Of a DNA stretch of 64,000 nucleotides, positions 1 through 64,000 are shown piece after piece. A program made the position numbers and the translations under genes. The stretch lies in the NCBI GenBank assembly GCA_963718745.1, contig OY970370.1, positions 1,178,001 to 1,242,000 of the forward strand. Direction: 5' to 3'. Each line of letters starts with the position of its first letter. Within the stretch, counting starts at the first letter, position 1. The notes beneath the pieces were generated by a model. The model saw only the letters and a program-made list of their open reading frames with translations, ran no database searches and was not told the origin of the DNA. The DNA comes from Fermentibacter sp963718745 [NCBI: Candidatus Fermentibacterota bacterium]. Lineage in GTDB: Bacteria; Fermentibacterota; Fermentibacteria; Fermentibacterales.

Positions 1-595
1 ACTGCGCGACGATCCTCTCGACCAGGGCCTGGTCGCGGACCATCCAGAAGGTGTGCCGCACGCCGTCCGCCGAGGTGAAGTCGTACTCGGGCCCGCCCGC
101 GCAGACCTCCGTAGTGATGGCGGCCATTCCGGCCAGGTCGCGGTAGGCAAGGAACACGGGGCCTATCTGTGCGTTCTGCGCCTCGATATGCCTTATGCGG
201 TCGAGCTCCTTGTCCCGTCGGGTGAATTCGTGCTTCTTGATGACATCATTCTCGTAGTCCTCGATCGATGCGCACGCTACGAGCCCGGTCTGCGAGTGCC
301 CGGCCATTATCTGCCTGTAGAAGTAGAAGGTGGGCGATTCGTCCTGCCGGAGGACGCCTCCTTCCATGAGCCTCCTCAGGTTCTCGGCCCCCTTCGCGTA
401 GACCCTGTCGTCGTAGAGGTCCACGGACGGATCGAGATCGATCTCCGGCTTGGTGCAGTGGAGGATGCTCCAGGGATTGCCCCCGGCCATCTCCCTGGCC
501 TCGTCGGAATCGAGAACGTCATAGGGAGGGGCGGCGACCTTCTCGGCCATCCCCTGCCTGGGTCTGAGCCCGGTGAAAGGTTTGATCCTCGCCAT
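1..595 (-). CDS. DUF1015 family protein, N-terminal part (cut by window edge)
   Basis: The visible 198 residues are the N-terminal part of a DUF1015 protein. The start MARIKPFTGLRP, the segment AAPPYDVL (residues 21-28), the SILHCTKPEIDL stretch and the later RHIEAQNAQIGPVF block are the conserved signatures of this family. The family is widespread, and some relatives are discussed in connection with serine metabolism, but no reaction can be assigned from this fragment. The start is the ATG at 595, preceded by GGAGG at a good distance. The rest of the gene lies beyond base 1. The downstream neighbour on the other side (667-1431) is on the same strand and reads towards it, so the two may be cotranscribed. 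Confidence 0.85.
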   Translation of the reverse strand, partial: MARIKPFTGLRPRQGMAEKVAAPPYDVLDSDEAREMAGGNPWSILHCTKPEIDLDPSVDLYDDRVYAKGAENLRRLMEGGVLRQDESPTFYFYRQIMAGHSQTGLVACASIEDYENDVIKKHEFTRRDKELDRIRHIEAQNAQIGPVFLAYRDLAGMAAITTEVCAGGPEYDFTSADGVRHTFWMVRDQALVERIVAQ

Positions 596-666
596 GAAAG
601 GGTCCTCCGATGAGAGCGAAGTGGTTCCCCGGCATCCTCCGGGTCACCTATCCTAACTTATGGATC

Positions 667-1431
667 CTATTTCTGCACGACCTGTTTCGGCAGCACGAGA
701 GCCCTGACCGTCTTGGACTCGGCCTTGAACCTGGGGTCCAGCACCGGCTCCTCCAGGAGGGTCATGGTCTTCTTCCAGTCGCCGAGCTGGAAGCCGCCGT
801 CCCTGTAGAGGATCACGCCTTCCGCCAGGAGTCTCCAGCGCCATTCGGGCTCCGACTGGCCCCAGTCGAGGACGAGGTCCGGGAGCCGGAAGGGCTTCGC
901 TCCCCTGTGGCAGGATTCGAGGATGTGGATGCCCTCGATGAGAGGCCCCGAACCCGTGGGCGCGGCCGGGATGCTCGAATCCCTGCCCATCATCCGCAGG
1001 GTTCTCGACCGGAGGGTCTCCCCGAGGAGACCGGAACCGGGCGAACCGGCCAGGCCGAGGCATGTCTCGAACTCACCGAGACCCTCCGCCATCCGGTATG
1101 CAGGGCCGAGTTCGGTGCGGACGGCGTCTTCCGGCTGTCCCGCCCCGCGTCTGGCCGTGGCGGCGCGCAGGAAGGAATCGAGCGCGTCGCGCCAGGCTCC
1201 GGCCATCGCACATGCGTCGCCGAACACCATCCAGGAGTAGGCCTTCTCCGGCTGCTCACCGCACAGGAGCCTGGCCTCGTCCATGGCGGCTTCGGCGTTT
1301 CCGAGCTGGAAGAGGAGCCGGATGGCCTGGGCACGCATCCGGCCCAGTTCATAAGGGTTGGCCTCGGCCATCCTCTGCCTCAGCGAGACGAGCTTCCTGC
1401 CGGCTGACGCCTGATCCTTGGCGAATGTCAA
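667..1431 (-). CDS. Hypothetical protein with TPR-like helical repeats
   Basis: A 254-residue soluble protein without signal peptide or membrane segment. Residues about 20-130 look like helical-hairpin repeats, with alternating patterns such as IRLLFQLGNAEAAMDEARLL followed by AYSWMVFGDACAMAGAWRDAL, typical of tetratricopeptide-type scaffolds. The C-terminal half has no recognisable motif. The start is a TTG at 1431 with a very strong AAGGAGG five bases upstream. The gene diverges from the recombination nuclease pair beginning at 1489 and lies directly upstream of the DUF1015 gene on the same strand. Function unknown; the repeat assignment is by eye. Confidence 0.65.
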   Translation of the reverse strand: MTFAKDQASAGRKLVSLRQRMAEANPYELGRMRAQAIRLLFQLGNAEAAMDEARLLCGEQPEKAYSWMVFGDACAMAGAWRDALDSFLRAATARRGAGQPEDAVRTELGPAYRMAEGLGEFETCLGLAGSPGSGLLGETLRSRTLRMMGRDSSIPAAPTGSGPLIEGIHILESCHRGAKPFRLPDLVLDWGQSEPEWRWRLLAEGVILYRDGGFQLGDWKKTMTLLEEPVLDPRFKAESKTVRALVLPKQVVQK

Positions 1432-1488
1432 TCGATCCTCCTTCGAATGGTACTCCCCGAGCCCTGACTGTGCCTGGTATCTTCAAAC

Positions 1489-4443
1489 ATGCTCAAACTT
1501 GTCGAAGGGCACTACCGGGCGCTCGAATCGGCCCTGCCTGCGGAGGTCGGGAAAGCCCTCGCCCGGGGTCCCGCGGCGATCGTCACGGCCGGAGCGGCAC
1601 TTCAGCGGAGGGTGCTCGGGATACTGGAGCCGGCGGGTCTCGCGATAATGCCCGGCATCGAGATCATCCCAGGATTTCCACAGCTCGCGGCCAGGCTTTC
1701 GGGGAGGCCCTTCTCCGGGGATGCGGTCTCCACCGCGGACAGGATACTCCTGGCCCTGGAGGCGATGGAGGGGATTCCTCCGGGCATGCCGTACGCGGCG
1801 CTGTCAGACACTCCCCACGCCGCCCGCGCCCTTGCCGAGTTCTTCGAGAACGAGCTGCTGGACAGGGGCATCGATCCTGAAACATACGAAATCAGTGCGA
1901 CGGCCGCATCCGGAGCGGGAGCCGCCATGACGGCGGGTGCGGGGCATGCCGCGGAACAGGAACAGGCCACGGTCGAGGCGGTGCACAAAGCCTTCGCGGG
2001 CTACTGCAGCCTCAGGCGGGTCCTCTACCCGGGGACTCCGGACCAGGTCGCGATGTCGGCACTCGAAACCCGCACGAACAGGTACCGGACTCTGATCTTC
2101 CATGGTTTCCTCGACCTCAATCCCCTGCAGCGGAGGCTGCTGAAGTCGGTCCTCGGAACGGGTGCGGTGGTCGTCTTCCTCTGCCCCGTCCCCGCCGCGC
2201 TCGAAGCCTGGAGCGACATAGGCCGCCCCACGAGAGCCCTCCTGGACAGGAGCAGGGGTGAATACGCCAGGCCGGACGCGGGCGGGGGGCGCCCGCGCTT
2301 CCTGGAGTTCGCGGACGAGCTCCTCTCAGATGAACTCAGGTCCATCCCCGGGGGTTTCAGCCTGATCGGCGCGCCGGGTCCGGCGGGCGTGGCCAGGGCC
2401 GTCATGAACTGCATCGCGCAGGGTGAGAGGGATGGGATACCGTCCTCCTCCACGGCCGTGATAGGCCGCGGACCCGCTTTCGAAGCTGTGGAGTCGATGC
2501 TCAGGATGGAGGGCATGCGGACGACCAGGCCCGGCAGGGTCCCGTTCTCGCGCCTCCCGGTCGCCTCACTGCTGTCGGGTATCGTCCGTCTGCGCATCCT
2601 CGACTGCCACCATTCCGCCCTCGAGGCGATCGCCGGCTCCGGGTTCCTGCGGGACGGGATCGGGGCTTCTCCCGACGAGATCGCGAGGGCCGTCCAGGCG
2701 GCGGGGCCGAGAAAGGGCAGGCGGATGCTCCAGTGCATCGCCGGCCTCGAGAACGGATCACACCGAAGGGCAGCAGCCCTCGCAGGGGCTCTGCTCGCGG
2801 CGGAGGCGTCCATACCCCGGAGCGCCCCGGTTTCCGTTCATCTCCGTGCCCTGTGTTCGGCCGCCATCCCGCTCCTCGACCAGGACGGCCGTGATGCCGC
2901 CCTGCTGGCCGCCCTCCCGGACCTGGCCGCGGCGAGATACAGGAAGGAGATCCCATTCGAACGCTTCGCGGAGATCCTGGGAGACGTGCTGGAGAAGGTC
3001 CGGCTCGATTTCCCGGGAACTCCGGGCGGTGTCGACCTCCTGGAGTTCGACGAGGCCAGGGGATCGAGCTTCCGGAGCGTGATCGTCTTCGGCCTCGAGG
3101 AGGACGTCCTCCCGGGCGTGACCCGTTCCGATCCCAGGCTTCCGGAAGAGCTGAGGAGGAAACTGGAGCTCTCCCCGGGGAGCCTGAGGGAGAGGGAGCA
3201 GGCACTGCTGTTCAGACAGGTGCTCGAATGCGCGGAGGAGCGACTGACACTGGTCAGGATGACGGAGGATTCGACGGGCCGGGAGGTTTCATGGTCCCCC
3301 TTCATAGGCCCGCTCATCGATGTGGAAGGCAGGACCGGCGGCCTCGCAAAGCGGTGGACGGCGGCAAACCTCCCCGCCGACCCGCTCTCGATCTTCTTCG
3401 GCGGGACGCCCGACGGACACCGGGAGATCAGGGAAGCCTCGGAGGGACGCCTGCCTGCCGGGAGACCCTTTTTCGTACAGGCGCTGGCCGCCGAGAGATC
3501 CCGCCTCGATTTCGGCTCTCCGTTCGGGGCGCACGACGGGATCACCGGGGTGGAGGCCGGGCTCCGCAGGGAGGCCTTCTCCCCGTCCGCCCTCCAGAGA
3601 TGGGCCAGGTGCCCCTTCCTCTACCTGGCCGAGAGGGTCTGGAAGCTCGCCGAACCGTGCAGCGCAGACATGATGACCAGGCCTCCCGCGAACGTGGCAG
3701 GCAACCTGATGCACTCCGCCCTCGCCCGCTGCCTCTCCGGGCCGGACAGGGACGTCGGACGGGCTCTCGAAGAAGCCTCGGACGAACAGAACCTGGCCGG
3801 GATCATGGGCAGCGAAACCCTGGCCGGGATCTTCAGGGAATCCATGCGCCCCGCGCTCGAGTCGCTCATGGGCTTCCTCGCGGAAAACGGCCTCTCCCCG
3901 GACGACGGGGACTCGCTGGAGGCTGTCCGGAGCGCCCCGATCGGCCCCGGCGGGGTCTCGCTCGGGGGCAGGATGGACATGATCCTCCGGAGCGGCGGAG
4001 AGAGGCTCGTGCTCGACCTGAAGACGGGGGTCCGCGAGACGAGGGAGGCCGTATCGAAGAGAATCCTCGATGGGGACCACCTGCAGATCCCGCTTTACGC
4101 CGCGATCCTTTCGGCGCTCGGAACGCCTGTGGCGCGGGCGGGGCTGCTCTACTCCACGAAACCCTCGCTCGACGTCACGTTCGGTGGAGGGGAGCTGGAG
4201 CAGATGGTCGGGACCGCTCTGGAAAGAGCGGCTGAGATAATCGGCAGGATAGACGAGGGGATCTTCCCGCCCGCGAGGGCGGCGGGCGCGGCGAACGCAT
4301 GCCAGGGCTGCTGGGCCGCACACCTCTGCAGGAAGAGCCCGGAGGACAGGATACCCGCCAAGCTCTCGTCGACGGATGCCCTCGGAGAACTGAGGGCTCT
4401 GTGGCGGAAGGATGGAGGCGCGGATGCCGCCGGAGGGGAATAG
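1489..4443 (+). CDS. addB: AddB/RexB-like subunit of ATP-dependent exonuclease, PD-(D/E)XK nuclease
   Basis: A 984-residue protein that pairs with the following helicase gene as the second subunit of an AddAB/RexAB-type enzyme, which resects double-strand breaks for recombination. The C-terminal nuclease domain has the iron-sulfur pattern of AddB: one cysteine in RWARCPFLYLAERV (about residue 708) and three in ACQGCWAAHLC (about 938-948). The nuclease core DLKTG lies near 843, followed by HLQIPLYAAIL. The N-terminal helicase-like half shows no GKS/GKT Walker A motif (the place reads GPAAIVTAGAAL), so ATP hydrolysis probably rests with the partner, as in RexB. The start ATG has no obvious ribosome-binding site. 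The stop overlaps the next gene by 32 bases. Confidence 0.85.
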   Translation: MLKLVEGHYRALESALPAEVGKALARGPAAIVTAGAALQRRVLGILEPAGLAIMPGIEIIPGFPQLAARLSGRPFSGDAVSTADRILLALEAMEGIPPGMPYAALSDTPHAARALAEFFENELLDRGIDPETYEISATAASGAGAAMTAGAGHAAEQEQATVEAVHKAFAGYCSLRRVLYPGTPDQVAMSALETRTNRYRTLIFHGFLDLNPLQRRLLKSVLGTGAVVVFLCPVPAALEAWSDIGRPTRALLDRSRGEYARPDAGGGRPRFLEFADELLSDELRSIPGGFSLIGAPGPAGVARAVMNCIAQGERDGIPSSSTAVIGRGPAFEAVESMLRMEGMRTTRPGRVPFSRLPVASLLSGIVRLRILDCHHSALEAIAGSGFLRDGIGASPDEIARAVQAAGPRKGRRMLQCIAGLENGSHRRAAALAGALLAAEASIPRSAPVSVHLRALCSAAIPLLDQDGRDAALLAALPDLAAARYRKEIPFERFAEILGDVLEKVRLDFPGTPGGVDLLEFDEARGSSFRSVIVFGLEEDVLPGVTRSDPRLPEELRRKLELSPGSLREREQALLFRQVLECAEERLTLVRMTEDSTGREVSWSPFIGPLIDVEGRTGGLAKRWTAANLPADPLSIFFGGTPDGHREIREASEGRLPAGRPFFVQALAAERSRLDFGSPFGAHDGITGVEAGLRREAFSPSALQRWARCPFLYLAERVWKLAEPCSADMMTRPPANVAGNLMHSALARCLSGPDRDVGRALEEASDEQNLAGIMGSETLAGIFRESMRPALESLMGFLAENGLSPDDGDSLEAVRSAPIGPGGVSLGGRMDMILRSGGERLVLDLKTGVRETREAVSKRILDGDHLQIPLYAAILSALGTPVARAGLLYSTKPSLDVTFGGGELEQMVGTALERAAEIIGRIDEGIFPPARAAGAANACQGCWAAHLCRKSPEDRIPAKLSSTDALGELRALWRKDGGADAAGGE

Positions 4444-7400
4444 GCCGCTGCCTGCTGATATCGCAGTCCGCAGGAGGATCGCCTCGGAGGTGTCGCGGTC
4501 CGTCTCCGTCGAAGCCAGCGCCGGGACTGGCAAGACCTTCCTCATGACGGACAGGGTGATGGAGCTTGCACGCCACTTCGGGGGCCTCGACCGCCTGGCC
4601 GTCCTTACTTTCGGCGAGGCCGCCGCCGCGGAGCTCAGGAGGCGCGTCCGGGCCAGGATCAGGTCCATGGACGGCGAAGGCTCCGAAGGAGAGCTCCGGC
4701 GCAGGCTGACCGACCAGCTCCCCGCCGCGTACATCACTACGATCCACTCCTTCGCTGCCTCGATGCTCCGGGAGTATTCGCATTTCGCGGACGTGGACCC
4801 CGCCTTCGACGTCTCGGAACAGCCCCTGGGGAGGGCCGACCTGGCGAGGATGTGGGAGGACTACCTGTTCGAGGACATCGAAAGGCTTTGGGCGTCCTCG
4901 GATCTGCTCGGAGTCTGCGGGGGCAGCCTGCCCGGAATTGCAGTGAAGCTCGCGTCCAGACCCTGGCTGTCCGGAAAGGACTGCCTCGATGCCGACGGGA
5001 TGGATGCCAGGTCCTCCGCCAGGGCACGGCTCGCGGAGCTGGAACTGCTCGTCTCCGGGGCGGACCCGGGCGACGCCCTGGCGGCAAGGCTCGCAGATTT
5101 CGTCGAACAGGCGGGAGCCCTGCTCTCCGGGGCGGCATCGATCGAACAGGTCAGATCCCTTATGGACACTGTCAGGCTCGGTGCCGGCTCGGCGAAGAAA
5201 TGGCCGGAGGGCTCCATGCAGGCCGCAAAGGACCTGGTCAGGGAGCTCCGGATCATGCTGCCCTCCCTGCCTCTGACAGAGCAGTTCGAGCGCCTCGTGC
5301 TCCCCTTCGTGGAGAGGATCCGCCACACGAGGGAGTCCGACCTGTCCAACCTCTCCTTCGACGAGCTGCTCACCCGTCTCGAGGCGGCCCTGGAGAGGTC
5401 GAAGCCTCTCCGGACGGCAATCTCCTCGAGGTTCCGCCATTTCCTCGTCGACGAGTACCAGGACACGAGCATCGAACAGGTGATGATCTTCAGGAGGATA
5501 CTGGAGGAGGGTGCCGGATACAGGAAGGGATCGATCACCGTCGTCGGAGATCCGAAGCAATCCATCTATGCCTGGAGACAGGCCGACCTCGAGCTCTACG
5601 GAGAGGAGAGGAGGCGCTTCGAGCAGGACGCGGACGGCACTCTCTCGGAACGGATATCGGTAAGCTTCCGGAGCAGCCGGGCGGTGATCTCACTCGTCAA
5701 CGCCATGGGTCCATTCATATTCGGAGGATCCACCCCTTTCGACTGCGCATACTCTGATTTCGAGCCCGGCCCGGAGGCCCCCGAAGGTCCGAAACCCATT
5801 CTGGTGCTGGTGGAGGATGCCGCGGGAGACGGAAGAATCCGTCCGGTCGACGAGATCATCTCCACGGTCTCGGCATGGTGCGCCGATCATCTCCTCCGGA
5901 GGATCGACGGCCGTGCGAAGGCGATGGACTGGGCCGTCCTCGTCAAGGCCGGCACCCATGTCGAGAATCTGTTGTCCTGCTTCTCAGATGCCGGCATCCC
6001 GTTCTCCGCCACGGTCGGGAGGACCTTCAAGAACAGAACCGAGACCGCCGACCTGCGGGAGATGCTCTCCTGCCTGATCCACCCGGGTGATGCGAAGGCT
6101 CTGGTCCACACCCTCCGCTCCCCCTTCTTCGGCATCGGCGACCCTGAGATCACGCGCGCCGTTTCGGCGGGTCTCCTCGACAGGCAGGGCCTCTCCGCGG
6201 AGGTCCGCGATGCCGCTCCAGGGGCGGCCCGGGCCTTCGAGATGCTGTCGCGCCTCAGAGAGGCATCCCGGGCTCTCCCGGTCGGGGACTTCCTCCAGCT
6301 CCTGCTGCGGGAGACGGAGATGGTCCCCGTGATCGCGGCAATGGGCTGGGAGGCCGGCCGAAGGCTCTCCAACCTGGGATTCCTCGTGGAGCAGGCCATC
6401 AGCGGGGTCTATCCGTCCCTCGATGATCTCCGTGCAGCCCTGGACGAGGGCGAGCGGGAGGAGGGGGTGAGGGAGGAGCCCTCCCCGGTCGCTGCGGACG
6501 GGACGGTCTCGGTGACGACCATCCACAAGTCGAAGGGCCTGACCTTCGAGAACATCATACTGATGCCGCCCTTCAGCGACGGGAGGTCAGGCGGGGGAAG
6601 GGACAGGGTCCTGTTCCACGAGCAGGCCCGAAAGGCGGCCGTGCAGTTCGGGGAGAGCCTCGGGACACCCCTTCTGGCTGCTCTGAAGGAGAGGAGCTCC
6701 GGGCGCGGGCTGGCCGAGGCCAGGCGCCTGGTCTACGTGGCGCTCACGAGGCCGAGGAGCGGGCTGGTGGTCTTCGCCCGGGAATCGATGTGGGACGATC
6801 CGGCCGCTCCCCCCGCGTCCTTCGACGGCGTGCTGGCCGGGGCGCTCCGCAGAGCCTGGGAGTCGGACCCGAACCTCCTCGAGATCACCCGGATCCCATG
6901 CTCGCCCAGGAAGCGCAGTGCACCTTCTCCCTCCGCGATGGAGGCCGCACCCCCCGGCGAATGGCCGCTACCGGACTTCACCTCCATGCTGCCCCCGGAC
7001 CCGTGGGCGGCGGTGTCGGAGCAGTCCCCCTCGTTCAGGCTGGGGAGCGCCGTCCACAGGATCCTCGAAAAGATCGACTTCAACGACCCCGAAGCCTGGA
7101 TCGCACGGGAGAGACCCCTTCTGGAGGCGGTCTTCGAGGACTCAGGGAGGGCAGTGGCTCTAGCAGAGAGGTTCTTCTCCATGGAACTGCCGTTCGATGC
7201 AAGGTCGAGCAGCGTCCTGAACCGGGAGTATCCATATCTGAAGCTGACGCCCGAAGGCTACAGGAGCCGGTTCGTGGATCTCCTGGCCGAGAAGGACGGG
7301 AGGCTCTACGCCCTCGACTACAAGACGGACGAGGTTTCAGCATCGGAGATTCCAGGACGCGCCTCGTGGTATGTCGAGAAGCAGGCCGGCTACGGTCAGG

Positions 7401-7501
7401 ACCTGGCGGATGCCCTGGGCAGGGAGGTCTCGGTCTGGCTCGCGTTCCTCTCGCCCGGGAAATGCCATCACATCGGAGATTTCAGGCCCGCGGCGCGCTG
7501 A
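4412..7501 (+). CDS. addA: AddA-type UvrD/RecB family helicase-nuclease
   Basis: A 1,029-residue superfamily 1A helicase with a C-terminal nuclease domain. Visible motifs in order: Walker A EASAGTGKT (34-42), motif Ia LAVLTFGEAAAAEL, Walker B FLVDEYQDTS (about 344-353), GDPKQSIYAWR, TTIHKSKGLTFEN (about 702) and LVYVALTRPRS (about 772). The nuclease domain has GSAVHRILE (about 878) and the active-site string YALDYKTDE near 969. This full set indicates an ATP-driven 3'-5' translocase with a working nuclease, acting with the upstream gene in double-strand break repair. Translation is probably coupled: it starts 32 bases before the stop of addB. A strong hairpin follows the stop. Confidence 0.92.
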   Translation: MEARMPPEGNRPLPADIAVRRRIASEVSRSVSVEASAGTGKTFLMTDRVMELARHFGGLDRLAVLTFGEAAAAELRRRVRARIRSMDGEGSEGELRRRLTDQLPAAYITTIHSFAASMLREYSHFADVDPAFDVSEQPLGRADLARMWEDYLFEDIERLWASSDLLGVCGGSLPGIAVKLASRPWLSGKDCLDADGMDARSSARARLAELELLVSGADPGDALAARLADFVEQAGALLSGAASIEQVRSLMDTVRLGAGSAKKWPEGSMQAAKDLVRELRIMLPSLPLTEQFERLVLPFVERIRHTRESDLSNLSFDELLTRLEAALERSKPLRTAISSRFRHFLVDEYQDTSIEQVMIFRRILEEGAGYRKGSITVVGDPKQSIYAWRQADLELYGEERRRFEQDADGTLSERISVSFRSSRAVISLVNAMGPFIFGGSTPFDCAYSDFEPGPEAPEGPKPILVLVEDAAGDGRIRPVDEIISTVSAWCADHLLRRIDGRAKAMDWAVLVKAGTHVENLLSCFSDAGIPFSATVGRTFKNRTETADLREMLSCLIHPGDAKALVHTLRSPFFGIGDPEITRAVSAGLLDRQGLSAEVRDAAPGAARAFEMLSRLREASRALPVGDFLQLLLRETEMVPVIAAMGWEAGRRLSNLGFLVEQAISGVYPSLDDLRAALDEGEREEGVREEPSPVAADGTVSVTTIHKSKGLTFENIILMPPFSDGRSGGGRDRVLFHEQARKAAVQFGESLGTPLLAALKERSSGRGLAEARRLVYVALTRPRSGLVVFARESMWDDPAAPPASFDGVLAGALRRAWESDPNLLEITRIPCSPRKRSAPSPSAMEAAPPGEWPLPDFTSMLPPDPWAAVSEQSPSFRLGSAVHRILEKIDFNDPEAWIARERPLLEAVFEDSGRAVALAERFFSMELPFDARSSSVLNREYPYLKLTPEGYRSRFVDLLAEKDGRLYALDYKTDEVSASEIPGRASWYVEKQAGYGQDLADALGREVSVWLAFLSPGKCHHIGDFRPAAR

Positions 7502-7523
7502 GCGGAAGGCTCGCCGAAAGGAA

Positions 7524-7549
7524 CCGGCCCGGGGACGACCCCGGGCCGG
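7524..7549. terminator. Perfect 11-bp-stem hairpin between convergent genes
   Basis: CCGGCCCGGGG at 7524-7534 and its exact complement at 7539-7549 enclose a four-base loop. The hairpin sits in the 70-base gap between the end of addA (plus) and the end of the C25 peptidase gene (minus), so it can serve both directions. The following plus-strand sequence is only moderately T-rich (CTGCTTTC). It is the cleanest terminator-like structure in the window. Confidence 0.8.
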
Positions 7550-7571
7550 CTGCTTTCAGGGAAGCTCTGGT

Positions 7572-9779
7572 CTAGCGGATTACGGTGACCCTCTGGGAGG
7601 TGGTGACGCCGGCACCGCTGAGCCTGAGGAAGTAGACTCCCGAGGCGAGGCCGTCGGCGGCATCGACCGTGCGGGAGCCGCCGATCTCGCCCTGGAAGGG
7701 CCTGGAGACGAGGCGGCCGGTCAGGTCGAAGACCTCGAGGCTGGCTGCACCCTCACCGGCGATGGTCACGACGCCCATCCCGAAGAGCGGGTTGTCGCAG
7801 CTCATGGTGAAGGGCGGCAGGGGCTCCCCGCCTTCGATCCCGACTCCGGTGACCGAGATGGTCCCGATGTAGGGCTTGTAGTTGTGCCTGCGCACCGTGA
7901 CGCTCATGCTGCCGGTGGTCGAGGGCGACACGTACAGCGTCACGCTCCCGCCGGTGGTCCATTCGCGCTCGAGCACCTCGCCGGCCTTGTAGAGGCAGAC
8001 GAGTGCGTCGTCGGTGGCTCCGGTCACCGTGACTGCGACGGGACCCGTGCCGGAGATGGATGCGGGATGCGTGACGTTCAGCGTCATGGGCACGCCGCCC
8101 GCGGGCTGCCAGGTCCACATCTCGACCGAGGGGTCGCCCATCAGGTTGTAGCCTTCGAAGTAGTACTTGGTCATCCCGCCGCCGCTGTAGTGGGCGAAGA
8201 GCGCCAACTTGCCGCCGTTGAGGAAGCCCATCGGCCAGTAGATCTCGTCGCCGAGGAAGCTTTCGTATTCGCCCCTCTGCTGTATGTCGTCCTGATCCCA
8301 GTAGGAGGAGGGCACCGAGCCCCAGAACCACAGGCCGCCGCGGCCGGGTATCCTGGTCCAGGTCTCGCACCATGCCGTGGCGGTCCCGTAGTCGCCGGTC
8401 AGGCAGGCATGGGAGATGACGCCGGGGAACATCCCCTCGTTCGTCAGCTGGTTGAAGCTGGAGACTCCGAAGGACATGTCGCCCCAGCTCGTCTCAGAGC
8501 CGTGGCCGGAGAAGGTGAGCATCGACTCGCCCTGGTTGACCGCAGTGACCACGTCGGCCGCGCCCGACCCGTAGGTTGCGGGGTAGAGCTTGTCGGCGGT
8601 GTAGCCCAGCGGGGTGGCGTACGTGCTGATGCAGTAGTTGTGGGTGCCTTCGGAAATCGCTGAATTGTCGCTGCTGGCTATCCAGCCCGTGCTCTGCATC
8701 CAGGCGCCCGAGCCAGCGTAGTTCCACTGCTCGTAGTCGATTACCCTGTCGGCCATCAGGACAGCCTGGCCGGTGGTCTGGACGGAGAAGCGGCCGATGA
8801 AGGCATCGGGAATCCAGCCGCCGTCGTCGGAGCAGACGTAGTAGAGGTCGGTCACGCCGCTGTAGGCGGTGGCGGTTCCGCCGGGGATGAACCCGGTATC
8901 GCCCACGAGGAGGACATACTGCGGAGGGGTGGCCCAGTTCTCGATCGCGTCGAGGATGTAAGCCTGGATGGCCGCAGCGGTGCCGCCCGTGGTGGCGGTG
9001 GAGACGTGGGTGACATCATAGCCGCACATCGACTTCCAGGTCACGAAATCGGTCATGGCCGTCTCGAAGAAGTCGGGGTGGGAGATGATCAGATAGCCGC
9101 CCATGGGCGAGTCGGTCCCGTCGAAGGCGTTGAAGGTGCTGTAGTTGGGCGCCATCGCGGCGAGAAGGGGCTCGAATCCGGAGGCGGTCATGCGCTCGGC
9201 CTCGGAGAAGGTGCGTGCCAGATCGGCGCCCACGAAATCGAGCGTGATCTCGGCGCTCTCGAGGATCTCCACCGTCCGGCCGGAGGGATCCCAGCGGACG
9301 GGGGTGACTTCGACGAGGGCGAGGCGGCGGCCGCGCATCATGCCTGCGTCGATGACCCTCACCCATCCGTCGGGATAGGCTTCACCGTCGACGTAGACCG
9401 CGGGATCGAACACCAGGTCATAGGAATCCCTCGGCATGTCCTTGGGCACGGACGGGATGCCGGGGGCCACGGGAGCCGTCCCCGGGACAGCCATGGAGGC
9501 CGTGCGGACGTCGCCGAGGGTGACCTCAACAGCGGCGTCGAAGGGGACGATGATCCAGGTCCTGTAGACGGGGAGCGCAGGGAGTCCCACCTCTGCAAGG
9601 TTCTCTGCACCCGGAACGACTATGTCGGTGTAGTTCGCACCGTCGAGAGTCACATCGACGAACCTGGGCGCGGGCGTCTGCAGGTCCAGGACCACACCCC
9701 CGGTCGTCGTTCCGACCGTGGTCAGGCCGGCAAAGGAACACGTGGCCAGCAAGGCCAGCATTGAAAGCATCAGCTTCAC
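7572..9779 (-). CDS. Secreted C25 (gingipain-like) cysteine peptidase with T9SS-type C-terminal domain
   Basis: About 735 residues. After a short hydrophobic signal peptide (KLMLSMLALLATCSFA) comes a propeptide-like beta region, then a caspase/gingipain fold: GYLIISHPDFFE, QYVLLVGDTGFIPG, DLYYVCSDD, then the catalytic His in FSGHGSETSW (about 425) and catalytic Cys in SHACLTGDY (about 458). The last 80 residues (SLEVFDLTGRLV ending in SGVYFLRLSG) are a type A sorting domain of the kind recognised by the type IX secretion system. The start is taken as GTG 9779 because AAGGGAG lies five bases upstream and the signal peptide follows directly. A longer reading back to 9971 would add a non-hydrophobic extension running into the divergent gene, and is rejected. 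Expected at the cell surface or secreted. Confidence 0.9.
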   Translation of the reverse strand: MKLMLSMLALLATCSFAGLTTVGTTTGGVVLDLQTPAPRFVDVTLDGANYTDIVVPGAENLAEVGLPALPVYRTWIIVPFDAAVEVTLGDVRTASMAVPGTAPVAPGIPSVPKDMPRDSYDLVFDPAVYVDGEAYPDGWVRVIDAGMMRGRRLALVEVTPVRWDPSGRTVEILESAEITLDFVGADLARTFSEAERMTASGFEPLLAAMAPNYSTFNAFDGTDSPMGGYLIISHPDFFETAMTDFVTWKSMCGYDVTHVSTATTGGTAAAIQAYILDAIENWATPPQYVLLVGDTGFIPGGTATAYSGVTDLYYVCSDDGGWIPDAFIGRFSVQTTGQAVLMADRVIDYEQWNYAGSGAWMQSTGWIASSDNSAISEGTHNYCISTYATPLGYTADKLYPATYGSGAADVVTAVNQGESMLTFSGHGSETSWGDMSFGVSSFNQLTNEGMFPGVISHACLTGDYGTATAWCETWTRIPGRGGLWFWGSVPSSYWDQDDIQQRGEYESFLGDEIYWPMGFLNGGKLALFAHYSGGGMTKYYFEGYNLMGDPSVEMWTWQPAGGVPMTLNVTHPASISGTGPVAVTVTGATDDALVCLYKAGEVLEREWTTGGSVTLYVSPSTTGSMSVTVRRHNYKPYIGTISVTGVGIEGGEPLPPFTMSCDNPLFGMGVVTIAGEGAASLEVFDLTGRLVSRPFQGEIGGSRTVDAADGLASGVYFLRLSGAGVTTSQRVTVIR

Positions 9780-9835
9780 CTCGGCTCCCTTCTGGTATGC
9801 ATGCGGGGAATGAAGGACGTATCGTATGTAAAATA

Positions 9836-9853
9836 CCCGGTGCCCGCACCGGG
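9836..9853. promoter_or_regulatory. GC-rich 18-bp dyad in divergent promoter region
   Basis: CCCGGTGC (9836-9843) and GCACCGGG (9846-9853) form a perfect dyad with a two-base centre. It lies between the divergent starts of the peptidase (9779) and the patatin protein (9879), next to the only AT-rich run there (TATGTAAAATA, about 9825-9835). A shared operator is possible, but the -10/-35 elements are not clear enough to call. Confidence 0.35.
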
Positions 9854-9878
9854 GTAAAGTCTGCCGCGGGGGTCTGAA

Positions 9879-11951
9879 ATGTCTCTTTGGCTTCTCGTTT
9901 CCGTGATGCTGTCCCAGGTTCAGGGGTACTCGCTGGTGCTTTCGGGCGGCGGAGCCAGGGGTCTGGCCCACGTTGGCGTGCTGATGGCCTTCGAGGAAAG
10001 GGGCGTGCCGGTCAAGTCCGTCTCCGGGACGAGCGTGGGCAGCCTGATCTCAGGGCTCTACGCCTGCGGATGGAATGCCTTCCAGATCGACAGCATCGCC
10101 CGCAGCATCGACTGGGACGAGCTGTTCTCGGCCAGTGCCGCCAGGGAGATGTCCTTCCTCCCGCAGAGGCTGGAAGGCGAGATGGAGATCGTGACACTCG
10201 GGATGAGGGGCATGACCCCCATCCTCCCCCGGAGCACCGCATCGACTCAGAGGCTCGAGGCACTCCTGGTCTCGCTGACGGCCTTCACCCAGATCGGCAC
10301 GGGCTACAGTTTCGACGACCTGCCCGTGCCTGCAAGGATAGTGGCGTTCGACCTCGAGAGCAGGTGCCGGGTGGTTCACGACTCGGGGAGCGTCTCGCAG
10401 GCCATGCTGTCCTCGATGGCCTTCCCGACCGTCTATCCCGCAGTGAGGACCGGAGACATGCTCCTGGTCGACGGTGGAGTCGTGGACAACATGCCCGTCG
10501 ATGTTGCGGCGGAGACCTGGGATCTGCCGGTGATAGCGGTCGACATCTCCTCGGACAGGCAGGAGATCCCCGAGACGCCCTCCCTCCTCGAAGTCGGGAC
10601 CCTCACCCTGGACGCGCTGATGGGGACTCTCAACGGGATCTATGCCAGGAGGGCCGACTACACGATCCGTCCGGAACTCGGGGATGCCGGTCTGTGGGAC
10701 TTCGAGATGATCGACTCCCTGATCGCGGACGGGTATGCGGCCGGATGCGCTCTTCTGGACAGCTACCCGGAACTGACCGGAAGGCCGTTCAGGAGGCTTC
10801 CGCTCTCGGTCAACCCGGTACGGCTGGACGACGTCATGCTGGGCGGTCTGACGAGGCTGCCCGAGAGGGCGGTCTTCCCCTGGATCGAGATCGCCAGGGG
10901 CGACACCCTCACCCCCGCGAGGCTGCGCAGGGAGGTCGAGCTGCTCTACGCCTCCGGCCTCTTCGAGTCCGTCCGGCCCGAGCTGACCCGTGACGGCCCG
11001 GGAAGGGCGGCTCTGTTGCTGCATGTCGAGGAGAGGGATCCCTCGGAAGTAGGCCTCGGAATGGCCTATCACAACGAGATCGGCCTGGAGGGCAGGCTCG
11101 GCGTGCGGACCCGTAACTTCATGGACACGGGCAGGAGGCTGGCCCTGGGCCTGGGCGGAGGCGACGGCTATTCCTTCGTCGAGCTCTCGACAACGGGACA
11201 CGCCTCCAGGAGCAGGTTCTTCCAGCAGCTCAACCTGGGCGCCTGGCAGATGGTCATGCCCATGCCCGGCGACAGCGGGTCCGGGGAGTGCGTCGAGAGC
11301 AGGTTCGAGGCGGAGCTGGCCCAGGGAGTCTCGCTCAGCTGGTTCGGGTCCTCCCAGGTCGGGATCGGCTTCTCCGCCAGGGGGGTCTCCGGAGGCGACT
11401 GGAGCACCTTCGGGCGGGTGTTCGTGAGAGGGATGACCCAGACCTGGGATGATCCGATGAACCCCAGGTCGGGCGGATCGATCCGTGCCGAGCTCTCGGT
11501 GAGCCCGCTCAGGCATTTCCATCAGGTCTTCGATCTGGATTTCTCGAACGTGGTTCCGGCGGGGAGAAGGGCCTCCGGAGCCCTGTCGGGCTGGCTCAGG
11601 CTCGCGGCGGGAGACATCGAGGAGTGGCAGAACTCGAGGCTCTCCGTCTCGCGCTCCATACCCGGCCATGCCTGGAACTCCCTGCCTTCCAGGCAGCGGG
11701 GCGCCCTGAGCCTGGATCTGAGCCGGGACTTCAAGGGCCCCTTCTTCGCTTCCGTGAGGGCGGCAGGCGCCTGGGACTGGGAAACGCCCTCCAGGATCAC
11801 AGACGGCGCGGCTGTCTGGGGGGCCGGGGTGTCAGTAGGTGCGAGGACCCCTGCGGGACCGGCCAGGATCTCGTGGGGAATCGGTTCCGGGGACAACAGC
11901 TCCTGGACCGTGAGCATCGGGGGACCCCAGGCCTTCGGGCCCGGGCGGTGA
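9879..11951 (+). CDS. Patatin-like phospholipase with POTRA and outer-membrane barrel (type Vd-like)
   Basis: A 690-residue protein combining a signal peptide (MSLWLLVSVMLSQVQG), a patatin domain, a POTRA-like segment and a beta-barrel. The patatin part has the oxyanion loop GGGARGLAHVG (23-33), the nucleophile elbow GTSVG with Ser about 52, and the catalytic-dyad Asp in VDGGVVDN (about 198). Residues near 330-370 (RGDTLTPARLRREVELLYASGLFESV) match a POTRA unit, and the rest is a surface-antigen/BamA-like barrel. This is the architecture of PlpD-type (type Vd) autotransporters, which expose a lipid hydrolase on the surface. It is transcribed away from the peptidase and meets the epimerase gene tail to tail with a 7-base gap. 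Confidence 0.88.
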   Translation: MSLWLLVSVMLSQVQGYSLVLSGGGARGLAHVGVLMAFEERGVPVKSVSGTSVGSLISGLYACGWNAFQIDSIARSIDWDELFSASAAREMSFLPQRLEGEMEIVTLGMRGMTPILPRSTASTQRLEALLVSLTAFTQIGTGYSFDDLPVPARIVAFDLESRCRVVHDSGSVSQAMLSSMAFPTVYPAVRTGDMLLVDGGVVDNMPVDVAAETWDLPVIAVDISSDRQEIPETPSLLEVGTLTLDALMGTLNGIYARRADYTIRPELGDAGLWDFEMIDSLIADGYAAGCALLDSYPELTGRPFRRLPLSVNPVRLDDVMLGGLTRLPERAVFPWIEIARGDTLTPARLRREVELLYASGLFESVRPELTRDGPGRAALLLHVEERDPSEVGLGMAYHNEIGLEGRLGVRTRNFMDTGRRLALGLGGGDGYSFVELSTTGHASRSRFFQQLNLGAWQMVMPMPGDSGSGECVESRFEAELAQGVSLSWFGSSQVGIGFSARGVSGGDWSTFGRVFVRGMTQTWDDPMNPRSGGSIRAELSVSPLRHFHQVFDLDFSNVVPAGRRASGALSGWLRLAAGDIEEWQNSRLSVSRSIPGHAWNSLPSRQRGALSLDLSRDFKGPFFASVRAAGAWDWETPSRITDGAAVWGAGVSVGARTPAGPARISWGIGSGDNSSWTVSIGGPQAFGPGR

Positions 11952-11958
11952 GCCCGCG

Positions 11959-12900
11959 TCAGGGCTGTACAGGCCTCTTGCCGCCAAGGTATCCCACAGT
12001 CCTGCGCAGACCCTCCTCGAAATCCACCACGGGCCTGTAGCCAAGGATCCGGGATGCGAGACCGATGTCCGCCCTGCTGTCACGCACGTCGCCCGTCCTG
12101 CCGGGCATGTGCATGGGCTCCAGATCCTCCCGTCCCAGCAGCCTCGCTATCTCCAGGGCGAGCGTGTTCACCGATATGCTTCCTCCGCATGCGAGGTTCA
12201 TCACGAGTCCCGCTGCGTCCGGTGCCTCGGCGGCCAGCAGGTTCCCCGCGACCACGTTGTCCACATATGTGAAATCGCGGGACTGGAGGCCGTCGCCGTA
12301 GACCAGGGGCGGCAGCCCCATCATCACCCTGCGCGTGAAGATGGGTATCACGGCGGCATATGGGCTGTCAGGGTCCTGCCTGGGGCCGAACACGTTGAAA
12401 TACCTCAGGCAGACCGTCTCGAGCCCGTACACACCGTGGAACACCTGGCAGTACTTCTCTGCAGCCAGCTTGCTCACGGCGTAGGGGGACATGGGGCGCG
12501 GCGCGAGGTCCTCCGACTTCACCGGATGAGGCTGGTCTCCATAGATCGACGAGGAGGAGGCGAAGACGACCCGCCTCGCTCCACCGTGCCTCGCGGCTTC
12601 GAGGACGTTCAGCGTCCCGAGCACGTTCACATCGTTGGACCTCACCGGATCCGCGATCGACCTCGGAACGCTGGGCAGCGCACCCATGTGGAAGACGACC
12701 TCGCATCCATCGACCGCCGCGCTGACGGTTCCCCGGTCCCTGAGGTCCCCCCTGACGAACTCGCAGTCGAACCCTTCCAGGTTGGCCTCGTACCCGGTGG
12801 ACAGGTCGTCGAGGACGCGTACCCGGTCACCTCTGGCAGCAAGGGCCGCAGCGATGTTCGAACCGATGAACCCTGCCCCTCCGGTCACGAGGCATTTCAT
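11959..12900 (-). CDS. NAD-dependent UDP-hexose 4-epimerase family (WbpP/GalE-like)
   Basis: A 313-residue extended SDR. NAD is bound through TGGAGFIGS (6-14), and the active-site residues are in FASSSSIYGD and the tyrosine-lysine pair of SPYAVSKLAAEKY. The string LPSVPRSIADP is characteristic of the WbpP/Gne group acting on UDP-N-acetylhexosamines rather than classical GalE, and DFTYVDNVV is the usual downstream block. Probable role: interconverting UDP-GlcNAc(A) and UDP-GalNAc(A) for surface polysaccharide. The exact substrate is not certain. It is the last gene of the minus-strand run and starts in an ATGA overlap with the larB stop. Confidence 0.85.
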   Translation of the reverse strand: MKCLVTGGAGFIGSNIAAALAARGDRVRVLDDLSTGYEANLEGFDCEFVRGDLRDRGTVSAAVDGCEVVFHMGALPSVPRSIADPVRSNDVNVLGTLNVLEAARHGGARRVVFASSSSIYGDQPHPVKSEDLAPRPMSPYAVSKLAAEKYCQVFHGVYGLETVCLRYFNVFGPRQDPDSPYAAVIPIFTRRVMMGLPPLVYGDGLQSRDFTYVDNVVAGNLLAAEAPDAAGLVMNLACGGSISVNTLALEIARLLGREDLEPMHMPGRTGDVRDSRADIGLASRILGYRPVVDFEEGLRRTVGYLGGKRPVQP

Positions 12901-13697
12901 TCGACGGGCGCTCCGACGCTCGAGGCCCCCAGGATCCGCAGAGCTGCGGCGGCGGCTCCGAGGCCGTTGTCCACGTTCATCACTACTATTCCCGGAGAGC
13001 TTGCGTTGAGCATCGTGAGGAGGGCCGACACCCCGCCGAACGAGGCTCCGTATCCCTCCGACGTCGGCACCGCGATCACGGGACCTCCGTAGAGCCCGCC
13101 GAGCACCGATGGCAGCACGCCGTCCATCCCTGCATAGACGATACAGACAGCCGCCTTGCCGATCTCCTCCATCGAGGACACCAGCCAGTGGATTCCTGCG
13201 GCGCCCACATCGGCATACATGCGGCAGGGGACGGACATCTCCCCGAGGATGAACTCGGTCTCGCTCGCGACCCTCAGGTCCGAAGCCCCGGCGGTGACGA
13301 GCGCCACGAAAGGCGCACCGGCCCCCTCCTGCGCCGCAGGCGGCGTCCCGGCGGAGATCGCCGTGCAGGACGAACAGCTCCTGCAGTCCGGAATCTCCTT
13401 GAGTACCAGTTCGAAGGCTTCCGTCGAGAGCCTCGTGGCGATCGCCCTGCCGGACTTCTCGAGCATCGACCGGAAGATGGAGAGAACCTCGACCGGGGTC
13501 TTGCCCCGCCCGAGCATTATCCCGGGCAGCAGCGGCTTCGGTTGTGCGGGCTGGACGGAGGGTTCAGCCTTCCCCTTTTCCTGACCCTGCGTCAGGGCGT
13601 CGCGCAGCTTCTTCTCATCGGCTGCAGGCGCCGCCGGACCCGAGGCGAGCTGCCTGACCAGCTCCTCGAAAGGATCGGGCTTGGAGCGGGGCGTCAC
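12897..13697 (-). CDS. larB: LarB: nickel-pincer cofactor carboxylase/hydrolase
   Basis: A 266-residue LarB protein. LarB carboxylates and hydrolyses nicotinic acid adenine dinucleotide, the first step towards the nickel-pincer nucleotide used by lactate racemase-type enzymes. The C-terminal AIR-carboxylase (PurE)-like domain is clear: VALVTAGASDLRVASE, YADVGAAGIHWL, VYAGMDGVLPSVLGGL, PVIAVPTSEGYG and the last block MNVDNGLGAAAAA. The start is GTG 13697, which overlaps the cupin stop in a GTGA. Upstream in-frame codons fall inside the cupin gene and give a low-complexity arginine-rich extension, so they are rejected. larC lies about 2.2 kb upstream in the same unit. larE and larA are not in the window. 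Confidence 0.88.
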   Translation of the reverse strand: MTPRSKPDPFEELVRQLASGPAAPAADEKKLRDALTQGQEKGKAEPSVQPAQPKPLLPGIMLGRGKTPVEVLSIFRSMLEKSGRAIATRLSTEAFELVLKEIPDCRSCSSCTAISAGTPPAAQEGAGAPFVALVTAGASDLRVASETEFILGEMSVPCRMYADVGAAGIHWLVSSMEEIGKAAVCIVYAGMDGVLPSVLGGLYGGPVIAVPTSEGYGASFGGVSALLTMLNASSPGIVVMNVDNGLGAAAAALRILGASSVGAPVE

Positions 13698-14038
13698 TGG
13701 TTCGGCCCCGCGGCAAGGAGCAGGACAAGGTCGGCACTGCTTCGATTCTGCATGTGGAAAACCTCCCAGGCAGGTACGGCTGCGACATCTCCGGCGCCCA
13801 TCTCGTGAGCGAATCCATCCGCATCGACATATTCGCCAGCACCGGAGAGCACGTAGAGCACGCGCTCGCCGCGTGCAGCCTCCCTCGGGATGTGCCCGCC
13901 GGGCTGGAGCGTGAGCATCCTGAAGGTCAGCTTGTTGCACCCGTCCCTGGTCCCGGCGAGCAGCCTGCTCGCCACCTTCGAGTAGCCTGTGTCGGACAGG
14001 TGCTGCGGTCTCACATCGATTGAAGACCTGATGATCAT
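13694..14038 (-). CDS. Small single-domain cupin protein
   Basis: A 114-residue protein formed almost entirely of one cupin barrel: MLTLQPGGHIPREAARGERVLYVLSGAGEYV is cupin motif 1 and MGAGDVAAVPAWEVFHMQN is motif 2. One histidine of motif 1 is visible, with the usual second His/Glu positions altered, so metal binding is uncertain. It lies between the HydE-like gene (one base gap) and larB (GTGA overlap), which suggests a job tied to one of those enzymes or to a small-molecule ligand. No specific function can be stated. Confidence 0.75.
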   Translation of the reverse strand: MIIRSSIDVRPQHLSDTGYSKVASRLLAGTRDGCNKLTFRMLTLQPGGHIPREAARGERVLYVLSGAGEYVDADGFAHEMGAGDVAAVPAWEVFHMQNRSSADLVLLLAAGPNQ

Positions 14039-14039
14039 C

Positions 14040-15188
14040 TCAAGCCTCCGTTCTGCTGCCTGACGGCGTTCCGCCGGTCCTCCCGGACCCGGTGTCGCGC
14101 CTCCTTGCGAAATGCAGGGAATCCCCGGGATCGTCCGGCACGAGGAGCCTCCGGACAGCCTCGCACCGGGTCTTCCCTTGTCTGATCATAACATCCGGAT
14201 CGTCCGCGACCCGGACCTTGCCGTCGTAGAGCGAATAGTTCTGTCTGTACTTCAGGGGAGTCAGGTTGGGCATGAAGACGTTCGCCCCGGCCAGCAGACC
14301 CTTTTCGAGTCCGGCAGGGTCGAGGGTCTGCAGTGCGGTGGTGGCGGAGATGTTGATCTCGGGCATCAGCAGCCTCAGGAGGGCGATCATCCGGAGGGTG
14401 AGCTCCGTTCTCCGTTCCCGGGACGGGGCCTGGTCCCTCGCCTCGTACAGCGGGGTGCCAGAGTGCTCGACCCACGGACCCATGCCGCACATGTCGATGT
14501 CCAGATCCACGAGGTAGGCGAGGTCGGCTGCCAGGACGGAAGCCGTCTGCCACGGGAAGCCGATGAGGACTCCGCTGCCGGTCTGCCATCCCGACTTCCT
14601 CAGGTACTGGAGGCAGTCATCCCTCGCGCTCCACCTGTGTATCGAATCCCTGGGATGCAGCCTGCCGTACAGCCCCCGGTCGGAGGTTTCTATCCTGAGG
14701 AGGTAGCGCTCTCCGCCCGCGTCCTTCAACCGGTCCAGCGCCTCCGGGGAAAGCTCCCCCAGCGACAGGACCATCCGCACCGAGTCGCCCCATCGCCCGC
14801 TGCACAGAGAAAGGACCTCGGCCACGTCGTCCAGATGGCCTTCACCCTGGAGTTCGCCGGACTGCAGCAGGAAGGAGCGCAGGCCCGCCTTCCAGCCCGA
14901 CTGGATCGCATCGAAGGTTTCGAGGGGGGTCATCCGGTAGCGCGCGACTCCTGGATTGTCCCTGCGCAGCCCGCAGTAGAAGCAGTTCTTCTGGCACGCG
15001 TTCGAGATCTCGACGATTCCCCTCAGATAGACGGCCGGGCCGACGGTCCTCTCCAGAACGCACGAAGCGGCCCGGAACAGCATCTCGTTCACGGAGGGGC
15101 CGGATTCGAGGATGTCGATCGTGTCTCTTCGGTCGAGGGCGCAGTCCTCTCCGGAGCAGATCGAGGCCAGCTTGTCCTCGCAGAGCAT
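14040..15188 (-). CDS. hydE: HydE-like radical SAM enzyme ([FeFe] hydrogenase maturation)
   Basis: A 382-residue radical SAM protein. The cluster-binding motif CQKNCFYC places cysteines at 65, 69 and 72. It is preceded by YLRGIVEISNAC and followed by GLRRDN, the signature shared by HydE and its relative PylB. FLLQSGE and the later LIGFPWQTASVLAADLAYL region also fit HydE. HydE helps build the diiron subcluster of [FeFe] hydrogenase with HydF and HydG, neither of which is in the window. The ATG overlaps the upstream stop by one base (TGATG). The 382-residue length slightly exceeds the usual 350 because of an arginine-rich tail. PylB or another methylornithine-synthase-like role is an alternative. 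Confidence 0.75.
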   Translation of the reverse strand: MLCEDKLASICSGEDCALDRRDTIDILESGPSVNEMLFRAASCVLERTVGPAVYLRGIVEISNACQKNCFYCGLRRDNPGVARYRMTPLETFDAIQSGWKAGLRSFLLQSGELQGEGHLDDVAEVLSLCSGRWGDSVRMVLSLGELSPEALDRLKDAGGERYLLRIETSDRGLYGRLHPRDSIHRWSARDDCLQYLRKSGWQTGSGVLIGFPWQTASVLAADLAYLVDLDIDMCGMGPWVEHSGTPLYEARDQAPSRERRTELTLRMIALLRLLMPEINISATTALQTLDPAGLEKGLLAGANVFMPNLTPLKYRQNYSLYDGKVRVADDPDVMIRQGKTRCEAVRRLLVPDDPGDSLHFARRRDTGSGRTGGTPSGSRTEA

Positions 15189-15868
15189 CAGGGCCGGACC
15201 TCCCGCATCGAATCGGGAATGTACTCGCCGGGTCTGTTCTCGTACGGGTCGCTGGAGAGAGATCTGCCGGCCTGGCCCAGCATTATGACATCGTTGACCA
15301 CGCCCTCGAGATCTGTGGTCGTCCAGGATTCATAGTATCTCCCTGCCACACGCCCGTGCGCATCTATCACCTGGACGAGCGGATACCGGTCGGCCATCAT
15401 GTTCTGCGATACGAGGAGGTCCGAATCCACGATGACGGGCAGCCCGATCCCCCAGTCGGCAACGGTCGTCCTCCATGAATCCAGGCTCGAATCCGACGGG
15501 ACGTAGACCACGATCAACTCGACCGGCTGATCCGCGTACAGCTCTCCGAGCGCTTCGAAGCCCGTCAGGTCCTGCACGTCCGATAGCCGGTCGAATTCGC
15601 AGAACAGCATCACGACGACATGCCCCCTGAGATCCTCGTACAGGCTTATCGGCTCGGGGGTGTTGAACCAGACGTGATCGGGAGGAAAATCGCCCACGGC
15701 GGCGTAGCGCTCGGTCCCCTGCACGGGGGGCTGGAGTCCGAAGAGGGAGATTATGAGCGCACCGCTGGCCAGGAGGACGATCGAGAACAGGATGCCCGAC
15801 TTGAGCCTCCTCCTCTTCAGGTCGAAGGAGGGAGTCTCGGGATCGTAGTCGTCAGGAATCGGGAGCAT
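15188..15868 (-). CDS. Membrane-anchored thioredoxin-fold protein lacking CXXC
   Basis: A 226-residue protein with a cytoplasmic N-terminus rich in charge, one membrane segment (GILFSIVLLASGALIISLFG, about 25-44) and a periplasmic thioredoxin/AhpC-like domain. The region LYEDLRGHVVVMLFCEF corresponds to the strand before the redox site of TlpA or peroxiredoxins, but only one cysteine (Cys90) is present and no CXXC follows. The later LPVIVDSDLLVSQNMMADRYPLVQVIDAHGRV has the cis-proline region YPLV. It could be a one-cysteine peroxidase-like or redox-inactive binding domain. It overlaps larC by 17 bases and abuts hydE, so cotranscription is likely. Confidence 0.7.
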   Translation of the reverse strand: MLPIPDDYDPETPSFDLKRRRLKSGILFSIVLLASGALIISLFGLQPPVQGTERYAAVGDFPPDHVWFNTPEPISLYEDLRGHVVVMLFCEFDRLSDVQDLTGFEALGELYADQPVELIVVYVPSDSSLDSWRTTVADWGIGLPVIVDSDLLVSQNMMADRYPLVQVIDAHGRVAGRYYESWTTTDLEGVVNDVIMLGQAGRSLSSDPYENRPGEYIPDSMREVRP

Positions 15869-17102
15869 CGGCGCCGCCTTCGCAACCCTCCAGCTCGGAT
15901 GCCATGGCCTTGAGCCTGTCCAGTACGACCCTCACGGGCAGGCCTGCCTTCCTGGCGAGATCCTCGCAGTCGGCGAATTCGGGGTTCACGTTGACGTACC
16001 TGCGGCCGACCACGGCTGCCTTCAGCCTGGCCGGACCCCACGGAGTCGTAACTTCTATGAAGTCTCGATCCAGGGTCCTCCGTCCGACGGACCTGATCCT
16101 GACCCCGATCGTAGTCGAATTCCTCAGGAGGGCATCCAGCGAGGCATCCAGGGTGTCGCCCCGGCAGATGACCGTGACCTCTATCGCGGGGCGGCCCTTC
16201 CGGCCGGTGCAGTGGGCCGCGTAGCAGTCCAGCGCTCCGGCGGACAGGACGGCCTCCTGCAGCTTCGGGAACAGCCTCGGGTCCATGTCGTCGAGCAGCG
16301 TGACCAGTTCGAGCGCCTCGTCGGTGCGCGGGCACACCGGGATGCCCGGACTCCCGAGCCTTATCCTGAGGAGGTTCGGGGATGAGAGGTCTGCGGCTCC
16401 AGCGCCCAGGCCTATCCCGTCCCATTTCGCCGGAGGCGGAGCGGTCCAGTGATCCACGAGCGTCACGAGCAGAGCGGCGCCTGTCGGTGTCGTGAGTTCG
16501 GACCGGGAGTGGCCGGAGACGACCGGGATGCCCCTCAGCATGACGGCTGTTGCCGGAGCCGGCACCGGGATCTCGCCGTGCGAGCACCTGACCGTTCCCC
16601 AGCCCGTTGCCAGACCCGGGCACCAGATCTCGGACACGCCCAGCAGCTCGAAGCCGATCAACGTGCCGACGATCTCCAGGATGGCGTCAGGTGCTCCCAC
16701 CTCGTGGAAGACGACCTCGTCGACGGGGCAGCCGTGCGCTTCCGCTTCAGCCGAGGCCAGGGCGCCGAAGACACGGGCGGCCTGGTCCGAGACCCGGGAG
16801 GAGAAACCCGCCCCGGCGATCGACCGCAGGATACCGGCCAGGTCACGCCTCTCGTCATCCCCGCAGTGTCCGGGGCATGATTCCGTGGATCCCGGGGTCT
16901 CCGGAGCGCCCCGGGACACCCTGGCCCTGGTCCCCCTGAGCCCGGCCCGCATGACGGTAGAGGCCGAGATGCAGACGCCTTCCGGAGCCAGCCTGACGAG
17001 TTCCGCCTCCAGGCGGGGAATTTCGAGACCGGCATCCAGCAGGGCTCCAAGGAACATCCCTCCGGAAGCTCCGCTCCAGGCTTCCACAGAAGCTATTCTC
17101 AT
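15852..17102 (-). CDS. larC: LarC: nickel insertion protein for pincer cofactor
   Basis: A 416-residue LarC family protein, which inserts nickel into the pincer nucleotide using CTP. Family features include the opening RIASVEAWSGASGGMFLGALLDAG, the metal-rich VDEVVFHEVGAPDAILEIVG, VRCSHGEIPVPAPATA and LTTPTGAALL in the first half, and a C-terminal ferredoxin-like domain with RRTLDRDFIEV and VNVNPEFADCEDLA. The start is ATG 17102 (a TTG one codon earlier is also possible), seven bases after the gmd stop. In many genomes larB and larC are fused or adjacent. Here they are separated by three unrelated genes on one transcript. Confidence 0.9.
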   Translation of the reverse strand: MRIASVEAWSGASGGMFLGALLDAGLEIPRLEAELVRLAPEGVCISASTVMRAGLRGTRARVSRGAPETPGSTESCPGHCGDDERRDLAGILRSIAGAGFSSRVSDQAARVFGALASAEAEAHGCPVDEVVFHEVGAPDAILEIVGTLIGFELLGVSEIWCPGLATGWGTVRCSHGEIPVPAPATAVMLRGIPVVSGHSRSELTTPTGAALLVTLVDHWTAPPPAKWDGIGLGAGAADLSSPNLLRIRLGSPGIPVCPRTDEALELVTLLDDMDPRLFPKLQEAVLSAGALDCYAAHCTGRKGRPAIEVTVICRGDTLDASLDALLRNSTTIGVRIRSVGRRTLDRDFIEVTTPWGPARLKAAVVGRRYVNVNPEFADCEDLARKAGLPVRVVLDRLKAMASELEGCEGGADAPDS

Positions 17103-17107
17103 CAATA

Positions 17108-18100
17108 TCAGCTCTTTCTCCCGCCGAGGACGTCCAGTTCGTGTTCGACCATCTCCCGGACAAGCTCCTCGAACGAGATGCGCGGCTCCCAGCCCAGCAC
17201 CTCGAGGGCCTTGGAGGGATCGCCGCAGAGTGCGTCGACCTCGGTCGGACGGAGGTATGCGGGGTCCGTGTCGACATGATCCATGTAGTTCAACCCGGCA
17301 TGGGAGAATGCAAGTTCCGCAAACTCCCTGACGGTGTGCATCCTCCCGGTGGCAACCACGAAATCGTCTCCTGAAGGCTGCTGGAGCATCAGATACATCG
17401 CTTCAACATAATCCTTCGCGTGCCCCCAGTCCCGTCCGGCATCCAGGTTGCCCAGCACGAGCCTCTTCTGGAGGCCTTTCGCGATGCGCGCTACGGCGAT
17501 GGCGATCTTCCGGGTGACGAAGTTCTCCCCCCTCCGGGGGGATTCGTGGTTGAACAGTATCCCGCTGGAGGCGTGCAGGCCGTAGCCCTCCCTGCTGTTT
17601 GCGACCATCCAGTGTGCGTAGAGCTTCGCTGCCGCATAGGGGCTGCGCGGCCGGAAGGGTGATTCCTCGTTCTGGGGGGGAGGGGTGGCGCCGAACATCT
17701 CGCTCGTGGATGCCTGGTAGAACCTGCACTCGCCGGCCAGGCCGACCTCCCTTATGGCGTCGAGGAGCCTCGTCACTCCGAGTGCGTCGACGTCCCCCGT
17801 GTACTCCGGCATGTCGAAGGAGATCCGGACATGGCTCTGCGCCGCCAGGTTGTAAATCTCCGCCGGACCGCTCTTCTCGAGGATCCTGTTCAGGGCGCTC
17901 GAGTCGGTCATGTCCCCGTAGTGGAGGAAGAGCCTGGTCCCGTAGGTGTCCTGGTCCTGGATCAGGTGCTCGATGCGGAACCTGTTGAAACTGGAAGATC
18001 TCCGGACGGTCCCGTGGACCTCGTAGCCCTTGTCGAGCAGGAGCTCGCAGAGGTACGAGCCGTCCTGCCCCGTTATGCCCGTTATCAGGGCTTTCTTCAT
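17108..18100 (-). CDS. gmd: GDP-mannose 4,6-dehydratase
   Basis: A 330-residue SDR that converts GDP-D-mannose to GDP-4-keto-6-deoxymannose. Diagnostic strings are [20 protein letters not shown] (6-25), [29 protein letters not shown] with the catalytic Tyr/Lys, [16 protein letters not shown], and [20 protein letters not shown]. All are standard for Gmd. The product feeds GDP-fucose, GDP-rhamnose or GDP-perosamine synthesis. No GDP-fucose synthase is present, but the DegT aminotransferase genes at 55.4-57.7 kb could use it (inference). It is followed within seven bases by larC and preceded by the phosphatase gene, 43 bases away. Confidence 0.93.
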
Positions 18101-18143
18101 GCGGACAATCCTCCTTGTGCGGAAACCCCTCGGATGGAGCCGG

Positions 18144-20783
18144 TCAGAGCCGCCTCGCCACCATTATCGTGAAATCGTCGCCGAACTCGCTCCCGCCGTG
18201 GAACCGCCCGACGTCCTCGACGACCGCCCTGACGACCGCACCGGTACCGTCTCCGCAGGTTCCGTCGATCAGGCCGGCCAGCCTGCGCTCGCCGTACTCC
18301 TCGCCGGAGCAGTCCATGGCCTCGGTCAGCCCGTCCGTGTACATGACGAGGACGTCACCAGGGTCGAGGACGGTCCTGCCGGAGACGTAGGCCGCATCCC
18401 GGGAGACTCCGAGCAGCAATCCACCGTCGTGCAGCATCGTCATCCCCCCCGACGCCCTCCTGAGGAACGGCGGGTTGTGCCCGGCGTTCACCCATTCCAG
18501 CGTCCCCGTCCCCGGATCGAAGACCGCTGCGAAAAGCGTTATGAAGTAGTCGGGGGCGGTGTTGGCGAAGACCAGCCGGTTCACCCTTCCCATCATGTCG
18601 GAGAGGGAGATGTCCACGCCCGCGATCGACCTGAGGGTCGCCTGAAGGCTGGCCATCAGCAGGGCCGGACCGACCCCCTTCCCGGTCGCGTCTCCGACGG
18701 CAAGGAGGGTCCTCCCCCCTGTCATCGGTACGGCGTCGTAGTAGTCGCCGGCGACTTCCTGACAGAAGATTATGGATGCAGAGACCTCGAGTCCGGGGGT
18801 TTCGGGAAGCACGCCCGGCAGGAGGCCCTGCTGGATGGTCCTGGCGATCGAGAGCTGCTCCTGGAGCTTCTTGCTCTCGACCTTCTCCTCCGTCAGTTCG
18901 ATGTTCTCGGCTGAAAGGGCGAACTGCCCCGAGAGCGATCCGAGCGTTTCGAGCTCGAACGCCCTGTAGTCCTCGCCCGACCTCTTGCGCCCCACCGCCA
19001 CGAACCCGATCACGTCCTCCCGGGACGGGAGGGGAAGCAGAAGTGCTATCCTCCTGCTCGAGAACCAGGTCCTCTGTTCGGAATCCACCGGTATCCTGCC
19101 GGAGGCGAGCAGTTCGTCGAGAAGGAGGGGTCTCCCTTCGGAGCAGAGCCTCCGCACGAACTCGTCGCCGGTCTGGAAGGGCGATGGATCGGTGCCGCAG
19201 GCGAAGAGTTCCGCCTGATCCATCCTGTTCCTGATCACGGGCACCACGGGATCGGCGTCGAGACCCTCTGCGAGCCTGGTTCCGAGGAGGGTCCAGAACG
19301 CCTCGCGCTCACCGACGCCCCTCGTCTCCTGCAGGAAACCTCCCAGCAGGGCCCGCAGGCGCTTCCTCTCCGGGAAGACCCTGTCCTCGATGGAGTTCCT
19401 CAACCTCCGCTGGGCCGGGGAGAACCCGACAGCCAGGCTCAGGGAGATTATCAGGATCGGAGTCGTCCCGCCTATGCCCGCGACGCTGGAAAGAGCCCTG
19501 CCCATCCCGTAGACGAAGGCGACGAACGTCGCAAGGAGAAGGGCGTTTACCGCGAGGAACATCGTGCCCCGCCTGTAGCGGCTCTCCACCTCATGCAGCC
19601 GGTACTTCGCCATCGCATGGGCCATGCCGAGGGGTGCGGGCAGGATGGAGAGGAACTGGAGGTTGACCAGGTAGAGCTGGTACACGTAGTCGAGCGACAT
19701 GAAGAACTCCATGAACGCCACCTGCGCCCAGGTGAGGACCAGGAACACGAGAAAACCAGGCGCGGAGGCCCACATCACGACCCTCGCCTGCCGCCTCTCC
19801 AGGAGGTCGGCCGAAAGCCTCCGTGCCCTCCCGAGCATCACGAAGCCGGCGACGAAATAGACGGTCGCCAGGATGCCCGATGCAATCCCGAGGGCGGGGA
19901 GCTCCGTGAACAGGTTCAGCGCGACGAGCGCTGCGACGGGGATGTAGATCCCTGCGAGCGCTCCCCTCCTGTGAGCGGCGAAGTGGCTCCTGACACGGGG
20001 GAAGAGCATGTGCAGGTGCAGCCACAGGGGTGCGGCAAAGTACCCTATGGCTCCGATAATCTTTCGGAAGCCGTCCCCGAGGGGGAGTCTGAAGGTGGCA
20101 TAGGCGATGTTGATCACCTGCACGGGGAAGACCATGAATGCGGCCATGGCGAGACAGAACAGCGTCATCACCCTCACGGCCGGTTCGTCCGGCCGCTTCG
20201 CGAAGGCATGTATCCCGGCGCCGAACAGGCTCGCGGTTATCAGCACCCTCATGACGAAGAGGAAGATGTGCTGGACCTTCAGGATCGTCGGGATCGACCT
20301 CGTCACAACCATCGTCGAGACCACCGGGGAGCGGACCAGGGACCATCCGCGGCGGGTCGTGGTGACAGAGTCGATCACTCCCGTCCCGAAGGCTATGTCC
20401 AGCGGTATCGCGAAGAAGGCGGCCATGGAGGTGGAGACCGATCCCTCTAGGCTGATCCTGTCAGGTTCCCTGAACTCGATCTCCAGCGCCAGCCCGGCCG
20501 GAGTCCGGGTCGAGAACACGGAGAAATAGTTTTCGAGGGTCGCGGGCAGCCCGGCGACGGAGACCAGGGTGTCACCCGGTTCGGGGACGGGGTCCCCGGG
20601 ATAGTCCTCGGGGTCGACCGCGGTAAACACCCCGAGCGAGTCCTCACGGAGGTCGAGGAGGCTCCAGATGTCGCCGATGCGGCACATCACGTCGACCTTC
20701 GTGTACTCCTGGACGAGGAACAGCCCGGCATAGACGGTCAGGAAAACCGTGAGCAGCCAGATCGCGGCCCGTCCCGTCTTCAT
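18144..20783 (-). CDS. Membrane sensor with GAF-like and SpoIIE/PP2C phosphatase domains
   Basis: An 879-residue signalling protein. An N-terminal membrane helix ([17 protein letters not shown]) is followed by a periplasmic PDZ-like segment ([19 protein letters not shown]), about eight membrane helices (170-440), a GAF-like sensor, a coiled coil ([19 protein letters not shown]) and a C-terminal SpoIIE/RsbU serine phosphatase. The phosphatase has the metal ligands in [38 protein letters not shown] and FGDDFTIMV. Such proteins dephosphorylate anti-sigma-factor antagonists, so this one may control a partner-switching pathway. No partner STAS or kinase gene is nearby. It heads the minus-strand run and has a 211-base upstream region with TATAAG facing it near 20,880. 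Confidence 0.88.
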
Positions 20784-20994
20784 CGCCTCCCCCTCTTCCG
20801 GCCAACTATACCCATGCAGGGCTCCCGGGACGAGGAAGGGGAACTCCTCTCCCCCTGCGGGAGGTCTTGCTTATAGTCCATGCAGGATATGGAGCAGTGA
20901 GCATCTGCACTTCGCGTCCGCACTTCGGGCGGAGCGGGTTCCGGAGGACCATGGCGGGCAGGCTCGACCGTAGGCGCGTGACGAGGCGCGTCAC

Positions 20995-21642
20995 ATGACC
21001 GGGGATACCGGGACTCCCGGGACCGGAGAGACCCCGGGCGAGGGGACGCTCTACTGCTACCGCTGCAGGAGCGTTCTCAAGCTGAGCCCCGACTGGTGCG
21101 GCACCTGCGGTGCCGATCAGTTCTACACATGCAGGAGCTGCGGCCGGGTCTTCAACAAGGCGGATCTCCGCTGCCCGGCATGCGGTGTACGCAGGCGCCG
21201 GAGCTCGCACAGGAGCGGGATCTCCCGTGTGAGCACCTCGCCGGAGATCGTCACCTGGTTCGAACGCAATCGCGGCAGGCTCTTCTACATCGCCGCCGGA
21301 GTCGCCGGAGGGATACTGGTGGGGGCGATCGTGAAGTCGCTCGCATCTCACTCCGGTCCTCCGAACGAACAGGGATACGAGATCACTTCGCTCATGTACT
21401 GGCTGGATCCCTTCATCCGGGCGGCGACGACCGTCTACAGGACGATCCTCGAAACGGTCCGCACCGTCTTCAAATGGACGACGGACCTGATCCTCAACAA
21501 CTTCAAGACGACGATACTCGCCTTCATCGGAGGAGTGGCCGGCTTCATCCTCGCGGCGAAACGCGAGCGGAAGCGCCGCAGGGCGAAGAAGCACAGGAAG
21601 AGCAGGGAGGCGGGATCTGAAGATTCTGGGCCAGAGGCTTAG
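20995..21642 (+). CDS. Double zinc-ribbon membrane protein of unknown function
   Basis: A 215-residue protein with two N-terminal zinc ribbons: CYRC...CGTC (Cys21, 24, 35, 38) and CRSC...CPAC (Cys46, 49, 60, 63). A membrane helix follows (FYIAAGVAGGILVGAIV, about 97-113), then a helical linker, a second membrane helix (AFIGGVAGFILAA), and a very basic tail (KRERKRRRAKKHRKSR). The tail and ribbons are probably cytoplasmic. Zinc ribbons of this kind often mediate protein or nucleic-acid contacts. No family name is recognised. The stop lies inside the likely start region of the next gene. Confidence 0.7.
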   Translation: MTGDTGTPGTGETPGEGTLYCYRCRSVLKLSPDWCGTCGADQFYTCRSCGRVFNKADLRCPACGVRRRRSSHRSGISRVSTSPEIVTWFERNRGRLFYIAAGVAGGILVGAIVKSLASHSGPPNEQGYEITSLMYWLDPFIRAATTVYRTILETVRTVFKWTTDLILNNFKTTILAFIGGVAGFILAAKRERKRRRAKKHRKSREAGSEDSGPEA

Positions 21643-23800
21643 CGACGGCTCCGTAGAGGTGACGGAGGCCCCGGACCCGCAGCTGCAGCCGGGCTTCGTC
21701 CGGGTCGCGACGCTTTTCTCGGCGATCAGTCCAGGCACCGAGGGAGGCAAGGTCAGGTCAGGCAGGATGTCTCTTCTGGAGAAGGCCCGAGCCCGGCCCG
21801 AACAGGCCCGGCAGGCCCTCGGGATGATACGCACCCTCGGGCTCGCCAATACCGTGCGCAAGGTCAGGTCGAAGCTGGAGGGCGCCCAGCCCCTCGGCTA
21901 CAGCCTCTGCGGCCGGGTGACCGAAACCCTGGGCGACTGCCGCGGACTCCGGCCGGGAGACCTGGTGGCCTGCGCAGGCGGTGGCTATGCGAACCATGCC
22001 GACGTCGCCGTGGTACCGGCCAGCCTCGCAGTGCGGGTGCCCCCGGGGGTGGACCCCGCGGATGCCGCGTTCACGACCCTCGGGGCCATTGCGCTCCAGG
22101 GTGTGAGGCTCGCGGGGCCGACCCAGGGGGAGTCGGCCCTTGTCATCGGCCTCGGCGTCATCGGACAGCTCGCCTGCCAGTTGCTGAAGGCCGGAGGCTG
22201 CAGGGTGATGGGTGCGGACATAGATCCCGCGGCCGTCGCTCTCGCGCTTTCCGCAGGCAGCGCGGACGAGACCGCCGACTCCGGGGAGGACAGCTTCCTC
22301 CCTGCGGTCGAGGCTTTCACGCGGGGAAGAGGCGTGGACCTCGTCCTCATCTGCGCCGGCACACCGAGCAACGGCCCCGTCGAACTCGCCGGCGCCTCCT
22401 GCCGCAGGAAGGGCAGGGTCGTGGTGGTGGGAGCAGTGGGGATGGACATCCCGCGCGAGGACTACTACCGCAAGGAGCTTTCCTTCGCAGTCTCCTGCTC
22501 CTACGGTCCCGGGAGGTACGATCCCTCCTATGAAGAGGGCGGGACGGACTATCCGCTCCCCTATGTGAGGTGGACCGAGGGCCGCAACATGGAGGCCGTC
22601 CTCGATGCGATGGCGTCTGGTGCGGTCAGGCCGTCCGCCCTTGTCACGCACAGGTTCGACTTCTCCGGGGCGCCCTCCGCCTATTCGATGATAGCCGACG
22701 GAGCGGAGCCCTTCTGCGGCATCCTGCTCGGGTACGGCGATGCCCCGGCGCCTGCCGGCACCCCCTCCGTCCAGCTCCGCACGCCCGGGCACGGACAGGG
22801 CGGCACCGGCATCTCCTTCGTCGGGACCGGCTCGTTCGCCCAGACGTTCCTCCTGCCGCAGGTCTCGAAGAAGAGGGGGATCAGGCTGGAGGCGATCTGT
22901 ACGCGGACGGGGCTCACGGCTGCAGACACGGGCACGCGGTTCGGCTTCGCACGCGCCGTCTCCTCCTCCGCGGAGATTTTCTCCGACTCCGGGACGGATG
23001 CGGTGTTCATCGCCACCAGGCACGACATGCACGGCCCGGAGACGCTGGCTGCCCTTAAGGCGGGGAAGCATGTCTTCGTCGAGAAGCCTCTCTGCCTCAC
23101 CACTGGTGAACTTCGCGGGATCAGGAACGCCCTCGCCGCGTCCCTACAGCCGCCTGTCCTGATGGTCGGCTTCAACCGGCGCTTCTCGAAGGCAGCGGGT
23201 ATCGCGCGCGACTTCCTCTCGAAGACCGGCCAGCCGCTCTTGATGAACTACACCGTGGCGGCGGGCAGGATACCCGTCGAGCACTGGACGCAGGACCCGG
23301 TGCAGGGCGGTGGCAGGATACTGGGCGAGGTCTGCCACTTCATCGATCTCATGCAGTACCTGTGCGGGGCGGAACCGGTGTCGGTCTCCACGGCCATGCT
23401 GGAGAGGGACGACGCGGCCGTTCCGGGGCGCGACAACTCGATCCTCCTGCTGTGCTTCTCAGACGGTTCCGCGGGCTCCGTATGCTATGCCGCTGACGCC
23501 TCGAGAAGGCTCCCCAAGGAGCGGCTCGAGGCCTCCGGGGGAGGCAGGACGGCAGTTATAGACAACTTCACCAGAGTGGATCTCTTCGGCTCCCGGAGGA
23601 CCTCGGTCCGGTGCAGGGGCAAGGGACACGAGGAGGAGGTGGCCGCATTCGTCGAATCGCTCTCCTCGGGCCGCCCGCCTGTCGCCTTCCGATCCCTGGT
23701 GGCTGCCACGCTTGCGGCCATCGCAGCCGAAGAGAGCCTCCGGGGCGGCGGGACCGTGACCATGGACACGGACGCCTTCATCTCCTCCTCGGATGGTTGA
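21617..23800 (+). CDS. Fused zinc-dependent dehydrogenase / Gfo-Idh-MocA oxidoreductase
   Basis: A bi-domain oxidoreductase. Residues about 15-360 are an alcohol-dehydrogenase-type domain (AISPGTEGGKV, ALVIGLGVIGQLACQLLKAGG). Residues about 385-727 are a Gfo/Idh/MocA domain (ISFVGTGSFAQTFLLP, GKHVFVEKPLCLT, GFNRRFSKAA, GEVCHFIDLMQYL). Such fusions occur in bacterial polysaccharide clusters and probably oxidise or rearrange a nucleotide-linked sugar. The start is uncertain. GTG 21659 is the first ATG/GTG, but in-frame codons back to CTG 21617 (KILGQRLSDGSVEV) match the expected family N-terminus, and GGGAGG lies upstream. This would overlap the previous gene by 26 bases. Confidence 0.82.
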   Translation: MKILGQRLSDGSVEVTEAPDPQLQPGFVRVATLFSAISPGTEGGKVRSGRMSLLEKARARPEQARQALGMIRTLGLANTVRKVRSKLEGAQPLGYSLCGRVTETLGDCRGLRPGDLVACAGGGYANHADVAVVPASLAVRVPPGVDPADAAFTTLGAIALQGVRLAGPTQGESALVIGLGVIGQLACQLLKAGGCRVMGADIDPAAVALALSAGSADETADSGEDSFLPAVEAFTRGRGVDLVLICAGTPSNGPVELAGASCRRKGRVVVVGAVGMDIPREDYYRKELSFAVSCSYGPGRYDPSYEEGGTDYPLPYVRWTEGRNMEAVLDAMASGAVRPSALVTHRFDFSGAPSAYSMIADGAEPFCGILLGYGDAPAPAGTPSVQLRTPGHGQGGTGISFVGTGSFAQTFLLPQVSKKRGIRLEAICTRTGLTAADTGTRFGFARAVSSSAEIFSDSGTDAVFIATRHDMHGPETLAALKAGKHVFVEKPLCLTTGELRGIRNALAASLQPPVLMVGFNRRFSKAAGIARDFLSKTGQPLLMNYTVAAGRIPVEHWTQDPVQGGGRILGEVCHFIDLMQYLCGAEPVSVSTAMLERDDAAVPGRDNSILLLCFSDGSAGSVCYAADASRRLPKERLEASGGGRTAVIDNFTRVDLFGSRRTSVRCRGKGHEEEVAAFVESLSSGRPPVAFRSLVAATLAAIAAEESLRGGGTVTMDTDAFISSSDG

Positions 23801-25010
23801 TGCGGCCCGGGAGCGCGACAGGCTGGAGTCGATCGCCCGGAGCATATGGTCGCGCGAGAGGGCGCTCGGCTTCGCAGGACCCGACCCGTACGACGGGCTG
23901 AACAGCAGGCTCCTCGGACCCGCTCTCTCGAAGTCGCGCATCCTCAGACTCGCACTGATCCAGGCCGTAAAGCGCTGCCCCTTCGACCCCAGGCGCATCC
24001 TGGCGATCCCGCCGGGTACCAACCCCAAGGGACTCGCCCTGTTCCTCTCCGGACTGACAGACTTCCCCGGGATCGATCCGTCGGGCGAAGAGGCCGGCAT
24101 GCTGCAGGACGTCCTCGTCCACGAGGCATCGCGTCCGGACGGGACTCCCCTCCTCCCTGCCCGCGCCTGCGGCGAGCCGACCCTGCCGGCGGATGCCGAG
24201 GCCGGCTGGGGCTATGACTTTCCCTGGCAGGGCAGGGCGTTCTTCCAGCCCGCGGGCTTCCCGACTGTCGTATGCACCAGCTTCGTCGTCGACGCCCTGT
24301 GCGACAGCGGATCGGCGCAGGCGGACGCACTGCTCGGAGCATCGGTCCGGTTCGTACGGGGTTCCCTGGACAGGTTCGAGTGCGCAGACGGCGTCTGCTA
24401 CAGCTACTCGCCCAGGGACGCATCCCGGGTCTACAACGCATCCCTCTTCGCCGCGAAGATCCTGGCCAGGGGGCACGCGGCGGGGATCAGCGGCGGTCTG
24501 GATGACGAGGCAGCGGCGGCAGCCGATTTCGTAGTATCGCGCCAGTCCCCCTCCGGCGCCTGGGTCTACGGCGAGGCCTCCCACTGGGGCTGGGTGGACA
24601 ACCTCCACACGGGCTTCGTGCTGGAGACCCTGGTGTTCCTCCGGGAGGTGCTCGGGCGCGCGGACTGGGACGACTCGATCAGGAGGGGGCTGGAGTTCTA
24701 CGCGGCGGAACTCTTCGACTCCAGCGGCGCGGCGCTCTACGGCCCCGGAAGGCGGTTCCCGGTCGACCCCCACAGTTTCGCCCAGGGCGTCCTGACATGG
24801 CTCGCGGCTCGCAGGAGCGGGTTCCCGGTGCTCGTGGAACCCGGGAGGATAGCGGACAGGGCGGTCGAACTCCTGTGGGATGCGAAGCGGGGAGGATTCA
24901 GGATGATCCGCTTCCGCGGCGACCCTTCGCGCACGATCTACGCCCGATGGTCGCAGGCATGGATGTTCAGGGCGCTCGCGGCGCTCCTGAAGGAGGGCGG
25001 CCGGCCTTGA
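23793..25010 (+). CDS. Alpha/alpha-toroid (six-hairpin glycosidase-like) polysaccharide protein
   Basis: A 405-residue soluble protein, probably an alpha/alpha toroid. The repeated helical blocks contain aromatic and acidic residues: WGYDFPWQGRAFFQPAGFPTVVC, CYSYSPRDASRVYNASLFAAKIL, GAWVYGEASHWGWVDNLHTG, DPHSFAQGVLTW and the final YARWSQAWMFRALAAL. Proteins like this, often with misleading names, accompany the preceding oxidoreductase fusion and DUF354 proteins in polysaccharide loci. A lyase, epimerase or hydrolase role is plausible but unproven. It overlaps the previous gene by eight bases and shares a TTGA with the next. Confidence 0.65.
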   Translation: MVDAARERDRLESIARSIWSRERALGFAGPDPYDGLNSRLLGPALSKSRILRLALIQAVKRCPFDPRRILAIPPGTNPKGLALFLSGLTDFPGIDPSGEEAGMLQDVLVHEASRPDGTPLLPARACGEPTLPADAEAGWGYDFPWQGRAFFQPAGFPTVVCTSFVVDALCDSGSAQADALLGASVRFVRGSLDRFECADGVCYSYSPRDASRVYNASLFAAKILARGHAAGISGGLDDEAAAAADFVVSRQSPSGAWVYGEASHWGWVDNLHTGFVLETLVFLREVLGRADWDDSIRRGLEFYAAELFDSSGAALYGPGRRFPVDPHSFAQGVLTWLAARRSGFPVLVEPGRIADRAVELLWDAKRGGFRMIRFRGDPSRTIYARWSQAWMFRALAALLKEGGRP

Positions 25011-26350
25011 GGATCTGGTTCGACGCCGACAACGCCCCGCATGTCCCCGTGATGAGGCCGGTCGCAGGCGAGCTCCGGCGCAGGGGTCACGAGGTCCTCT
25101 TCACGGCTCGCGACAGGTCGTCGACCTGCGAGCTGCTCGAGCTGTACGGGCTCCCATATGTCAGGGTCGGCGGAAGGTCGGTGAAGGGAAGCGCGGGCAA
25201 GGCGCTGAGCACGCTCCTGCGCGCCCTCGAGCTGGCCCGGGCGGCGAGGCGCTTCGAACCGTCGCTCTCCTTCGGCCACGGATCCAGGTCGCTCCCCGTC
25301 GCGTCCGCCCTGCTGGGAGCGCCCTCGGTGACAATGTATGACTACGAATGGGTGAATCCCCTGATCTTCAACAGGTTCTGCAGGGCGATCATCCTGCCGG
25401 ATGCGGTCGGGATCGACAGGGCCGCGGAGGCGGGGATCGATCCGCGGAAGGTGCGCCTCTTCCCGGGCCTCAAGGAGCAGCTCTACCTCTCCGGTCGAGC
25501 CTTCGGCCTGGCATCCGCTGAAATATCGAGGCTGACGGGCGGGAGGCCCTATGTCCTGCTCCGCCCTCCGGCCGTGACGGCACACTATCACAATCCCGAG
25601 AGCGAGGTGATCTTCTCCGCGCTCCTCGAGAATCTCGCGTCACGGAGAGATGTCGCGGTCGTCGTCATCCCCCGGTCGAAGGACGATCCCGCCCGAGCGG
25701 AGGCGGCCGGGAGGGGTGCCGTGGTCCCGGACGCCGTGCTGGACGGCCCGGATCTCGTCTGGAACGCCCTCCTGGTGGCGGGCGGCGGCGGGACGATGAC
25801 GCGCGAAGCTGCGGTCCTCGGCGTCCCAGCGGTGAGCTTCTTCAGGGGCAGGCCCGGCCGCGTGGACGAGTACCTTTCTTCCCTGGGCCGCCTGACGATG
25901 CTGGATGACGCCGATGCCGCGCGCTCGCTCGACCCGGCTTCCGATCAAGGCTTCTCCGCGCTCCTCGAGAATTTCGCGTCACGGAGAGATGTCGCGGTCG
26001 TCGTCATCCCCCGGTCGAAGGACGATCCCGCCAGAGCGGAGGCGGCCGGGAGGGGTGCCGTGGTCCCGGACTCAGTGCTGGACGGCCCTGGGCTCGTCTG
26101 GAACGCCCTCCTGGTGGCGGGCGGCGGCGGGACGATGACGCGCGAAGCTGCGGTCCTCGGCGTCCCCGCGGTGAGCTTCTTCAGGGGCAGGCCCGGCCGG
26201 GTGGACGAGCATCTTGCCTCCCTGGGCCGCCTGACGATGCTGGGTGAGGCCGATGCCGCGCGCTCCCTCGACCCGGCTTCGTTCGAGAGGAAACTCCCCC
26301 TCGAGAATCCCGGCCTGCCTTCCCGGATAGCGGACACTCTCCTGGGCTGA
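25007..26350 (+). CDS. DUF354 glycosyltransferase-fold protein with duplicated C-terminal domain
   Basis: A 447-residue DUF354 protein, a GT-B-like fold found in polysaccharide and archaeal glycan loci. The start is TTG 25007 in a TTGA overlap. It gives the expected beginning RIWFDADNAPHVPVMRPV, followed by RRGHEVLFTARDRS and SFGHGSRSLPVASALLGAPS. The C-terminal half should occur once but is present twice: ALLENLASRRDVAVVV to ARSLDPAS, and again ALLENFASRRDVAVVV to ARSLDPAS, with a period of 113 residues. Without one copy the length (about 335) would be normal for the family. Both copies retain GGGGTMTREAAVLGVPAVSF. Activity of the enlarged protein is unknown. Confidence 0.8.
   Translation: MRIWFDADNAPHVPVMRPVAGELRRRGHEVLFTARDRSSTCELLELYGLPYVRVGGRSVKGSAGKALSTLLRALELARAARRFEPSLSFGHGSRSLPVASALLGAPSVTMYDYEWVNPLIFNRFCRAIILPDAVGIDRAAEAGIDPRKVRLFPGLKEQLYLSGRAFGLASAEISRLTGGRPYVLLRPPAVTAHYHNPESEVIFSALLENLASRRDVAVVVIPRSKDDPARAEAAGRGAVVPDAVLDGPDLVWNALLVAGGGGTMTREAAVLGVPAVSFFRGRPGRVDEYLSSLGRLTMLDDADAARSLDPASDQGFSALLENFASRRDVAVVVIPRSKDDPARAEAAGRGAVVPDSVLDGPGLVWNALLVAGGGGTMTREAAVLGVPAVSFFRGRPGRVDEHLASLGRLTMLGEADAARSLDPASFERKLPLENPGLPSRIADTLLG
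25613..26280. repeat. In-frame 339-bp tandem duplication inside the DUF354 gene
   Basis: Bases 25613-25941 and 25952-26280 are near-identical copies joined by the ten bases CGATCAAGGC. By eye they differ at about 16 of 329 positions (about 95% identical). The period of 339 bases keeps the reading frame. Differences are scattered and several change residues, so this is not a simple read-duplication artefact. Confidence 0.92.
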
Positions 26351-26364
26351 CGCGCCGCCGGATC

Positions 26365-26392
26365 CGCCTGCAGGCCTTCCCGGAGGCAGGCG
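26365..26392 (+). terminator. Weak hairpin after the DUF354 gene
   Basis: CGCCTGC (26365-26371) pairs with GCAGGCG (26386-26392), 15 bases after the DUF354 stop. No T-run follows, so a role in termination is only possible. Confidence 0.35.
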
Positions 26393-26615
26393 CCAGTCAT
26401 CGCAACAGAGCGTAATATTGCATTACTGTACAGCAATCATGTAACAATATCAGGCCTGACGACCGCCCCACCCGGGGTGCCGGGTCCTCTCTCCGCGATT
26501 TCGGGGTATGCGCGAAAAATCAGGACAGTTGCTGTAAATGACAAGCTCTTCGGGCGCAGGATCGTTGGTGGACAACGATCTGGGAATCTGGAAAACGGCC
26601 GATGTCGCTTTATCT

Positions 26616-26640
26616 ACACTTGAACGTGAAGCTCAAGTGT
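26616..26640 (+). terminator. Hairpin with 8-bp stem in the intergenic region
   Basis: ACACTTGA at 26616-26623 and TCAAGTGT at 26633-26640 form a stem with a nine-base loop, followed by TCTTCG. On the minus strand it lies about 120 bases past the lipoprotein stop at 26758 and is followed there by TAGATAAAGC, so it could end either transcript. Confidence 0.4.
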
Positions 26641-26757
26641 TCTTCGAAAGAAAAGACCCTCCCCCTGTCCTGCCCCCCGGTCTTGATATGCAATACGAAG
26701 GCGCATTTTCATCCGGTACGGTGGCGTTCCGGGGAGCTACAGGCTTTCCGATGCGAA

Positions 26758-27879
26758 TCACTCGGTTGCCGGTCCCTCATCCTCCACCAGCTCGAGCCGG
26801 TACATCAATGGGAAGAGCTCGGGATCGAAAGGACCGGCGAGATAGCCCCCGTCGGAGATGATCACATTCCAGGTGAAGCTATCCTGCCAGGTCGGTGGCT
26901 GGAATCCGCATTCGAAAAGGGGTTCGCCTTCGAGTGACATCACGTCGAAGGTTATGCTGTCGTACCTCCCTTGTCTGACCCATATCCTCCCTTCGCCGTC
27001 GCACTGGATGCCTGCGATCGACGGAAAGAACTCGTCCGGAGTGATCTCGAAGCCGTCCATGGTGCCGTAGGCGTTCAGCCAGGCCTGCCTTACCAGCTCC
27101 AACTCGGCATCGTAGAGAGAGTCGCTCTTCGGGACGGGTTCGTACTCGCGGGACAGCGTGTCCAGCGCCTGTCCATCCCGGGAGTATCGGACTATCTCCC
27201 ATTCGTCCAGGGATCTGTCGGCTACCAGGACCGAACCGTCGCCAGCCGCGGTGAAGAACATCGTAATGGCCATCTGCCAGGCATACTCCGGGTCCAGAGG
27301 CGCGCTCCGGGAGGCGATCACGGTCTCGCTGTCACCCTCGAGCAGCATGACCGAGTTCGTAACCGAATCCCCGGTTTCGGACCACTCGTAGAAGCTGGCG
27401 ACAAAGGAGGAGTCCGATAGAGGGCAAACCATCATCGGCCCGCGCCTGTTCGCCGATGTGAAGACTAGTTCGTCGACGAGCAGCATTTCCTCGTCGTATA
27501 CGGCGATCTTCCTGTCGTTCGTTCCGTATATGAAGAAGCCGCCTCCCGGCAGCGCCATCACGTCCAGGGGGCTGTTGAACTCCCCGGGGCCATCCCCCTC
27601 TATGTCCACGGTTCGGAGATGCTCTCCCTCCGGAGAATAGAAGTCTACAGTGCAGTTTATGTCGTCCAGGATCACGATCGAGCCATCCGCTCCGAAGTCG
27701 GCGGATGTGGCCACACCGAACATGTAGGTGGAATCCCCGAGCTCGACGCCTATCGAATCCACCGGCACAAGGAGGAAGCTGTCCACGGCAGCCGTATCGT
27801 CTTCCGGGGTCCCGCCGCACCCGGAGATGCAGATGAACGCAACTGCGGCAGACATGAAACCGGACACCGTTCGGATCAT
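26758..27879 (-). CDS. Six-bladed beta-propeller lipoprotein
   Basis: A 373-residue predicted lipoprotein with signal MIRTVSGFMSAAVAFICISGC, where the cysteine of the lipobox is residue 21. The mature part reads as a beta-propeller of NHL/6-bladed type: VATSADFGADGSIVILDDI, VDFYSPEGEHLRTVDIEGDGPGEF, GTNDRKIAVYDEE and RYSRDGQALDTL are successive blade strings. ATG 27879 has GAGG upstream and gives the lipobox. Longer versions would place it about 30 residues inside. It follows a related gene 70 bases upstream. Such proteins are often found as paralogous sets in FCB bacteria. Ligand unknown. Confidence 0.8.
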   Translation of the reverse strand: MIRTVSGFMSAAVAFICISGCGGTPEDDTAAVDSFLLVPVDSIGVELGDSTYMFGVATSADFGADGSIVILDDINCTVDFYSPEGEHLRTVDIEGDGPGEFNSPLDVMALPGGGFFIYGTNDRKIAVYDEEMLLVDELVFTSANRRGPMMVCPLSDSSFVASFYEWSETGDSVTNSVMLLEGDSETVIASRSAPLDPEYAWQMAITMFFTAAGDGSVLVADRSLDEWEIVRYSRDGQALDTLSREYEPVPKSDSLYDAELELVRQAWLNAYGTMDGFEITPDEFFPSIAGIQCDGEGRIWVRQGRYDSITFDVMSLEGEPLFECGFQPPTWQDSFTWNVIISDGGYLAGPFDPELFPLMYRLELVEDEGPATE

Positions 27880-27949
27880 CGAGCAATCCTCACTCCGGGG
27901 CATCTCCAGGAATGCCTGCCGACAGGGTTTCTGCGGCAGACAGCAGCCG

Positions 27950-29080
27950 TCAGGGCGATGCCTGGCCGGCTCCATCGCCGGCCGGCCCTTCGCTGAAGGT
28001 CATCACCGAGAGGGTACCCTCCTGCCAGTCGTCGGCGAAGAGTGTCGTCCCGTCGAAAAGTATGGTCCCGATGGAGCCGGGGATCGCATAACTGTCCAGA
28101 TAGCGCCCTTCGAGATCGAAACGGTCGACGATCCCGACTCCGGACAGCTCGGCCCCGGGCTCACCGATCGTGCTGTCCAGGGCAACCGGCCTGAGGAGGA
28201 CGTCGATCGTCCCGGCGGGGCCCCCCGTCACGTCGAGCAGGAACGTCTGGAGGGAGAAGGTCGTCATCCCGCCGCTCTCCCCGATCTCGGACTCCGGGAT
28301 GTCCATGGGGAGATCCCGGGAGAAGGCGGATCGCATGGTCCCTGTCTCCAGGTCCATGAGCTGGATGTGGTTGGCATAATAGGAAGTGACCGCGAGCAGC
28401 CCGGGGGCGACCAGGGCGCAGTGGAGGTTGCGGTTCGCGCCCGGCAGCGACGCCGTGGGGTGCTCCCAGGTCCCGAACGAATCGTGCTCGGTTCCGTCGA
28501 GCCCCAGGAGCGTCACGAGGTGCCCGGGTTCAGTCAGGCTCACCACGGCGAGTGTCGAATCATCCACGAAGCAGAGGTCGTATGCCTGCATGAACGGGAT
28601 GGAACGCGTCCACTCACCCGCCTTCGAGAAGAGGTCGATCCGTCCCAGCGACCGGTTCGCCACGGCTATGACTCCGCCGGTGCAGGCCACCTGTCCGATG
28701 CCGGTGAAGCAGCCCGGTCCCTCGCCGGGACTTCCCGCCCGCCACAGGACGTTGCCGGCGAGGTCCATTGCCACGAGCCTCTCCGCCTGGGGATCGGTGA
28801 CGTACAGGGTGCATCCGGACGCGGCGAACGATTCTACGGTGAAGAACGCGGGCTCGGGAGAGTCGCCCCCGATGGTTACTCTTGTGCTGATGCTAACGAG
28901 ATGTGTGCTGTCGCTTTCCCAGCGGCCTTCCGCGGAGCCCTCGGCCCAGTCGCTCCATCCCCGCAGGAATCCGTCCACCATGTCCTGGGGGATGCGGGCG
29001 CAGTCATCGGGCGGGTGCCAGCAGGAGCATGAGATGCACACCAGCAATGCGGCCTCGACCTTTGAACCGAGTCGGGTCAC
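27950..29080 (-). CDS. Second beta-propeller protein, probable lipoprotein
   Basis: A 376-residue exported protein related to its downstream neighbour. The start is GTG 29080, preceded by GGAGGG five bases upstream. The N-terminus (RLGSKVEAALLVCISCSCWHP) contains several cysteines at the end of the hydrophobic stretch. Cys at ISC is the best lipid-attachment site, though the lipobox is imperfect. Propeller strings include LYVTDPQAERLVAMDLAGNVLW, GSPGEGPGCFTGIGQVAC, VANRSLGRIDLFSKAGEW and DRFDLEGRYLDSYAIP. Both genes probably share a transcript starting near 29.1 kb. The role is unknown, perhaps surface binding or scaffold. Confidence 0.78.
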   Translation of the reverse strand: MTRLGSKVEAALLVCISCSCWHPPDDCARIPQDMVDGFLRGWSDWAEGSAEGRWESDSTHLVSISTRVTIGGDSPEPAFFTVESFAASGCTLYVTDPQAERLVAMDLAGNVLWRAGSPGEGPGCFTGIGQVACTGGVIAVANRSLGRIDLFSKAGEWTRSIPFMQAYDLCFVDDSTLAVVSLTEPGHLVTLLGLDGTEHDSFGTWEHPTASLPGANRNLHCALVAPGLLAVTSYYANHIQLMDLETGTMRSAFSRDLPMDIPESEIGESGGMTTFSLQTFLLDVTGGPAGTIDVLLRPVALDSTIGEPGAELSGVGIVDRFDLEGRYLDSYAIPGSIGTILFDGTTLFADDWQEGTLSVMTFSEGPAGDGAGQASP

Positions 29081-29187
29081 GATTCCCTCCGATCGGGCGG
29101 AAGTGCTTCGAACGAGGCTCCCCCCGGCATCGCGCCCCTTCCGGAAGACGGCACCGGGTGTCAGGATCTCCTGATCAGGACCAGATG

Positions 29188-30624
29188 TTAAAACCGATCC
29201 TGGCCGGTGGCCGACGGGTGAGCCGCGGGGGCGTCGCCGCGGTCCACCTCGGAGACGGCGAAGGAGAACTTGCCGGAGCTGTTGACGGGGATCGAAGGCA
29301 CGCACACGACCTTGACCGAGACCCCCCGCGGCAGGACCTCCGTGATCTCCCTGCGCAGCCTCTCGACGTCATCGTCCTCGAAGCCGAGGTCGGGCACGAT
29401 CCTGATCACCAGTTCGGACGGGTCCTTCTGGTAGATCTGCGACTGGCGTATGTGGGACAGCCCCTTGAAGGGGTAGGTCAGGTTCGAGGCCGAGAGAAGC
29501 GAGCCGTCCGGCATCACCAGGAGGTCCTCGACCTTCGTGTCCACGGCCGTGATCCTGGGGGAGATCCTGCCGCAGGGGCACTCGCCTTCAAGGAGCGTCG
29601 TCATGTCCCCCGTCCTGTACCGGAGCAGGGTGAAGGCGGTGTTGCTGAGGGAAGTGCCGATGAGTTCGCCCGTCTCTCCCGGACCGACATCAGATCCATC
29701 AGCGTCGAGGATCTCGAAGAAGGAGTTCTCCCAGTTGAGGTGCAGCCCGTTCCGGCACTCGAACTCGCTCGCGGAAACCACCCGCTCGGTTAGTCCGTAG
29801 TAGTCCCAGAGATAGCATCCGAACACGTCCTCGACGGCTTCCCGCTGGAAGTCGTGAAGGGGTTCCGCGCCGAAGAAGGCTCCCTTCAGCGTGGATCTGA
29901 GGTTCCCGCGCCTGAAGGCGAGGGCGAGGGCGTAGAGTGACGACGGGTATCCCGAGAGGAAGGTGATCTTCTTCTCCTCGAGATAGCCGTGGTAGTGTTC
30001 CGCGTTGTCGGGAGAGATGTGGTAGGTCGACAGGTACGACAGCCTGGCGGAGGGACACTCACGCCAGAACGGAGGTGTCTTCTGCTCGACGGGGACTATC
30101 CTGTGCCCTCCGAGCATGCCCACCCAGTCCTGCCCGAACCGGCAGCCGGCGGCGAGCCTGTGCCTCCAGATCAGGGCTCTCTCCCAGTCGATCGACTCCT
30201 GGTTCCAGTAGACCTTGAGCGGAAAGCCCGTCGTGCCGCTGGTTCCGTGCTTCACGAGCCTCGCCGGATCGATGTTCGCGGGGATGAAGGCCGAGGGCTG
30301 CTCGGCCACCATCCTCTTGTCGAGCAGGGGCAGCGTCTTCAGCACTCCCACCGGGTCGCTCCTCACGGCGGTCTCATCCGGGATCATGCCGTCGTAGTAA
30401 AGCGTGTTCCTGGCGGAGAGGATCACCTCTACGAGCTTCCTCCGGCGGTAGTCCTCTATGTCGCCTTCCGGCCAGTACTGCATCTTTCGCAGCTTGGAGA
30501 CGAGCTTCCTGAAGCCGGGCGAGGACTCGTGAGTCCAACGGACGGACGAGATCGCGGATACGGCAAGGTTCTGGAGCCTGACGGGGAGGGATCGGTATAT
30601 GCTGTAGCGCAATCCGGAATACAC
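29188..30624 (-). CDS. PaaK/CapK-like adenylate-forming enzyme
   Basis: A 478-residue member of the phenylacetate-CoA ligase superfamily in the CapK subgroup typical of capsule loci. The phosphate-binding loop KHGTSGTTGFPLKVYW (about 130-145) is intact. YGLTERVVSASEFE corresponds to the adenine-binding YGxTE motif, and LLRYRTGDMTTLL contains the conserved Asp. CPCGRISPRI and the last Lys in SSGKFSFAV complete the C-terminal lid. It probably activates a carboxylate that is then attached to a sugar or amino sugar. The substrate is unknown. The first codon is a GTG with no clear ribosome-binding site, so the exact start is uncertain. It diverges from a DUF362 gene across a short AT-rich promoter region. 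Confidence 0.82.
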   Translation of the reverse strand: MYSGLRYSIYRSLPVRLQNLAVSAISSVRWTHESSPGFRKLVSKLRKMQYWPEGDIEDYRRRKLVEVILSARNTLYYDGMIPDETAVRSDPVGVLKTLPLLDKRMVAEQPSAFIPANIDPARLVKHGTSGTTGFPLKVYWNQESIDWERALIWRHRLAAGCRFGQDWVGMLGGHRIVPVEQKTPPFWRECPSARLSYLSTYHISPDNAEHYHGYLEEKKITFLSGYPSSLYALALAFRRGNLRSTLKGAFFGAEPLHDFQREAVEDVFGCYLWDYYGLTERVVSASEFECRNGLHLNWENSFFEILDADGSDVGPGETGELIGTSLSNTAFTLLRYRTGDMTTLLEGECPCGRISPRITAVDTKVEDLLVMPDGSLLSASNLTYPFKGLSHIRQSQIYQKDPSELVIRIVPDLGFEDDDVERLRREITEVLPRGVSVKVVCVPSIPVNSSGKFSFAVSEVDRGDAPAAHPSATGQDRF

Positions 30625-30740
30625 CGAAGACGCTTCTTTCTATTGTTGCACCCCATGGGACGATTGTTCGGAATATACTTTTTGTTATCCTTTTCGCACG
30701 CATAGCCCATATTCGACCTGTACGCACCAAGGAGAGGCAG
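30625..30740. promoter_or_regulatory. AT-rich divergent promoter region
   Basis: This 116-base gap separates the divergent CapK-like and DUF362 genes and is one of the most AT-rich short stretches in the locus. On the plus strand TTGTTCGGAATATACTTTTTG and TTATCCTTTTCG give plausible but non-consensus -35/-10 elements. On the minus strand AAAGTATATTCC offers a TATATT -10. AAGGAGAGG precedes the ATG at 30741. Transcription in both directions from here is likely. Confidence 0.45.
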
Positions 30741-32210
30741 ATGGAGGACACCCGCCTGGCGGCTGTTGCGAGGTGCACGGAAGCCGTGTATCCGCAAGGC
30801 TCCCCGTTCGACCCCGGCTCCGTCCATCCGGAGTATCCCTGGGACAGGCGCGCCTGCGCAGGGACGAACCACGCCTACGATGCCGTCAGGCACGCCCTGG
30901 AGATCCTGGGGCTGGACGGCGGGCGGTCCGGCTCGAGCTCCTGGAACCCGCTGGGCTCGTTTGTGAAGCCGGGCGACACCGTCCTGCTCAAGCCCAACCT
31001 GGTCTGCGAAGGGCGTGAGGGCGACAGGGTGCAGTGGGAGCAGATCGTCACTTCGGCCGCGGTGGTCAGGGCGGTGCTGGACTACGTCCTGATAGCCCTC
31101 GGCGGATCAGGGAGGGTCGTGATCGCGGACTCCCCCCAGACGGACTCCGACTTCGATCTTACGGCGGAGCGGACGGGGCTGCGCGCGATGGCGGAGGAGA
31201 TCGGCAGGAGATCCGGGGTGCCGGTCGAGCTCCTCGACCTCAGGCGCGAGCGCTGGATAGTTCGGGAAGGCGTCTGCACAGGCAGCGTCTCCCTTGCCGG
31301 AGATCCCATGGGAATGGTGGAAGTCGATCTCGGTGACAGGAGTCACTTCACCGGAAGCCCCGGCACGGCTCTCTTCTACGGCGCGTCCTACGACATCGGG
31401 GAGACCAACAGGAACCATTCCGGCGGACGGCATGTCTACGAGATCTGCGGAACCGCCCTGGCGGCGGATGCCATCATCAGCATCCCGAAGCTGAAGACCC
31501 ACAAGAAATGCGGGATGACGGGATGCCTCAAGGGGATGGTGGGCCTGTCCGGAAACAAGAACATGCTGCCGCACTACAGGTTCGGCCCCCCTTCCAGGGG
31601 CGGCGACCAGTTCCCGGACGGCAGGAGGGCGGGCGGGCTGGAGAACACAGTGGTGACCGCCGCCAAGAGGCTCATGCTCCGCGGGGGACGGTTCACCGGA
31701 CTCGCGATGGGCACGCTCAAGCCTCTCGGATACCGCCTCTTCGGATCGACCCGCGAGGTCGTCCGCAGCGGGAACTGGTACGGCAACGACACGATCTGGA
31801 GGACGGTGCTCGATCTGGCTGCGATACTGACTTACTGCGACTCCGGAGGCAGAATCCTGGATATCCCCGCGAGAAGGTTCTTCAACATCGTGGACGGGAT
31901 CGTGGGAGGCGACGGGAACGGACCGCTCGATGCCGATCCCGTTCCGGCCGGGCTCCTGATCGCGGGGACCTCACCCGTGGTGGTCGATGCAGCGGCTGCG
32001 GCCGTCACAGGCCTCGACCCGCTCGGGCTCAGACTGATCGCAGAGGGTTTCGCCAGCCCGTGGAAGCTTTCTCCCTGCAGCCCCGAGGAGACTGTCGTGC
32101 GACTCGACCCCGACTGTCGCGACATCGGGGGGACGCGCTCCATCCCCGCTCTGGCAGCCTTCAGACCCCACTTCGCATGGAGGGCGCAGGGCCGGGAGAG
32201 GGGTCGTTGA
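30741..32210 (+). CDS. DUF362 domain protein (first of two)
   Basis: A 489-residue DUF362 protein. Family strings are GDTVLLKPNLVCEG (about 77-90), VVIADSPQTDSDFD, IISIPKLKTHKKCGMTGCLKGMVGLSGNKN and WYGNDTIWRTVLDL near 355, then a C-terminal NIVDGIVGGDGNGP. No CxxCxxC ferredoxin pattern is visible, unlike DUF362 proteins with iron-sulfur tails. The enzymatic role of this family in polysaccharide loci is not known. AAGGAGAGG precedes the ATG. The last codon forms a TTGA with a possible start of the following glycosyltransferase. A paralogue lies at 36.8-38.1 kb. Confidence 0.8.
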   Translation: MEDTRLAAVARCTEAVYPQGSPFDPGSVHPEYPWDRRACAGTNHAYDAVRHALEILGLDGGRSGSSSWNPLGSFVKPGDTVLLKPNLVCEGREGDRVQWEQIVTSAAVVRAVLDYVLIALGGSGRVVIADSPQTDSDFDLTAERTGLRAMAEEIGRRSGVPVELLDLRRERWIVREGVCTGSVSLAGDPMGMVEVDLGDRSHFTGSPGTALFYGASYDIGETNRNHSGGRHVYEICGTALAADAIISIPKLKTHKKCGMTGCLKGMVGLSGNKNMLPHYRFGPPSRGGDQFPDGRRAGGLENTVVTAAKRLMLRGGRFTGLAMGTLKPLGYRLFGSTREVVRSGNWYGNDTIWRTVLDLAAILTYCDSGGRILDIPARRFFNIVDGIVGGDGNGPLDADPVPAGLLIAGTSPVVVDAAAAAVTGLDPLGLRLIAEGFASPWKLSPCSPEETVVRLDPDCRDIGGTRSIPALAAFRPHFAWRAQGRERGR

Positions 32211-32233
32211 CCCCCGGCAGCCGACCCGGGGGG

Positions 32234-33328
32234 ATGAGGGTCCTCCTGGCGATAGACGGCCTCGGTCCCGGAGGGGCCGAGAGGCAGTTCTGCCTTCTGT
32301 GCGAGAGCCTGAGGGACCGGGCGGATGTCGCGGTTTGGGCTCTCCACGGAGGATGCATGGCGTCGGTGATCGAAACCCTCGGCGTCCCCTTCGAGATCGG
32401 GATGTCCGGGAACGGGTCCAGGCTTCGCGCCGTTCGCTCCGCCATTGCCTTCTCGTCAGGCTTCCACCCGACGGTCGTACATTCATGGGGCTGGATAAGC
32501 GCGATCCTGATGGAGCGGGCCGCCCGGAGGGCCGGGGCGGCGCACGTGACCGGGCTCGTCAGGATGGGTACGCTTCCCAGGAGGAAGCGGGTGAGGCTGC
32601 TCCTTGCCTCGCGGCTGGGATCGCTTTGCATCGGCAACAGCGAGGCGGGGCTTTCGTCATGGAAGATACCCCCCCGACGTGCGAGGTTCGTGCCGAACGG
32701 ATTCGACTCCCGGAGGATAGAGGGCCTGGAGTCGTCACCCGGTGGGCACCCGGTCTTCACGGCCGTCATGGCGGGCTCCATGGCGGCGCACAAGGACTTC
32801 GACACGCTGATCAGAGCTGCGGCCATCCTCCGGTCGAATTTCCCCGGAAGGTTCAGGTTCGACCTGCTGGGAGACGGACCGGACCGCTGCAGGCTCGAGG
32901 AGTTCGCAGCCAGGGAGCGCTGCGGAGATTCGGTCGCGTTCCATGGCCGGACGGACGATGTGATGCAATACTTAGTGGATGCAGACGCAGGAATCCTCCT
33001 CTCCCCCATGGGCGAGGGGATGTCCAACTTCCTGATGGAGTGCATGGCCGCAGGTCTGCCCGTGATCTGTACGGACACGGGCGGGAACTCGGAGCTCGTC
33101 AGGGATTCTGTAGACGGATGGACAGTCCCGCCCGGAGATGCCTACCGGGTCGCGGACAGGCTGGGAGCACTGGCGTCGGACACGGCGCTCTGCGCCGGCA
33201 TGGGCCGCTGCGGCAGGGCGAGGATCCTCGCGGATTTTTCTGTGGAGACGATGGCGCGGGCAACCCTCGGCGTGTATTCCGAGGCTCTCGGGATGAAGGG
33301 TGCGGTGTGGCTCGATGAGTGCCGGTGA
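32234..33328 (+). CDS. Glycosyltransferase family 4-type
   Basis: A 364-residue GT-B glycosyltransferase, cytoplasmic. The acceptor half begins RVLLAIDGLGPGGAERQFCL, typical of GT4 with the GGAE motif. The donor half has VMAGSMAAHKDFDTLIRAA, FDLLGDGPDR, FHGRTDD and the EX7E-like MGEGMSNFLMECMAAGLPV. It probably adds a hexose or 6-deoxyhexose to the repeat unit. ATG 32234 gives the classical beginning. An in-frame TTG at 32207 forms a TTGA overlap with the DUF362 stop and has GGGAGAGGGG just upstream, so the protein may be nine residues longer. Confidence 0.85.
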   Translation: MRVLLAIDGLGPGGAERQFCLLCESLRDRADVAVWALHGGCMASVIETLGVPFEIGMSGNGSRLRAVRSAIAFSSGFHPTVVHSWGWISAILMERAARRAGAAHVTGLVRMGTLPRRKRVRLLLASRLGSLCIGNSEAGLSSWKIPPRRARFVPNGFDSRRIEGLESSPGGHPVFTAVMAGSMAAHKDFDTLIRAAAILRSNFPGRFRFDLLGDGPDRCRLEEFAARERCGDSVAFHGRTDDVMQYLVDADAGILLSPMGEGMSNFLMECMAAGLPVICTDTGGNSELVRDSVDGWTVPPGDAYRVADRLGALASDTALCAGMGRCGRARILADFSVETMARATLGVYSEALGMKGAVWLDECR

Positions 33329-34451
33329 ACCCCGGATACTGGTCGTGGGCAACAATTCCGGCGCGATGCACGGATCCCTGGTCATGACCAGGTATCTAGT
33401 GAAGGCGCTCTCCGATAACGGATGCTCGGTCACGGTCCTGGACAGGGCCTTCTCCCGAAGGAACACCGAGATCGGGAAGCTCCGGCTGCACAAGTTCGCC
33501 AGAGCAGCAGGCATGGCGCTCGAAGCCGGAACGCTCGGTCTGTCCGGCAGGTTCGACGCCGCCTTCTACCTCCCGGCCTCGCTGCCTCCCGCCCTGACCT
33601 TCGACTACTGGTTCCTCCCCCTGTTGAGGAGGCATGCCAGGTGCTGGATCGGCTATTCGCACATGGTGCGGTACAGGCAGCTCTCCGAGGGCAGCGACCG
33701 CTTCCAGGCGGTCAACTCCGTGAAGCTGTGGAATTCGTTCGACTGGTGCATCGGCCCGAGCGAGGCCGTCGCGAACGATCTTGCCGCCGTGGGGGTGCCC
33801 AGGGAAAAGGTCCGCGTACTCCTGAACTGCCTCCCGCCCGGGTGGGAGTTCGCACAGGCGGAGGATGCAGCCCGCAGGGCGAAGATCACTCCGGCCTCGA
33901 TCCTGTTCCTGTCGACCGTCAGAGCCCGGAAGGGAGTCTGGGACCTCCTCGAGGCCTACGAGATCCTCTGTGGCAGCCGTGCGGATACTCCCCGCCTGGA
34001 CATAATCGGCCCCGAAACCGATGCGGGGATCTTCGCCGCCATCTCGGAATGGGTCGCGGCACGCGGGCTGGGCGGGCGGATCACGCTCATGGGGGAGCTC
34101 GGCCACGCGGAGATCGAGGAGGGCTTCACCAGGGAGTCGTCCATCTTCGCGTTCCCGACGCGGCGCGAAGAGGCGTTCGGCCTGGTCCTCGCAGAAGCCA
34201 TGAGCAAGGGGGTGCCGGTGGTCGCTACCAGGATCGGGGCGATCCCGGAAGTCCTGGAGAACGGGAGCGCCGGACTGCTGACGGAGCCGGGCGATCCGGC
34301 GGCGCTGGCCGGGGCACTCGGCAGGATGCTGGACGACGCGGAGGCCAGGACGGCATACGCCCTGAAGGGGCTCGAGGTTTCCAGAAAGTACTCGTTCGCG
34401 GAATACTCTCGCGCAGTCGGCGGAATACTGTCCTGGGCCGGGCTCGTGTGA
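33315..34451 (+). CDS. Glycosyltransferase, GT4-like
   Basis: A 378-residue GT-B transferase. The N-terminal part has PRILVVGNNSGAMHGSLVMTRYL and IGYSHMVRYRQLSEG. The donor-binding half has ILFLSTVRARKGVWDLLEAYEIL, IIGPETDAGIF, ITLMGELGHAEIEEGF and the EX7E motif REEAFGLVLAEAMSKGVPV. ATG 33315 is chosen because ILVVG then sits at the usual distance. A GTG at 33300 is possible. Either start overlaps the preceding glycosyltransferase by 14-29 bases, implying coupled translation. Converges with the next gene across a 13-base gap. Confidence 0.85.
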   Translation: MSAGEPRILVVGNNSGAMHGSLVMTRYLVKALSDNGCSVTVLDRAFSRRNTEIGKLRLHKFARAAGMALEAGTLGLSGRFDAAFYLPASLPPALTFDYWFLPLLRRHARCWIGYSHMVRYRQLSEGSDRFQAVNSVKLWNSFDWCIGPSEAVANDLAAVGVPREKVRVLLNCLPPGWEFAQAEDAARRAKITPASILFLSTVRARKGVWDLLEAYEILCGSRADTPRLDIIGPETDAGIFAAISEWVAARGLGGRITLMGELGHAEIEEGFTRESSIFAFPTRREEAFGLVLAEAMSKGVPVVATRIGAIPEVLENGSAGLLTEPGDPAALAGALGRMLDDAEARTAYALKGLEVSRKYSFAEYSRAVGGILSWAGLV

Positions 34452-34464
34452 CGACCCGCCCCGG

Positions 34465-35631
34465 TCAGCGCTTCCTCTTCCTCTTCCCGCATACCTCCCG
34501 GAACAGGCCGTCGAGGGTCGAAGCCACCCTCCCGGCAGAGTAGGCGAAAGCTTTCGAGCGGATGGCATCCCCGTTCCAGCTCCGGGCCTTGGCCGACTCC
34601 ATCGCGGCCGCAAGTTCCGCGGCCGAAACATCCACGTCCAGCAGGATGCCGTTCTCCGGACCGACCAGGTCCGGGACGCCGCCGACCTTCGTGGCGATGG
34701 CCGGCACTCCGGCCGACATCGCCTCCAGGATGACAAGCGGGACGCCTTCTGCGGCCGAAGGGAGCATCAGGCAGCCGGAAGCCGCATACAGCGACGGCAT
34801 CCCTTCCGGATCGAGCGGTCCGGTGAAGACGATCCGGCGGGAAGCCGCGCAGGACCCGGCCTGTCTGCGAAGGCCCGCACCCAGGGACCCCTCCCCGGCG
34901 ATCACGAGCCACGGATCGCCCGGCAGCATCGCAAACGCATCCATGAGGAGGCCGATCCGCTTCACCTCCTCGAGGCGCCCGGCGAATGCGAACAGGAAGG
35001 CTCCACCGGGTATCCCCCATCTTTCCCGGAAGGATGACCCGAGCTCCACGGAGGGTCTGTAGACTTCAGTATCGATCGCGTTGGGCAGCAGGGTGATCCT
35101 GTCCCGGGGTACGCCGTACGCGAGATCGGAGTCCAGGCACCTGCGGTCGATCGCTATGACGTGGTCTACATTCCGGTGCATCCACCCGAGGATCGACCCG
35201 TAGAGCCGGGGCAGCCCGGGCAGGCGTCCGATCCGGAATGTCGCGTAGGTGAGGGGGTTCTCCGATCCGTGCTGGTGGTGCACGATGGACGTCTCCGGGA
35301 ATCGCGTCCTCCGGAGCAGGCAGAGGAGCATGGCCGCCTCGTTGCTGTGCGTGTAGACGAGATCCGGCTCGAGGCGCTCGAGCCTCCCGATATGAGTCAG
35401 GAGCCTCAGGGGGAAGAGTATCCTGTGCGGGAGGCGGCTCCTGTAGAGGGAGGGTCCGAGGCTGCCGTCGGAATCCGAATCGCCGGCCGAGGGCGTGAGG
35501 ATCACCCAGCCTGCGGGCAGGTGCCTCCCGAGCGCACGGAGGAGGCCGCTCACACCACCTACGGCCCTCGGATCGTCCGGGGATGCTTCGGCGACTATTG
35601 CGACCGAGAGGTTTCCGGACCGGGTCGTCAT
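34465..35631 (-). CDS. Glycosyltransferase, GT4-like
   Basis: A 388-residue GT-B transferase. It has IVAEASPDDPRAVGGVSGLLRALG at the N-terminus, VHHQHGSENPLTYATFRIG in the acceptor half, and FAFAGRLEEVKRIGLLMDAF, LVIAGEGSLGAGL and EGVPLVILEAMSAGVPA in the donor half. It ends in a basic tail GKRKRKR, common for transferases working at the inner membrane. The start ATG 35631 overlaps the upstream ATP-grasp stop as ATGA. Longer in-frame readings add a glycine/arginine-rich extension inside the neighbour and are rejected. Confidence 0.86.
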   Translation of the reverse strand: MTTRSGNLSVAIVAEASPDDPRAVGGVSGLLRALGRHLPAGWVILTPSAGDSDSDGSLGPSLYRSRLPHRILFPLRLLTHIGRLERLEPDLVYTHSNEAAMLLCLLRRTRFPETSIVHHQHGSENPLTYATFRIGRLPGLPRLYGSILGWMHRNVDHVIAIDRRCLDSDLAYGVPRDRITLLPNAIDTEVYRPSVELGSSFRERWGIPGGAFLFAFAGRLEEVKRIGLLMDAFAMLPGDPWLVIAGEGSLGAGLRRQAGSCAASRRIVFTGPLDPEGMPSLYAASGCLMLPSAAEGVPLVILEAMSAGVPAIATKVGGVPDLVGPENGILLDVDVSAAELAAAMESAKARSWNGDAIRSKAFAYSAGRVASTLDGLFREVCGKRKRKR

Positions 35632-36686
35632 GGCACCGGGGAGCGCGCCCCGGCCCGTCCAGCCTTGAGGACGGCCCATTCGACCCAGAGCTCCTGCGGC
35701 CACGTGTGCCCGGAGGCGCGGCGGAGCTCCCCCGAGCTCTCCAGCACGAAATAGCCGTCGACGCGATGAACCGCGGAATCCGAGTACCCGTATGACATCT
35801 CGGAGATCAGCATCCTGCCGTCCTTGAACAGTATGTCGTAAGCCATGGAATCGAAGCCGAGCCTTCGGTTTATGTCAAGGCAGAGCCTCACGGCCTCCTC
35901 CGGAACAGGCCTGTCGTAGTCGATCCTCCCGCTACCGCTGGCGCGGAAGTCGCCGGGGCGGTTGTTGCGCCAGAACCCGGTCGCGAACCTGTCCCCGATG
36001 GCCGTCACCCTGAGGTCCGCGGAATTCCCGGGGACGAACTCCTGCCAGTAGGCGACTCCGAAGGGCTCCATCGCCCTCCGCCGCCTCCCGAGGAAATCCC
36101 AGAACCACTCGTGGCCGATCCCGGAGAGCAGCCTCGAAAGCCTTCCCCTGCCTCCCTCCGCGCTCCTGTCCCACAGAGCGAGGCTGAACGTCCTCCGAAG
36201 GAACCGCATCATCTCCCGCCTGTCCCCCACAGCCCTGACGTTCACGCTCCCGGCTCCCGCCGGGCTCTTGAGCACGACCGGATAGTCCTCCTGCTCCGCG
36301 AGGCTGCACGCCTCGTCGAAATCGAAGCTCGCAACCGTCCTGGGGGTGGCCACTCCGGCGTGCCGGAAGAGGTAGCTCTGGGCGGCCTTGCTCTCGAAAT
36401 GCCACACGGTCTCGAAGCCGGGCAGTACGGTGAGGCCCAGCCTCCGTTCGAGGAAGTAGATCTTCTCCTTCATGTAGCCCGCGAACTCGTGCCCCATGTA
36501 CGGAGGTTTCCAGATCACGACGGAGGCGTCCGCGATCAGGTCGATCCAGTCGCTGCGGTCCAGATTGACCAGCGAGTGCTCCAGGCGCGGGCTTCCGGCG
36601 GCTCTGGCGGCTATGGCCTCGACGAATCTGTCGTGCCATCCCCCCCTGTCGCGGCCAACGGCTATCTTCAGGACCGGTTCCACCAT
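35628..36686 (-). CDS. ATP-grasp enzyme (RimK/carbamoyl-phosphate synthetase-like fold)
   Basis: A 352-residue ATP-grasp protein. The N-terminal pre-ATP region VLKIAVGRDRGGWHDRFVEAIAARA leads to the nucleotide-binding YPVVLKSPAGAGSVNVRAV and the C-terminal metal-binding AYDILFKDGRMLISEMSYGY with acidic and Glu residues. The family ligates a carboxylate to an amine or thiol. In surface-polysaccharide loci such enzymes can attach amino acids to uronic acids or amino sugars. The start ATG 36686 gives the compact domain, although ATG/GTG codons up to 36722 are in frame. Together with the CapK-like enzyme at 29.2 kb it suggests acyl or aminoacyl decoration of the glycan. Confidence 0.75.
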   Translation of the reverse strand: MVEPVLKIAVGRDRGGWHDRFVEAIAARAAGSPRLEHSLVNLDRSDWIDLIADASVVIWKPPYMGHEFAGYMKEKIYFLERRLGLTVLPGFETVWHFESKAAQSYLFRHAGVATPRTVASFDFDEACSLAEQEDYPVVLKSPAGAGSVNVRAVGDRREMMRFLRRTFSLALWDRSAEGGRGRLSRLLSGIGHEWFWDFLGRRRRAMEPFGVAYWQEFVPGNSADLRVTAIGDRFATGFWRNNRPGDFRASGSGRIDYDRPVPEEAVRLCLDINRRLGFDSMAYDILFKDGRMLISEMSYGYSDSAVHRVDGYFVLESSGELRRASGHTWPQELWVEWAVLKAGRAGARSPVP

Positions 36687-36784
36687 GGCGGCTGCTCCGT
36701 GTGAGGCTGTTCCTTCGCTCACGCTCTCCCGGATTATGCAGCCTCGACACCCGCCGGGGTATGGAGTTCTTCAGGAAGGCGTCG

Positions 36785-38101
36785 ATGACGGGTCTTTCGG
36801 GGGCAAGGGAGTCCGGAATCCCGGAGCGCGACTGGTACGCTCCGGACGTCCTTGCCCGCCTTATCCGCGGAGCGGTGCGCGAAGGCGCAGGGGAGCCGGT
36901 GCTTCCGATCCCGCCCGGATCCACCGTCCTGGTCAAACCCAACTGGGTGTACCACAGGAACAACGGCGGAGGAGGGACGGAATGCCTCTACACCTCCCCT
37001 GCGTTCGTGCTGGCCGCCCTCGAGATGGTCCTCGAATGCCGGCCCGCCAGGGTCGTCATAGGCGACGCCCCGATCCAGGGATGCCGCTGGGACGAGATCG
37101 TCACCCCTGAACTCCAGCGGCGCATCTCCGGTCTCGGAGCGGAGCCCGGGATCGAGGTCGTCGATTTCAGGCGCACGATAATGCGCGGGAGCGACCTGTC
37201 CGGAGGCTGCGACCTCGAGGTCCGCCCGGGTGACAGGTTCGCCCTGTTCGACCTCGGCTGCGACAGCCTGCTCGAGCCGGTCTCCACCCCCTCGGGCGGC
37301 TTCAGGGTGACCATGTACGATCCGGATCTCGTTTCGGCGAGACACCTCCCGGGCAGGCACCAGTATCTGATCGCGCGGGAGGCTCTGGAGGCCGATGTCA
37401 TACTCAACCTCCCGAAGCTCAAGACCCACCGCAAGGCGGGCATGACCGGGGCTCTGAAGAATCTCGTCGGACTCAACGGCAACAAGGAGTTCCTGCCGCA
37501 CCACAGGAAGGGCGGCTCTGCCGCGGGGGGGGACTGCTACCCCGGCCGGTCCGTGCTCAAGTCATTCGCCGAGGACATGCTGGACGAGTCTAACCGAAGG
37601 ATCGGCAGGCCGTCCTTCCCGCGATGGCTCTTCGGGGCGCGGATCGCGCTCGAACTGCGCAGTCTGTTCGCGGGAGAGGCCGAGATCGACGGCGGGTGGT
37701 CGGGAAACGACACGGTATGGAGAACGGTGCTGGACATCAACAGGATCGCCCTCTACGGAAAGGCCGACGGCACGATGGCGGGGACTCCGCAGAGGAGGAT
37801 CATCAACCTCTCGGACGCGCTCGTCTGCGGGCAGGGGGACGGACCCCTGATGCCCGAGCCCTTTCCGCTGGGCTTCGTGACGTACTCGGACAGCTCGGTC
37901 GACGCCGACAGGTTGCACTGCGCGCTCCTCGGCTTCGACCAGGGGCTCGTCCCCATGGTCAGGGAGGCCGGTGCCGGATTCCGCTGGCCGCTTCCCTCGT
38001 TCGAGGCGCCCGGGAACCTCGTGCGCATGCTGGACGCCCACCGATCAGGGCTCGCGGGAGGAAGGGTCCGGCCGTCAGGAGGCTGGTCCGTTCTGAACTG
38101 A
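36785..38101 (+). CDS. DUF362 domain protein (second of two)
   Basis: A 438-residue paralogue of the protein at 30.7 kb, with STVLVKPNWVYHRN, RVVIGDAPIQGC, LNLPKLKTHRKAGMTGALKNLVGLNGNKE, WSGNDTVWRTVLDIN and NLSDALVCGQGDGP. The substitutions in the two glycine/lysine-rich blocks are modest, so the active site is probably conserved. ATG 36785 is preferred because AGGAAGG lies five bases upstream. ATG 36761 is the alternative. The stop and the stop of the convergent glycosyltransferase are enclosed in one small palindrome. Confidence 0.8.
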   Translation: MTGLSGARESGIPERDWYAPDVLARLIRGAVREGAGEPVLPIPPGSTVLVKPNWVYHRNNGGGGTECLYTSPAFVLAALEMVLECRPARVVIGDAPIQGCRWDEIVTPELQRRISGLGAEPGIEVVDFRRTIMRGSDLSGGCDLEVRPGDRFALFDLGCDSLLEPVSTPSGGFRVTMYDPDLVSARHLPGRHQYLIAREALEADVILNLPKLKTHRKAGMTGALKNLVGLNGNKEFLPHHRKGGSAAGGDCYPGRSVLKSFAEDMLDESNRRIGRPSFPRWLFGARIALELRSLFAGEAEIDGGWSGNDTVWRTVLDINRIALYGKADGTMAGTPQRRIINLSDALVCGQGDGPLMPEPFPLGFVTYSDSSVDADRLHCALLGFDQGLVPMVREAGAGFRWPLPSFEAPGNLVRMLDAHRSGLAGGRVRPSGGWSVLN

Positions 38102-38112
38102 CGGGCCGTCAG
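38098..38112. terminator. 15-base palindrome spanning two convergent stop codons
   Basis: CTGACGG and CCGTCAG with a single central G make a perfect dyad. It contains the TGA of the DUF362 gene on the plus strand and the TGA of the glycosyltransferase on the minus strand. As a hairpin it is short, and no T-run follows. It may still mark the transcript ends, because only seven bases separate the genes. Confidence 0.35.
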
Positions 38113-39248
38113 CGGATACCGGATCCTCCGGCGGCTTCTTCGAGAGAATCCACGACCGGTCCCAGGAGATGCCTCTCCTCGACATGCATCCTGCCTCGCC
38201 TGCCCATGCCCGCCCGCAGGTCACCGTCGGCCAGTATCAGGTCCAGCCCGGCAGACAGGGCCGTGAGGTCGCCGTGCGCGCATGAACCGAGCGGTTCCGC
38301 GCCGGAGAGGAGCCCGTCCGGGTCGGAATTCAGGCTCACGACCGGCCTTTCCAGGTACCATGCCTCGAGGAAGGCGTTGGAGAAGCCCTCCGAGGGCGAA
38401 GTGTTGAGCAGCACCCGCGACGAGGCTATCAGCGACAGGGCATTCGGATGCGACACTTCGCCGAAGTACTCCACCCCGGGGATCTCCTTCACCCGCGCGA
38501 GCAGCTCGAGGCACGAACCTCCCTGGATGGCGCCTGCGATGGCAATCCTCCTGCCCCTGGAAGCCCCGCTCATGATGAACTCGACAAGCCTGTCGAAACC
38601 CTTGAAGGCGGAGAGGTGCCCGATCCAGGCTGCGTCGAAGCTGTCGGAACGCGCGGGCGCCTCCCGGGGGGGGACGAAGGCGTTCCTCGAGATCAGCGAC
38701 TCGAGCCCCATGCGCCTGCAGGCCTCGAGCTGGCCTCCGTGCTGCGAGAGAACCAGGGACGCCCGCCTGAGAGCCCTCGTGATGAAGAACAGCCGGGCGG
38801 CAGGGCCGTAGCCTGCCCCGTGGACGAACCCGGATGGCCTGCTCCCGGGGCGTACCCTCAGGTCGTCGTCGCTGGCGAGGGCGGCCAGGTAGGTGGAGCC
38901 TGTGCGGCGGGAGACGGATGCGACCGAGGGGGCAAAGAGCGAGAATCCCCTCGTATAGAGCGCGTCCGGCTGGAGTTCCGAAAGGAGCCTCCCCATGGCC
39001 GGCAGCCTGCTCGTCCAGAACCTTAGCCCCCTCGGCCAGCCGGAACCAGGAGGCCAGCCCGGGATCACTTCGACCCCGCCGATGCGCTTCCGGATCCCCC
39101 CTCCCGGGACGACCAGGGTGACGGTCCTGCCCCGGCGCGCCAGTTCGGACGACAGCAGGGCGATCTGCCGTTCGGAACCCCCGTCGGAGAGGTTCTCCAG
39201 AGCCCTGGCGCCTCCGCCGACGAAGCAGAAGGATTTCACGGGGCTCAT
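38109..39248 (-). CDS. Glycosyltransferase, GT4-like
   Basis: A 379-residue GT-B transferase. N-terminal SFCFVGGGARALENLSDGGSERQIALLSSEL includes the GGSERQ motif of the family. RPSGFVHGAGYGPAARLFF and IGHLSAFKGFDRLVEFI follow, then VEYFGEVSHPNALSLI and the EX7E-like SPSEGFSNAFLEAWYLERPV. The start ATG 39248 overlaps the flippase stop as ATGA. In-frame codons back to 39938 belong to a shadow reading of that gene. It is the third gene in a minus-strand unit of transferase, flippase and transferase. Confidence 0.86.
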   Translation of the reverse strand: MSPVKSFCFVGGGARALENLSDGGSERQIALLSSELARRGRTVTLVVPGGGIRKRIGGVEVIPGWPPGSGWPRGLRFWTSRLPAMGRLLSELQPDALYTRGFSLFAPSVASVSRRTGSTYLAALASDDDLRVRPGSRPSGFVHGAGYGPAARLFFITRALRRASLVLSQHGGQLEACRRMGLESLISRNAFVPPREAPARSDSFDAAWIGHLSAFKGFDRLVEFIMSGASRGRRIAIAGAIQGGSCLELLARVKEIPGVEYFGEVSHPNALSLIASSRVLLNTSPSEGFSNAFLEAWYLERPVVSLNSDPDGLLSGAEPLGSCAHGDLTALSAGLDLILADGDLRAGMGRRGRMHVEERHLLGPVVDSLEEAAGGSGIR

Positions 39249-40672
39249 CCGGGTCCGCCTCCATCCCGCTTCCCGTTCCGCCCCCCGCGCGAAGGGAGCC
39301 TGTGGAGCGCCGAGGCTGCGAGGTCCCCGATCCGCGCCCGGACCGAGGCGAGATCGGCGGTGTTCGGCATGGACTCCCTCCAGGGAAGGCCGGTGCGCCT
39401 GAGGAAGACCCCCGTGCCGAGCACCCATTCGAAGGAGTAGGCTATCAGGCTCGCGACTGCCGCTCCGTTCAGGAGCATCGTCGGGATCAGGACGAGGTTG
39501 AGGGCGACCTTCAGGAGGAAGGCGGCGACACGGGTGGCCACGTTGACAAGCGCCAGGTCGGAGCTCTCGAAGTAGCTCGCGGTCATCGACCTGTGTGCCT
39601 GGACGAGCGTGGAGCCGAGGAGGATCATGAAGGGGATGGCGGAGGGTTCGAACTCTGCGCCGTAGAGAAGCACGATGAGGGGCTTCCCGAGCAGTATCCC
39701 CAGCACGAAGAAGGGCAGCAGCACGATCGTGAGCTGGCGGGAGGCCCTGGCCGCCATCCTCGCCCTCTCCACCGGGTCCGCGACCGCCGCAAGAGACGGG
39801 AGGAGGACGGTGTTGGCCGACGTGGAGACCAGCCACAGCTTCTCGGCGAGGCTCGAGGCGAGCGCGAAGAATCCGACCGATTCGAGATCGAGCATGGACT
39901 TGATCATGTAGATGTCGATCCTGATTATCAGATACCACATCATGGCCGATGCGTGCAGCTTCACACCGTAGGTCAGGTACCTCTTCCAGAATCCATCGCA
40001 GAGCGGGGCTTCCGCAGGATCGGGTGACGGGTCCCGGCCTCGGCCGCGTGCCGAGAGCCCCAGGAGCATCAGCATGGTCATCACCAGGGACGATGCGACT
40101 ACGGCTGTGAGCCCCCCCGTCACGCCGAGTCCGAGTATCACCAGCATGAGCGTGTAGCCTGCCACCAGCATCACGGGAGAGAGCGCCCTGATGGATGCGA
40201 GCCTTCCGAATCGCCGGAGGCCGCCGAGGAGGGACGACCAGTGGGCCTGGAGGATGCCCAGGGGCACCAGGGCGGCCGAAAGGATCATCAGGAGAGGACC
40301 GGAGTCGCCCAGGAACTGCTCCCTGAAGAAGAGGGCGAAGACGGCGAAGACCGCCAGGCCTGCGATCGACTGGAGCCCGGCCGCCCTGAGGCTCACTCCG
40401 AGCATCCGTCTCTGTGGCAGCGTGCCGTTCGAGATGAAGCAGACGTTGGTCTGGACGATCCCGAGCAGCACGAAGCTGATGATGAGATCCGGGGTCGTGT
40501 GGAGCAGTGCGAAGGCGCCCCGACCCGCGGGTCCGAGCGCCCGGGCCGTGATCATGCCGCCGGCCAGCGCCGCGAGGAAGGCGAGGATGTTCCCCGCGAA
40601 GGTCACCGCCACGTTCCTGTGGGCGGACCCGCCGGAGGCGCCGTCACCCGGTAGGGACGGGTGCGGCGTCAG
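39245..40672 (-). CDS. wzx: Wzx-like polysaccharide flippase (MATE/MVF superfamily)
   Basis: An integral membrane protein of about 475 residues with some 12-14 hydrophobic helices. The N-terminus VAVTFAGNILAFLAALAGGMITARALGPAGRGAFALL is the classic Wzx opening with the ARxLGPxGRG motif. IRIDIYMIKSMLDLESVGFFALA corresponds to the second-half repeat. Wzx moves undecaprenyl-linked oligosaccharide across the inner membrane. The start is unclear: a CTG at 40672 overlaps the upstream stop in a CTGA and has GGAG six bases before it, while GTG 40612 or 40606 would give a protein 20 residues shorter. It lies between two glycosyltransferases on the same transcript. Confidence 0.85.
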   Translation of the reverse strand: MTPHPSLPGDGASGGSAHRNVAVTFAGNILAFLAALAGGMITARALGPAGRGAFALLHTTPDLIISFVLLGIVQTNVCFISNGTLPQRRMLGVSLRAAGLQSIAGLAVFAVFALFFREQFLGDSGPLLMILSAALVPLGILQAHWSSLLGGLRRFGRLASIRALSPVMLVAGYTLMLVILGLGVTGGLTAVVASSLVMTMLMLLGLSARGRGRDPSPDPAEAPLCDGFWKRYLTYGVKLHASAMMWYLIIRIDIYMIKSMLDLESVGFFALASSLAEKLWLVSTSANTVLLPSLAAVADPVERARMAARASRQLTIVLLPFFVLGILLGKPLIVLLYGAEFEPSAIPFMILLGSTLVQAHRSMTASYFESSDLALVNVATRVAAFLLKVALNLVLIPTMLLNGAAVASLIAYSFEWVLGTGVFLRRTGLPWRESMPNTADLASVRARIGDLAASALHRLPSRGGRNGKRDGGGPG

Positions 40673-41895
40673 AGCAGCTCCGAGAGGTATCCGCCGAACA
40701 CGGCGCCGGTCCTCTCCGCAGTGTACCCGGACCTGACCGCAGGGTCTCCCCAGGGATGGCTGCCGCCTCCCGGGGATTCCAGGAAGGATGCAAGCGAGAC
40801 CAGCCCGTCCGCCACTGAGAGGGGGCTGCCCGTCTCGGTCACCCAGCCGCCCAGGTCGCGGACCAGCGTACTGCAGGCGCCCGGACGGCAGATCCCCATG
40901 ACGGGCCGCCCCGCGCCGATGTAGTCGATGAGCTTCGACGGGAGGAAGGCTCCCGATTCGACCTCCGAGGGAGTGATCACGAGCAGCGCGTCGGCGCTGC
41001 GCATCAGCGCGAGGCTCTCCAGATAGGACACAGGGGGATGGAAGGACACCACTCCGGGAGGAAGACCGGGATCCTCGAAACCGCCCTGGCAGGCACCGTA
41101 GAACTCGAATCTCAGCTTGTCGAGGATCGCGGGCTCCCGTTGGCGGATCAGATCCAGTGCAGTGACGAGGTCCGAGGGGGTCCGGGAGCCGTACAGGCTT
41201 CCGAGATGGCGGATGATGAATGGTCCCCCGCTGCGGCGCGGCTCTGCGGGCGGAAAGAGATCCTCCTCGAACCCGTGGGCGACGACTCGCGATCTGGCAA
41301 GTGTTTCGCCACCGTAGTCCCGGAGCGTGAGGTCCCTCATCTCCGAACAGGGGAAGACGAGCATGTCGGCGCTCCCGACCACCGCCCTCTCCATCCTCGC
41401 GTGGATGGCGCGGGCGGGCCCCGTCCGCCTGAACATCGGGTTCGTGACCCATGGATCCCCGAAATACGCCGCCCAGCGGATGCCCGGCAGCCGGCGCCTC
41501 GCCAGGAGCCCCGCCAGATGAGTGCTCATGGGCGACGCGAAAGTCACCAGGATGTCGCTCTCCGTGGGGTGGAGATGCCTCAGCTCGAAAGCAGCGGGCG
41601 ACGCCCAGGGCCTGTAGATGTCGGGGATCTGGAGGAGCTGGGAGAAGGGGGTCCGGTACAGGATCCTGCGGGCGAGGAGGTGCAGGGGCTTTTCTCTGAA
41701 GGTGACCGTGCGGACCTCCTCGGCTCCGAGGGCGGCGATGCCCTCGAGGCCGGGGTCGGGCTCTCTCCCGTCGTCCCCGGCGATGACGCAGAACCTGCTC
41801 CCGCTGTGTCTGAGGAGCCTCCAGACGACGACCGACATGGCGGCCATCGCAGGCGGATACGCGAATGACAAGGCCAGGAGCCTGCTGTCGCTCAA
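40669..41895 (-). CDS. Glycosyltransferase, GT4-like
   Basis: A 408-residue GT-B transferase. LLALSFAYPPAMAAMSVVVWRLLRHSG opens the acceptor half, with RWAAYFGDPWVTNPMFRR further in. The donor half has IIRHLGSLYGSRTPSDLVTAL, FYGACQGGF and SGAFLPSKLIDYIGAGRPVM. TTG 41895 is taken as start because GGAGG lies nine bases before it. Another TTG at 41928 lacks such a site. It is the first gene of a four-base-overlapping series with the flippase and the next transferase, and diverges from the nucleotide-sugar set starting at 42069. Confidence 0.85.
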   Translation of the reverse strand: MSDSRLLALSFAYPPAMAAMSVVVWRLLRHSGSRFCVIAGDDGREPDPGLEGIAALGAEEVRTVTFREKPLHLLARRILYRTPFSQLLQIPDIYRPWASPAAFELRHLHPTESDILVTFASPMSTHLAGLLARRRLPGIRWAAYFGDPWVTNPMFRRTGPARAIHARMERAVVGSADMLVFPCSEMRDLTLRDYGGETLARSRVVAHGFEEDLFPPAEPRRSGGPFIIRHLGSLYGSRTPSDLVTALDLIRQREPAILDKLRFEFYGACQGGFEDPGLPPGVVSFHPPVSYLESLALMRSADALLVITPSEVESGAFLPSKLIDYIGAGRPVMGICRPGACSTLVRDLGGWVTETGSPLSVADGLVSLASFLESPGGGSHPWGDPAVRSGYTAERTGAVFGGYLSELL

Positions 41896-42068
41896 GGATT
41901 CTCGCCTCCAGAAGTGCCCCGTATGCAAAGGAATCGCACGGCAATATAATTTCGGCTGGGATCGAAAGCTCCGGATCGTCGCGGGGGACTGGCCGCGGGT
42001 CGGGGGAACGGGCGGCGGACGGCGTGTCCGTGCACATCAGAGATGCTCCTGGAGGTGGCGCGACGGAG

Positions 42069-42977
42069 GTGCGGAGGGTTCTCGTGCTGGGCGGGAGCGG
42101 CATGCTCGGGCACAGGATGTTCGAGGTCCTGTCGAAATGCTTCCCGACGACCGGCACCGTACGGGATCAGGAAGGCGCACCGCTCTCCCCGGCGGGTTTC
42201 TTCGGTTCGCTCGAGCCGGGCTCCATCGTCCGAGGCGTGGACGCCCGCAGGTTCGAGACCGTCGAGCGATGCATCGAGCACGTCTCTCCGTCCCACATAG
42301 TGAACTGCATCGGCGTGATAAGGCAGCTTCCGGAGGGATCGGACCCGGTAGTCTCGATCGAGCTGAACTCCCTCTTCCCCCACCGTCTGGCCTCTGTCTG
42401 CAGGATGCGGGGGATCCGGCTCATCCATGTGGGTACCGACTGCGTCTTCTCGGGCAGCAGGGGATCCTACACAGAGGCCGACCCTCCCGACGCGGTCGAT
42501 CTCTACGGCCGCTCGAAGGCGATGGGGGAGCCAGTCTCGGATGGCTGCCTGACACTTCGGACATCCATAATCGGCCGGGAACTCCGCCGGACCACCGGGC
42601 TGCTGGAGTGGTTCCTGTCACGGAGGAACGGACGTGTGTCCGGATACAGCAACGCCATCTGGAGCGGACTTACCACCGGCGCCCTCTCCGGCGTCGTCGC
42701 GGAGATCATAAGGATGGGTTCTCCGGCCGAGGGGCTCTTCCATGTCGCCTCCGGCCCGCTTTCTAAGTACGATCTGCTCAGGCGCATCGACCGCGCCCTC
42801 GAACTGGGCATCGAGGTGATCCCGGCGCTCGAGCCGGTGGAGGACCGCAGCCTCCGCCCCGACAGGTTCACGACTCAGACGGGCATCCCCATGCCCTCGA
42901 TGGACGACATGATATCCTCGCTCCGCGTGGATCTCGAACGCTACGACGAATGGAGAGGCCGGAATGGGAACCCTTGA
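42069..42977 (+). CDS. RmlD-like UDP-4-keto sugar reductase (WbvR/WbjC-type)
   Basis: A 302-residue SDR of the RmlD type. It has VLVLGGSGMLGHRMFEVL with GGSGMLG at 8-14, VNCIGVIRQ, HVGTDCVFSGSRGSY, and Tyr/Lys in LYGRSKAMGE (about 145-149). Position next to a 4,6-dehydratase/5-epimerase and a 2-epimerase makes it the 4-keto reductase in synthesis of a UDP-N-acetyl-6-deoxy-L-hexosamine. It lacks the C-terminal cupin of CapF/WbjC, which favours the WbvR group (L-RhaNAc/L-QuiNAc) over L-FucNAc, although this is inference. GTG 42069 is the last start before the Rossmann strand and has GGAGG upstream. It overlaps the next gene by 14 bases. Confidence 0.82.
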   Translation: MRRVLVLGGSGMLGHRMFEVLSKCFPTTGTVRDQEGAPLSPAGFFGSLEPGSIVRGVDARRFETVERCIEHVSPSHIVNCIGVIRQLPEGSDPVVSIELNSLFPHRLASVCRMRGIRLIHVGTDCVFSGSRGSYTEADPPDAVDLYGRSKAMGEPVSDGCLTLRTSIIGRELRRTTGLLEWFLSRRNGRVSGYSNAIWSGLTTGALSGVVAEIIRMGSPAEGLFHVASGPLSKYDLLRRIDRALELGIEVIPALEPVEDRSLRPDRFTTQTGIPMPSMDDMISSLRVDLERYDEWRGRNGNP

Positions 42978-44031
42978 CGGTAAGAGGCTGCTCGTCACAG
43001 GCGGAACCGGCTCCCTGGGGCAGGTGCTCGTCAGGAGGCTGCTCTCAGGCGAGATGGGAACGCCGGCGAAGGTGATAGTCTTCTCACGGGACGAGGCCAA
43101 GCAGCACTTCATGCGCATCGAGTACGCGAACCGGCTCGCGGCCACTGACGAGATCATCTTCGACAACTCCAGGCGCCTGCTCGAGTTCAGGATCGGCGAC
43201 GTCAGGGACTTCCATGCTGTAGCTTCCGTCCTCCAGGAGGCCGACGTCGTCTTCAGCGCCGCCGCCCTCAAGCAGGTCCCGACCTGCGAGTACTTCCCCT
43301 TCGAGGCGGTGCAGACCAACATCGCGGGGCCGGAGAACATCGTGCGTGCCATCCAGGAGCACAGGCTGCCGGTCGAGACGGTGGTGGGTATCTCCACCGA
43401 CAAGGCGTGCAAGCCGGTGAACGTCATGGGCATGACCAAGGCGATACAGGAGCGGGTGTTCCAGCAGGGCAACATGAGGCATCCCTCGACGCGGTTCATC
43501 TGCGTGCGGTACGGGAACGTCCTTGCCTCGAGGGGATCGGTGATCCCCCTCTTCCTCGACCAGATCAGGTCAGGTGGACCGGTGACGATCACGACCACGG
43601 ACATGACGCGATTCCTGCTGAGCCTCGACGACGCCGTGGACACGGTCTTCGCGGCCGTCCGGGACGCGGCGCCGGGTGAGACCTGGATCCCCAGGGCGCC
43701 CTCGGCTCTGATGCTCGACCTCGCCGAGACCCTGATCGGTGACAGGCCCGTGCAGATAATCACGACGGGGATCCGCCCGGGAGAGAAGATCCACGAGATC
43801 CTCGTCTCCGAGGAGGAGGCGTTCAGGACCGTAGTGAAGAGCGACCGGTTCTACGCTATCAGGTCGATCCTGCCCGAGGTCCGGTCCGACGACGGCGGGG
43901 GCGAGCTGATAGGCGGGGAATACAGCTCCGCGGGGTCGCTCGTCGACCGGGACCGCCTCAGGAACCTCCTCGAGAGCAACGCGCTCATGCCCGACCAGGT
44001 GGGAATCTCCGGCGGAGAGCTGCTCCGATGA
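42964..44031 (+). CDS. UDP-N-acetylglucosamine 4,6-dehydratase/5-epimerase (CapE/WbjB/FnlA)
   Basis: A 355-residue SDR that takes UDP-GlcNAc into the L-hexosamine branch. VTGGTGSLGQVLVRRLL (11-27) binds NADP, followed by VIVFSRDEAKQHFMR, IGDVRDF and FSAAALKQVPTCEYFPFEA. The active site has Met in place of the usual Tyr (MGMTKAIQE, Lys about 159), a trait of this dehydratase group. RPGEKIHEILVSEEE is typical of the C-terminus. The stop overlaps the next start as ATGA, and the three genes 42069-45125 are almost certainly translated together. Confidence 0.92.
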   Translation: MGTLDGKRLLVTGGTGSLGQVLVRRLLSGEMGTPAKVIVFSRDEAKQHFMRIEYANRLAATDEIIFDNSRRLLEFRIGDVRDFHAVASVLQEADVVFSAAALKQVPTCEYFPFEAVQTNIAGPENIVRAIQEHRLPVETVVGISTDKACKPVNVMGMTKAIQERVFQQGNMRHPSTRFICVRYGNVLASRGSVIPLFLDQIRSGGPVTITTTDMTRFLLSLDDAVDTVFAAVRDAAPGETWIPRAPSALMLDLAETLIGDRPVQIITTGIRPGEKIHEILVSEEEAFRTVVKSDRFYAIRSILPEVRSDDGGGELIGGEYSSAGSLVDRDRLRNLLESNALMPDQVGISGGELLR

Positions 44032-45125
44032 GGCTGGTCACTGTCCTGGGCACCAGGCCGGAGATAATCCGGCTCTCCATCCTGATAGGCAGACTGGACG
44101 GCCTCTGCGAGCACACGCTCGTCCACACCGGCCAGAACTCGGACCCCCGCCTGAGCGGCCTGTTCTTCGAGGAGCTCGGAGTGAGGCAGCCCGATGTCTT
44201 CCTGGGAGTCGACACGTCGAGCCCCGGGCGGCAGATAGCCGGAGTACTCGAGGGATGCGAGAGGGTCTTCACGGAGAGGAGACCCGACAGGGTCCTCGTC
44301 CTGGGCGACACCAACAGCGCGCTCTCGGTCTTCATGGCGAAGAGGATGGGGATTCCCGTCTTCCACATGGAGGCGGGCAACCGCTGCTTCGACGACAGGG
44401 TACCCGAGGAGGTCAACCGCCGGGTCGTGGACACCTGCAGCGACATCCTGCTCCCCTACACGGAGAGGAGCAGGGACAACCTGGTCAGGGAGGGTATCCA
44501 CTCCTCGAGGATCCTGGTCACGGGCAACCCCATACTCGAGGTCCTGGAGCGCCATCGCGGAGCGGTGGACTCCTCGGGGGTGCTGGGCACCCTCGGACTC
44601 GAACCGGGAGGCTATTTCCTCGTCACCGCGCACAGGGCCGAGAACGTCGATCCCGAGCCTAGGCTCCGCAGCCTGGTGGCCTCGCTTTCACTCATCAGCC
44701 GCGAGTACGGGCTGCCGGTCATAGTCAGCACGCATCCCCGGACGAGGAACAGGATGGCGTCTCTCGAAGGGTTCAGTGTCGACCCGGGCGTCAGGTTCGC
44801 CGAACCGTTCGGACTGCCGGACTTCGTGAGGCTCGAGAAGGGCGCCAGATGCGTCCTCTCCGACAGCGGCACGGTCCAGGAGGAGTGCTGCATCCAGAGG
44901 ATCCCGAACGTCACGCTCAGGGACGTCACGGAGAGGCCCGAGACAGTCGAGTGCGGAAGCAACATCCTCTCGGGCGTCGAGCCTGACAACGTCGCAAGAT
45001 GCGTCAGGACCGCCCTCGGAAGATCGCCGGACTGGACCCCGCCCGCCGAGTACATGAGAACGGACGTCTCGGAGGGGGTCGCCTCGATCCTGATGTCGCG
45101 GCTCGACTCCCTCCCGTCGCGCTGA
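44028..45125 (+). CDS. UDP-N-acetyl-hexosamine 2-epimerase (CapG/WbjD/WecB family)
   Basis: A 365-residue GT-B-fold epimerase. Signature strings: TVLGTRPEIIRLSILI at the start, HTGQNSDPRLSGLFFEEL, LVLGDTNSALS, HMEAGNRCFDDRVPEEVNRRVVD, FLVTAHRAENVD, and DSGTVQEECCIQRIPNVTLRDVTERPE near the C-terminus. In this context it performs the final C2 inversion that yields UDP-L-FucNAc or UDP-L-QuiNAc, rather than making UDP-ManNAc. It starts in an ATGA overlap. The next gene begins nine bases after its stop. Confidence 0.92.
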   Translation: MRLVTVLGTRPEIIRLSILIGRLDGLCEHTLVHTGQNSDPRLSGLFFEELGVRQPDVFLGVDTSSPGRQIAGVLEGCERVFTERRPDRVLVLGDTNSALSVFMAKRMGIPVFHMEAGNRCFDDRVPEEVNRRVVDTCSDILLPYTERSRDNLVREGIHSSRILVTGNPILEVLERHRGAVDSSGVLGTLGLEPGGYFLVTAHRAENVDPEPRLRSLVASLSLISREYGLPVIVSTHPRTRNRMASLEGFSVDPGVRFAEPFGLPDFVRLEKGARCVLSDSGTVQEECCIQRIPNVTLRDVTERPETVECGSNILSGVEPDNVARCVRTALGRSPDWTPPAEYMRTDVSEGVASILMSRLDSLPSR

Positions 45126-45134
45126 CGGAGGAAA

Positions 45135-46415
45135 TTGCCCTCTCCGCTGTACCTTCTCATTGTCGCGGCCGGCCTGCTCCTCACGCTCACGTCCCTCGTG
45201 TCGGCCCGGGCCAGGCGCCTGCTCTTCTACGCGCTGATGTTCATGACAATGGGCGGCCTGCAGCTGGAGGTCCCTTTCTTCGGGTCCGGGATGAGGTCGT
45301 ATCTCGCCCTGCTGCTCCTCGCAGTGTCGGGACGATCGGTCACGGTGGCCGTCGCATGGCTCAGATCGACGAGGATCCTCAACTCCGCTATCGCCCTGGC
45401 AGTCTACATCGTGGCGTCGAACCTGATCCTGAGCTCCGACCCCTCGTTCAAGACGGCCTTCGAGAACGCCGGAAACTTCGTGTTCTTCCTGCTCTGCGTG
45501 GCATTCCTGCTCAGCGGGACCGACAAACAGGTGCGGTGGCTGATCATTGTCACTGCGCTGGGGCTCTTCTCCAACATCCTGGCATACACGCCCAGATGGG
45601 TGCCGTTCCTGGCCGGGACAACCGTGTTCGGCCCCGTGCCGCACTACCAGGAGCCTGCGGGAAGCGGGCTCTTCCTCCTGCCCGTGCTCCTCATGGCCTG
45701 GCATGCGGCCCGCAGGCCGCGAACCAGGTTCCTGACGCTCTGCGGTCTTGCATTCGTGACGGTGGCGACCTTCATCACTGGCGCCAGGACGCCCACCGCA
45801 GCCTACATCGCGGTCCTAGCACTTTACAGGCGGAAGGTCTGGTGGGCTCTGCTCCTGATGATCATGGGACTGTTCGTCTTCACACTGCTGCCGGAGAACG
45901 AGCAGACGGAGCGGATGGTCGACCGCATCCAGCAGCTCTCGATGGCGGCCAGGACCGGCACGCTGCAGGAGAATCCCGACGCCGGGATGAGGATCGAGAA
46001 CATCCGGATCGCCCTCACGGGCTTCACGGAGAAGCCCGTCTTCGGCTGGGGGGTGGGTTCGTGGTACTCCTACAGGCAGACCAGCACGGGCATGCTCGGA
46101 TACACCCTCTCCGCGCACAGCGGATGGGCTCTGCTCCTGTTCGAGACAGGCCTGGTCGGCACGATCCTCTACTTCTTCTTCGTCATCAGGTGCCTGAAGG
46201 GACTGCCTCTCAGGTTCTCCGGCAATCTGGCGGAGGACATAGGATTCGTCGCGGTGCTCGGGACTCTCGCCGTCCTGGTGGTCAGCCTGGGGGGGGATAC
46301 CCTGCTCAAGAGGGGGACATTCATGCTCCTCGGCCTAGGGGCTTTCGCCAGAATCCGCAGGTTCAGGGACGAGATAGCCGGAAGGGCAAAGGGCGGGGAG
46401 GCCGGGAGTGCATGA
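45135..46415 (+). CDS. O-antigen polymerase/ligase-like membrane protein (Wzy/WaaL type)
   Basis: A 426-residue protein of about 10-12 membrane helices. It shows the usual periplasmic loop in the second half (roughly 245-310, LPENEQTERMVDRIQQLS to FGWGVGSWYSYRQTS) and the FITGARTPTAAYIAVLAL helix. ENIRIALTGFTEKPVFGWGVGS is the O-antigen ligase/polymerase motif region, and HSGWALLLFETGLVG follows. It polymerises repeat units or joins them to the lipid core. Which of the two cannot be told from sequence. The start is a TTG at 45135 with GGAGG three bases before it. Overlaps the following gene by eight bases. Confidence 0.82.
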   Translation: MPSPLYLLIVAAGLLLTLTSLVSARARRLLFYALMFMTMGGLQLEVPFFGSGMRSYLALLLLAVSGRSVTVAVAWLRSTRILNSAIALAVYIVASNLILSSDPSFKTAFENAGNFVFFLLCVAFLLSGTDKQVRWLIIVTALGLFSNILAYTPRWVPFLAGTTVFGPVPHYQEPAGSGLFLLPVLLMAWHAARRPRTRFLTLCGLAFVTVATFITGARTPTAAYIAVLALYRRKVWWALLLMIMGLFVFTLLPENEQTERMVDRIQQLSMAARTGTLQENPDAGMRIENIRIALTGFTEKPVFGWGVGSWYSYRQTSTGMLGYTLSAHSGWALLLFETGLVGTILYFFFVIRCLKGLPLRFSGNLAEDIGFVAVLGTLAVLVVSLGGDTLLKRGTFMLLGLGAFARIRRFRDEIAGRAKGGEAGSA

Positions 46416-47739
46416 CCGTGCGATCGCCGAGTCCGGCCGCCCGGAAACGCCAGGGGGGCGATCCATCGCCTACACGGCCGGTGCGGTGACCCTTTTCTGC
46501 ATCTTCACCCTGCGCATCCTGCTCGTGTTCATCGCCGGAGATCCGGGGAATGCGGCGAGCTGGGCGTCATGGACCATCGAACCCGATTCGTACACCTATT
46601 TCGCTCTCGCGGATGACCTTTCCGACGGCACCCAGGACAGCGCGTCCACGAGGACCCCGGCCTATCCGGCCCTGATCCTGGCCCTGTCCGAAGAGGGGGC
46701 GGAGTCGACCCTGCCCCTGGTGCTGGTGCAGCAGCTCGCGGATCTCGCGACCGCACTGCTCATCGGCGCACTCGTCCTGAAATCCGGGTGCCGGATCTGG
46801 TGGGCGGCTCCGTCGCTGTACCTCCTGCTGCCGGCAGCTGCGGCTACGTCGTCCAGGATCCTCCCGGATACGTTCCTCGCACTCCTGGCGGCCGCAAGCG
46901 GCATGATCTGGCTCGAGGCGGCGACTACGGGCAGCAGGAAACGGCTTGCAGGCGCCTATGGTCTGATAGGTCTGCTGCTGTCGGCAGGTTCGCTCCTGAA
47001 GCCGGTCTTCCTGTTCGCGCCTGCGGTCTACGTGCTGCTGGTTCCCTTCACCAGGGTCCGCTCCGGCGCGACGCGGATCGCCGCGGTGCTTGTGATGCTG
47101 GCGGCCGCGGCCGCAGGACCCGCCCTCTGGCGGCTCCACAACAGGTCGTCCTTCGGCCTGGACGCGATCTCGGCACAGGATGGCTACGAACAGGCAGGCA
47201 GGGTGTGGATCCTCACCGGAAGAGCTACGCAGTACGAATTCCTGAACGGGATAAGGGACAGCGTGGAAACGCTTTCCACCCGGGATGGCACGATCGACTA
47301 CGGGCTGAGGAGCAGCATCTACAGGGAGATGGCGCTGGAGGAGTTCGGGCGTCACCCCGCGGAGGTGATCCTTCCGCATCTGACGAGCTGGCCGAGGTTC
47401 TTCTCGACCGGCATCGGGAACACGCTCCGATACCTCGGGCTGCCGGAAGGCGGGCCGGCTGCGGCTCCCCTCAAGGCGGCCGGCGCACTCGTGATCCTGG
47501 CGATGCCCGCTGGCTTCGCAGCCGGGCTCGTCATCGGCCGCATCCGCAGGAAACTCCTGCCCCTCCTGCTTCTCGCGGGTGCCTGGATGATCGTGATGTC
47601 GCTGGTGCACGGACCGCTGGCGGGTCCGCGCTACGGGCTCACGTTCTTCCCGCTGCTCTGCGCTGCTGGAATCGCGTCCCTGAGCCTCCTGGCGAGCTCC
47701 TCCGAACAGACGAAGAGGAAGGGCACGAGCAGCCAGTAG
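46408..47739 (+). CDS. GT-C membrane glycosyltransferase-like protein, paralogue 1
   Basis: A 443-residue polytopic protein of the ArnT/PMT-like GT-C class. After the first helix the periplasmic loop has EPDSYTYFALADDLSDGTQD and TRTPAYPALI, where an acidic residue of DSYTY is the candidate catalytic base. Later strings ISAQDGYEQAGR, DGTIDYGLRSSIYREM, LPHLTSWPRFF and GPLAGPRYGLTFFPLL recur in the two other paralogues at 47.6 and 57.8 kb. The donor is probably a polyprenyl-phosphate sugar. GTG 46408 has GGGAGG six bases before it. Its last 109 bases overlap the end of the opposing gene at 47631-48947. Confidence 0.75.
   Translation: MHDRAIAESGRPETPGGRSIAYTAGAVTLFCIFTLRILLVFIAGDPGNAASWASWTIEPDSYTYFALADDLSDGTQDSASTRTPAYPALILALSEEGAESTLPLVLVQQLADLATALLIGALVLKSGCRIWWAAPSLYLLLPAAAATSSRILPDTFLALLAAASGMIWLEAATTGSRKRLAGAYGLIGLLLSAGSLLKPVFLFAPAVYVLLVPFTRVRSGATRIAAVLVMLAAAAAGPALWRLHNRSSFGLDAISAQDGYEQAGRVWILTGRATQYEFLNGIRDSVETLSTRDGTIDYGLRSSIYREMALEEFGRHPAEVILPHLTSWPRFFSTGIGNTLRYLGLPEGGPAAAPLKAAGALVILAMPAGFAAGLVIGRIRRKLLPLLLLAGAWMIVMSLVHGPLAGPRYGLTFFPLLCAAGIASLSLLASSSEQTKRKGTSSQ
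47631..47739. other. 109-base convergent coding overlap
   Basis: The last 36 codons of the plus-strand paralogue and of the minus-strand paralogue share the same DNA. Both encoded tails look real: the plus one keeps the last membrane segment RYGLTFFPLLCAAGIASLSLL, and the minus one encodes FLFVCSEELARRLRDAIPA. Such deep tail-to-tail overlap is unusual. Confidence 0.8.
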
Positions 47740-48947
47740 AACATCAGGCCGTACCTGAACGAGGCTATCGGTCCGATGACCGGCACCGAATAGATGAACC
47801 AGGCCAGACCCAGCCAGAACAGGCGGTCCAGCCGCCTCCTGACGGATCTCGACAGGATTGCGGCGAGCAGCGCGATCCCCAGCGGCATCTGGACGAGGGT
47901 CGAGAGGCCGGCGTAGAGCAGCGGCTTCCTGTCTGTCGGCGTGGTTCCGAGATAGGGCCTGTGCGCGTCCAGGTTCACGAAGAACTTGGGCCATCTGGTG
48001 AATTCGAAGTATGCGACACGCATGGGATTCGACCTCAGGGCGTCGATTGTTACCGCTCTGAATACGCTGTCCCTGACCCCGTAGTCGATCCGCCCGTCCA
48101 CGCTCGAGATGGTCTCCAGGCTGTCCCTGAACAGCCAGAACTTCTCCCCGCCCACTCCCACGCCATGGTAGTCTGCCATCTGGACCGTTCTGCCCATGGG
48201 CTCGAACGCGTCCTGCGTGGTCATTCCAGGCATCCCGAACGCCGCCATGTTGTGCGCGCGCAGCAGCAGGTATGCCGTCAGGCAGACGACCGCCAGCGCG
48301 GAGGCGAACACGGCCCTCGCCTTCCTGCCGGGACGGGGCGGGATGAAGACGAGCGCGAAATAGATCGAGGGGGCATACAGGACTGCTGGCTTGAGAAGCA
48401 GCGCGGCTGCGAAGCACAGCCCGCCCAGGAGACCGTGGAGCAGCGCCCGGGGGATTCCGGTCCCCGGTCCGGTCCGCAGCCACAGCAGTCCCGAGAAAGC
48501 GATGAACATGGAGACTATCACATCGGGTATCAGGTAGGAGGAGTAGATGATCCCCGACGGCAGCAGCAGGTAGTACGCCCCGGCCCAGACGGCACGTGAT
48601 CTCCCGAGCAGGGGTCTCGATGCCGCGATGACGACCAGGGCGGTGAACAGGTCGGCGATCTGCTGGATCAGCATGGTGGCCGTCCATCTGGGACCGGCGA
48701 GGTCCCTCGTGGCCAGCAGCAGCATGGGGTAGCCCGGCGTGCGGAACAGGGGCTGGTCCTGGGTTCCGTCCTCGAGGTCGGCCGTTGCGTGCAGGTATGA
48801 ATAGGTGTCCGTGTAGAATATCCTGCCCTCCCAGGAATCGCTTCCGGGGTTCCCGATGAGCAGCAGGGCTGCTATGCGGAGCAGGAGGACCGATGCCATG
48901 ACGGCTGCCGGAACCTTCGTCCTGGTGTCCGGGAGCGCCACCTTCAC
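47631..48947 (-). CDS. GT-C membrane glycosyltransferase-like protein, paralogue 2
   Basis: A 438-residue polytopic protein related to its convergent neighbour. Shared blocks: FYTDTYSYLHATADLEDGTQD, RTPGYPMLLLA, SYLIPDVIVSMF, TTQDAFEPMGRT, DGRIDYGVRDSVF, TRWPKFF and FRYGLMFYW. The DTYSY acidic motif occupies the same place after helix 1. GTG 48947 overlaps the flavoprotein stop as GTGA. Codons further up, to 49478, give a shadow of that gene. It is the last gene of the long minus-strand operon that begins near 59.1 kb. Transfers a sugar at the periplasmic face; acceptor unknown. Confidence 0.75.
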   Translation of the reverse strand: MKVALPDTRTKVPAAVMASVLLLRIAALLLIGNPGSDSWEGRIFYTDTYSYLHATADLEDGTQDQPLFRTPGYPMLLLATRDLAGPRWTATMLIQQIADLFTALVVIAASRPLLGRSRAVWAGAYYLLLPSGIIYSSYLIPDVIVSMFIAFSGLLWLRTGPGTGIPRALLHGLLGGLCFAAALLLKPAVLYAPSIYFALVFIPPRPGRKARAVFASALAVVCLTAYLLLRAHNMAAFGMPGMTTQDAFEPMGRTVQMADYHGVGVGGEKFWLFRDSLETISSVDGRIDYGVRDSVFRAVTIDALRSNPMRVAYFEFTRWPKFFVNLDAHRPYLGTTPTDRKPLLYAGLSTLVQMPLGIALLAAILSRSVRRRLDRLFWLGLAWFIYSVPVIGPIASFRYGLMFYWLLVPFLFVCSEELARRLRDAIPAAQSSGKNVSP

Positions 48948-50308
48948 CCGGCCGCCCCGGAGCTGCGGTCGAGGAGCGAGGCGGCAAGGCCTCGGGACTC
49001 CATTATGCAGTGGTCCATGTTGAAGTACTCGAACCGTCCGAGTCTGCCGTGTGTGACCAGGTTCTCGAAGGGAGCCAGTGCGGACAGGGCCCTTGCGGTC
49101 GCTTCCTTGTAGTCGAGGGTTCTCAGCGGGTATGTGTTCTCCCAGTCGACGACCTTCCAGCTGCCCACGGCCCCCGGCTTCAGGAGCCCGTACTTGGACA
49201 GACCGGTCACGGCCAGGTCCAGCAGCTCCTGCCCGGAGGCTCCGGAGATCCTGTCGCTTCCTGTCGTCGTGAACTCCACGCAAAGCGACGTCCGGCCCTC
49301 GGGGGACATCAGCGGGCTCATGTTCCCGGGCTCGCTCACCCGGTTGAAGGCGGTCCTGTCGTCGGCGAAGTAGACCCACGGGGTGGAGCCGAATACTGTC
49401 TCCTGATCGAGCGTGAGCAGCAGGAACCGGGTGGAGATGTAGACCAGCCCGGGATCGGGAAGCCCGAGCATCCGGCACAGGTCCTCGAGCGAGATGCTGG
49501 ACAGCACGAAGTCTGCATCCATGCCCGTATCCGCCGTATGGATCTCGAAGCCGCCCTTTCCGGGCGTGATCCCCTCCACGGGCTCGGCCGCATGGAGGGT
49601 GAAGCGGGGGTCCGAGGCGCAGTAACCCAGGAGGGCGTCGATTATGGTCCCGCTTCCCCTGTCGGGATAGAAGCAGCGGGAGTTCAGGAAGGGGTCCTCC
49701 TCCGCCTCGAGAGCCTTAGGCTTCATACCGAGGAAGGTCCGCTTGAACAGGTCCCAGAGTGTGAAGACTCCTATCCTCTGCCTCCCGAAATCCGCGGAGA
49801 TCTTGCTCCCGGGGACGCCCCACGTCTTCTCGGTGAAGGGGCCGAAGTAGATGTCGTAGAGCTTCCTGCCGAACCTGTTCCTTATGAAGTCCTCGAAGCT
49901 GTCGTCCCTCCACTCCGTGAACAGGGAAGCCACCCTGCCGCCGAGGAAGCTCGCGGCGCATGCGGCGGAGGTCCATGGAGGGACCCCCTTGAGTATGTCC
50001 AGGCCCTTCATGGGGTAGGGGATGAAGTGGTCCCGGAAGACCACTCTCGGTTTGTAGATGCGCGCGCGCAGCGCGTCGCCGAGTAGCACCGAGAGGAATT
50101 CGTTGAAAGAGCGGTCTACGGAGTGGATGTTGTGCGGTCCGAAGTCGAAGGAGAACCCGTCGAGATCGACGGTCTGGCACAGCCCTCCGGCGGTCGCCCT
50201 CCTCTCGAAGAGGTGTATCTCCATGTCCCTGTCCCCGCCCTCGGTCTGCAGCAACCAGTAGGCCGCGGACAGCCCGGACACGCCTCCACCCACGACTGCG
50301 ATCCTCAT
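48944..50308 (-). CDS. FAD-dependent oxidoreductase (UDP-galactopyranose mutase/amine oxidase-like)
   Basis: A 454-residue flavoprotein. The FAD-binding Rossmann motif is VGGGVSGLSAAYWLL (6-20), followed by ATAGGLCQTVDLDGFSFDFGPHNIH and PYPMKGLDIL. The central WGVPGSKISADFGRQRIG and the C-terminal YFNMDHCIMESRGLA are found in flavoproteins of polysaccharide loci, related to UDP-galactopyranose mutase and protoporphyrinogen oxidase. It may act on a nucleotide- or lipid-linked sugar by oxidation or ring contraction. It starts in an ATGA overlap with the upstream UPF0104 gene and ends in a GTGA overlap with the GT-C gene. Confidence 0.8.
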   Translation of the reverse strand: MRIAVVGGGVSGLSAAYWLLQTEGGDRDMEIHLFERRATAGGLCQTVDLDGFSFDFGPHNIHSVDRSFNEFLSVLLGDALRARIYKPRVVFRDHFIPYPMKGLDILKGVPPWTSAACAASFLGGRVASLFTEWRDDSFEDFIRNRFGRKLYDIYFGPFTEKTWGVPGSKISADFGRQRIGVFTLWDLFKRTFLGMKPKALEAEEDPFLNSRCFYPDRGSGTIIDALLGYCASDPRFTLHAAEPVEGITPGKGGFEIHTADTGMDADFVLSSISLEDLCRMLGLPDPGLVYISTRFLLLTLDQETVFGSTPWVYFADDRTAFNRVSEPGNMSPLMSPEGRTSLCVEFTTTGSDRISGASGQELLDLAVTGLSKYGLLKPGAVGSWKVVDWENTYPLRTLDYKEATARALSALAPFENLVTHGRLGRFEYFNMDHCIMESRGLAASLLDRSSGAAG

Positions 50309-51339
50309 CCGGATCCCTTCATCAGCCGCCTCCGCGCGGAATTGAAATCGGCGTAAGCCCTTCGCCAGTCGTTGCCGTGCAGGTACTTCATGCCCACCAT
50401 GAGCCCGATCAGCACCTGGGGCACGAACTGCAGGGCGTGGACGATTATGGGCAGCGAAGCGTAGTCGGAGAAGGAGTAGCCCATGAGTCCCAGGCTGGTG
50501 GCGACCGCCGCGTGGTAGGAACCGATGAAACCGGGAGCAGATGGGATGAGGGCTGCGAAATAGACCAGGACTATGGATCCCAGCACCCCGAGCGCCGACA
50601 CCGAGGGCAGCATGGTCCGCAGACCGCAGTAGGCGGTCACTATGGTGTAGGTCCACAGGAGGAAGGTGGTCGCGAGAACCTTCATCCCCCGGGTGCCCGT
50701 TGCCATCTCCCTCATCTGGGTCGAGAGGGCGTGAAGGATCCTCGAGATCCCTCCCCCGGCTCCACCCCTCCTCGAGTGGAGCAGCGCCGCGGTACAGACG
50801 AGGGCGATCGCAAGGAGCACGATGAGCGCTACAGACAGGATTCGACCGTACTGCCTGACGGCCAGGAGCGCGAACAGTATGCCGATGAGGGCCAGGAAGG
50901 ACAGATCCATGAGTGTCTCGCCGATGAGCGACGCTACGGTCCTGCGATAGGGGAGGCCGGCCTTGTCCCTCAGGTACTGCACCCTTATCGCATCGCCCAT
51001 CCTCAGGGGGAACAGATTGTTGCAGGCCTTGCCGATATACATCCCCCCCGCTGTCGGACCGAACGGACCTCCCCCCAGGAGCGCGCGCCATCTGGCCGCA
51101 CGGACCAGGGGTTCCAGGCAGGCGAGGATCACGTAGAAGGCCGTCCATCCGGGGTCGATATGCGAGAAGCTCGACAGGAGGCTTTGTGGATCGATCCTGG
51201 AGTACATCAGGAACAGTATCAGGATCGAGACGGACACAGGCACGGCGGTGCGAAGGATCTCGGTCCACCGGGCTCCGGCCCGTCGTTTCCCGCCTTCCTC
51301 CCCGGGAAGGGTCTCCCGGTGCTCTTCGTGCGTGCTCAC
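50305..51339 (-). CDS. UPF0104/LPG-synthase-TM-like flippase domain protein
   Basis: A 344-residue membrane protein with about eight helices matching the lysylphosphatidylglycerol synthetase transmembrane (UPF0104) family. Strings are VSILILFLMYSRIDPQ, EPLVRAARWRALL, YIGKACNNLFPLRMGDAIRVQYL, SLIGETLMDLSFL and LIPSAPGFIGSYHAAV. The PxRxGDxxR pattern in the third block is the family hallmark. In glycan loci members probably move lipid-linked sugars or lipids. GTG 51339 overlaps the upstream stop (GTGA) and follows a cytoplasmic basic leader. Confidence 0.84.
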   Translation of the reverse strand: MSTHEEHRETLPGEEGGKRRAGARWTEILRTAVPVSVSILILFLMYSRIDPQSLLSSFSHIDPGWTAFYVILACLEPLVRAARWRALLGGGPFGPTAGGMYIGKACNNLFPLRMGDAIRVQYLRDKAGLPYRRTVASLIGETLMDLSFLALIGILFALLAVRQYGRILSVALIVLLAIALVCTAALLHSRRGGAGGGISRILHALSTQMREMATGTRGMKVLATTFLLWTYTIVTAYCGLRTMLPSVSALGVLGSIVLVYFAALIPSAPGFIGSYHAAVATSLGLMGYSFSDYASLPIIVHALQFVPQVLIGLMVGMKYLHGNDWRRAYADFNSARRRLMKGSG

Positions 51340-52262
51340 AGCAGCTCGCCCCGTCTGTAGGCCGGGAAGTACCCGCCGTCGTGCACGGGCGAGCCCGTGA
51401 GCTCGGCGTAGGCCGCCCGGTCGATCACCAGTCCCAGCAGGTGGTTCTCGGCGGTCGAGTTCGAGAACTGCTTCTTGAATCTGAACAGGCCGTCCTCGCC
51501 CCCGGAGCCCGATGCGGAACCGAGCAGGCACCTGCGGCATCCGGTCTCCGCGAGCCACTTCAATTCCTCGGAATAGAGCCGGTAGTTGGCGCTGCAGTCG
51601 TAGGCCCTTGCGTCCGAGGCGTGGAGGTGGGAATAGGCGTCCGGGCCGTCGACGATCCAGATGTGGATCGCGTGGATCCCTTCGCCGTCGCGGAGAACCG
51701 CGAGGAGCACGCCGTCGAGTGCGAAGAGCCCCTGGAAGTACCCGGCCGAGAGGGCCTTGAGCCCCGCGAGCCCGTGCCTCTCGACGAGGATGCTCCAGAG
51801 GCGCATCCAGTCGTCCAGCAGGGCGAGCCTCTCCTCCTGCACGAACCCGACCTCGAACCCGAATTTCTCGGAGGCCCTCCGTGAATAGTAACAGACCTTC
51901 TCGGGGAAGAGGTTGGCGGAAGCAAGCGAGTTGTCGACCATGAGGTGCGTCTTCCACCTGATCGCAACGTCCCATCTGTCTGCGGAGGGGATGAATCCCG
52001 TCAACGGATCGGTGACTATCGTCGCCGAAACCATCCCGCCGGCCCCATCCGACTTGAGGCTCTCGAGGAGCGCATCCTCGTCGGATATCCTGAACATGGG
52101 GTAGGGGTACACGAGGTCTTCGCGGCTGGTCCCGGGAATCCTCCGGCGGAGGAGGCTCCCGACTTCCTCATGGAGAAGCAGAGGCGTCCCGAAATCCACC
52201 AGGCACCCGCAATACTCCGTGGAGTTGTAGAAGCTCACGCAGCCCCCCGGACAGGTGTGCAC
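51336..52262 (-). CDS. GNAT/FemAB-like N-acyltransferase
   Basis: A 308-residue protein whose C-terminal half (GLFALDGVLLAVLRDGEGIHAIHIW, ASDARAYDCSANYRLYSEELKWLAE, SGSGGEDGLFRFKKQFSN) matches the double-GNAT FemAB/BioF2 type. These enzymes transfer an acyl or aminoacyl group to an amine. The GGEDGLFRFKKQF block corresponds to the final conserved G...F-K-F element. The first codon is GTG 52262 without a clear ribosome-binding site. GTG 52238, after GGGGGG, may be the true start. It shares a GTGA with the next gene and is 67 bases from the methyltransferase gene. It might transfer the acyl group made by the neighbouring KAS III and reductase. Confidence 0.65.
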   Translation of the reverse strand: MHTCPGGCVSFYNSTEYCGCLVDFGTPLLLHEEVGSLLRRRIPGTSREDLVYPYPMFRISDEDALLESLKSDGAGGMVSATIVTDPLTGFIPSADRWDVAIRWKTHLMVDNSLASANLFPEKVCYYSRRASEKFGFEVGFVQEERLALLDDWMRLWSILVERHGLAGLKALSAGYFQGLFALDGVLLAVLRDGEGIHAIHIWIVDGPDAYSHLHASDARAYDCSANYRLYSEELKWLAETGCRRCLLGSASGSGGEDGLFRFKKQFSNSTAENHLLGLVIDRAAYAELTGSPVHDGGYFPAYRRGELL

Positions 52263-52329
52263 GTGCTTTCGGACGGCAGGGGGCGGGGGCCGGATCCGGC
52301 TCCCGTCTGCGTGGGAACGGCATGGATCG

Positions 52330-53052
52330 TCAGAAGTGCTTCTTCCCCGCGACGCCGAACAGGTCGGCGCAGTACTGCGGAACGTCCTCCCCGAGCCTGT
52401 AGAATGCCTTTATGGCGTCCTCTCCGAGAGCGTACATCTGAGCCTCGCTGAGTGGCTTGAGGTAGATCCCCTTCATCTCCAGCACCTTGAGACCCGCCAG
52501 GGAGAGATGCTCGGTCAGCATGTCGACGGTATAGAGCCTGCGGTGTCCGACCATGATATCCTTAGGCGCCAGGGTCCTGTAGCTGTCCAGCAGACCCATC
52601 TGCAGGCCGGCCCGCCTGTTCAGGGACATGCAGTTGGGGACGGCGACGAAGAGGAGCCCGTCGTCGGCCAGCAGCGCCTCGAGCCGCCCCAGGCACTCGA
52701 CGGGATCGCTGACATGCTCGAGCACATGCATGAGGAAGATGTTGTCGTACTTTCTCCCTGGGTCGAACTCCTCGATGAGGGCCCTGTGGCAGACGACGTC
52801 CCGCCCTGTCCTCGATCTCATCAGCTCCAGGTTGCTGGAGGAGGCGTCGAGGACCTCGAGACCCTCGAAATGCTCGATCAGGAACCTGGTGGAATACCCT
52901 TCCCCGCAGCCGACCTCCAGGGCGCTCGACCTCTTCCTTGCCGTCCTCAAGATCAGTTCGTTGCACCTGTCGATGAGGAGATAGTCCATGTAGTCGCCCT
53001 TCTCGTAGAAGGACCGCAGATCTTCGAGCCTTTCGGTTTCATCTGCGCACAT
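52330..53052 (-). CDS. Class I SAM-dependent methyltransferase
   Basis: A 240-residue methyltransferase. LEVGCGEGYSTRFLIEHFEG is motif I for S-adenosylmethionine, EVLDASSSNLELM supplies the acidic residue of motif II, and YDNIFLMHVLEHVSDP is the typical motif after that, with VGHRRLYTVDMLTEHLSLAGL following. In this operon it may O-methylate a sugar, as in methylated O-antigens or flagellar glycans. AAGGAG lies seven bases before the ATG. The group DegT, acyltransferase, KAS III, reductase and methyltransferase resembles sets that make methylated N-acyl-amino sugars. Confidence 0.82.
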   Translation of the reverse strand: MCADETERLEDLRSFYEKGDYMDYLLIDRCNELILRTARKRSSALEVGCGEGYSTRFLIEHFEGLEVLDASSSNLELMRSRTGRDVVCHRALIEEFDPGRKYDNIFLMHVLEHVSDPVECLGRLEALLADDGLLFVAVPNCMSLNRRAGLQMGLLDSYRTLAPKDIMVGHRRLYTVDMLTEHLSLAGLKVLEMKGIYLKPLSEAQMYALGEDAIKAFYRLGEDVPQYCADLFGVAGKKHF

Positions 53053-53117
53053 GCAACACTCCTTCTGAAGGGGTTCGACCGGAATGTCTCCGGCAAGGGC
53101 CAGGCGGGTGGAATCCT

Positions 53118-53810
53118 CTACAGCCCTCCGGAGATGGTTATGCAGGATCCTGTCACATAGTCCGAGTTCTCGAGGAACACGAGCGCGTTGGTCAGGTTCC
53201 CAGGATCGCCGAAGTCACCCGTGGGGACGGAGGATCTGAAGCTATCCCTAACCTGGTCGGGGATTTCCATGGACAGCCCCGTGTTCATGAATCCGAGTTC
53301 AATGTAGTTGACTGTGATCCCCATCCGGGCGTTCTCGACTGCGGCAGTCCTGGACAGCCCTCTCAGGGCTTCCTTCGAAGAGCTGTAGGCTGCCGTGCCG
53401 GGAGACCCGATCCTGCCGGAGACCGAGCCGACCAGGGCGATCCTCCCCCAGCGGGCAGGCCTCATCCTCCCGAGGAATGCCGAGAGCACGAAGAAGGCTC
53501 CGTTCAGGTTCACGTCCACGACCCTGAGCCAGTCCCCGGGTGTGAGCCGGTGCAGTACCCTGTCCACCTTCAATGCAGGCATGTAGGTAAGGAAGACCCG
53601 CGACTCGCCGGCGAACACGCTTTCCGCAAGGGCTTCGCACTCCGCCGCCTTCGTCACGTCGCATCTGCGGGACTCCACGTTCGAAAGCGGCTCGGGAGGT
53701 GTCTCGTTGTAGGTGGAGACCACCCTCCTCCCGCTATTCGCGAGTCCTGCACATACCACCCTGCCGACGTGCGACGATCCTCCTACCACGACATGGAGAG
53801 GTGCGTCCAT
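53118..53810 (-). CDS. FabG-like SDR reductase
   Basis: A 230-residue classical SDR. VVVGGSSHVGRVV (8-20) is the nucleotide-binding motif with GGSSHVG in place of the usual TGxxxGxG. NLNGAFFVLSAF, ALVGSVSGRIG with the catalytic Ser, and AYSSSKEALRGLSR (Tyr/Lys about 146-150) follow, ending with a FabG-like YVTGSCITISGG. Its place beside a beta-ketoacyl synthase III suggests reduction of a 3-ketoacyl thioester to a 3-hydroxyacyl group, but sugar keto reduction cannot be excluded. Seven bases separate it from the KAS III stop. Confidence 0.82.
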   Translation of the reverse strand: MDAPLHVVVGGSSHVGRVVCAGLANSGRRVVSTYNETPPEPLSNVESRRCDVTKAAECEALAESVFAGESRVFLTYMPALKVDRVLHRLTPGDWLRVVDVNLNGAFFVLSAFLGRMRPARWGRIALVGSVSGRIGSPGTAAYSSSKEALRGLSRTAAVENARMGITVNYIELGFMNTGLSMEIPDQVRDSFRSSVPTGDFGDPGNLTNALVFLENSDYVTGSCITISGGL

Positions 53811-53817
53811 CAGGTTG

Positions 53818-54813
53818 TCACCACCTCAGGAGCGAGGCGCCCCAGGCCCAGCCCGCCCCTACTGCTACGAATCCTACGATCTCTCCCGGGTGTATCGCTC
53901 CGCTCCTGTTCACTTCGTCGAGGAGAAGAGGGATCGTGGCACTCGATGTGTTCGCGTAGCGGTCCATGTTGGTGTGGAATCTCTCGAACGGAATCCCGAG
54001 GCGCCGGGCGCTCTCCTCGAGGATCCGGATGCTCGGTTGATGCGGTATCACATGGTCGACATCGCAGGGTTCGAGGCCGGACTTCGCCAGCACGCTCCTC
54101 AGCGCGTCAGGGATCACCTGGACTGCGGTCTCGTAGACCTGGTGCCCGTCCATCCTGTAGAAGTGCATCCCCGCGGCGACGGTCTCGGGAGTCGCCGGGA
54201 GCTCGGAGCCTCCTGCGGGAACAGTGAAAGCCTCGTATCCTCGGCCGTCCGAGTACAGCCTGGAGCAGAGGAAGCCGGAGTCGTCCCCGGTGTGGGAGAG
54301 TATGACCGCGCCAGCCCCGTCTCCGAAGAAGACGCAGTCGCGCCTGCTCCAGTCCGTGATCCGGGAGAAGGTGTCGGCGCCGATCACCATTACCTTGTGC
54401 GACATGCCGGTGCCCACGAACTGCGCACCGACCGTCAGTGCATAGATGAAGCCTGCGCATACGGCGTTCACGTCGAACGCCGCCGCGTTCGTTGCGCCGA
54501 GAGCAGCCTGGATCCTGGGGGCGGTGGCCGGCGCGATCCGGTCGGGAGTGGCGGTGGCAAGGATTATCATGTCCAGTTCGTCTGCCGGGAGTCCCGCGTT
54601 TTCGAGCGCCCGCCGTGCAGCGCATATGGCCATCGTCGAGGTGGATTCGGAGGATCCTGCGATGCGCCTTTCCGCGATGCCTAGCTTGTCGCGGATCCAG
54701 GCGTCGGATGTGTGGACGCTGGACTCCAGTTCTCCGTTAGTGACGCGGCGCTCCGGAGCGCAGCTGCCGGTTCCCACGATCTTGACACGTCGGACGAATG
54801 TCTCCTGGGCCAA
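53818..54813 (-). CDS. Beta-ketoacyl-ACP synthase III (FabH-like)
   Basis: A 331-residue KAS III. The triad is complete: Cys119 in DVNAVCAGFIYAL, His about 256 in VIPHQPSIRIL and Asn about 286 in YANTSSATIP. KIVGTGSCAPERRVTN opens and GEIVGFVAVGAGWAWGASLLRW closes, as expected. KAS III condenses acyl-CoA with malonyl-ACP. Set among sugar genes, it probably makes a short 3-ketoacyl thioester for attachment to an amino sugar instead of serving bulk lipid synthesis. Start TTG 54813 lies one base after the acyltransferase stop and has GGAGAG upstream; earlier codons lie inside that gene. No acyl carrier protein gene is visible in the operon. Confidence 0.88.
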   Translation of the reverse strand: MAQETFVRRVKIVGTGSCAPERRVTNGELESSVHTSDAWIRDKLGIAERRIAGSSESTSTMAICAARRALENAGLPADELDMIILATATPDRIAPATAPRIQAALGATNAAAFDVNAVCAGFIYALTVGAQFVGTGMSHKVMVIGADTFSRITDWSRRDCVFFGDGAGAVILSHTGDDSGFLCSRLYSDGRGYEAFTVPAGGSELPATPETVAAGMHFYRMDGHQVYETAVQVIPDALRSVLAKSGLEPCDVDHVIPHQPSIRILEESARRLGIPFERFHTNMDRYANTSSATIPLLLDEVNRSGAIHPGEIVGFVAVGAGWAWGASLLRW

Positions 54814-54814
54814 T

Positions 54815-55429
54815 TCAGCTCTCTCCGATCCGGCAGTGAGGACAGCCGTACTTCCCGTCCGCGAGACCCTTTCGATACTGCTCCTCCAGTTGCAGCATCC
54901 TGAAGCTGCGCTTCTTGAGGAACTTCGCCGGGACTCCACCGTGGATCTCCCCGTCGGGGATGTCCCGGACTACGAGCGAGCCCGCTCCGGCACAGCTGCA
55001 CTCTCCCATCGTGACGCCCGGGAGTATCGTGACCGACGCTCCTGCGAGCGCGTGCTTCCTGAACAGCACCGGCTTCCAGGCGAACTCCCTCATGTCCCAC
55101 GGGACGTTCGGATTGGTCAGGTGTTCTCCCGAATAGTCGTCTGTCCCGCCATAGATGACTCCGCCCGCGGCGATGGCCGAGAAGTCCATGAACTCCACCC
55201 CGGCGGACGCCTCGATGAAGCAGTGCGCCGCGATGTGGACGAACCAGCCTATCTTCAGGTACCCGTCCGAACACCCCGACAGGACGCAGAAGTCGTCGAT
55301 GCGGACGTGGCTGCCTATCTCGATCCGTTCCGTGTTGTAGAGGGAGGCCTTCCTGCTGATCTTGACCGCGTGCCCGAAGGACTTGAGCCCGAGTTCCGCA
55401 AGCTCCTGTTCGGTGTAGAACGAGTTCAT
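54815..55429 (-). CDS. Left-handed beta-helix (hexapeptide) sugar N-acyltransferase
   Basis: A 204-residue trimeric-type acyltransferase. Hexapeptide turns are seen through IEIGSHVRIDDFCVLSG, IGWFVHIAAHCFIEASAGVEFMD, AGASVTILPGVTMGECSCAGAGSLVVRDIPDG and GVPAKFLKKRSF. The His in HIAAHCF and the flexible FRKHAL loop resemble VioB/PerB/WbqL-like acyltransferases working on 4-amino sugars. The C-terminal CPHC may bind a metal. It follows the DegT-like gene by nine bases and precedes KAS III, placing the enzyme where acyl thioester and amine meet. Confidence 0.83.
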   Translation of the reverse strand: MNSFYTEQELAELGLKSFGHAVKISRKASLYNTERIEIGSHVRIDDFCVLSGCSDGYLKIGWFVHIAAHCFIEASAGVEFMDFSAIAAGGVIYGGTDDYSGEHLTNPNVPWDMREFAWKPVLFRKHALAGASVTILPGVTMGECSCAGAGSLVVRDIPDGEIHGGVPAKFLKKRSFRMLQLEEQYRKGLADGKYGCPHCRIGES

Positions 55430-55438
55430 CGAGCCCCC

Positions 55439-56461
55439 TCAGACCCGGTCGCCGGGCTGGGCCGTGAGAAGCGCCGCAATCGCCGCCATGTCCTCGACGC
55501 CATAGCGGTGGTCTACCGGCAGCGCGAGGATCGTCCTGCCCAGGTCCTCGACCTGCTCGGGCATGTCGGGCCAGAAGTGGGGAACGAACACCCCCTTCGA
55601 GATCATGTTCCGCCTGAAGAAGTTGAAGCTGTCCGGCGCCACCGGGAACGGGAAGCACAGCGGAACCGTGGCGCAGGGCGGAGGTCCGTCTGGAAGCGCC
55701 CCGGAAAGCGCCGCGTAGTTGGCCTTTCGCGCTGCGCACGCGGCATCGTGGTCGAACGAGTCGAACAGGGAGGAGGCGAGGTCCGACATCCGGTAGGGGC
55801 CCAGGGGCATGTCCCTCTCCAGCCTGCGGAAGGTGTCGAGCGCGTCGCCGTGGGGATACTCCAGCCTGATGCCATGGCATGACATGCGGTCGCCGAACAC
55901 CGTCTGGTCGACCTTCAGGAGGGGAACGGGCGGCTCCTTGAGGCGGCTGCCCCTGCCCAGAACCAGGATCCCTCCGTCGGGAACCCCCAGGAACTTCCGG
56001 GGCGAGTAGAAGGCTGCGAACCTGTCCGGACAGGGAGCGTAGAGGGACTGGGCATAGTCGAGGAGGACCCTGCACCCGGAGATGTCCATCATCTCCTCGA
56101 GCGCCTCGAAGTCGGGCATGTACACGCCGAAGTAGCTCGGGACGACCAGAAGGGTGCCCTGCTTCGCGGTGTACGACAGGTTCAGCCAGTCTATCCCGAA
56201 GCCCGGGTTGACTTTGTAGGTTCGCCAAGCCGCTCCTGCATTCTCCACCGCCCGGTAGACGACCGGACAGATGTATCCGGGCATCAGCACGTCGACGATC
56301 CCGTTCGCCCGTATCAGCTCTGCGACTGCGCTCCTGGCGTCGTAGAACCTGCGCCCCCCCGCCAGATGGGCTGTCGAGAGGCCCGGTTCACGAGCCCCGC
56401 AGGGGAGATCGATGGGGAAGAAGCCGCCGTAGGTCTTCCCGGAGTGGATCTCGTCAGGCAT
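55439..56461 (-). CDS. Divergent DegT/DnrJ-like PLP-dependent enzyme
   Basis: A 340-residue fold-type I PLP enzyme. GRRFYDARSAVAELIRANG, VLMPGYICPVVYRAV and VLLDYAQSLYAPC (PLP-binding Asp) lead to the expected lysine in YSPRKFLGVPDGGILVLG. It is shorter and more divergent than the preceding DegT protein, especially after the Lys, but YSPRKFLGVPDGG is a good active-site match. A second amino-transfer step, or a non-aminating PLP reaction, is possible. GGAGG precedes the ATG, which overlaps the upstream gene by eight bases. Confidence 0.75.
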   Translation of the reverse strand: MPDEIHSGKTYGGFFPIDLPCGAREPGLSTAHLAGGRRFYDARSAVAELIRANGIVDVLMPGYICPVVYRAVENAGAAWRTYKVNPGFGIDWLNLSYTAKQGTLLVVPSYFGVYMPDFEALEEMMDISGCRVLLDYAQSLYAPCPDRFAAFYSPRKFLGVPDGGILVLGRGSRLKEPPVPLLKVDQTVFGDRMSCHGIRLEYPHGDALDTFRRLERDMPLGPYRMSDLASSLFDSFDHDAACAARKANYAALSGALPDGPPPCATVPLCFPFPVAPDSFNFFRRNMISKGVFVPHFWPDMPEQVEDLGRTILALPVDHRYGVEDMAAIAALLTAQPGDRV

Positions 56462-57662
56462 GCCCGGCCTCCTTCAGTTTCGCGCGGACCCTTCCGGCGT
56501 CGGAGCCTGCCAGCCGTACGGCGTCTCCGATCCACCGGGCGGCCGTCGGAATGACCGATTCTCCGTTGGGCAGCGATATGACCATCTCCGAGAGCCTGTC
56601 CGTCACGGGCAGGCTCCGGCTCTTGTTCGGGAATGTGCTGCGGTAGGGCTCCATCCTGTGGCAGCCCGGGTAGAAGTATCTCCTCGCCAGTATGTTCTCG
56701 GCCTCCAGGACCGTCACGAGCTCGTCCCGCGAGAGGCCGAAGGCCTCGGAGTCCACCGTCGCGATGACGTACTGCCAGTTCTGGTCGGTCAGCATGGCAG
56801 AAGGCTCCCTGAGGCATATCCCGGGGATGCCTTCCAGAGACTCCCGGTAGGCCTCGAAGTTGGTCCGGTTGACCTCCTTCAGCCTGTCCACCTGCTCGAG
56901 CATCGAGAGGCCCATCGCGGCGCAGATCTCCGTCATCTTGCCGTTGGTTCCGATGTAGTCGACGCGGTCCTTCTCCCGGCCCCCGAAACCGAAGTTCATC
57001 ATGAGGCGGATCCTCTCCGCCAGGCCGTCGTCGTCGGTGGCGATGGCCCCGCCTTCGAAGGTGCTGAAGAACTTCGTGGCGTGGAAACTCAGTACGGACA
57101 GCGCTCCGAGGCGGCACACCGAGACGCCTCCGGTCTCGTTCATGAATGCGTGCGCGGCATCGTAGACCACCGGGAGACCGTGCCGGGACGCGACGGCGGA
57201 GATCGCGCCGTGATCGCATGGATTCCCGTAGACATGGACGCCGACTATCGCCGAGGTCTTCTCGGTGACGAGATCCTCGATGCATCCGGGGTCGATCGTG
57301 AAATCCGACTCGCGGATGTCGCAGAACACGGGCGTGATCTCCTGCCACTGCAGCGCATGGGCAGTGGCGACGAACGTGAAGGAGGGCAGTATCACCTCTC
57401 CCCTGAGGCCCATCGCCCTGTAGGCGAGTTCGAGTGCTATCGTGCCGTTGCACAGCGGTATGCAGTGCCGTACGCCGAGCTTCTCCTCCAGCCGGGACTG
57501 GAGGATCCTCACCAGGGGGCCGTAGTTCGTGAACCAGCGGTTGGAGAACATGCAGTCGAGCAGCTCGTCGAAGCGCTTCCTGTCAGGGAGGTTCGGCCGG
57601 CCGACATGGAGTGGCTCGCTGAAGAGGGGCCTTCCGCCCAGGATCGCCAGTGTGCGGCTCAT
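56454..57662 (-). CDS. DegT/DnrJ/EryC1 nucleotide-sugar aminotransferase
   Basis: A 402-residue sugar aminotransferase. PNLPDRKRFDELLDCMFSNRWFTNYGP and LCNGTIALELAYRAMG give the opening, VILPSFTFVATAHAL and VYDAAHAFMN the PLP-phosphate and Asp region, and SFHATKFFSTFEGGAI the Schiff-base lysine. It most likely aminates a 4-keto-6-deoxy sugar nucleotide. GDP-4-keto-6-deoxymannose from the gmd gene at 17.1-18.1 kb is one candidate, which would give GDP-perosamine (inference). The start ATG 57662 follows GGGATGG, a weak site. It is separated from the upstream GT-C gene by 129 bases, which may hold a promoter. Confidence 0.88.
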   Translation of the reverse strand: MSRTLAILGGRPLFSEPLHVGRPNLPDRKRFDELLDCMFSNRWFTNYGPLVRILQSRLEEKLGVRHCIPLCNGTIALELAYRAMGLRGEVILPSFTFVATAHALQWQEITPVFCDIRESDFTIDPGCIEDLVTEKTSAIVGVHVYGNPCDHGAISAVASRHGLPVVYDAAHAFMNETGGVSVCRLGALSVLSFHATKFFSTFEGGAIATDDDGLAERIRLMMNFGFGGREKDRVDYIGTNGKMTEICAAMGLSMLEQVDRLKEVNRTNFEAYRESLEGIPGICLREPSAMLTDQNWQYVIATVDSEAFGLSRDELVTVLEAENILARRYFYPGCHRMEPYRSTFPNKSRSLPVTDRLSEMVISLPNGESVIPTAARWIGDAVRLAGSDAGRVRAKLKEAGHA

Positions 57663-57791
57663 ATCAGACCATCCCGCTTCTTTCGGGCCGGCGGGCGCCC
57701 GGAACACGAATGCTGTCGACCGGACTGAAGGAATACGCAATCGAGGGTCCGTCGACAACTCTGAAATCCAGGGCGGCATCGCGCCTCCGGT

Positions 57792-59135
57792 CTACGCCGG
57801 CGGATCAGGCGGCGCCTCCGCGGGCTTCCGGGCGGATCGCCCGGAGCCCTTCGCCTCGAAGTGGACGACCATGGCGGTCACGGAGCAGACGGCCATCGCC
57901 CAGTAGAAGGTGACCCCGTAACGTGTCGTTGCCAGCGGTCCGTAGATGAGGGCGGAGTAGACGAACCATCCCAGGAGGAGGAGCAGGAGAGGCTTCATCC
58001 TCCGGCGGACGCGGCCGTCCAGGAATCCCAGGCAGACCCCCGCCGCCATGAAGAGATAGACGAGGGCGAGGAGAGCCTTCCATGCGAAAAGCGGCAGGCC
58101 GGATTCCTCGATCCTCATGCTCCTCAGGATCTTGTGCGCATAGCCAAGGGAGAAGAATTTCGGCCATGACGTGAGGTGGGGCAGTAGGACCCTGATCGGT
58201 TCTGCAAGCACCATCTCCCGGGTTCTGGCCCGGTAGATGCTGTCCCTGAGTCCGAAGTCCACCCTCCCGTCGATCATGGCCAGCGAATCGAGGCCTGCGG
58301 TGAACTCCCCGCTCCAGACGGACTGCTGATCGGTGACCCCCGCGAGGATGGCTGTCCTCGCCAGCGGTTCGAAGGCGTCCTGTGTGGAATAGGCATCCAG
58401 CCCGAAGGCGCTCCTGTTGTACATCCTCCATCCGAGCGGGAGGATCGCGAACACCGACAGCATCACCAGCAGGGCGGCCGCTTTCACCCGGAGCCCGCGC
58501 CCCTTGCTGAAGGCGAGCAGCACCGCCGGGACGACGGGAGAGTACAGGAGGACCTGCTTGGACATGGCGCCGAGGGATAGGACGGCGCCGATGGCCGCAA
58601 AGCGGGCGAGGAAGGCCCCCCGGGACCCGTTCCGGAGCGTCCTCGTCCAGAGGTAGCCGGAGGCGCAGACGGCAAGGAGCGCCATCGTGTCAGGCATTAT
58701 GCGGGTCGAGAGCAGGACGTGAGGCGGCAGCAGCATCACCAGGGCGCCGGCCGGGAGAGCCGCCTTCCTGGAGCAGGTGGCGGCTGTCAGATAGCACAGC
58801 ACCCCGATGGCCAGCCCCATCGCCTGCTGTAGCAGTATGGACGAAAGCCAGGGATGGCTCCGGCTCCAGGTCAGGGCAAGGAAGGCCGGATAGAGGGGCA
58901 TGCGGACGGCCGGTTCCTCCTGCCTTCCGTCGAGCAGGTCCCCTGCATATCGGACATACTGGTGGGAGTCGTCCTCCATCGGCCAGGACCGCACATCGGA
59001 CGTCATGTAGGGCAGCCCGGCCACGATGACGAAGACGATCCTCAGCATCATCAGCAGGACGAGGAACGCCATGTGGGATGGAGGGGTGCGCCCTGAAACA
59101 GGGATCGGCCGGACGGTCGAAGCCGGTTCAGCCAA
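57792..59135 (-). CDS. GT-C membrane glycosyltransferase-like protein, paralogue 3
   Basis: A 447-residue polytopic protein, the third of the family in this locus. Helix 1 is followed by MEDDSHQYVRYAGDLLDGRQE and VRMPLYPAFLAL. Later blocks are STRIMPDTMALLA, SFGLDAYS-type YSTQDAFEPLART, DGRVDFGLRDSIYRA, LPHLTSWPKFFSLG and YGPLATTRYGVTFYW. It resembles paralogue 1 more than paralogue 2 in the last part. TTG 59135 is the first codon, without a strong ribosome-binding site. An ATG at 59072 before the first helix is the alternative. Transcribed into the amino-sugar operon. Confidence 0.75.
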   Translation of the reverse strand: MAEPASTVRPIPVSGRTPPSHMAFLVLLMMLRIVFVIVAGLPYMTSDVRSWPMEDDSHQYVRYAGDLLDGRQEEPAVRMPLYPAFLALTWSRSHPWLSSILLQQAMGLAIGVLCYLTAATCSRKAALPAGALVMLLPPHVLLSTRIMPDTMALLAVCASGYLWTRTLRNGSRGAFLARFAAIGAVLSLGAMSKQVLLYSPVVPAVLLAFSKGRGLRVKAAALLVMLSVFAILPLGWRMYNRSAFGLDAYSTQDAFEPLARTAILAGVTDQQSVWSGEFTAGLDSLAMIDGRVDFGLRDSIYRARTREMVLAEPIRVLLPHLTSWPKFFSLGYAHKILRSMRIEESGLPLFAWKALLALVYLFMAAGVCLGFLDGRVRRRMKPLLLLLLGWFVYSALIYGPLATTRYGVTFYWAMAVCSVTAMVVHFEAKGSGRSARKPAEAPPDPPA

Positions 59136-59300
59136 CCCGGACCGCCGGCAGGGCGGGGGCGGACTCCGTGCTGGAGTATGGGAAGTCCCTCTTCAGAAGG
59201 TCTCCTTTCGGCAGAATCGATTATCGTCCGGGGGGCGCCCCGGGTCATCCCCGGACGATTCTAGAGCCACGCGGATCATCTCTGCAGATGCAGGAGGAGC

Positions 59301-60008
59301 ATGATGAACATCCTGTTCGCGATCCCCTCACTCGTTTTCTTATCGACGCCCTGGATCTCGCTTCCCGTCGACGATCCCGGGCTCGTGGTCCACTCGGCCC
59401 AGCTGGTGCTGGAAGGCGGCGGGATGGTGTCCGTCATGGAGTGGCCCGTCGTGGTGGGTGCGGCGGACGATCCCGCCGTGGAGGCGATCAACGAAGCCCT
59501 CTCCTGGGAGGCCGTGACCGGACAGCCTCTGGAGGAGACGGTGGCGATCTTCGCGGACATCCAGCGGGGTTACGTCGGAGCCGACTATTTCGTGAACTAC
59601 GATGCAGGCTGTATCCTCGACATCACGATCACCACGGACTTCGTCGGGGCATATCCCTCGACCGCGTACTACTACTTCTGCTTCGACGCCTCGACGGGGG
59701 AACGGCTGCGCGCTGCGGACATCCTCGATCCGGACCGCTTCGACGAACTCGTCTCCATCCTGGATGCGATGCTGCAGGAGAACATCGGCGAGGCTGCCGC
59801 GCACTGCTGTGAGGAAGCGGACGGGGTGCCGGATTCGATCTACGAGGGCTACCGTTTCACGATCGATAACCTGGAAGCATTCACGGTGTCTGAGGACGGG
59901 GTGTGGTTCCACTACGACTTCGGCTTCCCTCACGTGATCGAGGCGGCCGAACCGGACGGAGAGCTGTTCCTGCCCGTCGCGGAGATCAGTCCCTTCCTGG
60001 CCGGCTGA
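59301..60008 (+). CDS. Exported DUF3298/RsiV-like protein
   Basis: A 235-residue exported protein with an N-terminal hydrophobic stretch MMNILFAIPSLVFLSTPWISLP. The mature part has PVVVGAADDPAVEAINEAL, YFCFDASTGERLRAADIL and the C-terminal GVWFHYDFGFPHVIEAAEPDGELFLPVAEI, which is the DUF3298-type closing motif found in RsiV and PdaC relatives. Such domains often bind peptidoglycan fragments or lysozyme. Two adjacent ATG codons (59301 and 59304) follow AGGAGGAG. Its last 23 bases overlap the end of the opposing phosphatase-fold gene. Confidence 0.7.
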   Translation: MMNILFAIPSLVFLSTPWISLPVDDPGLVVHSAQLVLEGGGMVSVMEWPVVVGAADDPAVEAINEALSWEAVTGQPLEETVAIFADIQRGYVGADYFVNYDAGCILDITITTDFVGAYPSTAYYYFCFDASTGERLRAADILDPDRFDELVSILDAMLQENIGEAAAHCCEEADGVPDSIYEGYRFTIDNLEAFTVSEDGVWFHYDFGFPHVIEAAEPDGELFLPVAEISPFLAG

Positions 60009-60816
60009 GCCCGCGGTCCCGCCGCCCGGCGGCGGGCCTGATCCTCCAGAAATGCTCCAGCTCCATGTCTTCGGGGCAATCCAGACCATGGTCCCCTGAT
60101 CCGGAGCCCGGATCGAGGTGGGCGCCGTGATCGGGTGCGAATGCCAGAGCCCTGTTGAAATCCCGCCAGAAGACGTCCGAGCCGCGAACGAGCTCCTCGA
60201 ACGATGCCAGATGCCCTTCGACGGCCTTGCGGGCAGCGGGTCCGAAAGGGTCGCCCGAGTGCAGCAGGTCGTCGTACTCCTGCTGATAGGCCAGTATGAA
60301 GTCGTGGCTGTCGCTCTCCATCAGCGACAGGGCCGTCCGTGTTACCGACCGGTCGTCGGCCTCGGAGAAATAGTCGATCGGGCGGTCCCTGAAGATGAGG
60401 TCGATGCTCGAATCCCGGACGGCGACTATGGCGACCCTGCGGCCGGCCCTCCCGAGGGCGTCGAAGAGGGTGTCGCAGCCCAGGACCGGCTTCTCGTAGC
60501 GCCTTATTCCATGGATCTCCGGGCCTGCTCCGGTGAACATGGACGCGAAGCAGACCGGGGTCTTGGGGGGCGTCATCGATCTGAGTGCGACGGAGACGGT
60601 CGTCATCGCGGCGAGAGCCTGCCGCGCAGCCGGGAAGAGCCTCGTCTGCACGCACCCTACAGCGTCCGGTGCGAATACGAGCAGCCTCTCGACGGGCAGG
60701 GCTCCGGCTGCGGCATCCAGTATGCGTCTGGAGGGAGGACACTCGCTCCTTCCGGGAGGATCGACCCCCATGAGCGCGGCTATGCCCGGTGAGACCGAAC
60801 GGATGTCCTCTATCAG
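59986..60816 (-). CDS. Alkaline-phosphatase-superfamily protein
   Basis: About 276 residues. FAPDAVGCVQ (metal Asp), TPPKTPVCFASMFTGAGPEIHGI and the C-terminal ALAFAPDHGAHLDP and SGDHGLDCPEDMELEHFWR place it in the alkaline phosphatase/phosphodiesterase fold with DHG metal ligands. The substrate is unknown. There is no ATG until residue 16. The reading fits a CTG at 60816, which overlaps the upstream stop as CTGA, or ATG 60771. It is cotranscribed with the unknown gene upstream. It converges with the DUF3298 gene, and a CCCGCC/GGCGGG dyad lies inside its last codons. Confidence 0.75.
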   Translation of the reverse strand: MIEDIRSVSPGIAALMGVDPPGRSECPPSRRILDAAAGALPVERLLVFAPDAVGCVQTRLFPAARQALAAMTTVSVALRSMTPPKTPVCFASMFTGAGPEIHGIRRYEKPVLGCDTLFDALGRAGRRVAIVAVRDSSIDLIFRDRPIDYFSEADDRSVTRTALSLMESDSHDFILAYQQEYDDLLHSGDPFGPAARKAVEGHLASFEELVRGSDVFWRDFNRALAFAPDHGAHLDPGSGSGDHGLDCPEDMELEHFWRIRPAAGRRDRGLSRPGRD

Positions 60817-61784
60817 CTCCTGAGAGTCCGTATCTCCTCCTCGTACATCGCTCTCTCGCGCAGCTTGATCGACAGCCTGCCTGCGGCGGGAAGGGCTCGC
60901 GGAGTGAGCACGGAGAGGCTCCACGGGCGTATCGAGGCCGGATCGGCATGCCTGTCGGCGAATTGCAGGCGCGCTATCTGCCTCACGTACCACAGAGCGG
61001 TGAGCCTGTCGAACTGGTCGCTCAGGCTGTAGATGGCCGACTCCTTCGACAGGATGGCCCCCGAACGCTCGTCGATCTCGGTCAGGAACCTCTCCAGTAT
61101 GCGGGCGTAGAAGCCGTCCAGCGACCGGAACAGCTCCATCCAGGCGTCCGAGTCGGTCGCGGTCGACAGGGTCGTCCCCGCGAGGAATGTGCAGAATGCC
61201 TCGAAGAGCCCGCTCCAGAGATGATACGGGTTCGGCTGCGACAGGCTCTCCGATACGAGCGAAGGGCTCTGTTCGAAGGATGTCACCGCTTCCTCAAGAG
61301 CCCTCGAGACGGGTGCGGGATGGTTGTACGCGGACACCGCTCCGCTCCCGCCCAGGACGGTGCCGGCGGCGCGATAGAACAGCAGGGAGCGGGAGGGAAA
61401 CGAGTCGATGTCGTACCAGACTATCTGACCGGCGCCAAGACCGTTGCGGCCGGTGTAGTTCTCGAGCTCGATCTCGAACTTCGCCTCCGCCCCCCTGAAC
61501 GTCCAGCGGAGCCAGGATGAGGCCCCGTCGAAAGAAAGCGACGTGATCCCGGAATAGGGGATGATCTTCGAGTCCTTCAGCCTGCGGAAGCCCCTGTCGC
61601 TCCTGAAGGTGATGAACCTGTCCTCCGCCATCAGCTCCCCCCTCGATCCGAACAGGCCGCGATCGAGAGAAAAGAGCGTCAGGTCGGCAAGCGAAACGCC
61701 CAGGCCCGGCATCCCGGCGACCGCCCCGCCATGTTCCGCCACGGCAGTCTCCATCGCAGCCGCAGTACCTGCATCGATCCTCAT
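60813..61784 (-). CDS. Conserved-looking hypothetical protein with PH-like N-terminal region
   Basis: A 323-residue soluble protein. The region 40-115 (LFGSRGELMAEDRFITFRSD, IIPYSGITSLSFDGA, WTFRGAEAKFEIELENY) reads like a bacterial PH-type barrel. The second half is helical with no motif known to me. No signal or membrane helix. It sits directly upstream of the phosphatase-fold gene and probably acts with it. Function not assigned. Confidence 0.6.
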   Translation of the reverse strand: MRIDAGTAAAMETAVAEHGGAVAGMPGLGVSLADLTLFSLDRGLFGSRGELMAEDRFITFRSDRGFRRLKDSKIIPYSGITSLSFDGASSWLRWTFRGAEAKFEIELENYTGRNGLGAGQIVWYDIDSFPSRSLLFYRAAGTVLGGSGAVSAYNHPAPVSRALEEAVTSFEQSPSLVSESLSQPNPYHLWSGLFEAFCTFLAGTTLSTATDSDAWMELFRSLDGFYARILERFLTEIDERSGAILSKESAIYSLSDQFDRLTALWYVRQIARLQFADRHADPASIRPWSLSVLTPRALPAAGRLSIKLRERAMYEEEIRTLRS

Positions 61785-61861
61785 TCCGCCCTCCCGGATT
61801 GGAATCCCGTCCTTCGTATCGTGTATTCTACCTGTGGCGGATCAAGAGGAGGAGGAGCCTG

Positions 61862-62227
61862 ATGGAAACATTCGCAGCGGCGGCCTTGTCGGCGGTGCTC
61901 TCCACGTCGACTATCGGACCGTACCTGTATGTCGACCTGCAGGATGGGTTCGAGGGCTGGAAGACATTCGTCTATCTGGAGGACTCCCTTGTCTACCGGG
62001 GTGCGCCGGAAAGCGATCCGCTCTCCGGCTTCGCGTGGGGTCTCGAACTCATGGGCAGGAGTTCCGTTGTCGGCATCCGGGTCAGGGTGCCGGAGGTCCG
62101 TGTGGATTCGACCTTCTCCGTCGACATGCAGGAGGGGGAGTTCCTGGGGATCCGCGTCTCCGGGGGGGACGGACAGGTCCGATGGCTCTCCCTGGTACAA
62201 TCGGGGAGCCCCTTCGGTTATGACTGA
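61862..62227 (+). CDS. Small exported hypothetical protein
   Basis: A 121-residue protein. METFAAAALSAVLSTSTIGP is a likely signal sequence, and the rest (PYLYVDLQDGFEGWKTFVYLEDS, AWGLELMGRSSVVGIRVRVPEV, GQVRWLSLV) is strongly beta. The start ATG 61862 follows AGGAGGAGGAG. A longer reading from 61799 lacks such a site. No relative recognised. Confidence 0.6.
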   Translation: METFAAAALSAVLSTSTIGPYLYVDLQDGFEGWKTFVYLEDSLVYRGAPESDPLSGFAWGLELMGRSSVVGIRVRVPEVRVDSTFSVDMQEGEFLGIRVSGGDGQVRWLSLVQSGSPFGYD

Positions 62228-62305
62228 GGAAGTACCGGGATCATCCGCCCGTCGCGGGTGGAGCCGGAACAGAAGGCGGATGTGTGGAGCGGGGTACCCG
62301 GCCGC

Positions 62306-62602
62306 CTAGAACAACCCGGCTCTCGAGATGACCGCCTCCGCTTCGGCGTCGGGCCTGACCTTCACGCTGTAGAAGGTGTTGATCCAGTTCCTTGTGATCC
62401 GCATTTCCGGAGCGAGGTCCCTCGACACCTCGGACCCGGGGAAGATCCACATGGTGCGCTTCTCGGTTATCTTCCCGGAGAGCGCTGCACCCGCTGCCGG
62501 TTCGAACCGGACAACCCACTCGGAGGGCACTCCGGTGAAGCTGCTCGAATAGATCGTAGTCCAGACTCCGGCGGGGCATTTGATCCGCTTCTCCCGTGAC
62601 AA
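62306..62602 (-). CDS. Small hypothetical protein
   Basis: A 98-residue soluble protein starting at a TTG (62602) with GGGAGG six bases upstream. It contains CPAGVWTTIYSSSFTGVPSEWVVRF and FYSVKVRPDAEAEAVIS, consistent with a compact beta-sandwich. No signal peptide. It follows the exported-type gene at 62628-63131 by 25 bases on the same strand. Function unknown. Confidence 0.6.
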   Translation of the reverse strand: MSREKRIKCPAGVWTTIYSSSFTGVPSEWVVRFEPAAGAALSGKITEKRTMWIFPGSEVSRDLAPEMRITRNWINTFYSVKVRPDAEAEAVISRAGLF

Positions 62603-62627
62603 TTCGTACCTCCCCTGTTTCCGGTTC

Positions 62628-63131
62628 CTACTCGAGTTCCGCCGAGACGAGGGACATCTCGGTCCCTCCGGTCGAAGTCGTGAGGACCAGACCTACTCCC
62701 GGAGCATAGTAATAGGTGGTGAAGAAGTTGAGGGACATGGTGCTGCCGTTGAAGACCATCTTGCTCTCCCCCTCGATGACGAGGAGATCCGAATATGTCC
62801 TTCCACCTATCTCGCGGGAGGCGCCCTTCTCCTTCACGGCCATCGAGAGAATGCTGTCGATCGTGTTGGCTTTGAACTTGATGTCCCATGAGTCACCAGG
62901 GCCGAGGTCGTCCCTGAGCAGGATCTGGAAGTTGCCGGCCTCGAAGCTGTCCGTGAGGTAGGCGGAGCCTTCCTTCCTGATGAACTGGTCCGTCCCGAGT
63001 ACCGAGTTGACCATCGTGAATCTTCCCGGCACCGACGGATCCTCGGCCGTGACAGTGTTCGTGTATTCGCTTCCGTCGGCCTGGCGGTAGGTCCATCTGT
63101 TTCCTGCGGCGAGCGGATAGTAGTCCTGCAC
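62628..63131 (-). CDS. Hypothetical protein of the 'DYFPL-GNRW' type
   Basis: A 167-residue protein beginning VQDYYPLAAGNRWTYRQADG. This opening is common in exported beta-barrel lipoprotein-like proteins of FCB bacteria, which usually have a lipobox before it. Here no signal is seen; GTG 63131 has GGAGG seven bases upstream. A GTG at 63152 would add seven residues and no signal. The end, FFTTYYYAPGVGLVLTTST, is typical for the group. A cytoplasmic place is therefore suggested, or the export signal has been lost. Confidence 0.6.
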   Translation of the reverse strand: MQDYYPLAAGNRWTYRQADGSEYTNTVTAEDPSVPGRFTMVNSVLGTDQFIRKEGSAYLTDSFEAGNFQILLRDDLGPGDSWDIKFKANTIDSILSMAVKEKGASREIGGRTYSDLLVIEGESKMVFNGSTMSLNFFTTYYYAPGVGLVLTTSTGGTEMSLVSAELE

Positions 63132-63262
63132 CTCTGTCCCTCCCTCCTGCACGCATCCGCTCCGGATGAATGCGTTGGAGCCCTCGCCCGCATCGGGTGG
63201 GCTGGAGGGAAACTATCTCACGGAGAGGAACAGTGCAACTGCCTTGCGATGACCGGCAGTAT

Positions 63263-63285
63263 CCGGTTTGCATTCTGCAAGCCGG
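63263..63285. terminator. Hairpin with TTC loop
   Basis: CCGGTTTGCA at 63263-63272 pairs with TGCAAGCCGG at 63276-63285 through ten base pairs including one G-T. No T-run follows on the plus strand. It may be an RNA structure upstream of the divergent genes. Confidence 0.4.
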
Positions 63286-63438
63286 GTCGGCGGCCGCCTG
63301 CATGGTACTCCAAGCAGCGTATGCTGTCAGCGGATGCCGGCTCTTTCTCCTCGAAATCCTGCATCCCGACCATCCTCCGTTCCGGCGTGGTTGATTAATT
63401 GCCTATCCGGCTTGTAGTTGACGATCGATTACCCGGGC

Positions 63439-63454
63439 TGGCAGCAATCTTGCT
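63439..63454 (+). promoter_or_regulatory. Sigma-54-type -24/-12 promoter candidate
   Basis: TGGCAGCAATCTTGCT fits TGGCA-N6-TTGC, with the invariant GG and GC separated by exactly ten bases. It is placed 42 bases before the ATG at 63497, and no gene lies between. Enhancer-binding sites cannot be identified. Confidence 0.45.
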
Positions 63455-63496
63455 CTAGGTTCATTCAAAAAGATTTGTCTGAAACCTGGAGGGGGC

Positions 63497-64000
63497 ATGA
63501 AGCTGCAGGACTGGAACGGGCGGTACGTCGGAGCCGAGTGCAGCAGGTGCGGGATCACAGCTGTGCACGATCTGGCTGACAACCTTGTCGGGGTCGACGG
63601 TGGCGGCATCCCTGCGGAGATCACCCGAAGGCTCCGCCCTGCCTCGGAACCGCCACGCTTCGACTGGATCGCGATGGAGAAGCTGTCGGAGAAACTGGGC
63701 TTCTACAGCGAAATGCAGTCTCTCCAGAGTGTCGACCCTCTCGTCTGGTCAGTGTTCGGCACTGCGGATGCAGCGGGGGGGTCGGCGCGTTCTGCCTGGA
63801 TCGAGGAGCTCCTGTCGAGGCTGGGGTTGTCCTACAAGGCGCCGGAACCCGTCGAGATATCCATGTGGAAGACGCTCAACCGCTGCGGTGACGGCGACTC
63901 GACAACGCTCGTGAACGATGCATCAGTGATAACTGGGAACTCGGCCGTCTTCTTCGAGGCTTCCTGGATCCCGGGGCATGAAGATGGTGCTTCGGAATCG
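63497..64000 (+). CDS. Unknown protein, N-terminal 168 residues (runs off the window)
   Basis: An open frame from ATG 63497, with GGAGGGGG just upstream, to the window end without a stop. The opening MKLQDWNGRYVGAECSRCG has a CSRC pair. The visible part ends NDASVITGNSAVFFEASWIPG. The string VITGNSAVFFEASW resembles the E-x-K strand of PD-(D/E)XK nucleases (usually FFEAKW), with Ser in the Lys position. This is only a suggestion. The frame is consistent with a real gene because of its ribosome-binding site, the promoter-like element and the lack of stops over 504 bases. Confidence 0.6.
   Translation, partial: MKLQDWNGRYVGAECSRCGITAVHDLADNLVGVDGGGIPAEITRRLRPASEPPRFDWIAMEKLSEKLGFYSEMQSLQSVDPLVWSVFGTADAAGGSARSAWIEELLSRLGLSYKAPEPVEISMWKTLNRCGDGDSTTLVNDASVITGNSAVFFEASWIPGHEDGASES

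What the first reader, a model, noticed from the sequence alone, without database searches (positions are those of the whole stretch)
53118..57662. Sugar aminotransferase operon with its own KAS III and reductase: local synthesis of an N-acyl group
Five consecutive minus-strand genes encode a DegT aminotransferase, a second PLP enzyme, a hexapeptide acyltransferase, a full-triad KAS III and a FabG-like SDR, followed by a methyltransferase and a GNAT/FemAB-like protein. Seen: motifs and spacing (gaps below ten bases). Known: 3-hydroxyacyl amides decorate amino sugars such as anthrose and modified viosamine. Inference: KAS III and the reductase make a 3-hydroxyacyl thioester and the acyltransferase puts it on the amine. 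The absence of an ACP gene leaves open whether CoA or a housekeeping ACP is used.
Basis: partly seen in the sequence, partly recalled or inferred. Interest (0 to 1): 0.75.

Follow-up and report, generated by a model that had tools for sequence, protein, structure and literature searches.

The report
Sugar-decorating operon with own acyl supply
An uncultured bacterium carries a compact set of genes that probably makes an amino sugar together with the small fatty-acid-like group attached to it, a variant of a pathway known from Pseudomonas that lacks the usual carrier-protein gene and has an extra enzyme of unknown job.

Summary
P1-P5 (57662 to 53118, minus strand) are packed with gaps of -8, 9, 1 and 7 bases. 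They encode a DesI-like sugar 4-aminotransferase, a remote DegT relative, an AntD-like hexapeptide acyltransferase, a KAS III with the Cys-His-Asn triad, and a FabG-like SDR. A methyltransferase and a GNAT_6/FemAB-like gene follow after 65 and 67 bases. The DNA is from a relative of Candidatus Fermentibacter.

The KAS III is not the housekeeping FabH: it forms a separate clade, and the three orthologues found in 42 phylum genomes all lie beside an AntD-like gene.

New are the host phylum, the lack of an ACP gene in the cluster, and P2. P2 belongs to an unnamed, divergent DegT-like family that recurs beside VioA/DesI-type aminotransferases and WbqC, including in E. coli O123/O186-type clusters; the O123 sugar carries N-(3-hydroxybutyryl)-D-alanyl. 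This hints at an aminoacyl step. The acyl chain, its carrier and P2's reaction remain untested.

The parts
56454..57662 (-). P1: DesI/VioA-type dTDP-4-keto-6-deoxyglucose 4-aminotransferase (DegT family, PLP Lys197)
   Evidence: PF01041 325.2 bits; TIGR04427 PLP_DesI top at 427.9 bits, below its cut-off of 650; best solved relative 2po3 E 1.3e-95 (that 2po3 is DesI is recalled)
55439..56461 (-). P2: divergent DegT-like PLP enzyme of an unnamed family (Asp134, Lys155), reaction unknown
   Evidence: hhalign to the P1 family 95.9%, E 5.5e-9, Lys and Asp aligned; both invariant in 10 of 10 members; homologue in an E. coli O123/O186-type cluster, 24% identity, E 1e-24
54815..55429 (-). P3: AntD/VioB-like hexapeptide N-acyltransferase
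   Evidence: 3vbi-3vbp E 4.2e-39 to 1.5e-37, next relative 1.5e-10 (that these entries are AntD is recalled); 39% identical to the acyltransferase beside vioA in an E. coli O39 cluster
53818..54813 (-). P4: KAS III paralogue (VioS-like), Cys-His-Asn triad intact
   Evidence: PF08545/PF08541; TIGR00747 337 bits against a cut-off of 292.1; clade of 4 with support 100/99, triad 4 of 4
53118..53810 (-). P5: FabG-like SDR (VioR-like), Ser-Tyr-Lys kept
   Evidence: PF13561/PF00106; S138, Y151, K155 kept in 4 of 4, N110 in 2 of 4
52330..53052 (-). P6: SAM methyltransferase, candidate VioM-like sugar O-methyltransferase
   Evidence: PF13489 65.3 bits; 34.5% relative beside a P1-WbqC-P2 cluster in Cupriavidus
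51336..52262 (-). P7: Acetyltransf_6 (GNAT/FemAB-like) protein, acceptor unknown
   Evidence: PF13480 28.7 bits, cut-off 22
50305..51339 (-). P8: flippase-like LPG_synthase_TM membrane protein (context)
   Evidence: PF03706 138.7 bits; overlaps P7 by 4 bases
48944..50308 (-). P9: FAD amine-oxidase-like protein (context)
   Evidence: PF13450, PF01593; overlaps P8 by 4 bases
57792..59135 (-). P0: PMT/ArnT-like membrane glycosyltransferase upstream (context)
   Evidence: PF02366 26.3 bits, cut-off 22.7; next to P1 also in G003 and G002

Best explanation
The operon makes an N-acylated 4-amino-4,6-dideoxyhexose for a surface polysaccharide and supplies its own acyl donor. P1 aminates dTDP-4-keto-6-deoxyglucose to dTDP-viosamine (Qui4N). 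P4 condenses a short acyl-CoA primer with a malonyl thioester to a 3-ketoacyl thioester, and P5 reduces the 3-keto group, before or after transfer. P3 moves the (3-hydroxy)acyl group to the 4-amine. P6 probably O-methylates the sugar. It is a variant of the Pseudomonas viosamine island that uses CoA or the housekeeping ACP, with an extra DegT-like enzyme (P2) that adds or processes a further group. Shown: the gene content, families, triads, co-occurrence and the separate housekeeping FabH/ACP in relatives. Inferred: the substrates, the chain length, the order of steps and P2's role.
For: Families and catalytic residues. P3 resembles the entries recalled as AntD far more than any other solved transferase. 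P4 orthologues occur in 3 of 42 phylum genomes and all 3 lie beside a P3 orthologue, which occurs in 4 of 42 at 50% identity or more (chance 3.5e-4 before adjacency). A housekeeping FabH with an ACP gene 0.76-0.81 kb away lies elsewhere in 6 of 6 genomes that I chose because they carry P2 or P3. RmlA sits directly upstream of P1 in G027. rfbA and a dTDP-glucose dehydratase follow the AntD-like and DegT genes in Ilyobacter. RmlB is found in 36 of 42 genomes at E 1e-50. P. syringae has vioA, vioB, vioS, vioR, vioM, vioT and acp; deletion of vioR removes modified viosamine and deletion of vioM its methyl (PMC3927599: abstract, passages and sections 6 and 7 read). dN < dS for P1-P5.
Against: There is no ACP gene in the cluster and no VioT-size glycosyltransferase. 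F. daniensis has P1-P2-P3 without P4/P5 and has only the housekeeping KAS III, so the acyl module is dispensable. AntD-like genes also sit in stretches where no P4-like KAS III was found: Azospirillum, Ilyobacter, Tritonibacter (10 kb either side) and E. coli O39 (8 kb either side). RmlB was not found in draft G003 at E 1e-50. Some FabH positions are changed (Phe87, Lys214, Arg235), so primer and carrier may differ; others (Trp32, Arg249, basic 256 and 257) are kept. P5 is the least conserved of the five (52% identity, window against G003). No polysaccharide structure from this phylum is known to me (recall, not searched beyond).
Confidence: 0.72

Rival explanations
1. The side chain has two parts: P2, with an aminoacyl-transferring partner (perhaps P7, FemAB-like, where other clusters have WbqC), puts or finishes an amino acid on the 4-amine, and the KAS III/SDR-made 3-hydroxyacyl group caps it, as in E. 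coli O123 N-(3-hydroxybutyryl)-D-alanyl-Qui4N.
For: Of the ten P2 family members compared, five have a WbqC gene directly upstream (Pfam) and nine have a DegT aminotransferase in the stretch viewed. The E. coli cluster VioA-WbqC-P2-GNAT-MaoC is O123/O186-type by its wzx and wzy names, and the O123 repeat carries N-[(S)-3-hydroxybutyryl]-D-alanyl on Qui4N (PMC10609480, table passage). The O121 cluster has VioA-WbqC-GNAT and no P2 match; it goes with N-acetylglycyl-Qui4N, by my recollection that its antigen equals that of S. dysenteriae D7, which the same table lists.
Against: No WbqC match in window, G001, G003 or G005 loci, and WbqC was found in only 2 of 42 phylum genomes, G013 and G026. P7 is only a weak Acetyltransf_6 match and barely similar to the G001/G003 proteins; no match to those proteins in the 14 kb of G005. 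AntD-like enzymes are recalled to act on the sugar amine. P2's substrate is unknown, and E. coli already has D-alanine.
Confidence: 0.2
2. P4 and P5 serve general lipid or signal metabolism (a second FabH/FabG) and only happen to lie in the sugar operon.
For: Taguchi 2006, seen as a reference title only, reports a KAS III homologue in a P. [quoted passage not shown]
Against: Separate clade; 3 of 3 orthologues beside an AntD-like gene; gaps of 1 base (P3-P4) and 7 bases (P4-P5); housekeeping FabH with ACP elsewhere in 6 of 6 genomes looked at.
Confidence: 0.08
3. P4 is a KAS III-like acyltransferase (as recalled for CerJ) that acylates a hydroxyl or amine itself, not a condensing enzyme.
For: KAS III-fold acyltransferases on sugars are recalled from antibiotic pathways; none was compared here.
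Against: The Cys-His-Asn condensing triad is intact in 4 of 4, P4 scores above the fabH cut-off, and a ketoreductase-like gene follows directly.
Confidence: 0.05

Closest known systems
Pseudomonas syringae pv. tabaci viosamine island (vioA, vioM, vioT, vioS, vioB, vioR, acp; PMC3927599)
   Same: 4-aminotransferase, acyltransferase, KAS III, 3-oxoacyl reductase and methyltransferase in one island; product N-(3-hydroxy-1-oxobutyl)-2-O-methylviosamine
   Different: Window has no acp and no vioT, has the extra P2, lies in a polysaccharide locus with PMT-like membrane glycosyltransferases, and belongs to another phylum. The Vio sequences were not at hand for alignment.
Anthrose pathway of Bacillus cereus/anthracis (AntD; genes recalled)
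   Same: P3 is closest to the entries 3vbi-3vbp, recalled as AntD, which N-acylates dTDP-viosamine; 3-hydroxy-3-methylbutyryl-CoA is named as involved in anthrose biosynthesis in PMC8141488 (passage)
   Different: Anthrose is recalled to use an enoyl-CoA hydratase, not KAS III plus SDR, for its donor
E. coli O123/O186-type O-antigen cluster (L050)
   Same: VioA-type aminotransferase followed by a P2 homologue; the O123 product has a 3-hydroxybutyryl group on Qui4N through D-alanine (PMC10609480)
   Different: WbqC, GNAT and MaoC in E. coli; no match to P3, P4 or P5 in the 16.7 kb viewed

Membership tests
Viosamine-island type module (VioA/B/S/R/M/acp/T) | 4-keto-6-deoxysugar 4-aminotransferase | tested here: met
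   P1 top NCBIfam DesI 427.9 bits, below the cut-off of 650; the E. coli gene annotated VioA (L052) scores 283.9 to the same model, and two DegT genes in the same place in L050 and L051 score 293.7 and 275
Viosamine-island type module (VioA/B/S/R/M/acp/T) | Hexapeptide N-acyltransferase of AntD/VioB kind | tested here: met
   AntD-like (AntD identity of the entries recalled); the VioB sequence itself was not available
Viosamine-island type module (VioA/B/S/R/M/acp/T) | KAS III with triad plus 3-oxoacyl reductase | tested here: met
Viosamine-island type module (VioA/B/S/R/M/acp/T) | Methyltransferase in the island | tested here: inconclusive
   P6 is present 65 bases downstream in window but gave no tblastn match at E 1e-8 in the G003, G005 or G027 loci
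Viosamine-island type module (VioA/B/S/R/M/acp/T) | Dedicated ACP gene | tested here: not met
   No E. coli AcpP match in the window at E 10, while the same query finds the phylum's own ACP at E 4e-20 and 5e-19; no gap in P1-P7 over 67 bases. One PP-binding gene each in G003 and G005, next to the housekeeping FabH; G027 has a second, weak one on another contig
Viosamine-island type module (VioA/B/S/R/M/acp/T) | VioT-type 1,173-aa glycosyltransferase | tested here: not met
   Longest ORF overlapping 50000-61000 is 774 codons
Viosamine-island type module (VioA/B/S/R/M/acp/T) | N-(3-hydroxybutyryl) product | not testable with these tools
   needs glycan analysis or an enzyme assay
Housekeeping FabH | The genome's only KAS III, beside the ACP gene | tested here: not met
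   (through G003, G005 and G027, since the window's own genome is not held)
DegT/DnrJ/EryC1/StrS family (for P2) | PLP Lys and Asp in the right order | tested here: met
DegT/DnrJ/EryC1/StrS family (for P2) | Pfam PF01041 above its cut-off | tested here: inconclusive
   1 of 10 members, L039, 22.3 against 19.8 bits
O123-type aminoacyl-Qui4N module | WbqC next to P2 | tested here: not met
   no match in window, G001, G003 or G005 loci; family found in 2 of 42 phylum genomes

The most novel reading that the evidence does not exclude
P2 defines an uncharacterised family of PLP enzymes that act on the side chain, not the sugar ring, of N-acylated 4-amino sugars: for example a transaminase or epimerase that makes or sets the D-alanyl (or another aminoacyl) unit on the nucleotide sugar. 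In Fermentibacterota it works with a FemAB-like protein in place of WbqC and with an in-operon KAS III/SDR pair that has no ACP of its own, giving an N-(3-hydroxyacyl)-aminoacyl sugar.
Probability: 0.2. Interest if true: 0.6.

Novelty: new variant of a known kind. Interest (0 to 1): 0.42.

Why it matters
It extends dedicated acyl-donor synthesis for N-acyl amino sugars from pseudomonads to an uncultured phylum and shows a version with no carrier-protein gene in the cluster, so the CoA-or-ACP question can be tested in vitro with a few small proteins. It also singles out P2, an unnamed enzyme family present in O123/O186-type E. coli clusters with a known O123 sugar structure, where its reaction could be worked out.

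Tried and rejected
AlphaFold model of P2 from two sequences: pLDDT 33.5, not used and not searched against structures. phmmer of P2 against the PDB gave only chance-level matches, antibody chains and a dihydrofolate reductase; a profile of ten sequences gave weak hits, sugar aminotransferases at E 0.0055-0.017 and serine hydroxymethyltransferase at 0.15-0.53. Two viral-contig scans with P2 gave no relative. Rfam and tRNA scans of the window gave nothing. I looked for a published ACP-docking residue list for FabH and found no usable passage, so those residue roles are recalled and carry little weight; the kept basic residues at 249, 256 and 257 speak against a full loss of ACP binding. KAS III as acyltransferase and as housekeeping FabH were considered and put low.
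Full report
What is there. The window is 65% GC. Its P2 gene is 85% identical to one in Candidatus Fermentibacter daniensis (L002), so the DNA comes from a relative in that phylum; no whole genome is held for the window. Nine genes in a row on the minus strand were checked. P1-P5 have gaps of -8, 9, 1 and 7 bases, P6 and P7 follow after 65 and 67 bases, and P7-P8 and P8-P9 overlap by 4 bases each. The 'below ten bases' spacing holds for P1-P5 only.

What the proteins are. P1 scores best to the DesI model of NCBIfam (427.9 bits, under its cut-off of 650) and to PDB 2po3. Three E. coli genes, one annotated VioA and two annotated DegT in the same place beside rfbA/rfbB, score 275 to 294 bits to the same model, so P1 fits a dTDP-4-keto-6-deoxyglucose 4-aminotransferase at least as well. 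P3 matches six related PDB sequences (3vbi to 3vbp) at E 4.2e-39 to 1.5e-37, with the next relative at 1.5e-10. I recall these as AntD, the anthrose N-acyltransferase; the AntD paper was seen only as a title in a reference list. P4 passes the fabH cut-off and keeps Cys112, His244 and Asn274 of E. coli numbering. P5 keeps Ser138, Tyr151 and Lys155 of E. coli FabG; Asn110 is kept in 2 of 4 cluster SDRs, the window's among them. P6 is a methyltransferase and P7 an Acetyltransf_6 protein.

The KAS III is a second, cluster-bound copy. In 42 genomes of the phylum, 36 have a KAS III match at E 0.001. Only three genomes (G003, G005, G027) have a match at 68% identity or more; all other matches are at 43% or less. 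A tree of 22 sequences (the four cluster-type proteins, 17 of the other phylum copies and E. coli FabH; the other copies, including those of G003, G005 and G027, were not put in) sets the four apart with support 100/99. P3 relatives at 50% identity or more occur in 4 of 42 genomes (G001, G003, G005, G027; G015 has a 32% match; the search listed E 1e-15 or better). The three P4 orthologues all sit next to P3; picking those genomes by chance has probability 3.5e-4, before adjacency is counted. In all 6 genomes searched for ACP (chosen because they carry P2 or P3), an ACP gene lies 0.76 to 0.81 kb from the other, housekeeping FabH (coordinates). G003 and G005 show no second ACP at E 0.001; G027 and G013 show one weak extra match each on other contigs. 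These are draft genomes. E. coli AcpP finds no match in the window at E 10 but does find the phylum's ACP in two control loci at E 4e-20 and 5e-19, and those phylum ACPs find nothing in the window at E 1. So P4 either borrows the housekeeping ACP or uses CoA.

Residues that bear on this are mixed. At positions aligned with E. coli FabH Lys214 and Arg235, the four cluster proteins have E/E/D/N and P/P/V/A; the 17 others have Lys or Arg at 214 (17 of 17) and Lys, Arg or, twice, Tyr at 235. Position 40 is Ala or Cys in the four and Lys or Arg in the 17. Against a loss of ACP binding, Arg249 is kept in all, position 256 is Arg in the four, and 257 is Arg in the four but Ala or Val in the 17. Phe87 is Ala in 4 of 4 against Phe in 16 of 17. 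The FabG positions 129 and 172 vary. That these positions bind ACP and line the primer pocket is recalled; I found no passage to cite. They suggest, weakly, a changed carrier surface and primer.

Comparison of loci. G005 keeps P1 (3' part at a contig start)-P2-P3-P4-P5-P8-P9 on one contig. G003 has P1-P2 at the end of one contig and P3-P4-P5 at the start of another, the latter beginning with the last 33 residues of a second, 58%-identical P2. G027 has RmlA-P1-P3-P4-P5 without P2; its P1 is split between two frames. F. daniensis (G001) has P1-P2-P3 without P4/P5. G002 has P1 and a P2 fragment at a contig end. Thus P4+P5 and P2 are separable modules around the P1-P3 core. The L-FucNAc-type and glycosyltransferase genes at window 41865-48947 are found in the same order in G003 and G005, which places the operon in a polysaccharide locus. 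dN/dS between window and G003, from a rough count with dS 0.75 to 1.33, is 0.11 for P4, 0.34 for P5, 0.15 for P1, 0.16 for P2 and 0.26 for P3.

Known precedent. The P. syringae pv. tabaci viosamine island has vioA, vioM, vioT, vioS (KAS III), vioB, vioR (reductase) and acp (PMC3927599; abstract, passages and sections 6 and 7 read). Deleting vioR leaves only rhamnose, and deleting vioM removes a methyl. The paper infers dTDP-N-(3-hydroxy-1-oxobutyl)-2-O-methylviosamine, and its mention of an N-acetoacetyl form leaves open whether reduction follows transfer. It lists counterparts of all seven genes in the P. aeruginosa PAK island, at 12 to 52% identity. By the tests listed, this is not a strict member: no acp and no vioT.

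The second PLP enzyme. P2 has no family model hit of its own, but its profile aligns with the P1 family (95.9%, pairwise E 5.5e-9), matching Asp134 and Lys155 to the PLP Asp and Lys. Both are invariant in all ten members collected. Its relatives were found in Cupriavidus, G013, Proteus, Acetoanaerobium, a gut contig filed as a phage, and E. coli. WbqC lies directly upstream in five of the ten (Cupriavidus, G013, Proteus, gut contig, E. coli; Pfam). A DegT aminotransferase is in the stretch viewed in nine of ten (not in the 5.8-kb gut contig; in Acetoanaerobium it is 4 kb away, with a FdtA-like gene, so named by eye, behind it). In E. coli a DNA search found the gene in 10 of 5426 genomes; I read two of the ten clusters, both with wzx named O123/O186. 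The DNA search would miss distant copies. O123 carries N-[(S)-3-hydroxybutyryl]-D-alanyl on Qui4N (PMC10609480, table and reference passages; the primary paper was seen only as a title). The O121 cluster has VioA, WbqC and GNAT and no P2 match at E 0.001; its N-acetylglycyl product is taken from the S. dysenteriae D7 row of the same table plus my recollection that the two antigens match. So in this one comparison P2 goes with a side chain that holds an amino acid other than glycine. Of the four Fermentibacterota loci with a full P2 of 57% identity or more, three (window, G001, G003) have an Acetyltransf_6/FemAB-like gene nearby. In G001 and G003 it is on the opposite strand, in G003 on the P3-P5 contig, and the window's P7 is only distantly similar to those two. 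No match to them was found in G005 or G027 loci. This is suggestive, not strong, since such genes are common in polysaccharide loci (recalled).

Verdict. Observation confirmed; mechanism probably right, already known in kind; the variant (phylum, no ACP gene in the cluster, P2) is new to me. My literature searches for KAS III with viosamine islands found one paper, on P. syringae, and three more by a looser search, of which I opened one for passages; that gave the Taguchi 2006 reference title. For Fermentibacter with surface polysaccharides nothing specific showed among ten listed of 6,595 (none opened), and for WbqC none of 12 listed papers deals with its function by title (none opened).

Noticed in passing
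window 41865-45125 (+): RmlD-like, FnlA/PseB-like and WecB-like genes in a row, probably a UDP-N-acetyl-L-fucosamine pathway; conserved next to the operon in G003 and G005.
   Followed up: partly
L048 (E. coli plasmid pLAU-OXA3, 37 kb) 2525-11399: A plasmid-borne dTDP-sugar cluster (epimerase, dehydratase, rfbA, lipopolysaccharide biosynthesis protein, DegT, GNAT, ACC deaminase/D-cysteine desulfhydrase-like, ATP-grasp, glycosyltransferase) between insertion sequences; three other E. coli records of 37-46 kb match its DegT gene.
   Followed up: no
L046 (MT838042.1, labelled Bacteriophage sp.): The record holds a glycosyltransferase, a flippase-like protein, WbqC, a P2 homologue and an epimerase-like protein (the first, second and last named by eye); it looks like bacterial polysaccharide DNA, not phage.
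   Followed up: no
L044 and L045 source records: PLSDB 'plasmids' of 4.08 Mb (Proteus mirabilis H63) and 2.63 Mb (Acetoanaerobium) are chromosome-sized and probably mislabelled.
   Followed up: no
window 54815-54850 (-): P3 of window and G003 end in a Cys-x-x-Cys tail that the G001, G005 and G027 copies lack.
   Followed up: no
L038 1-101 (G003:C35): C-terminal 33 residues of a second P2, 58% identical to the window's, beside P3-P5, while G003 has another P2 at 81% identity on C12.
   Followed up: partly
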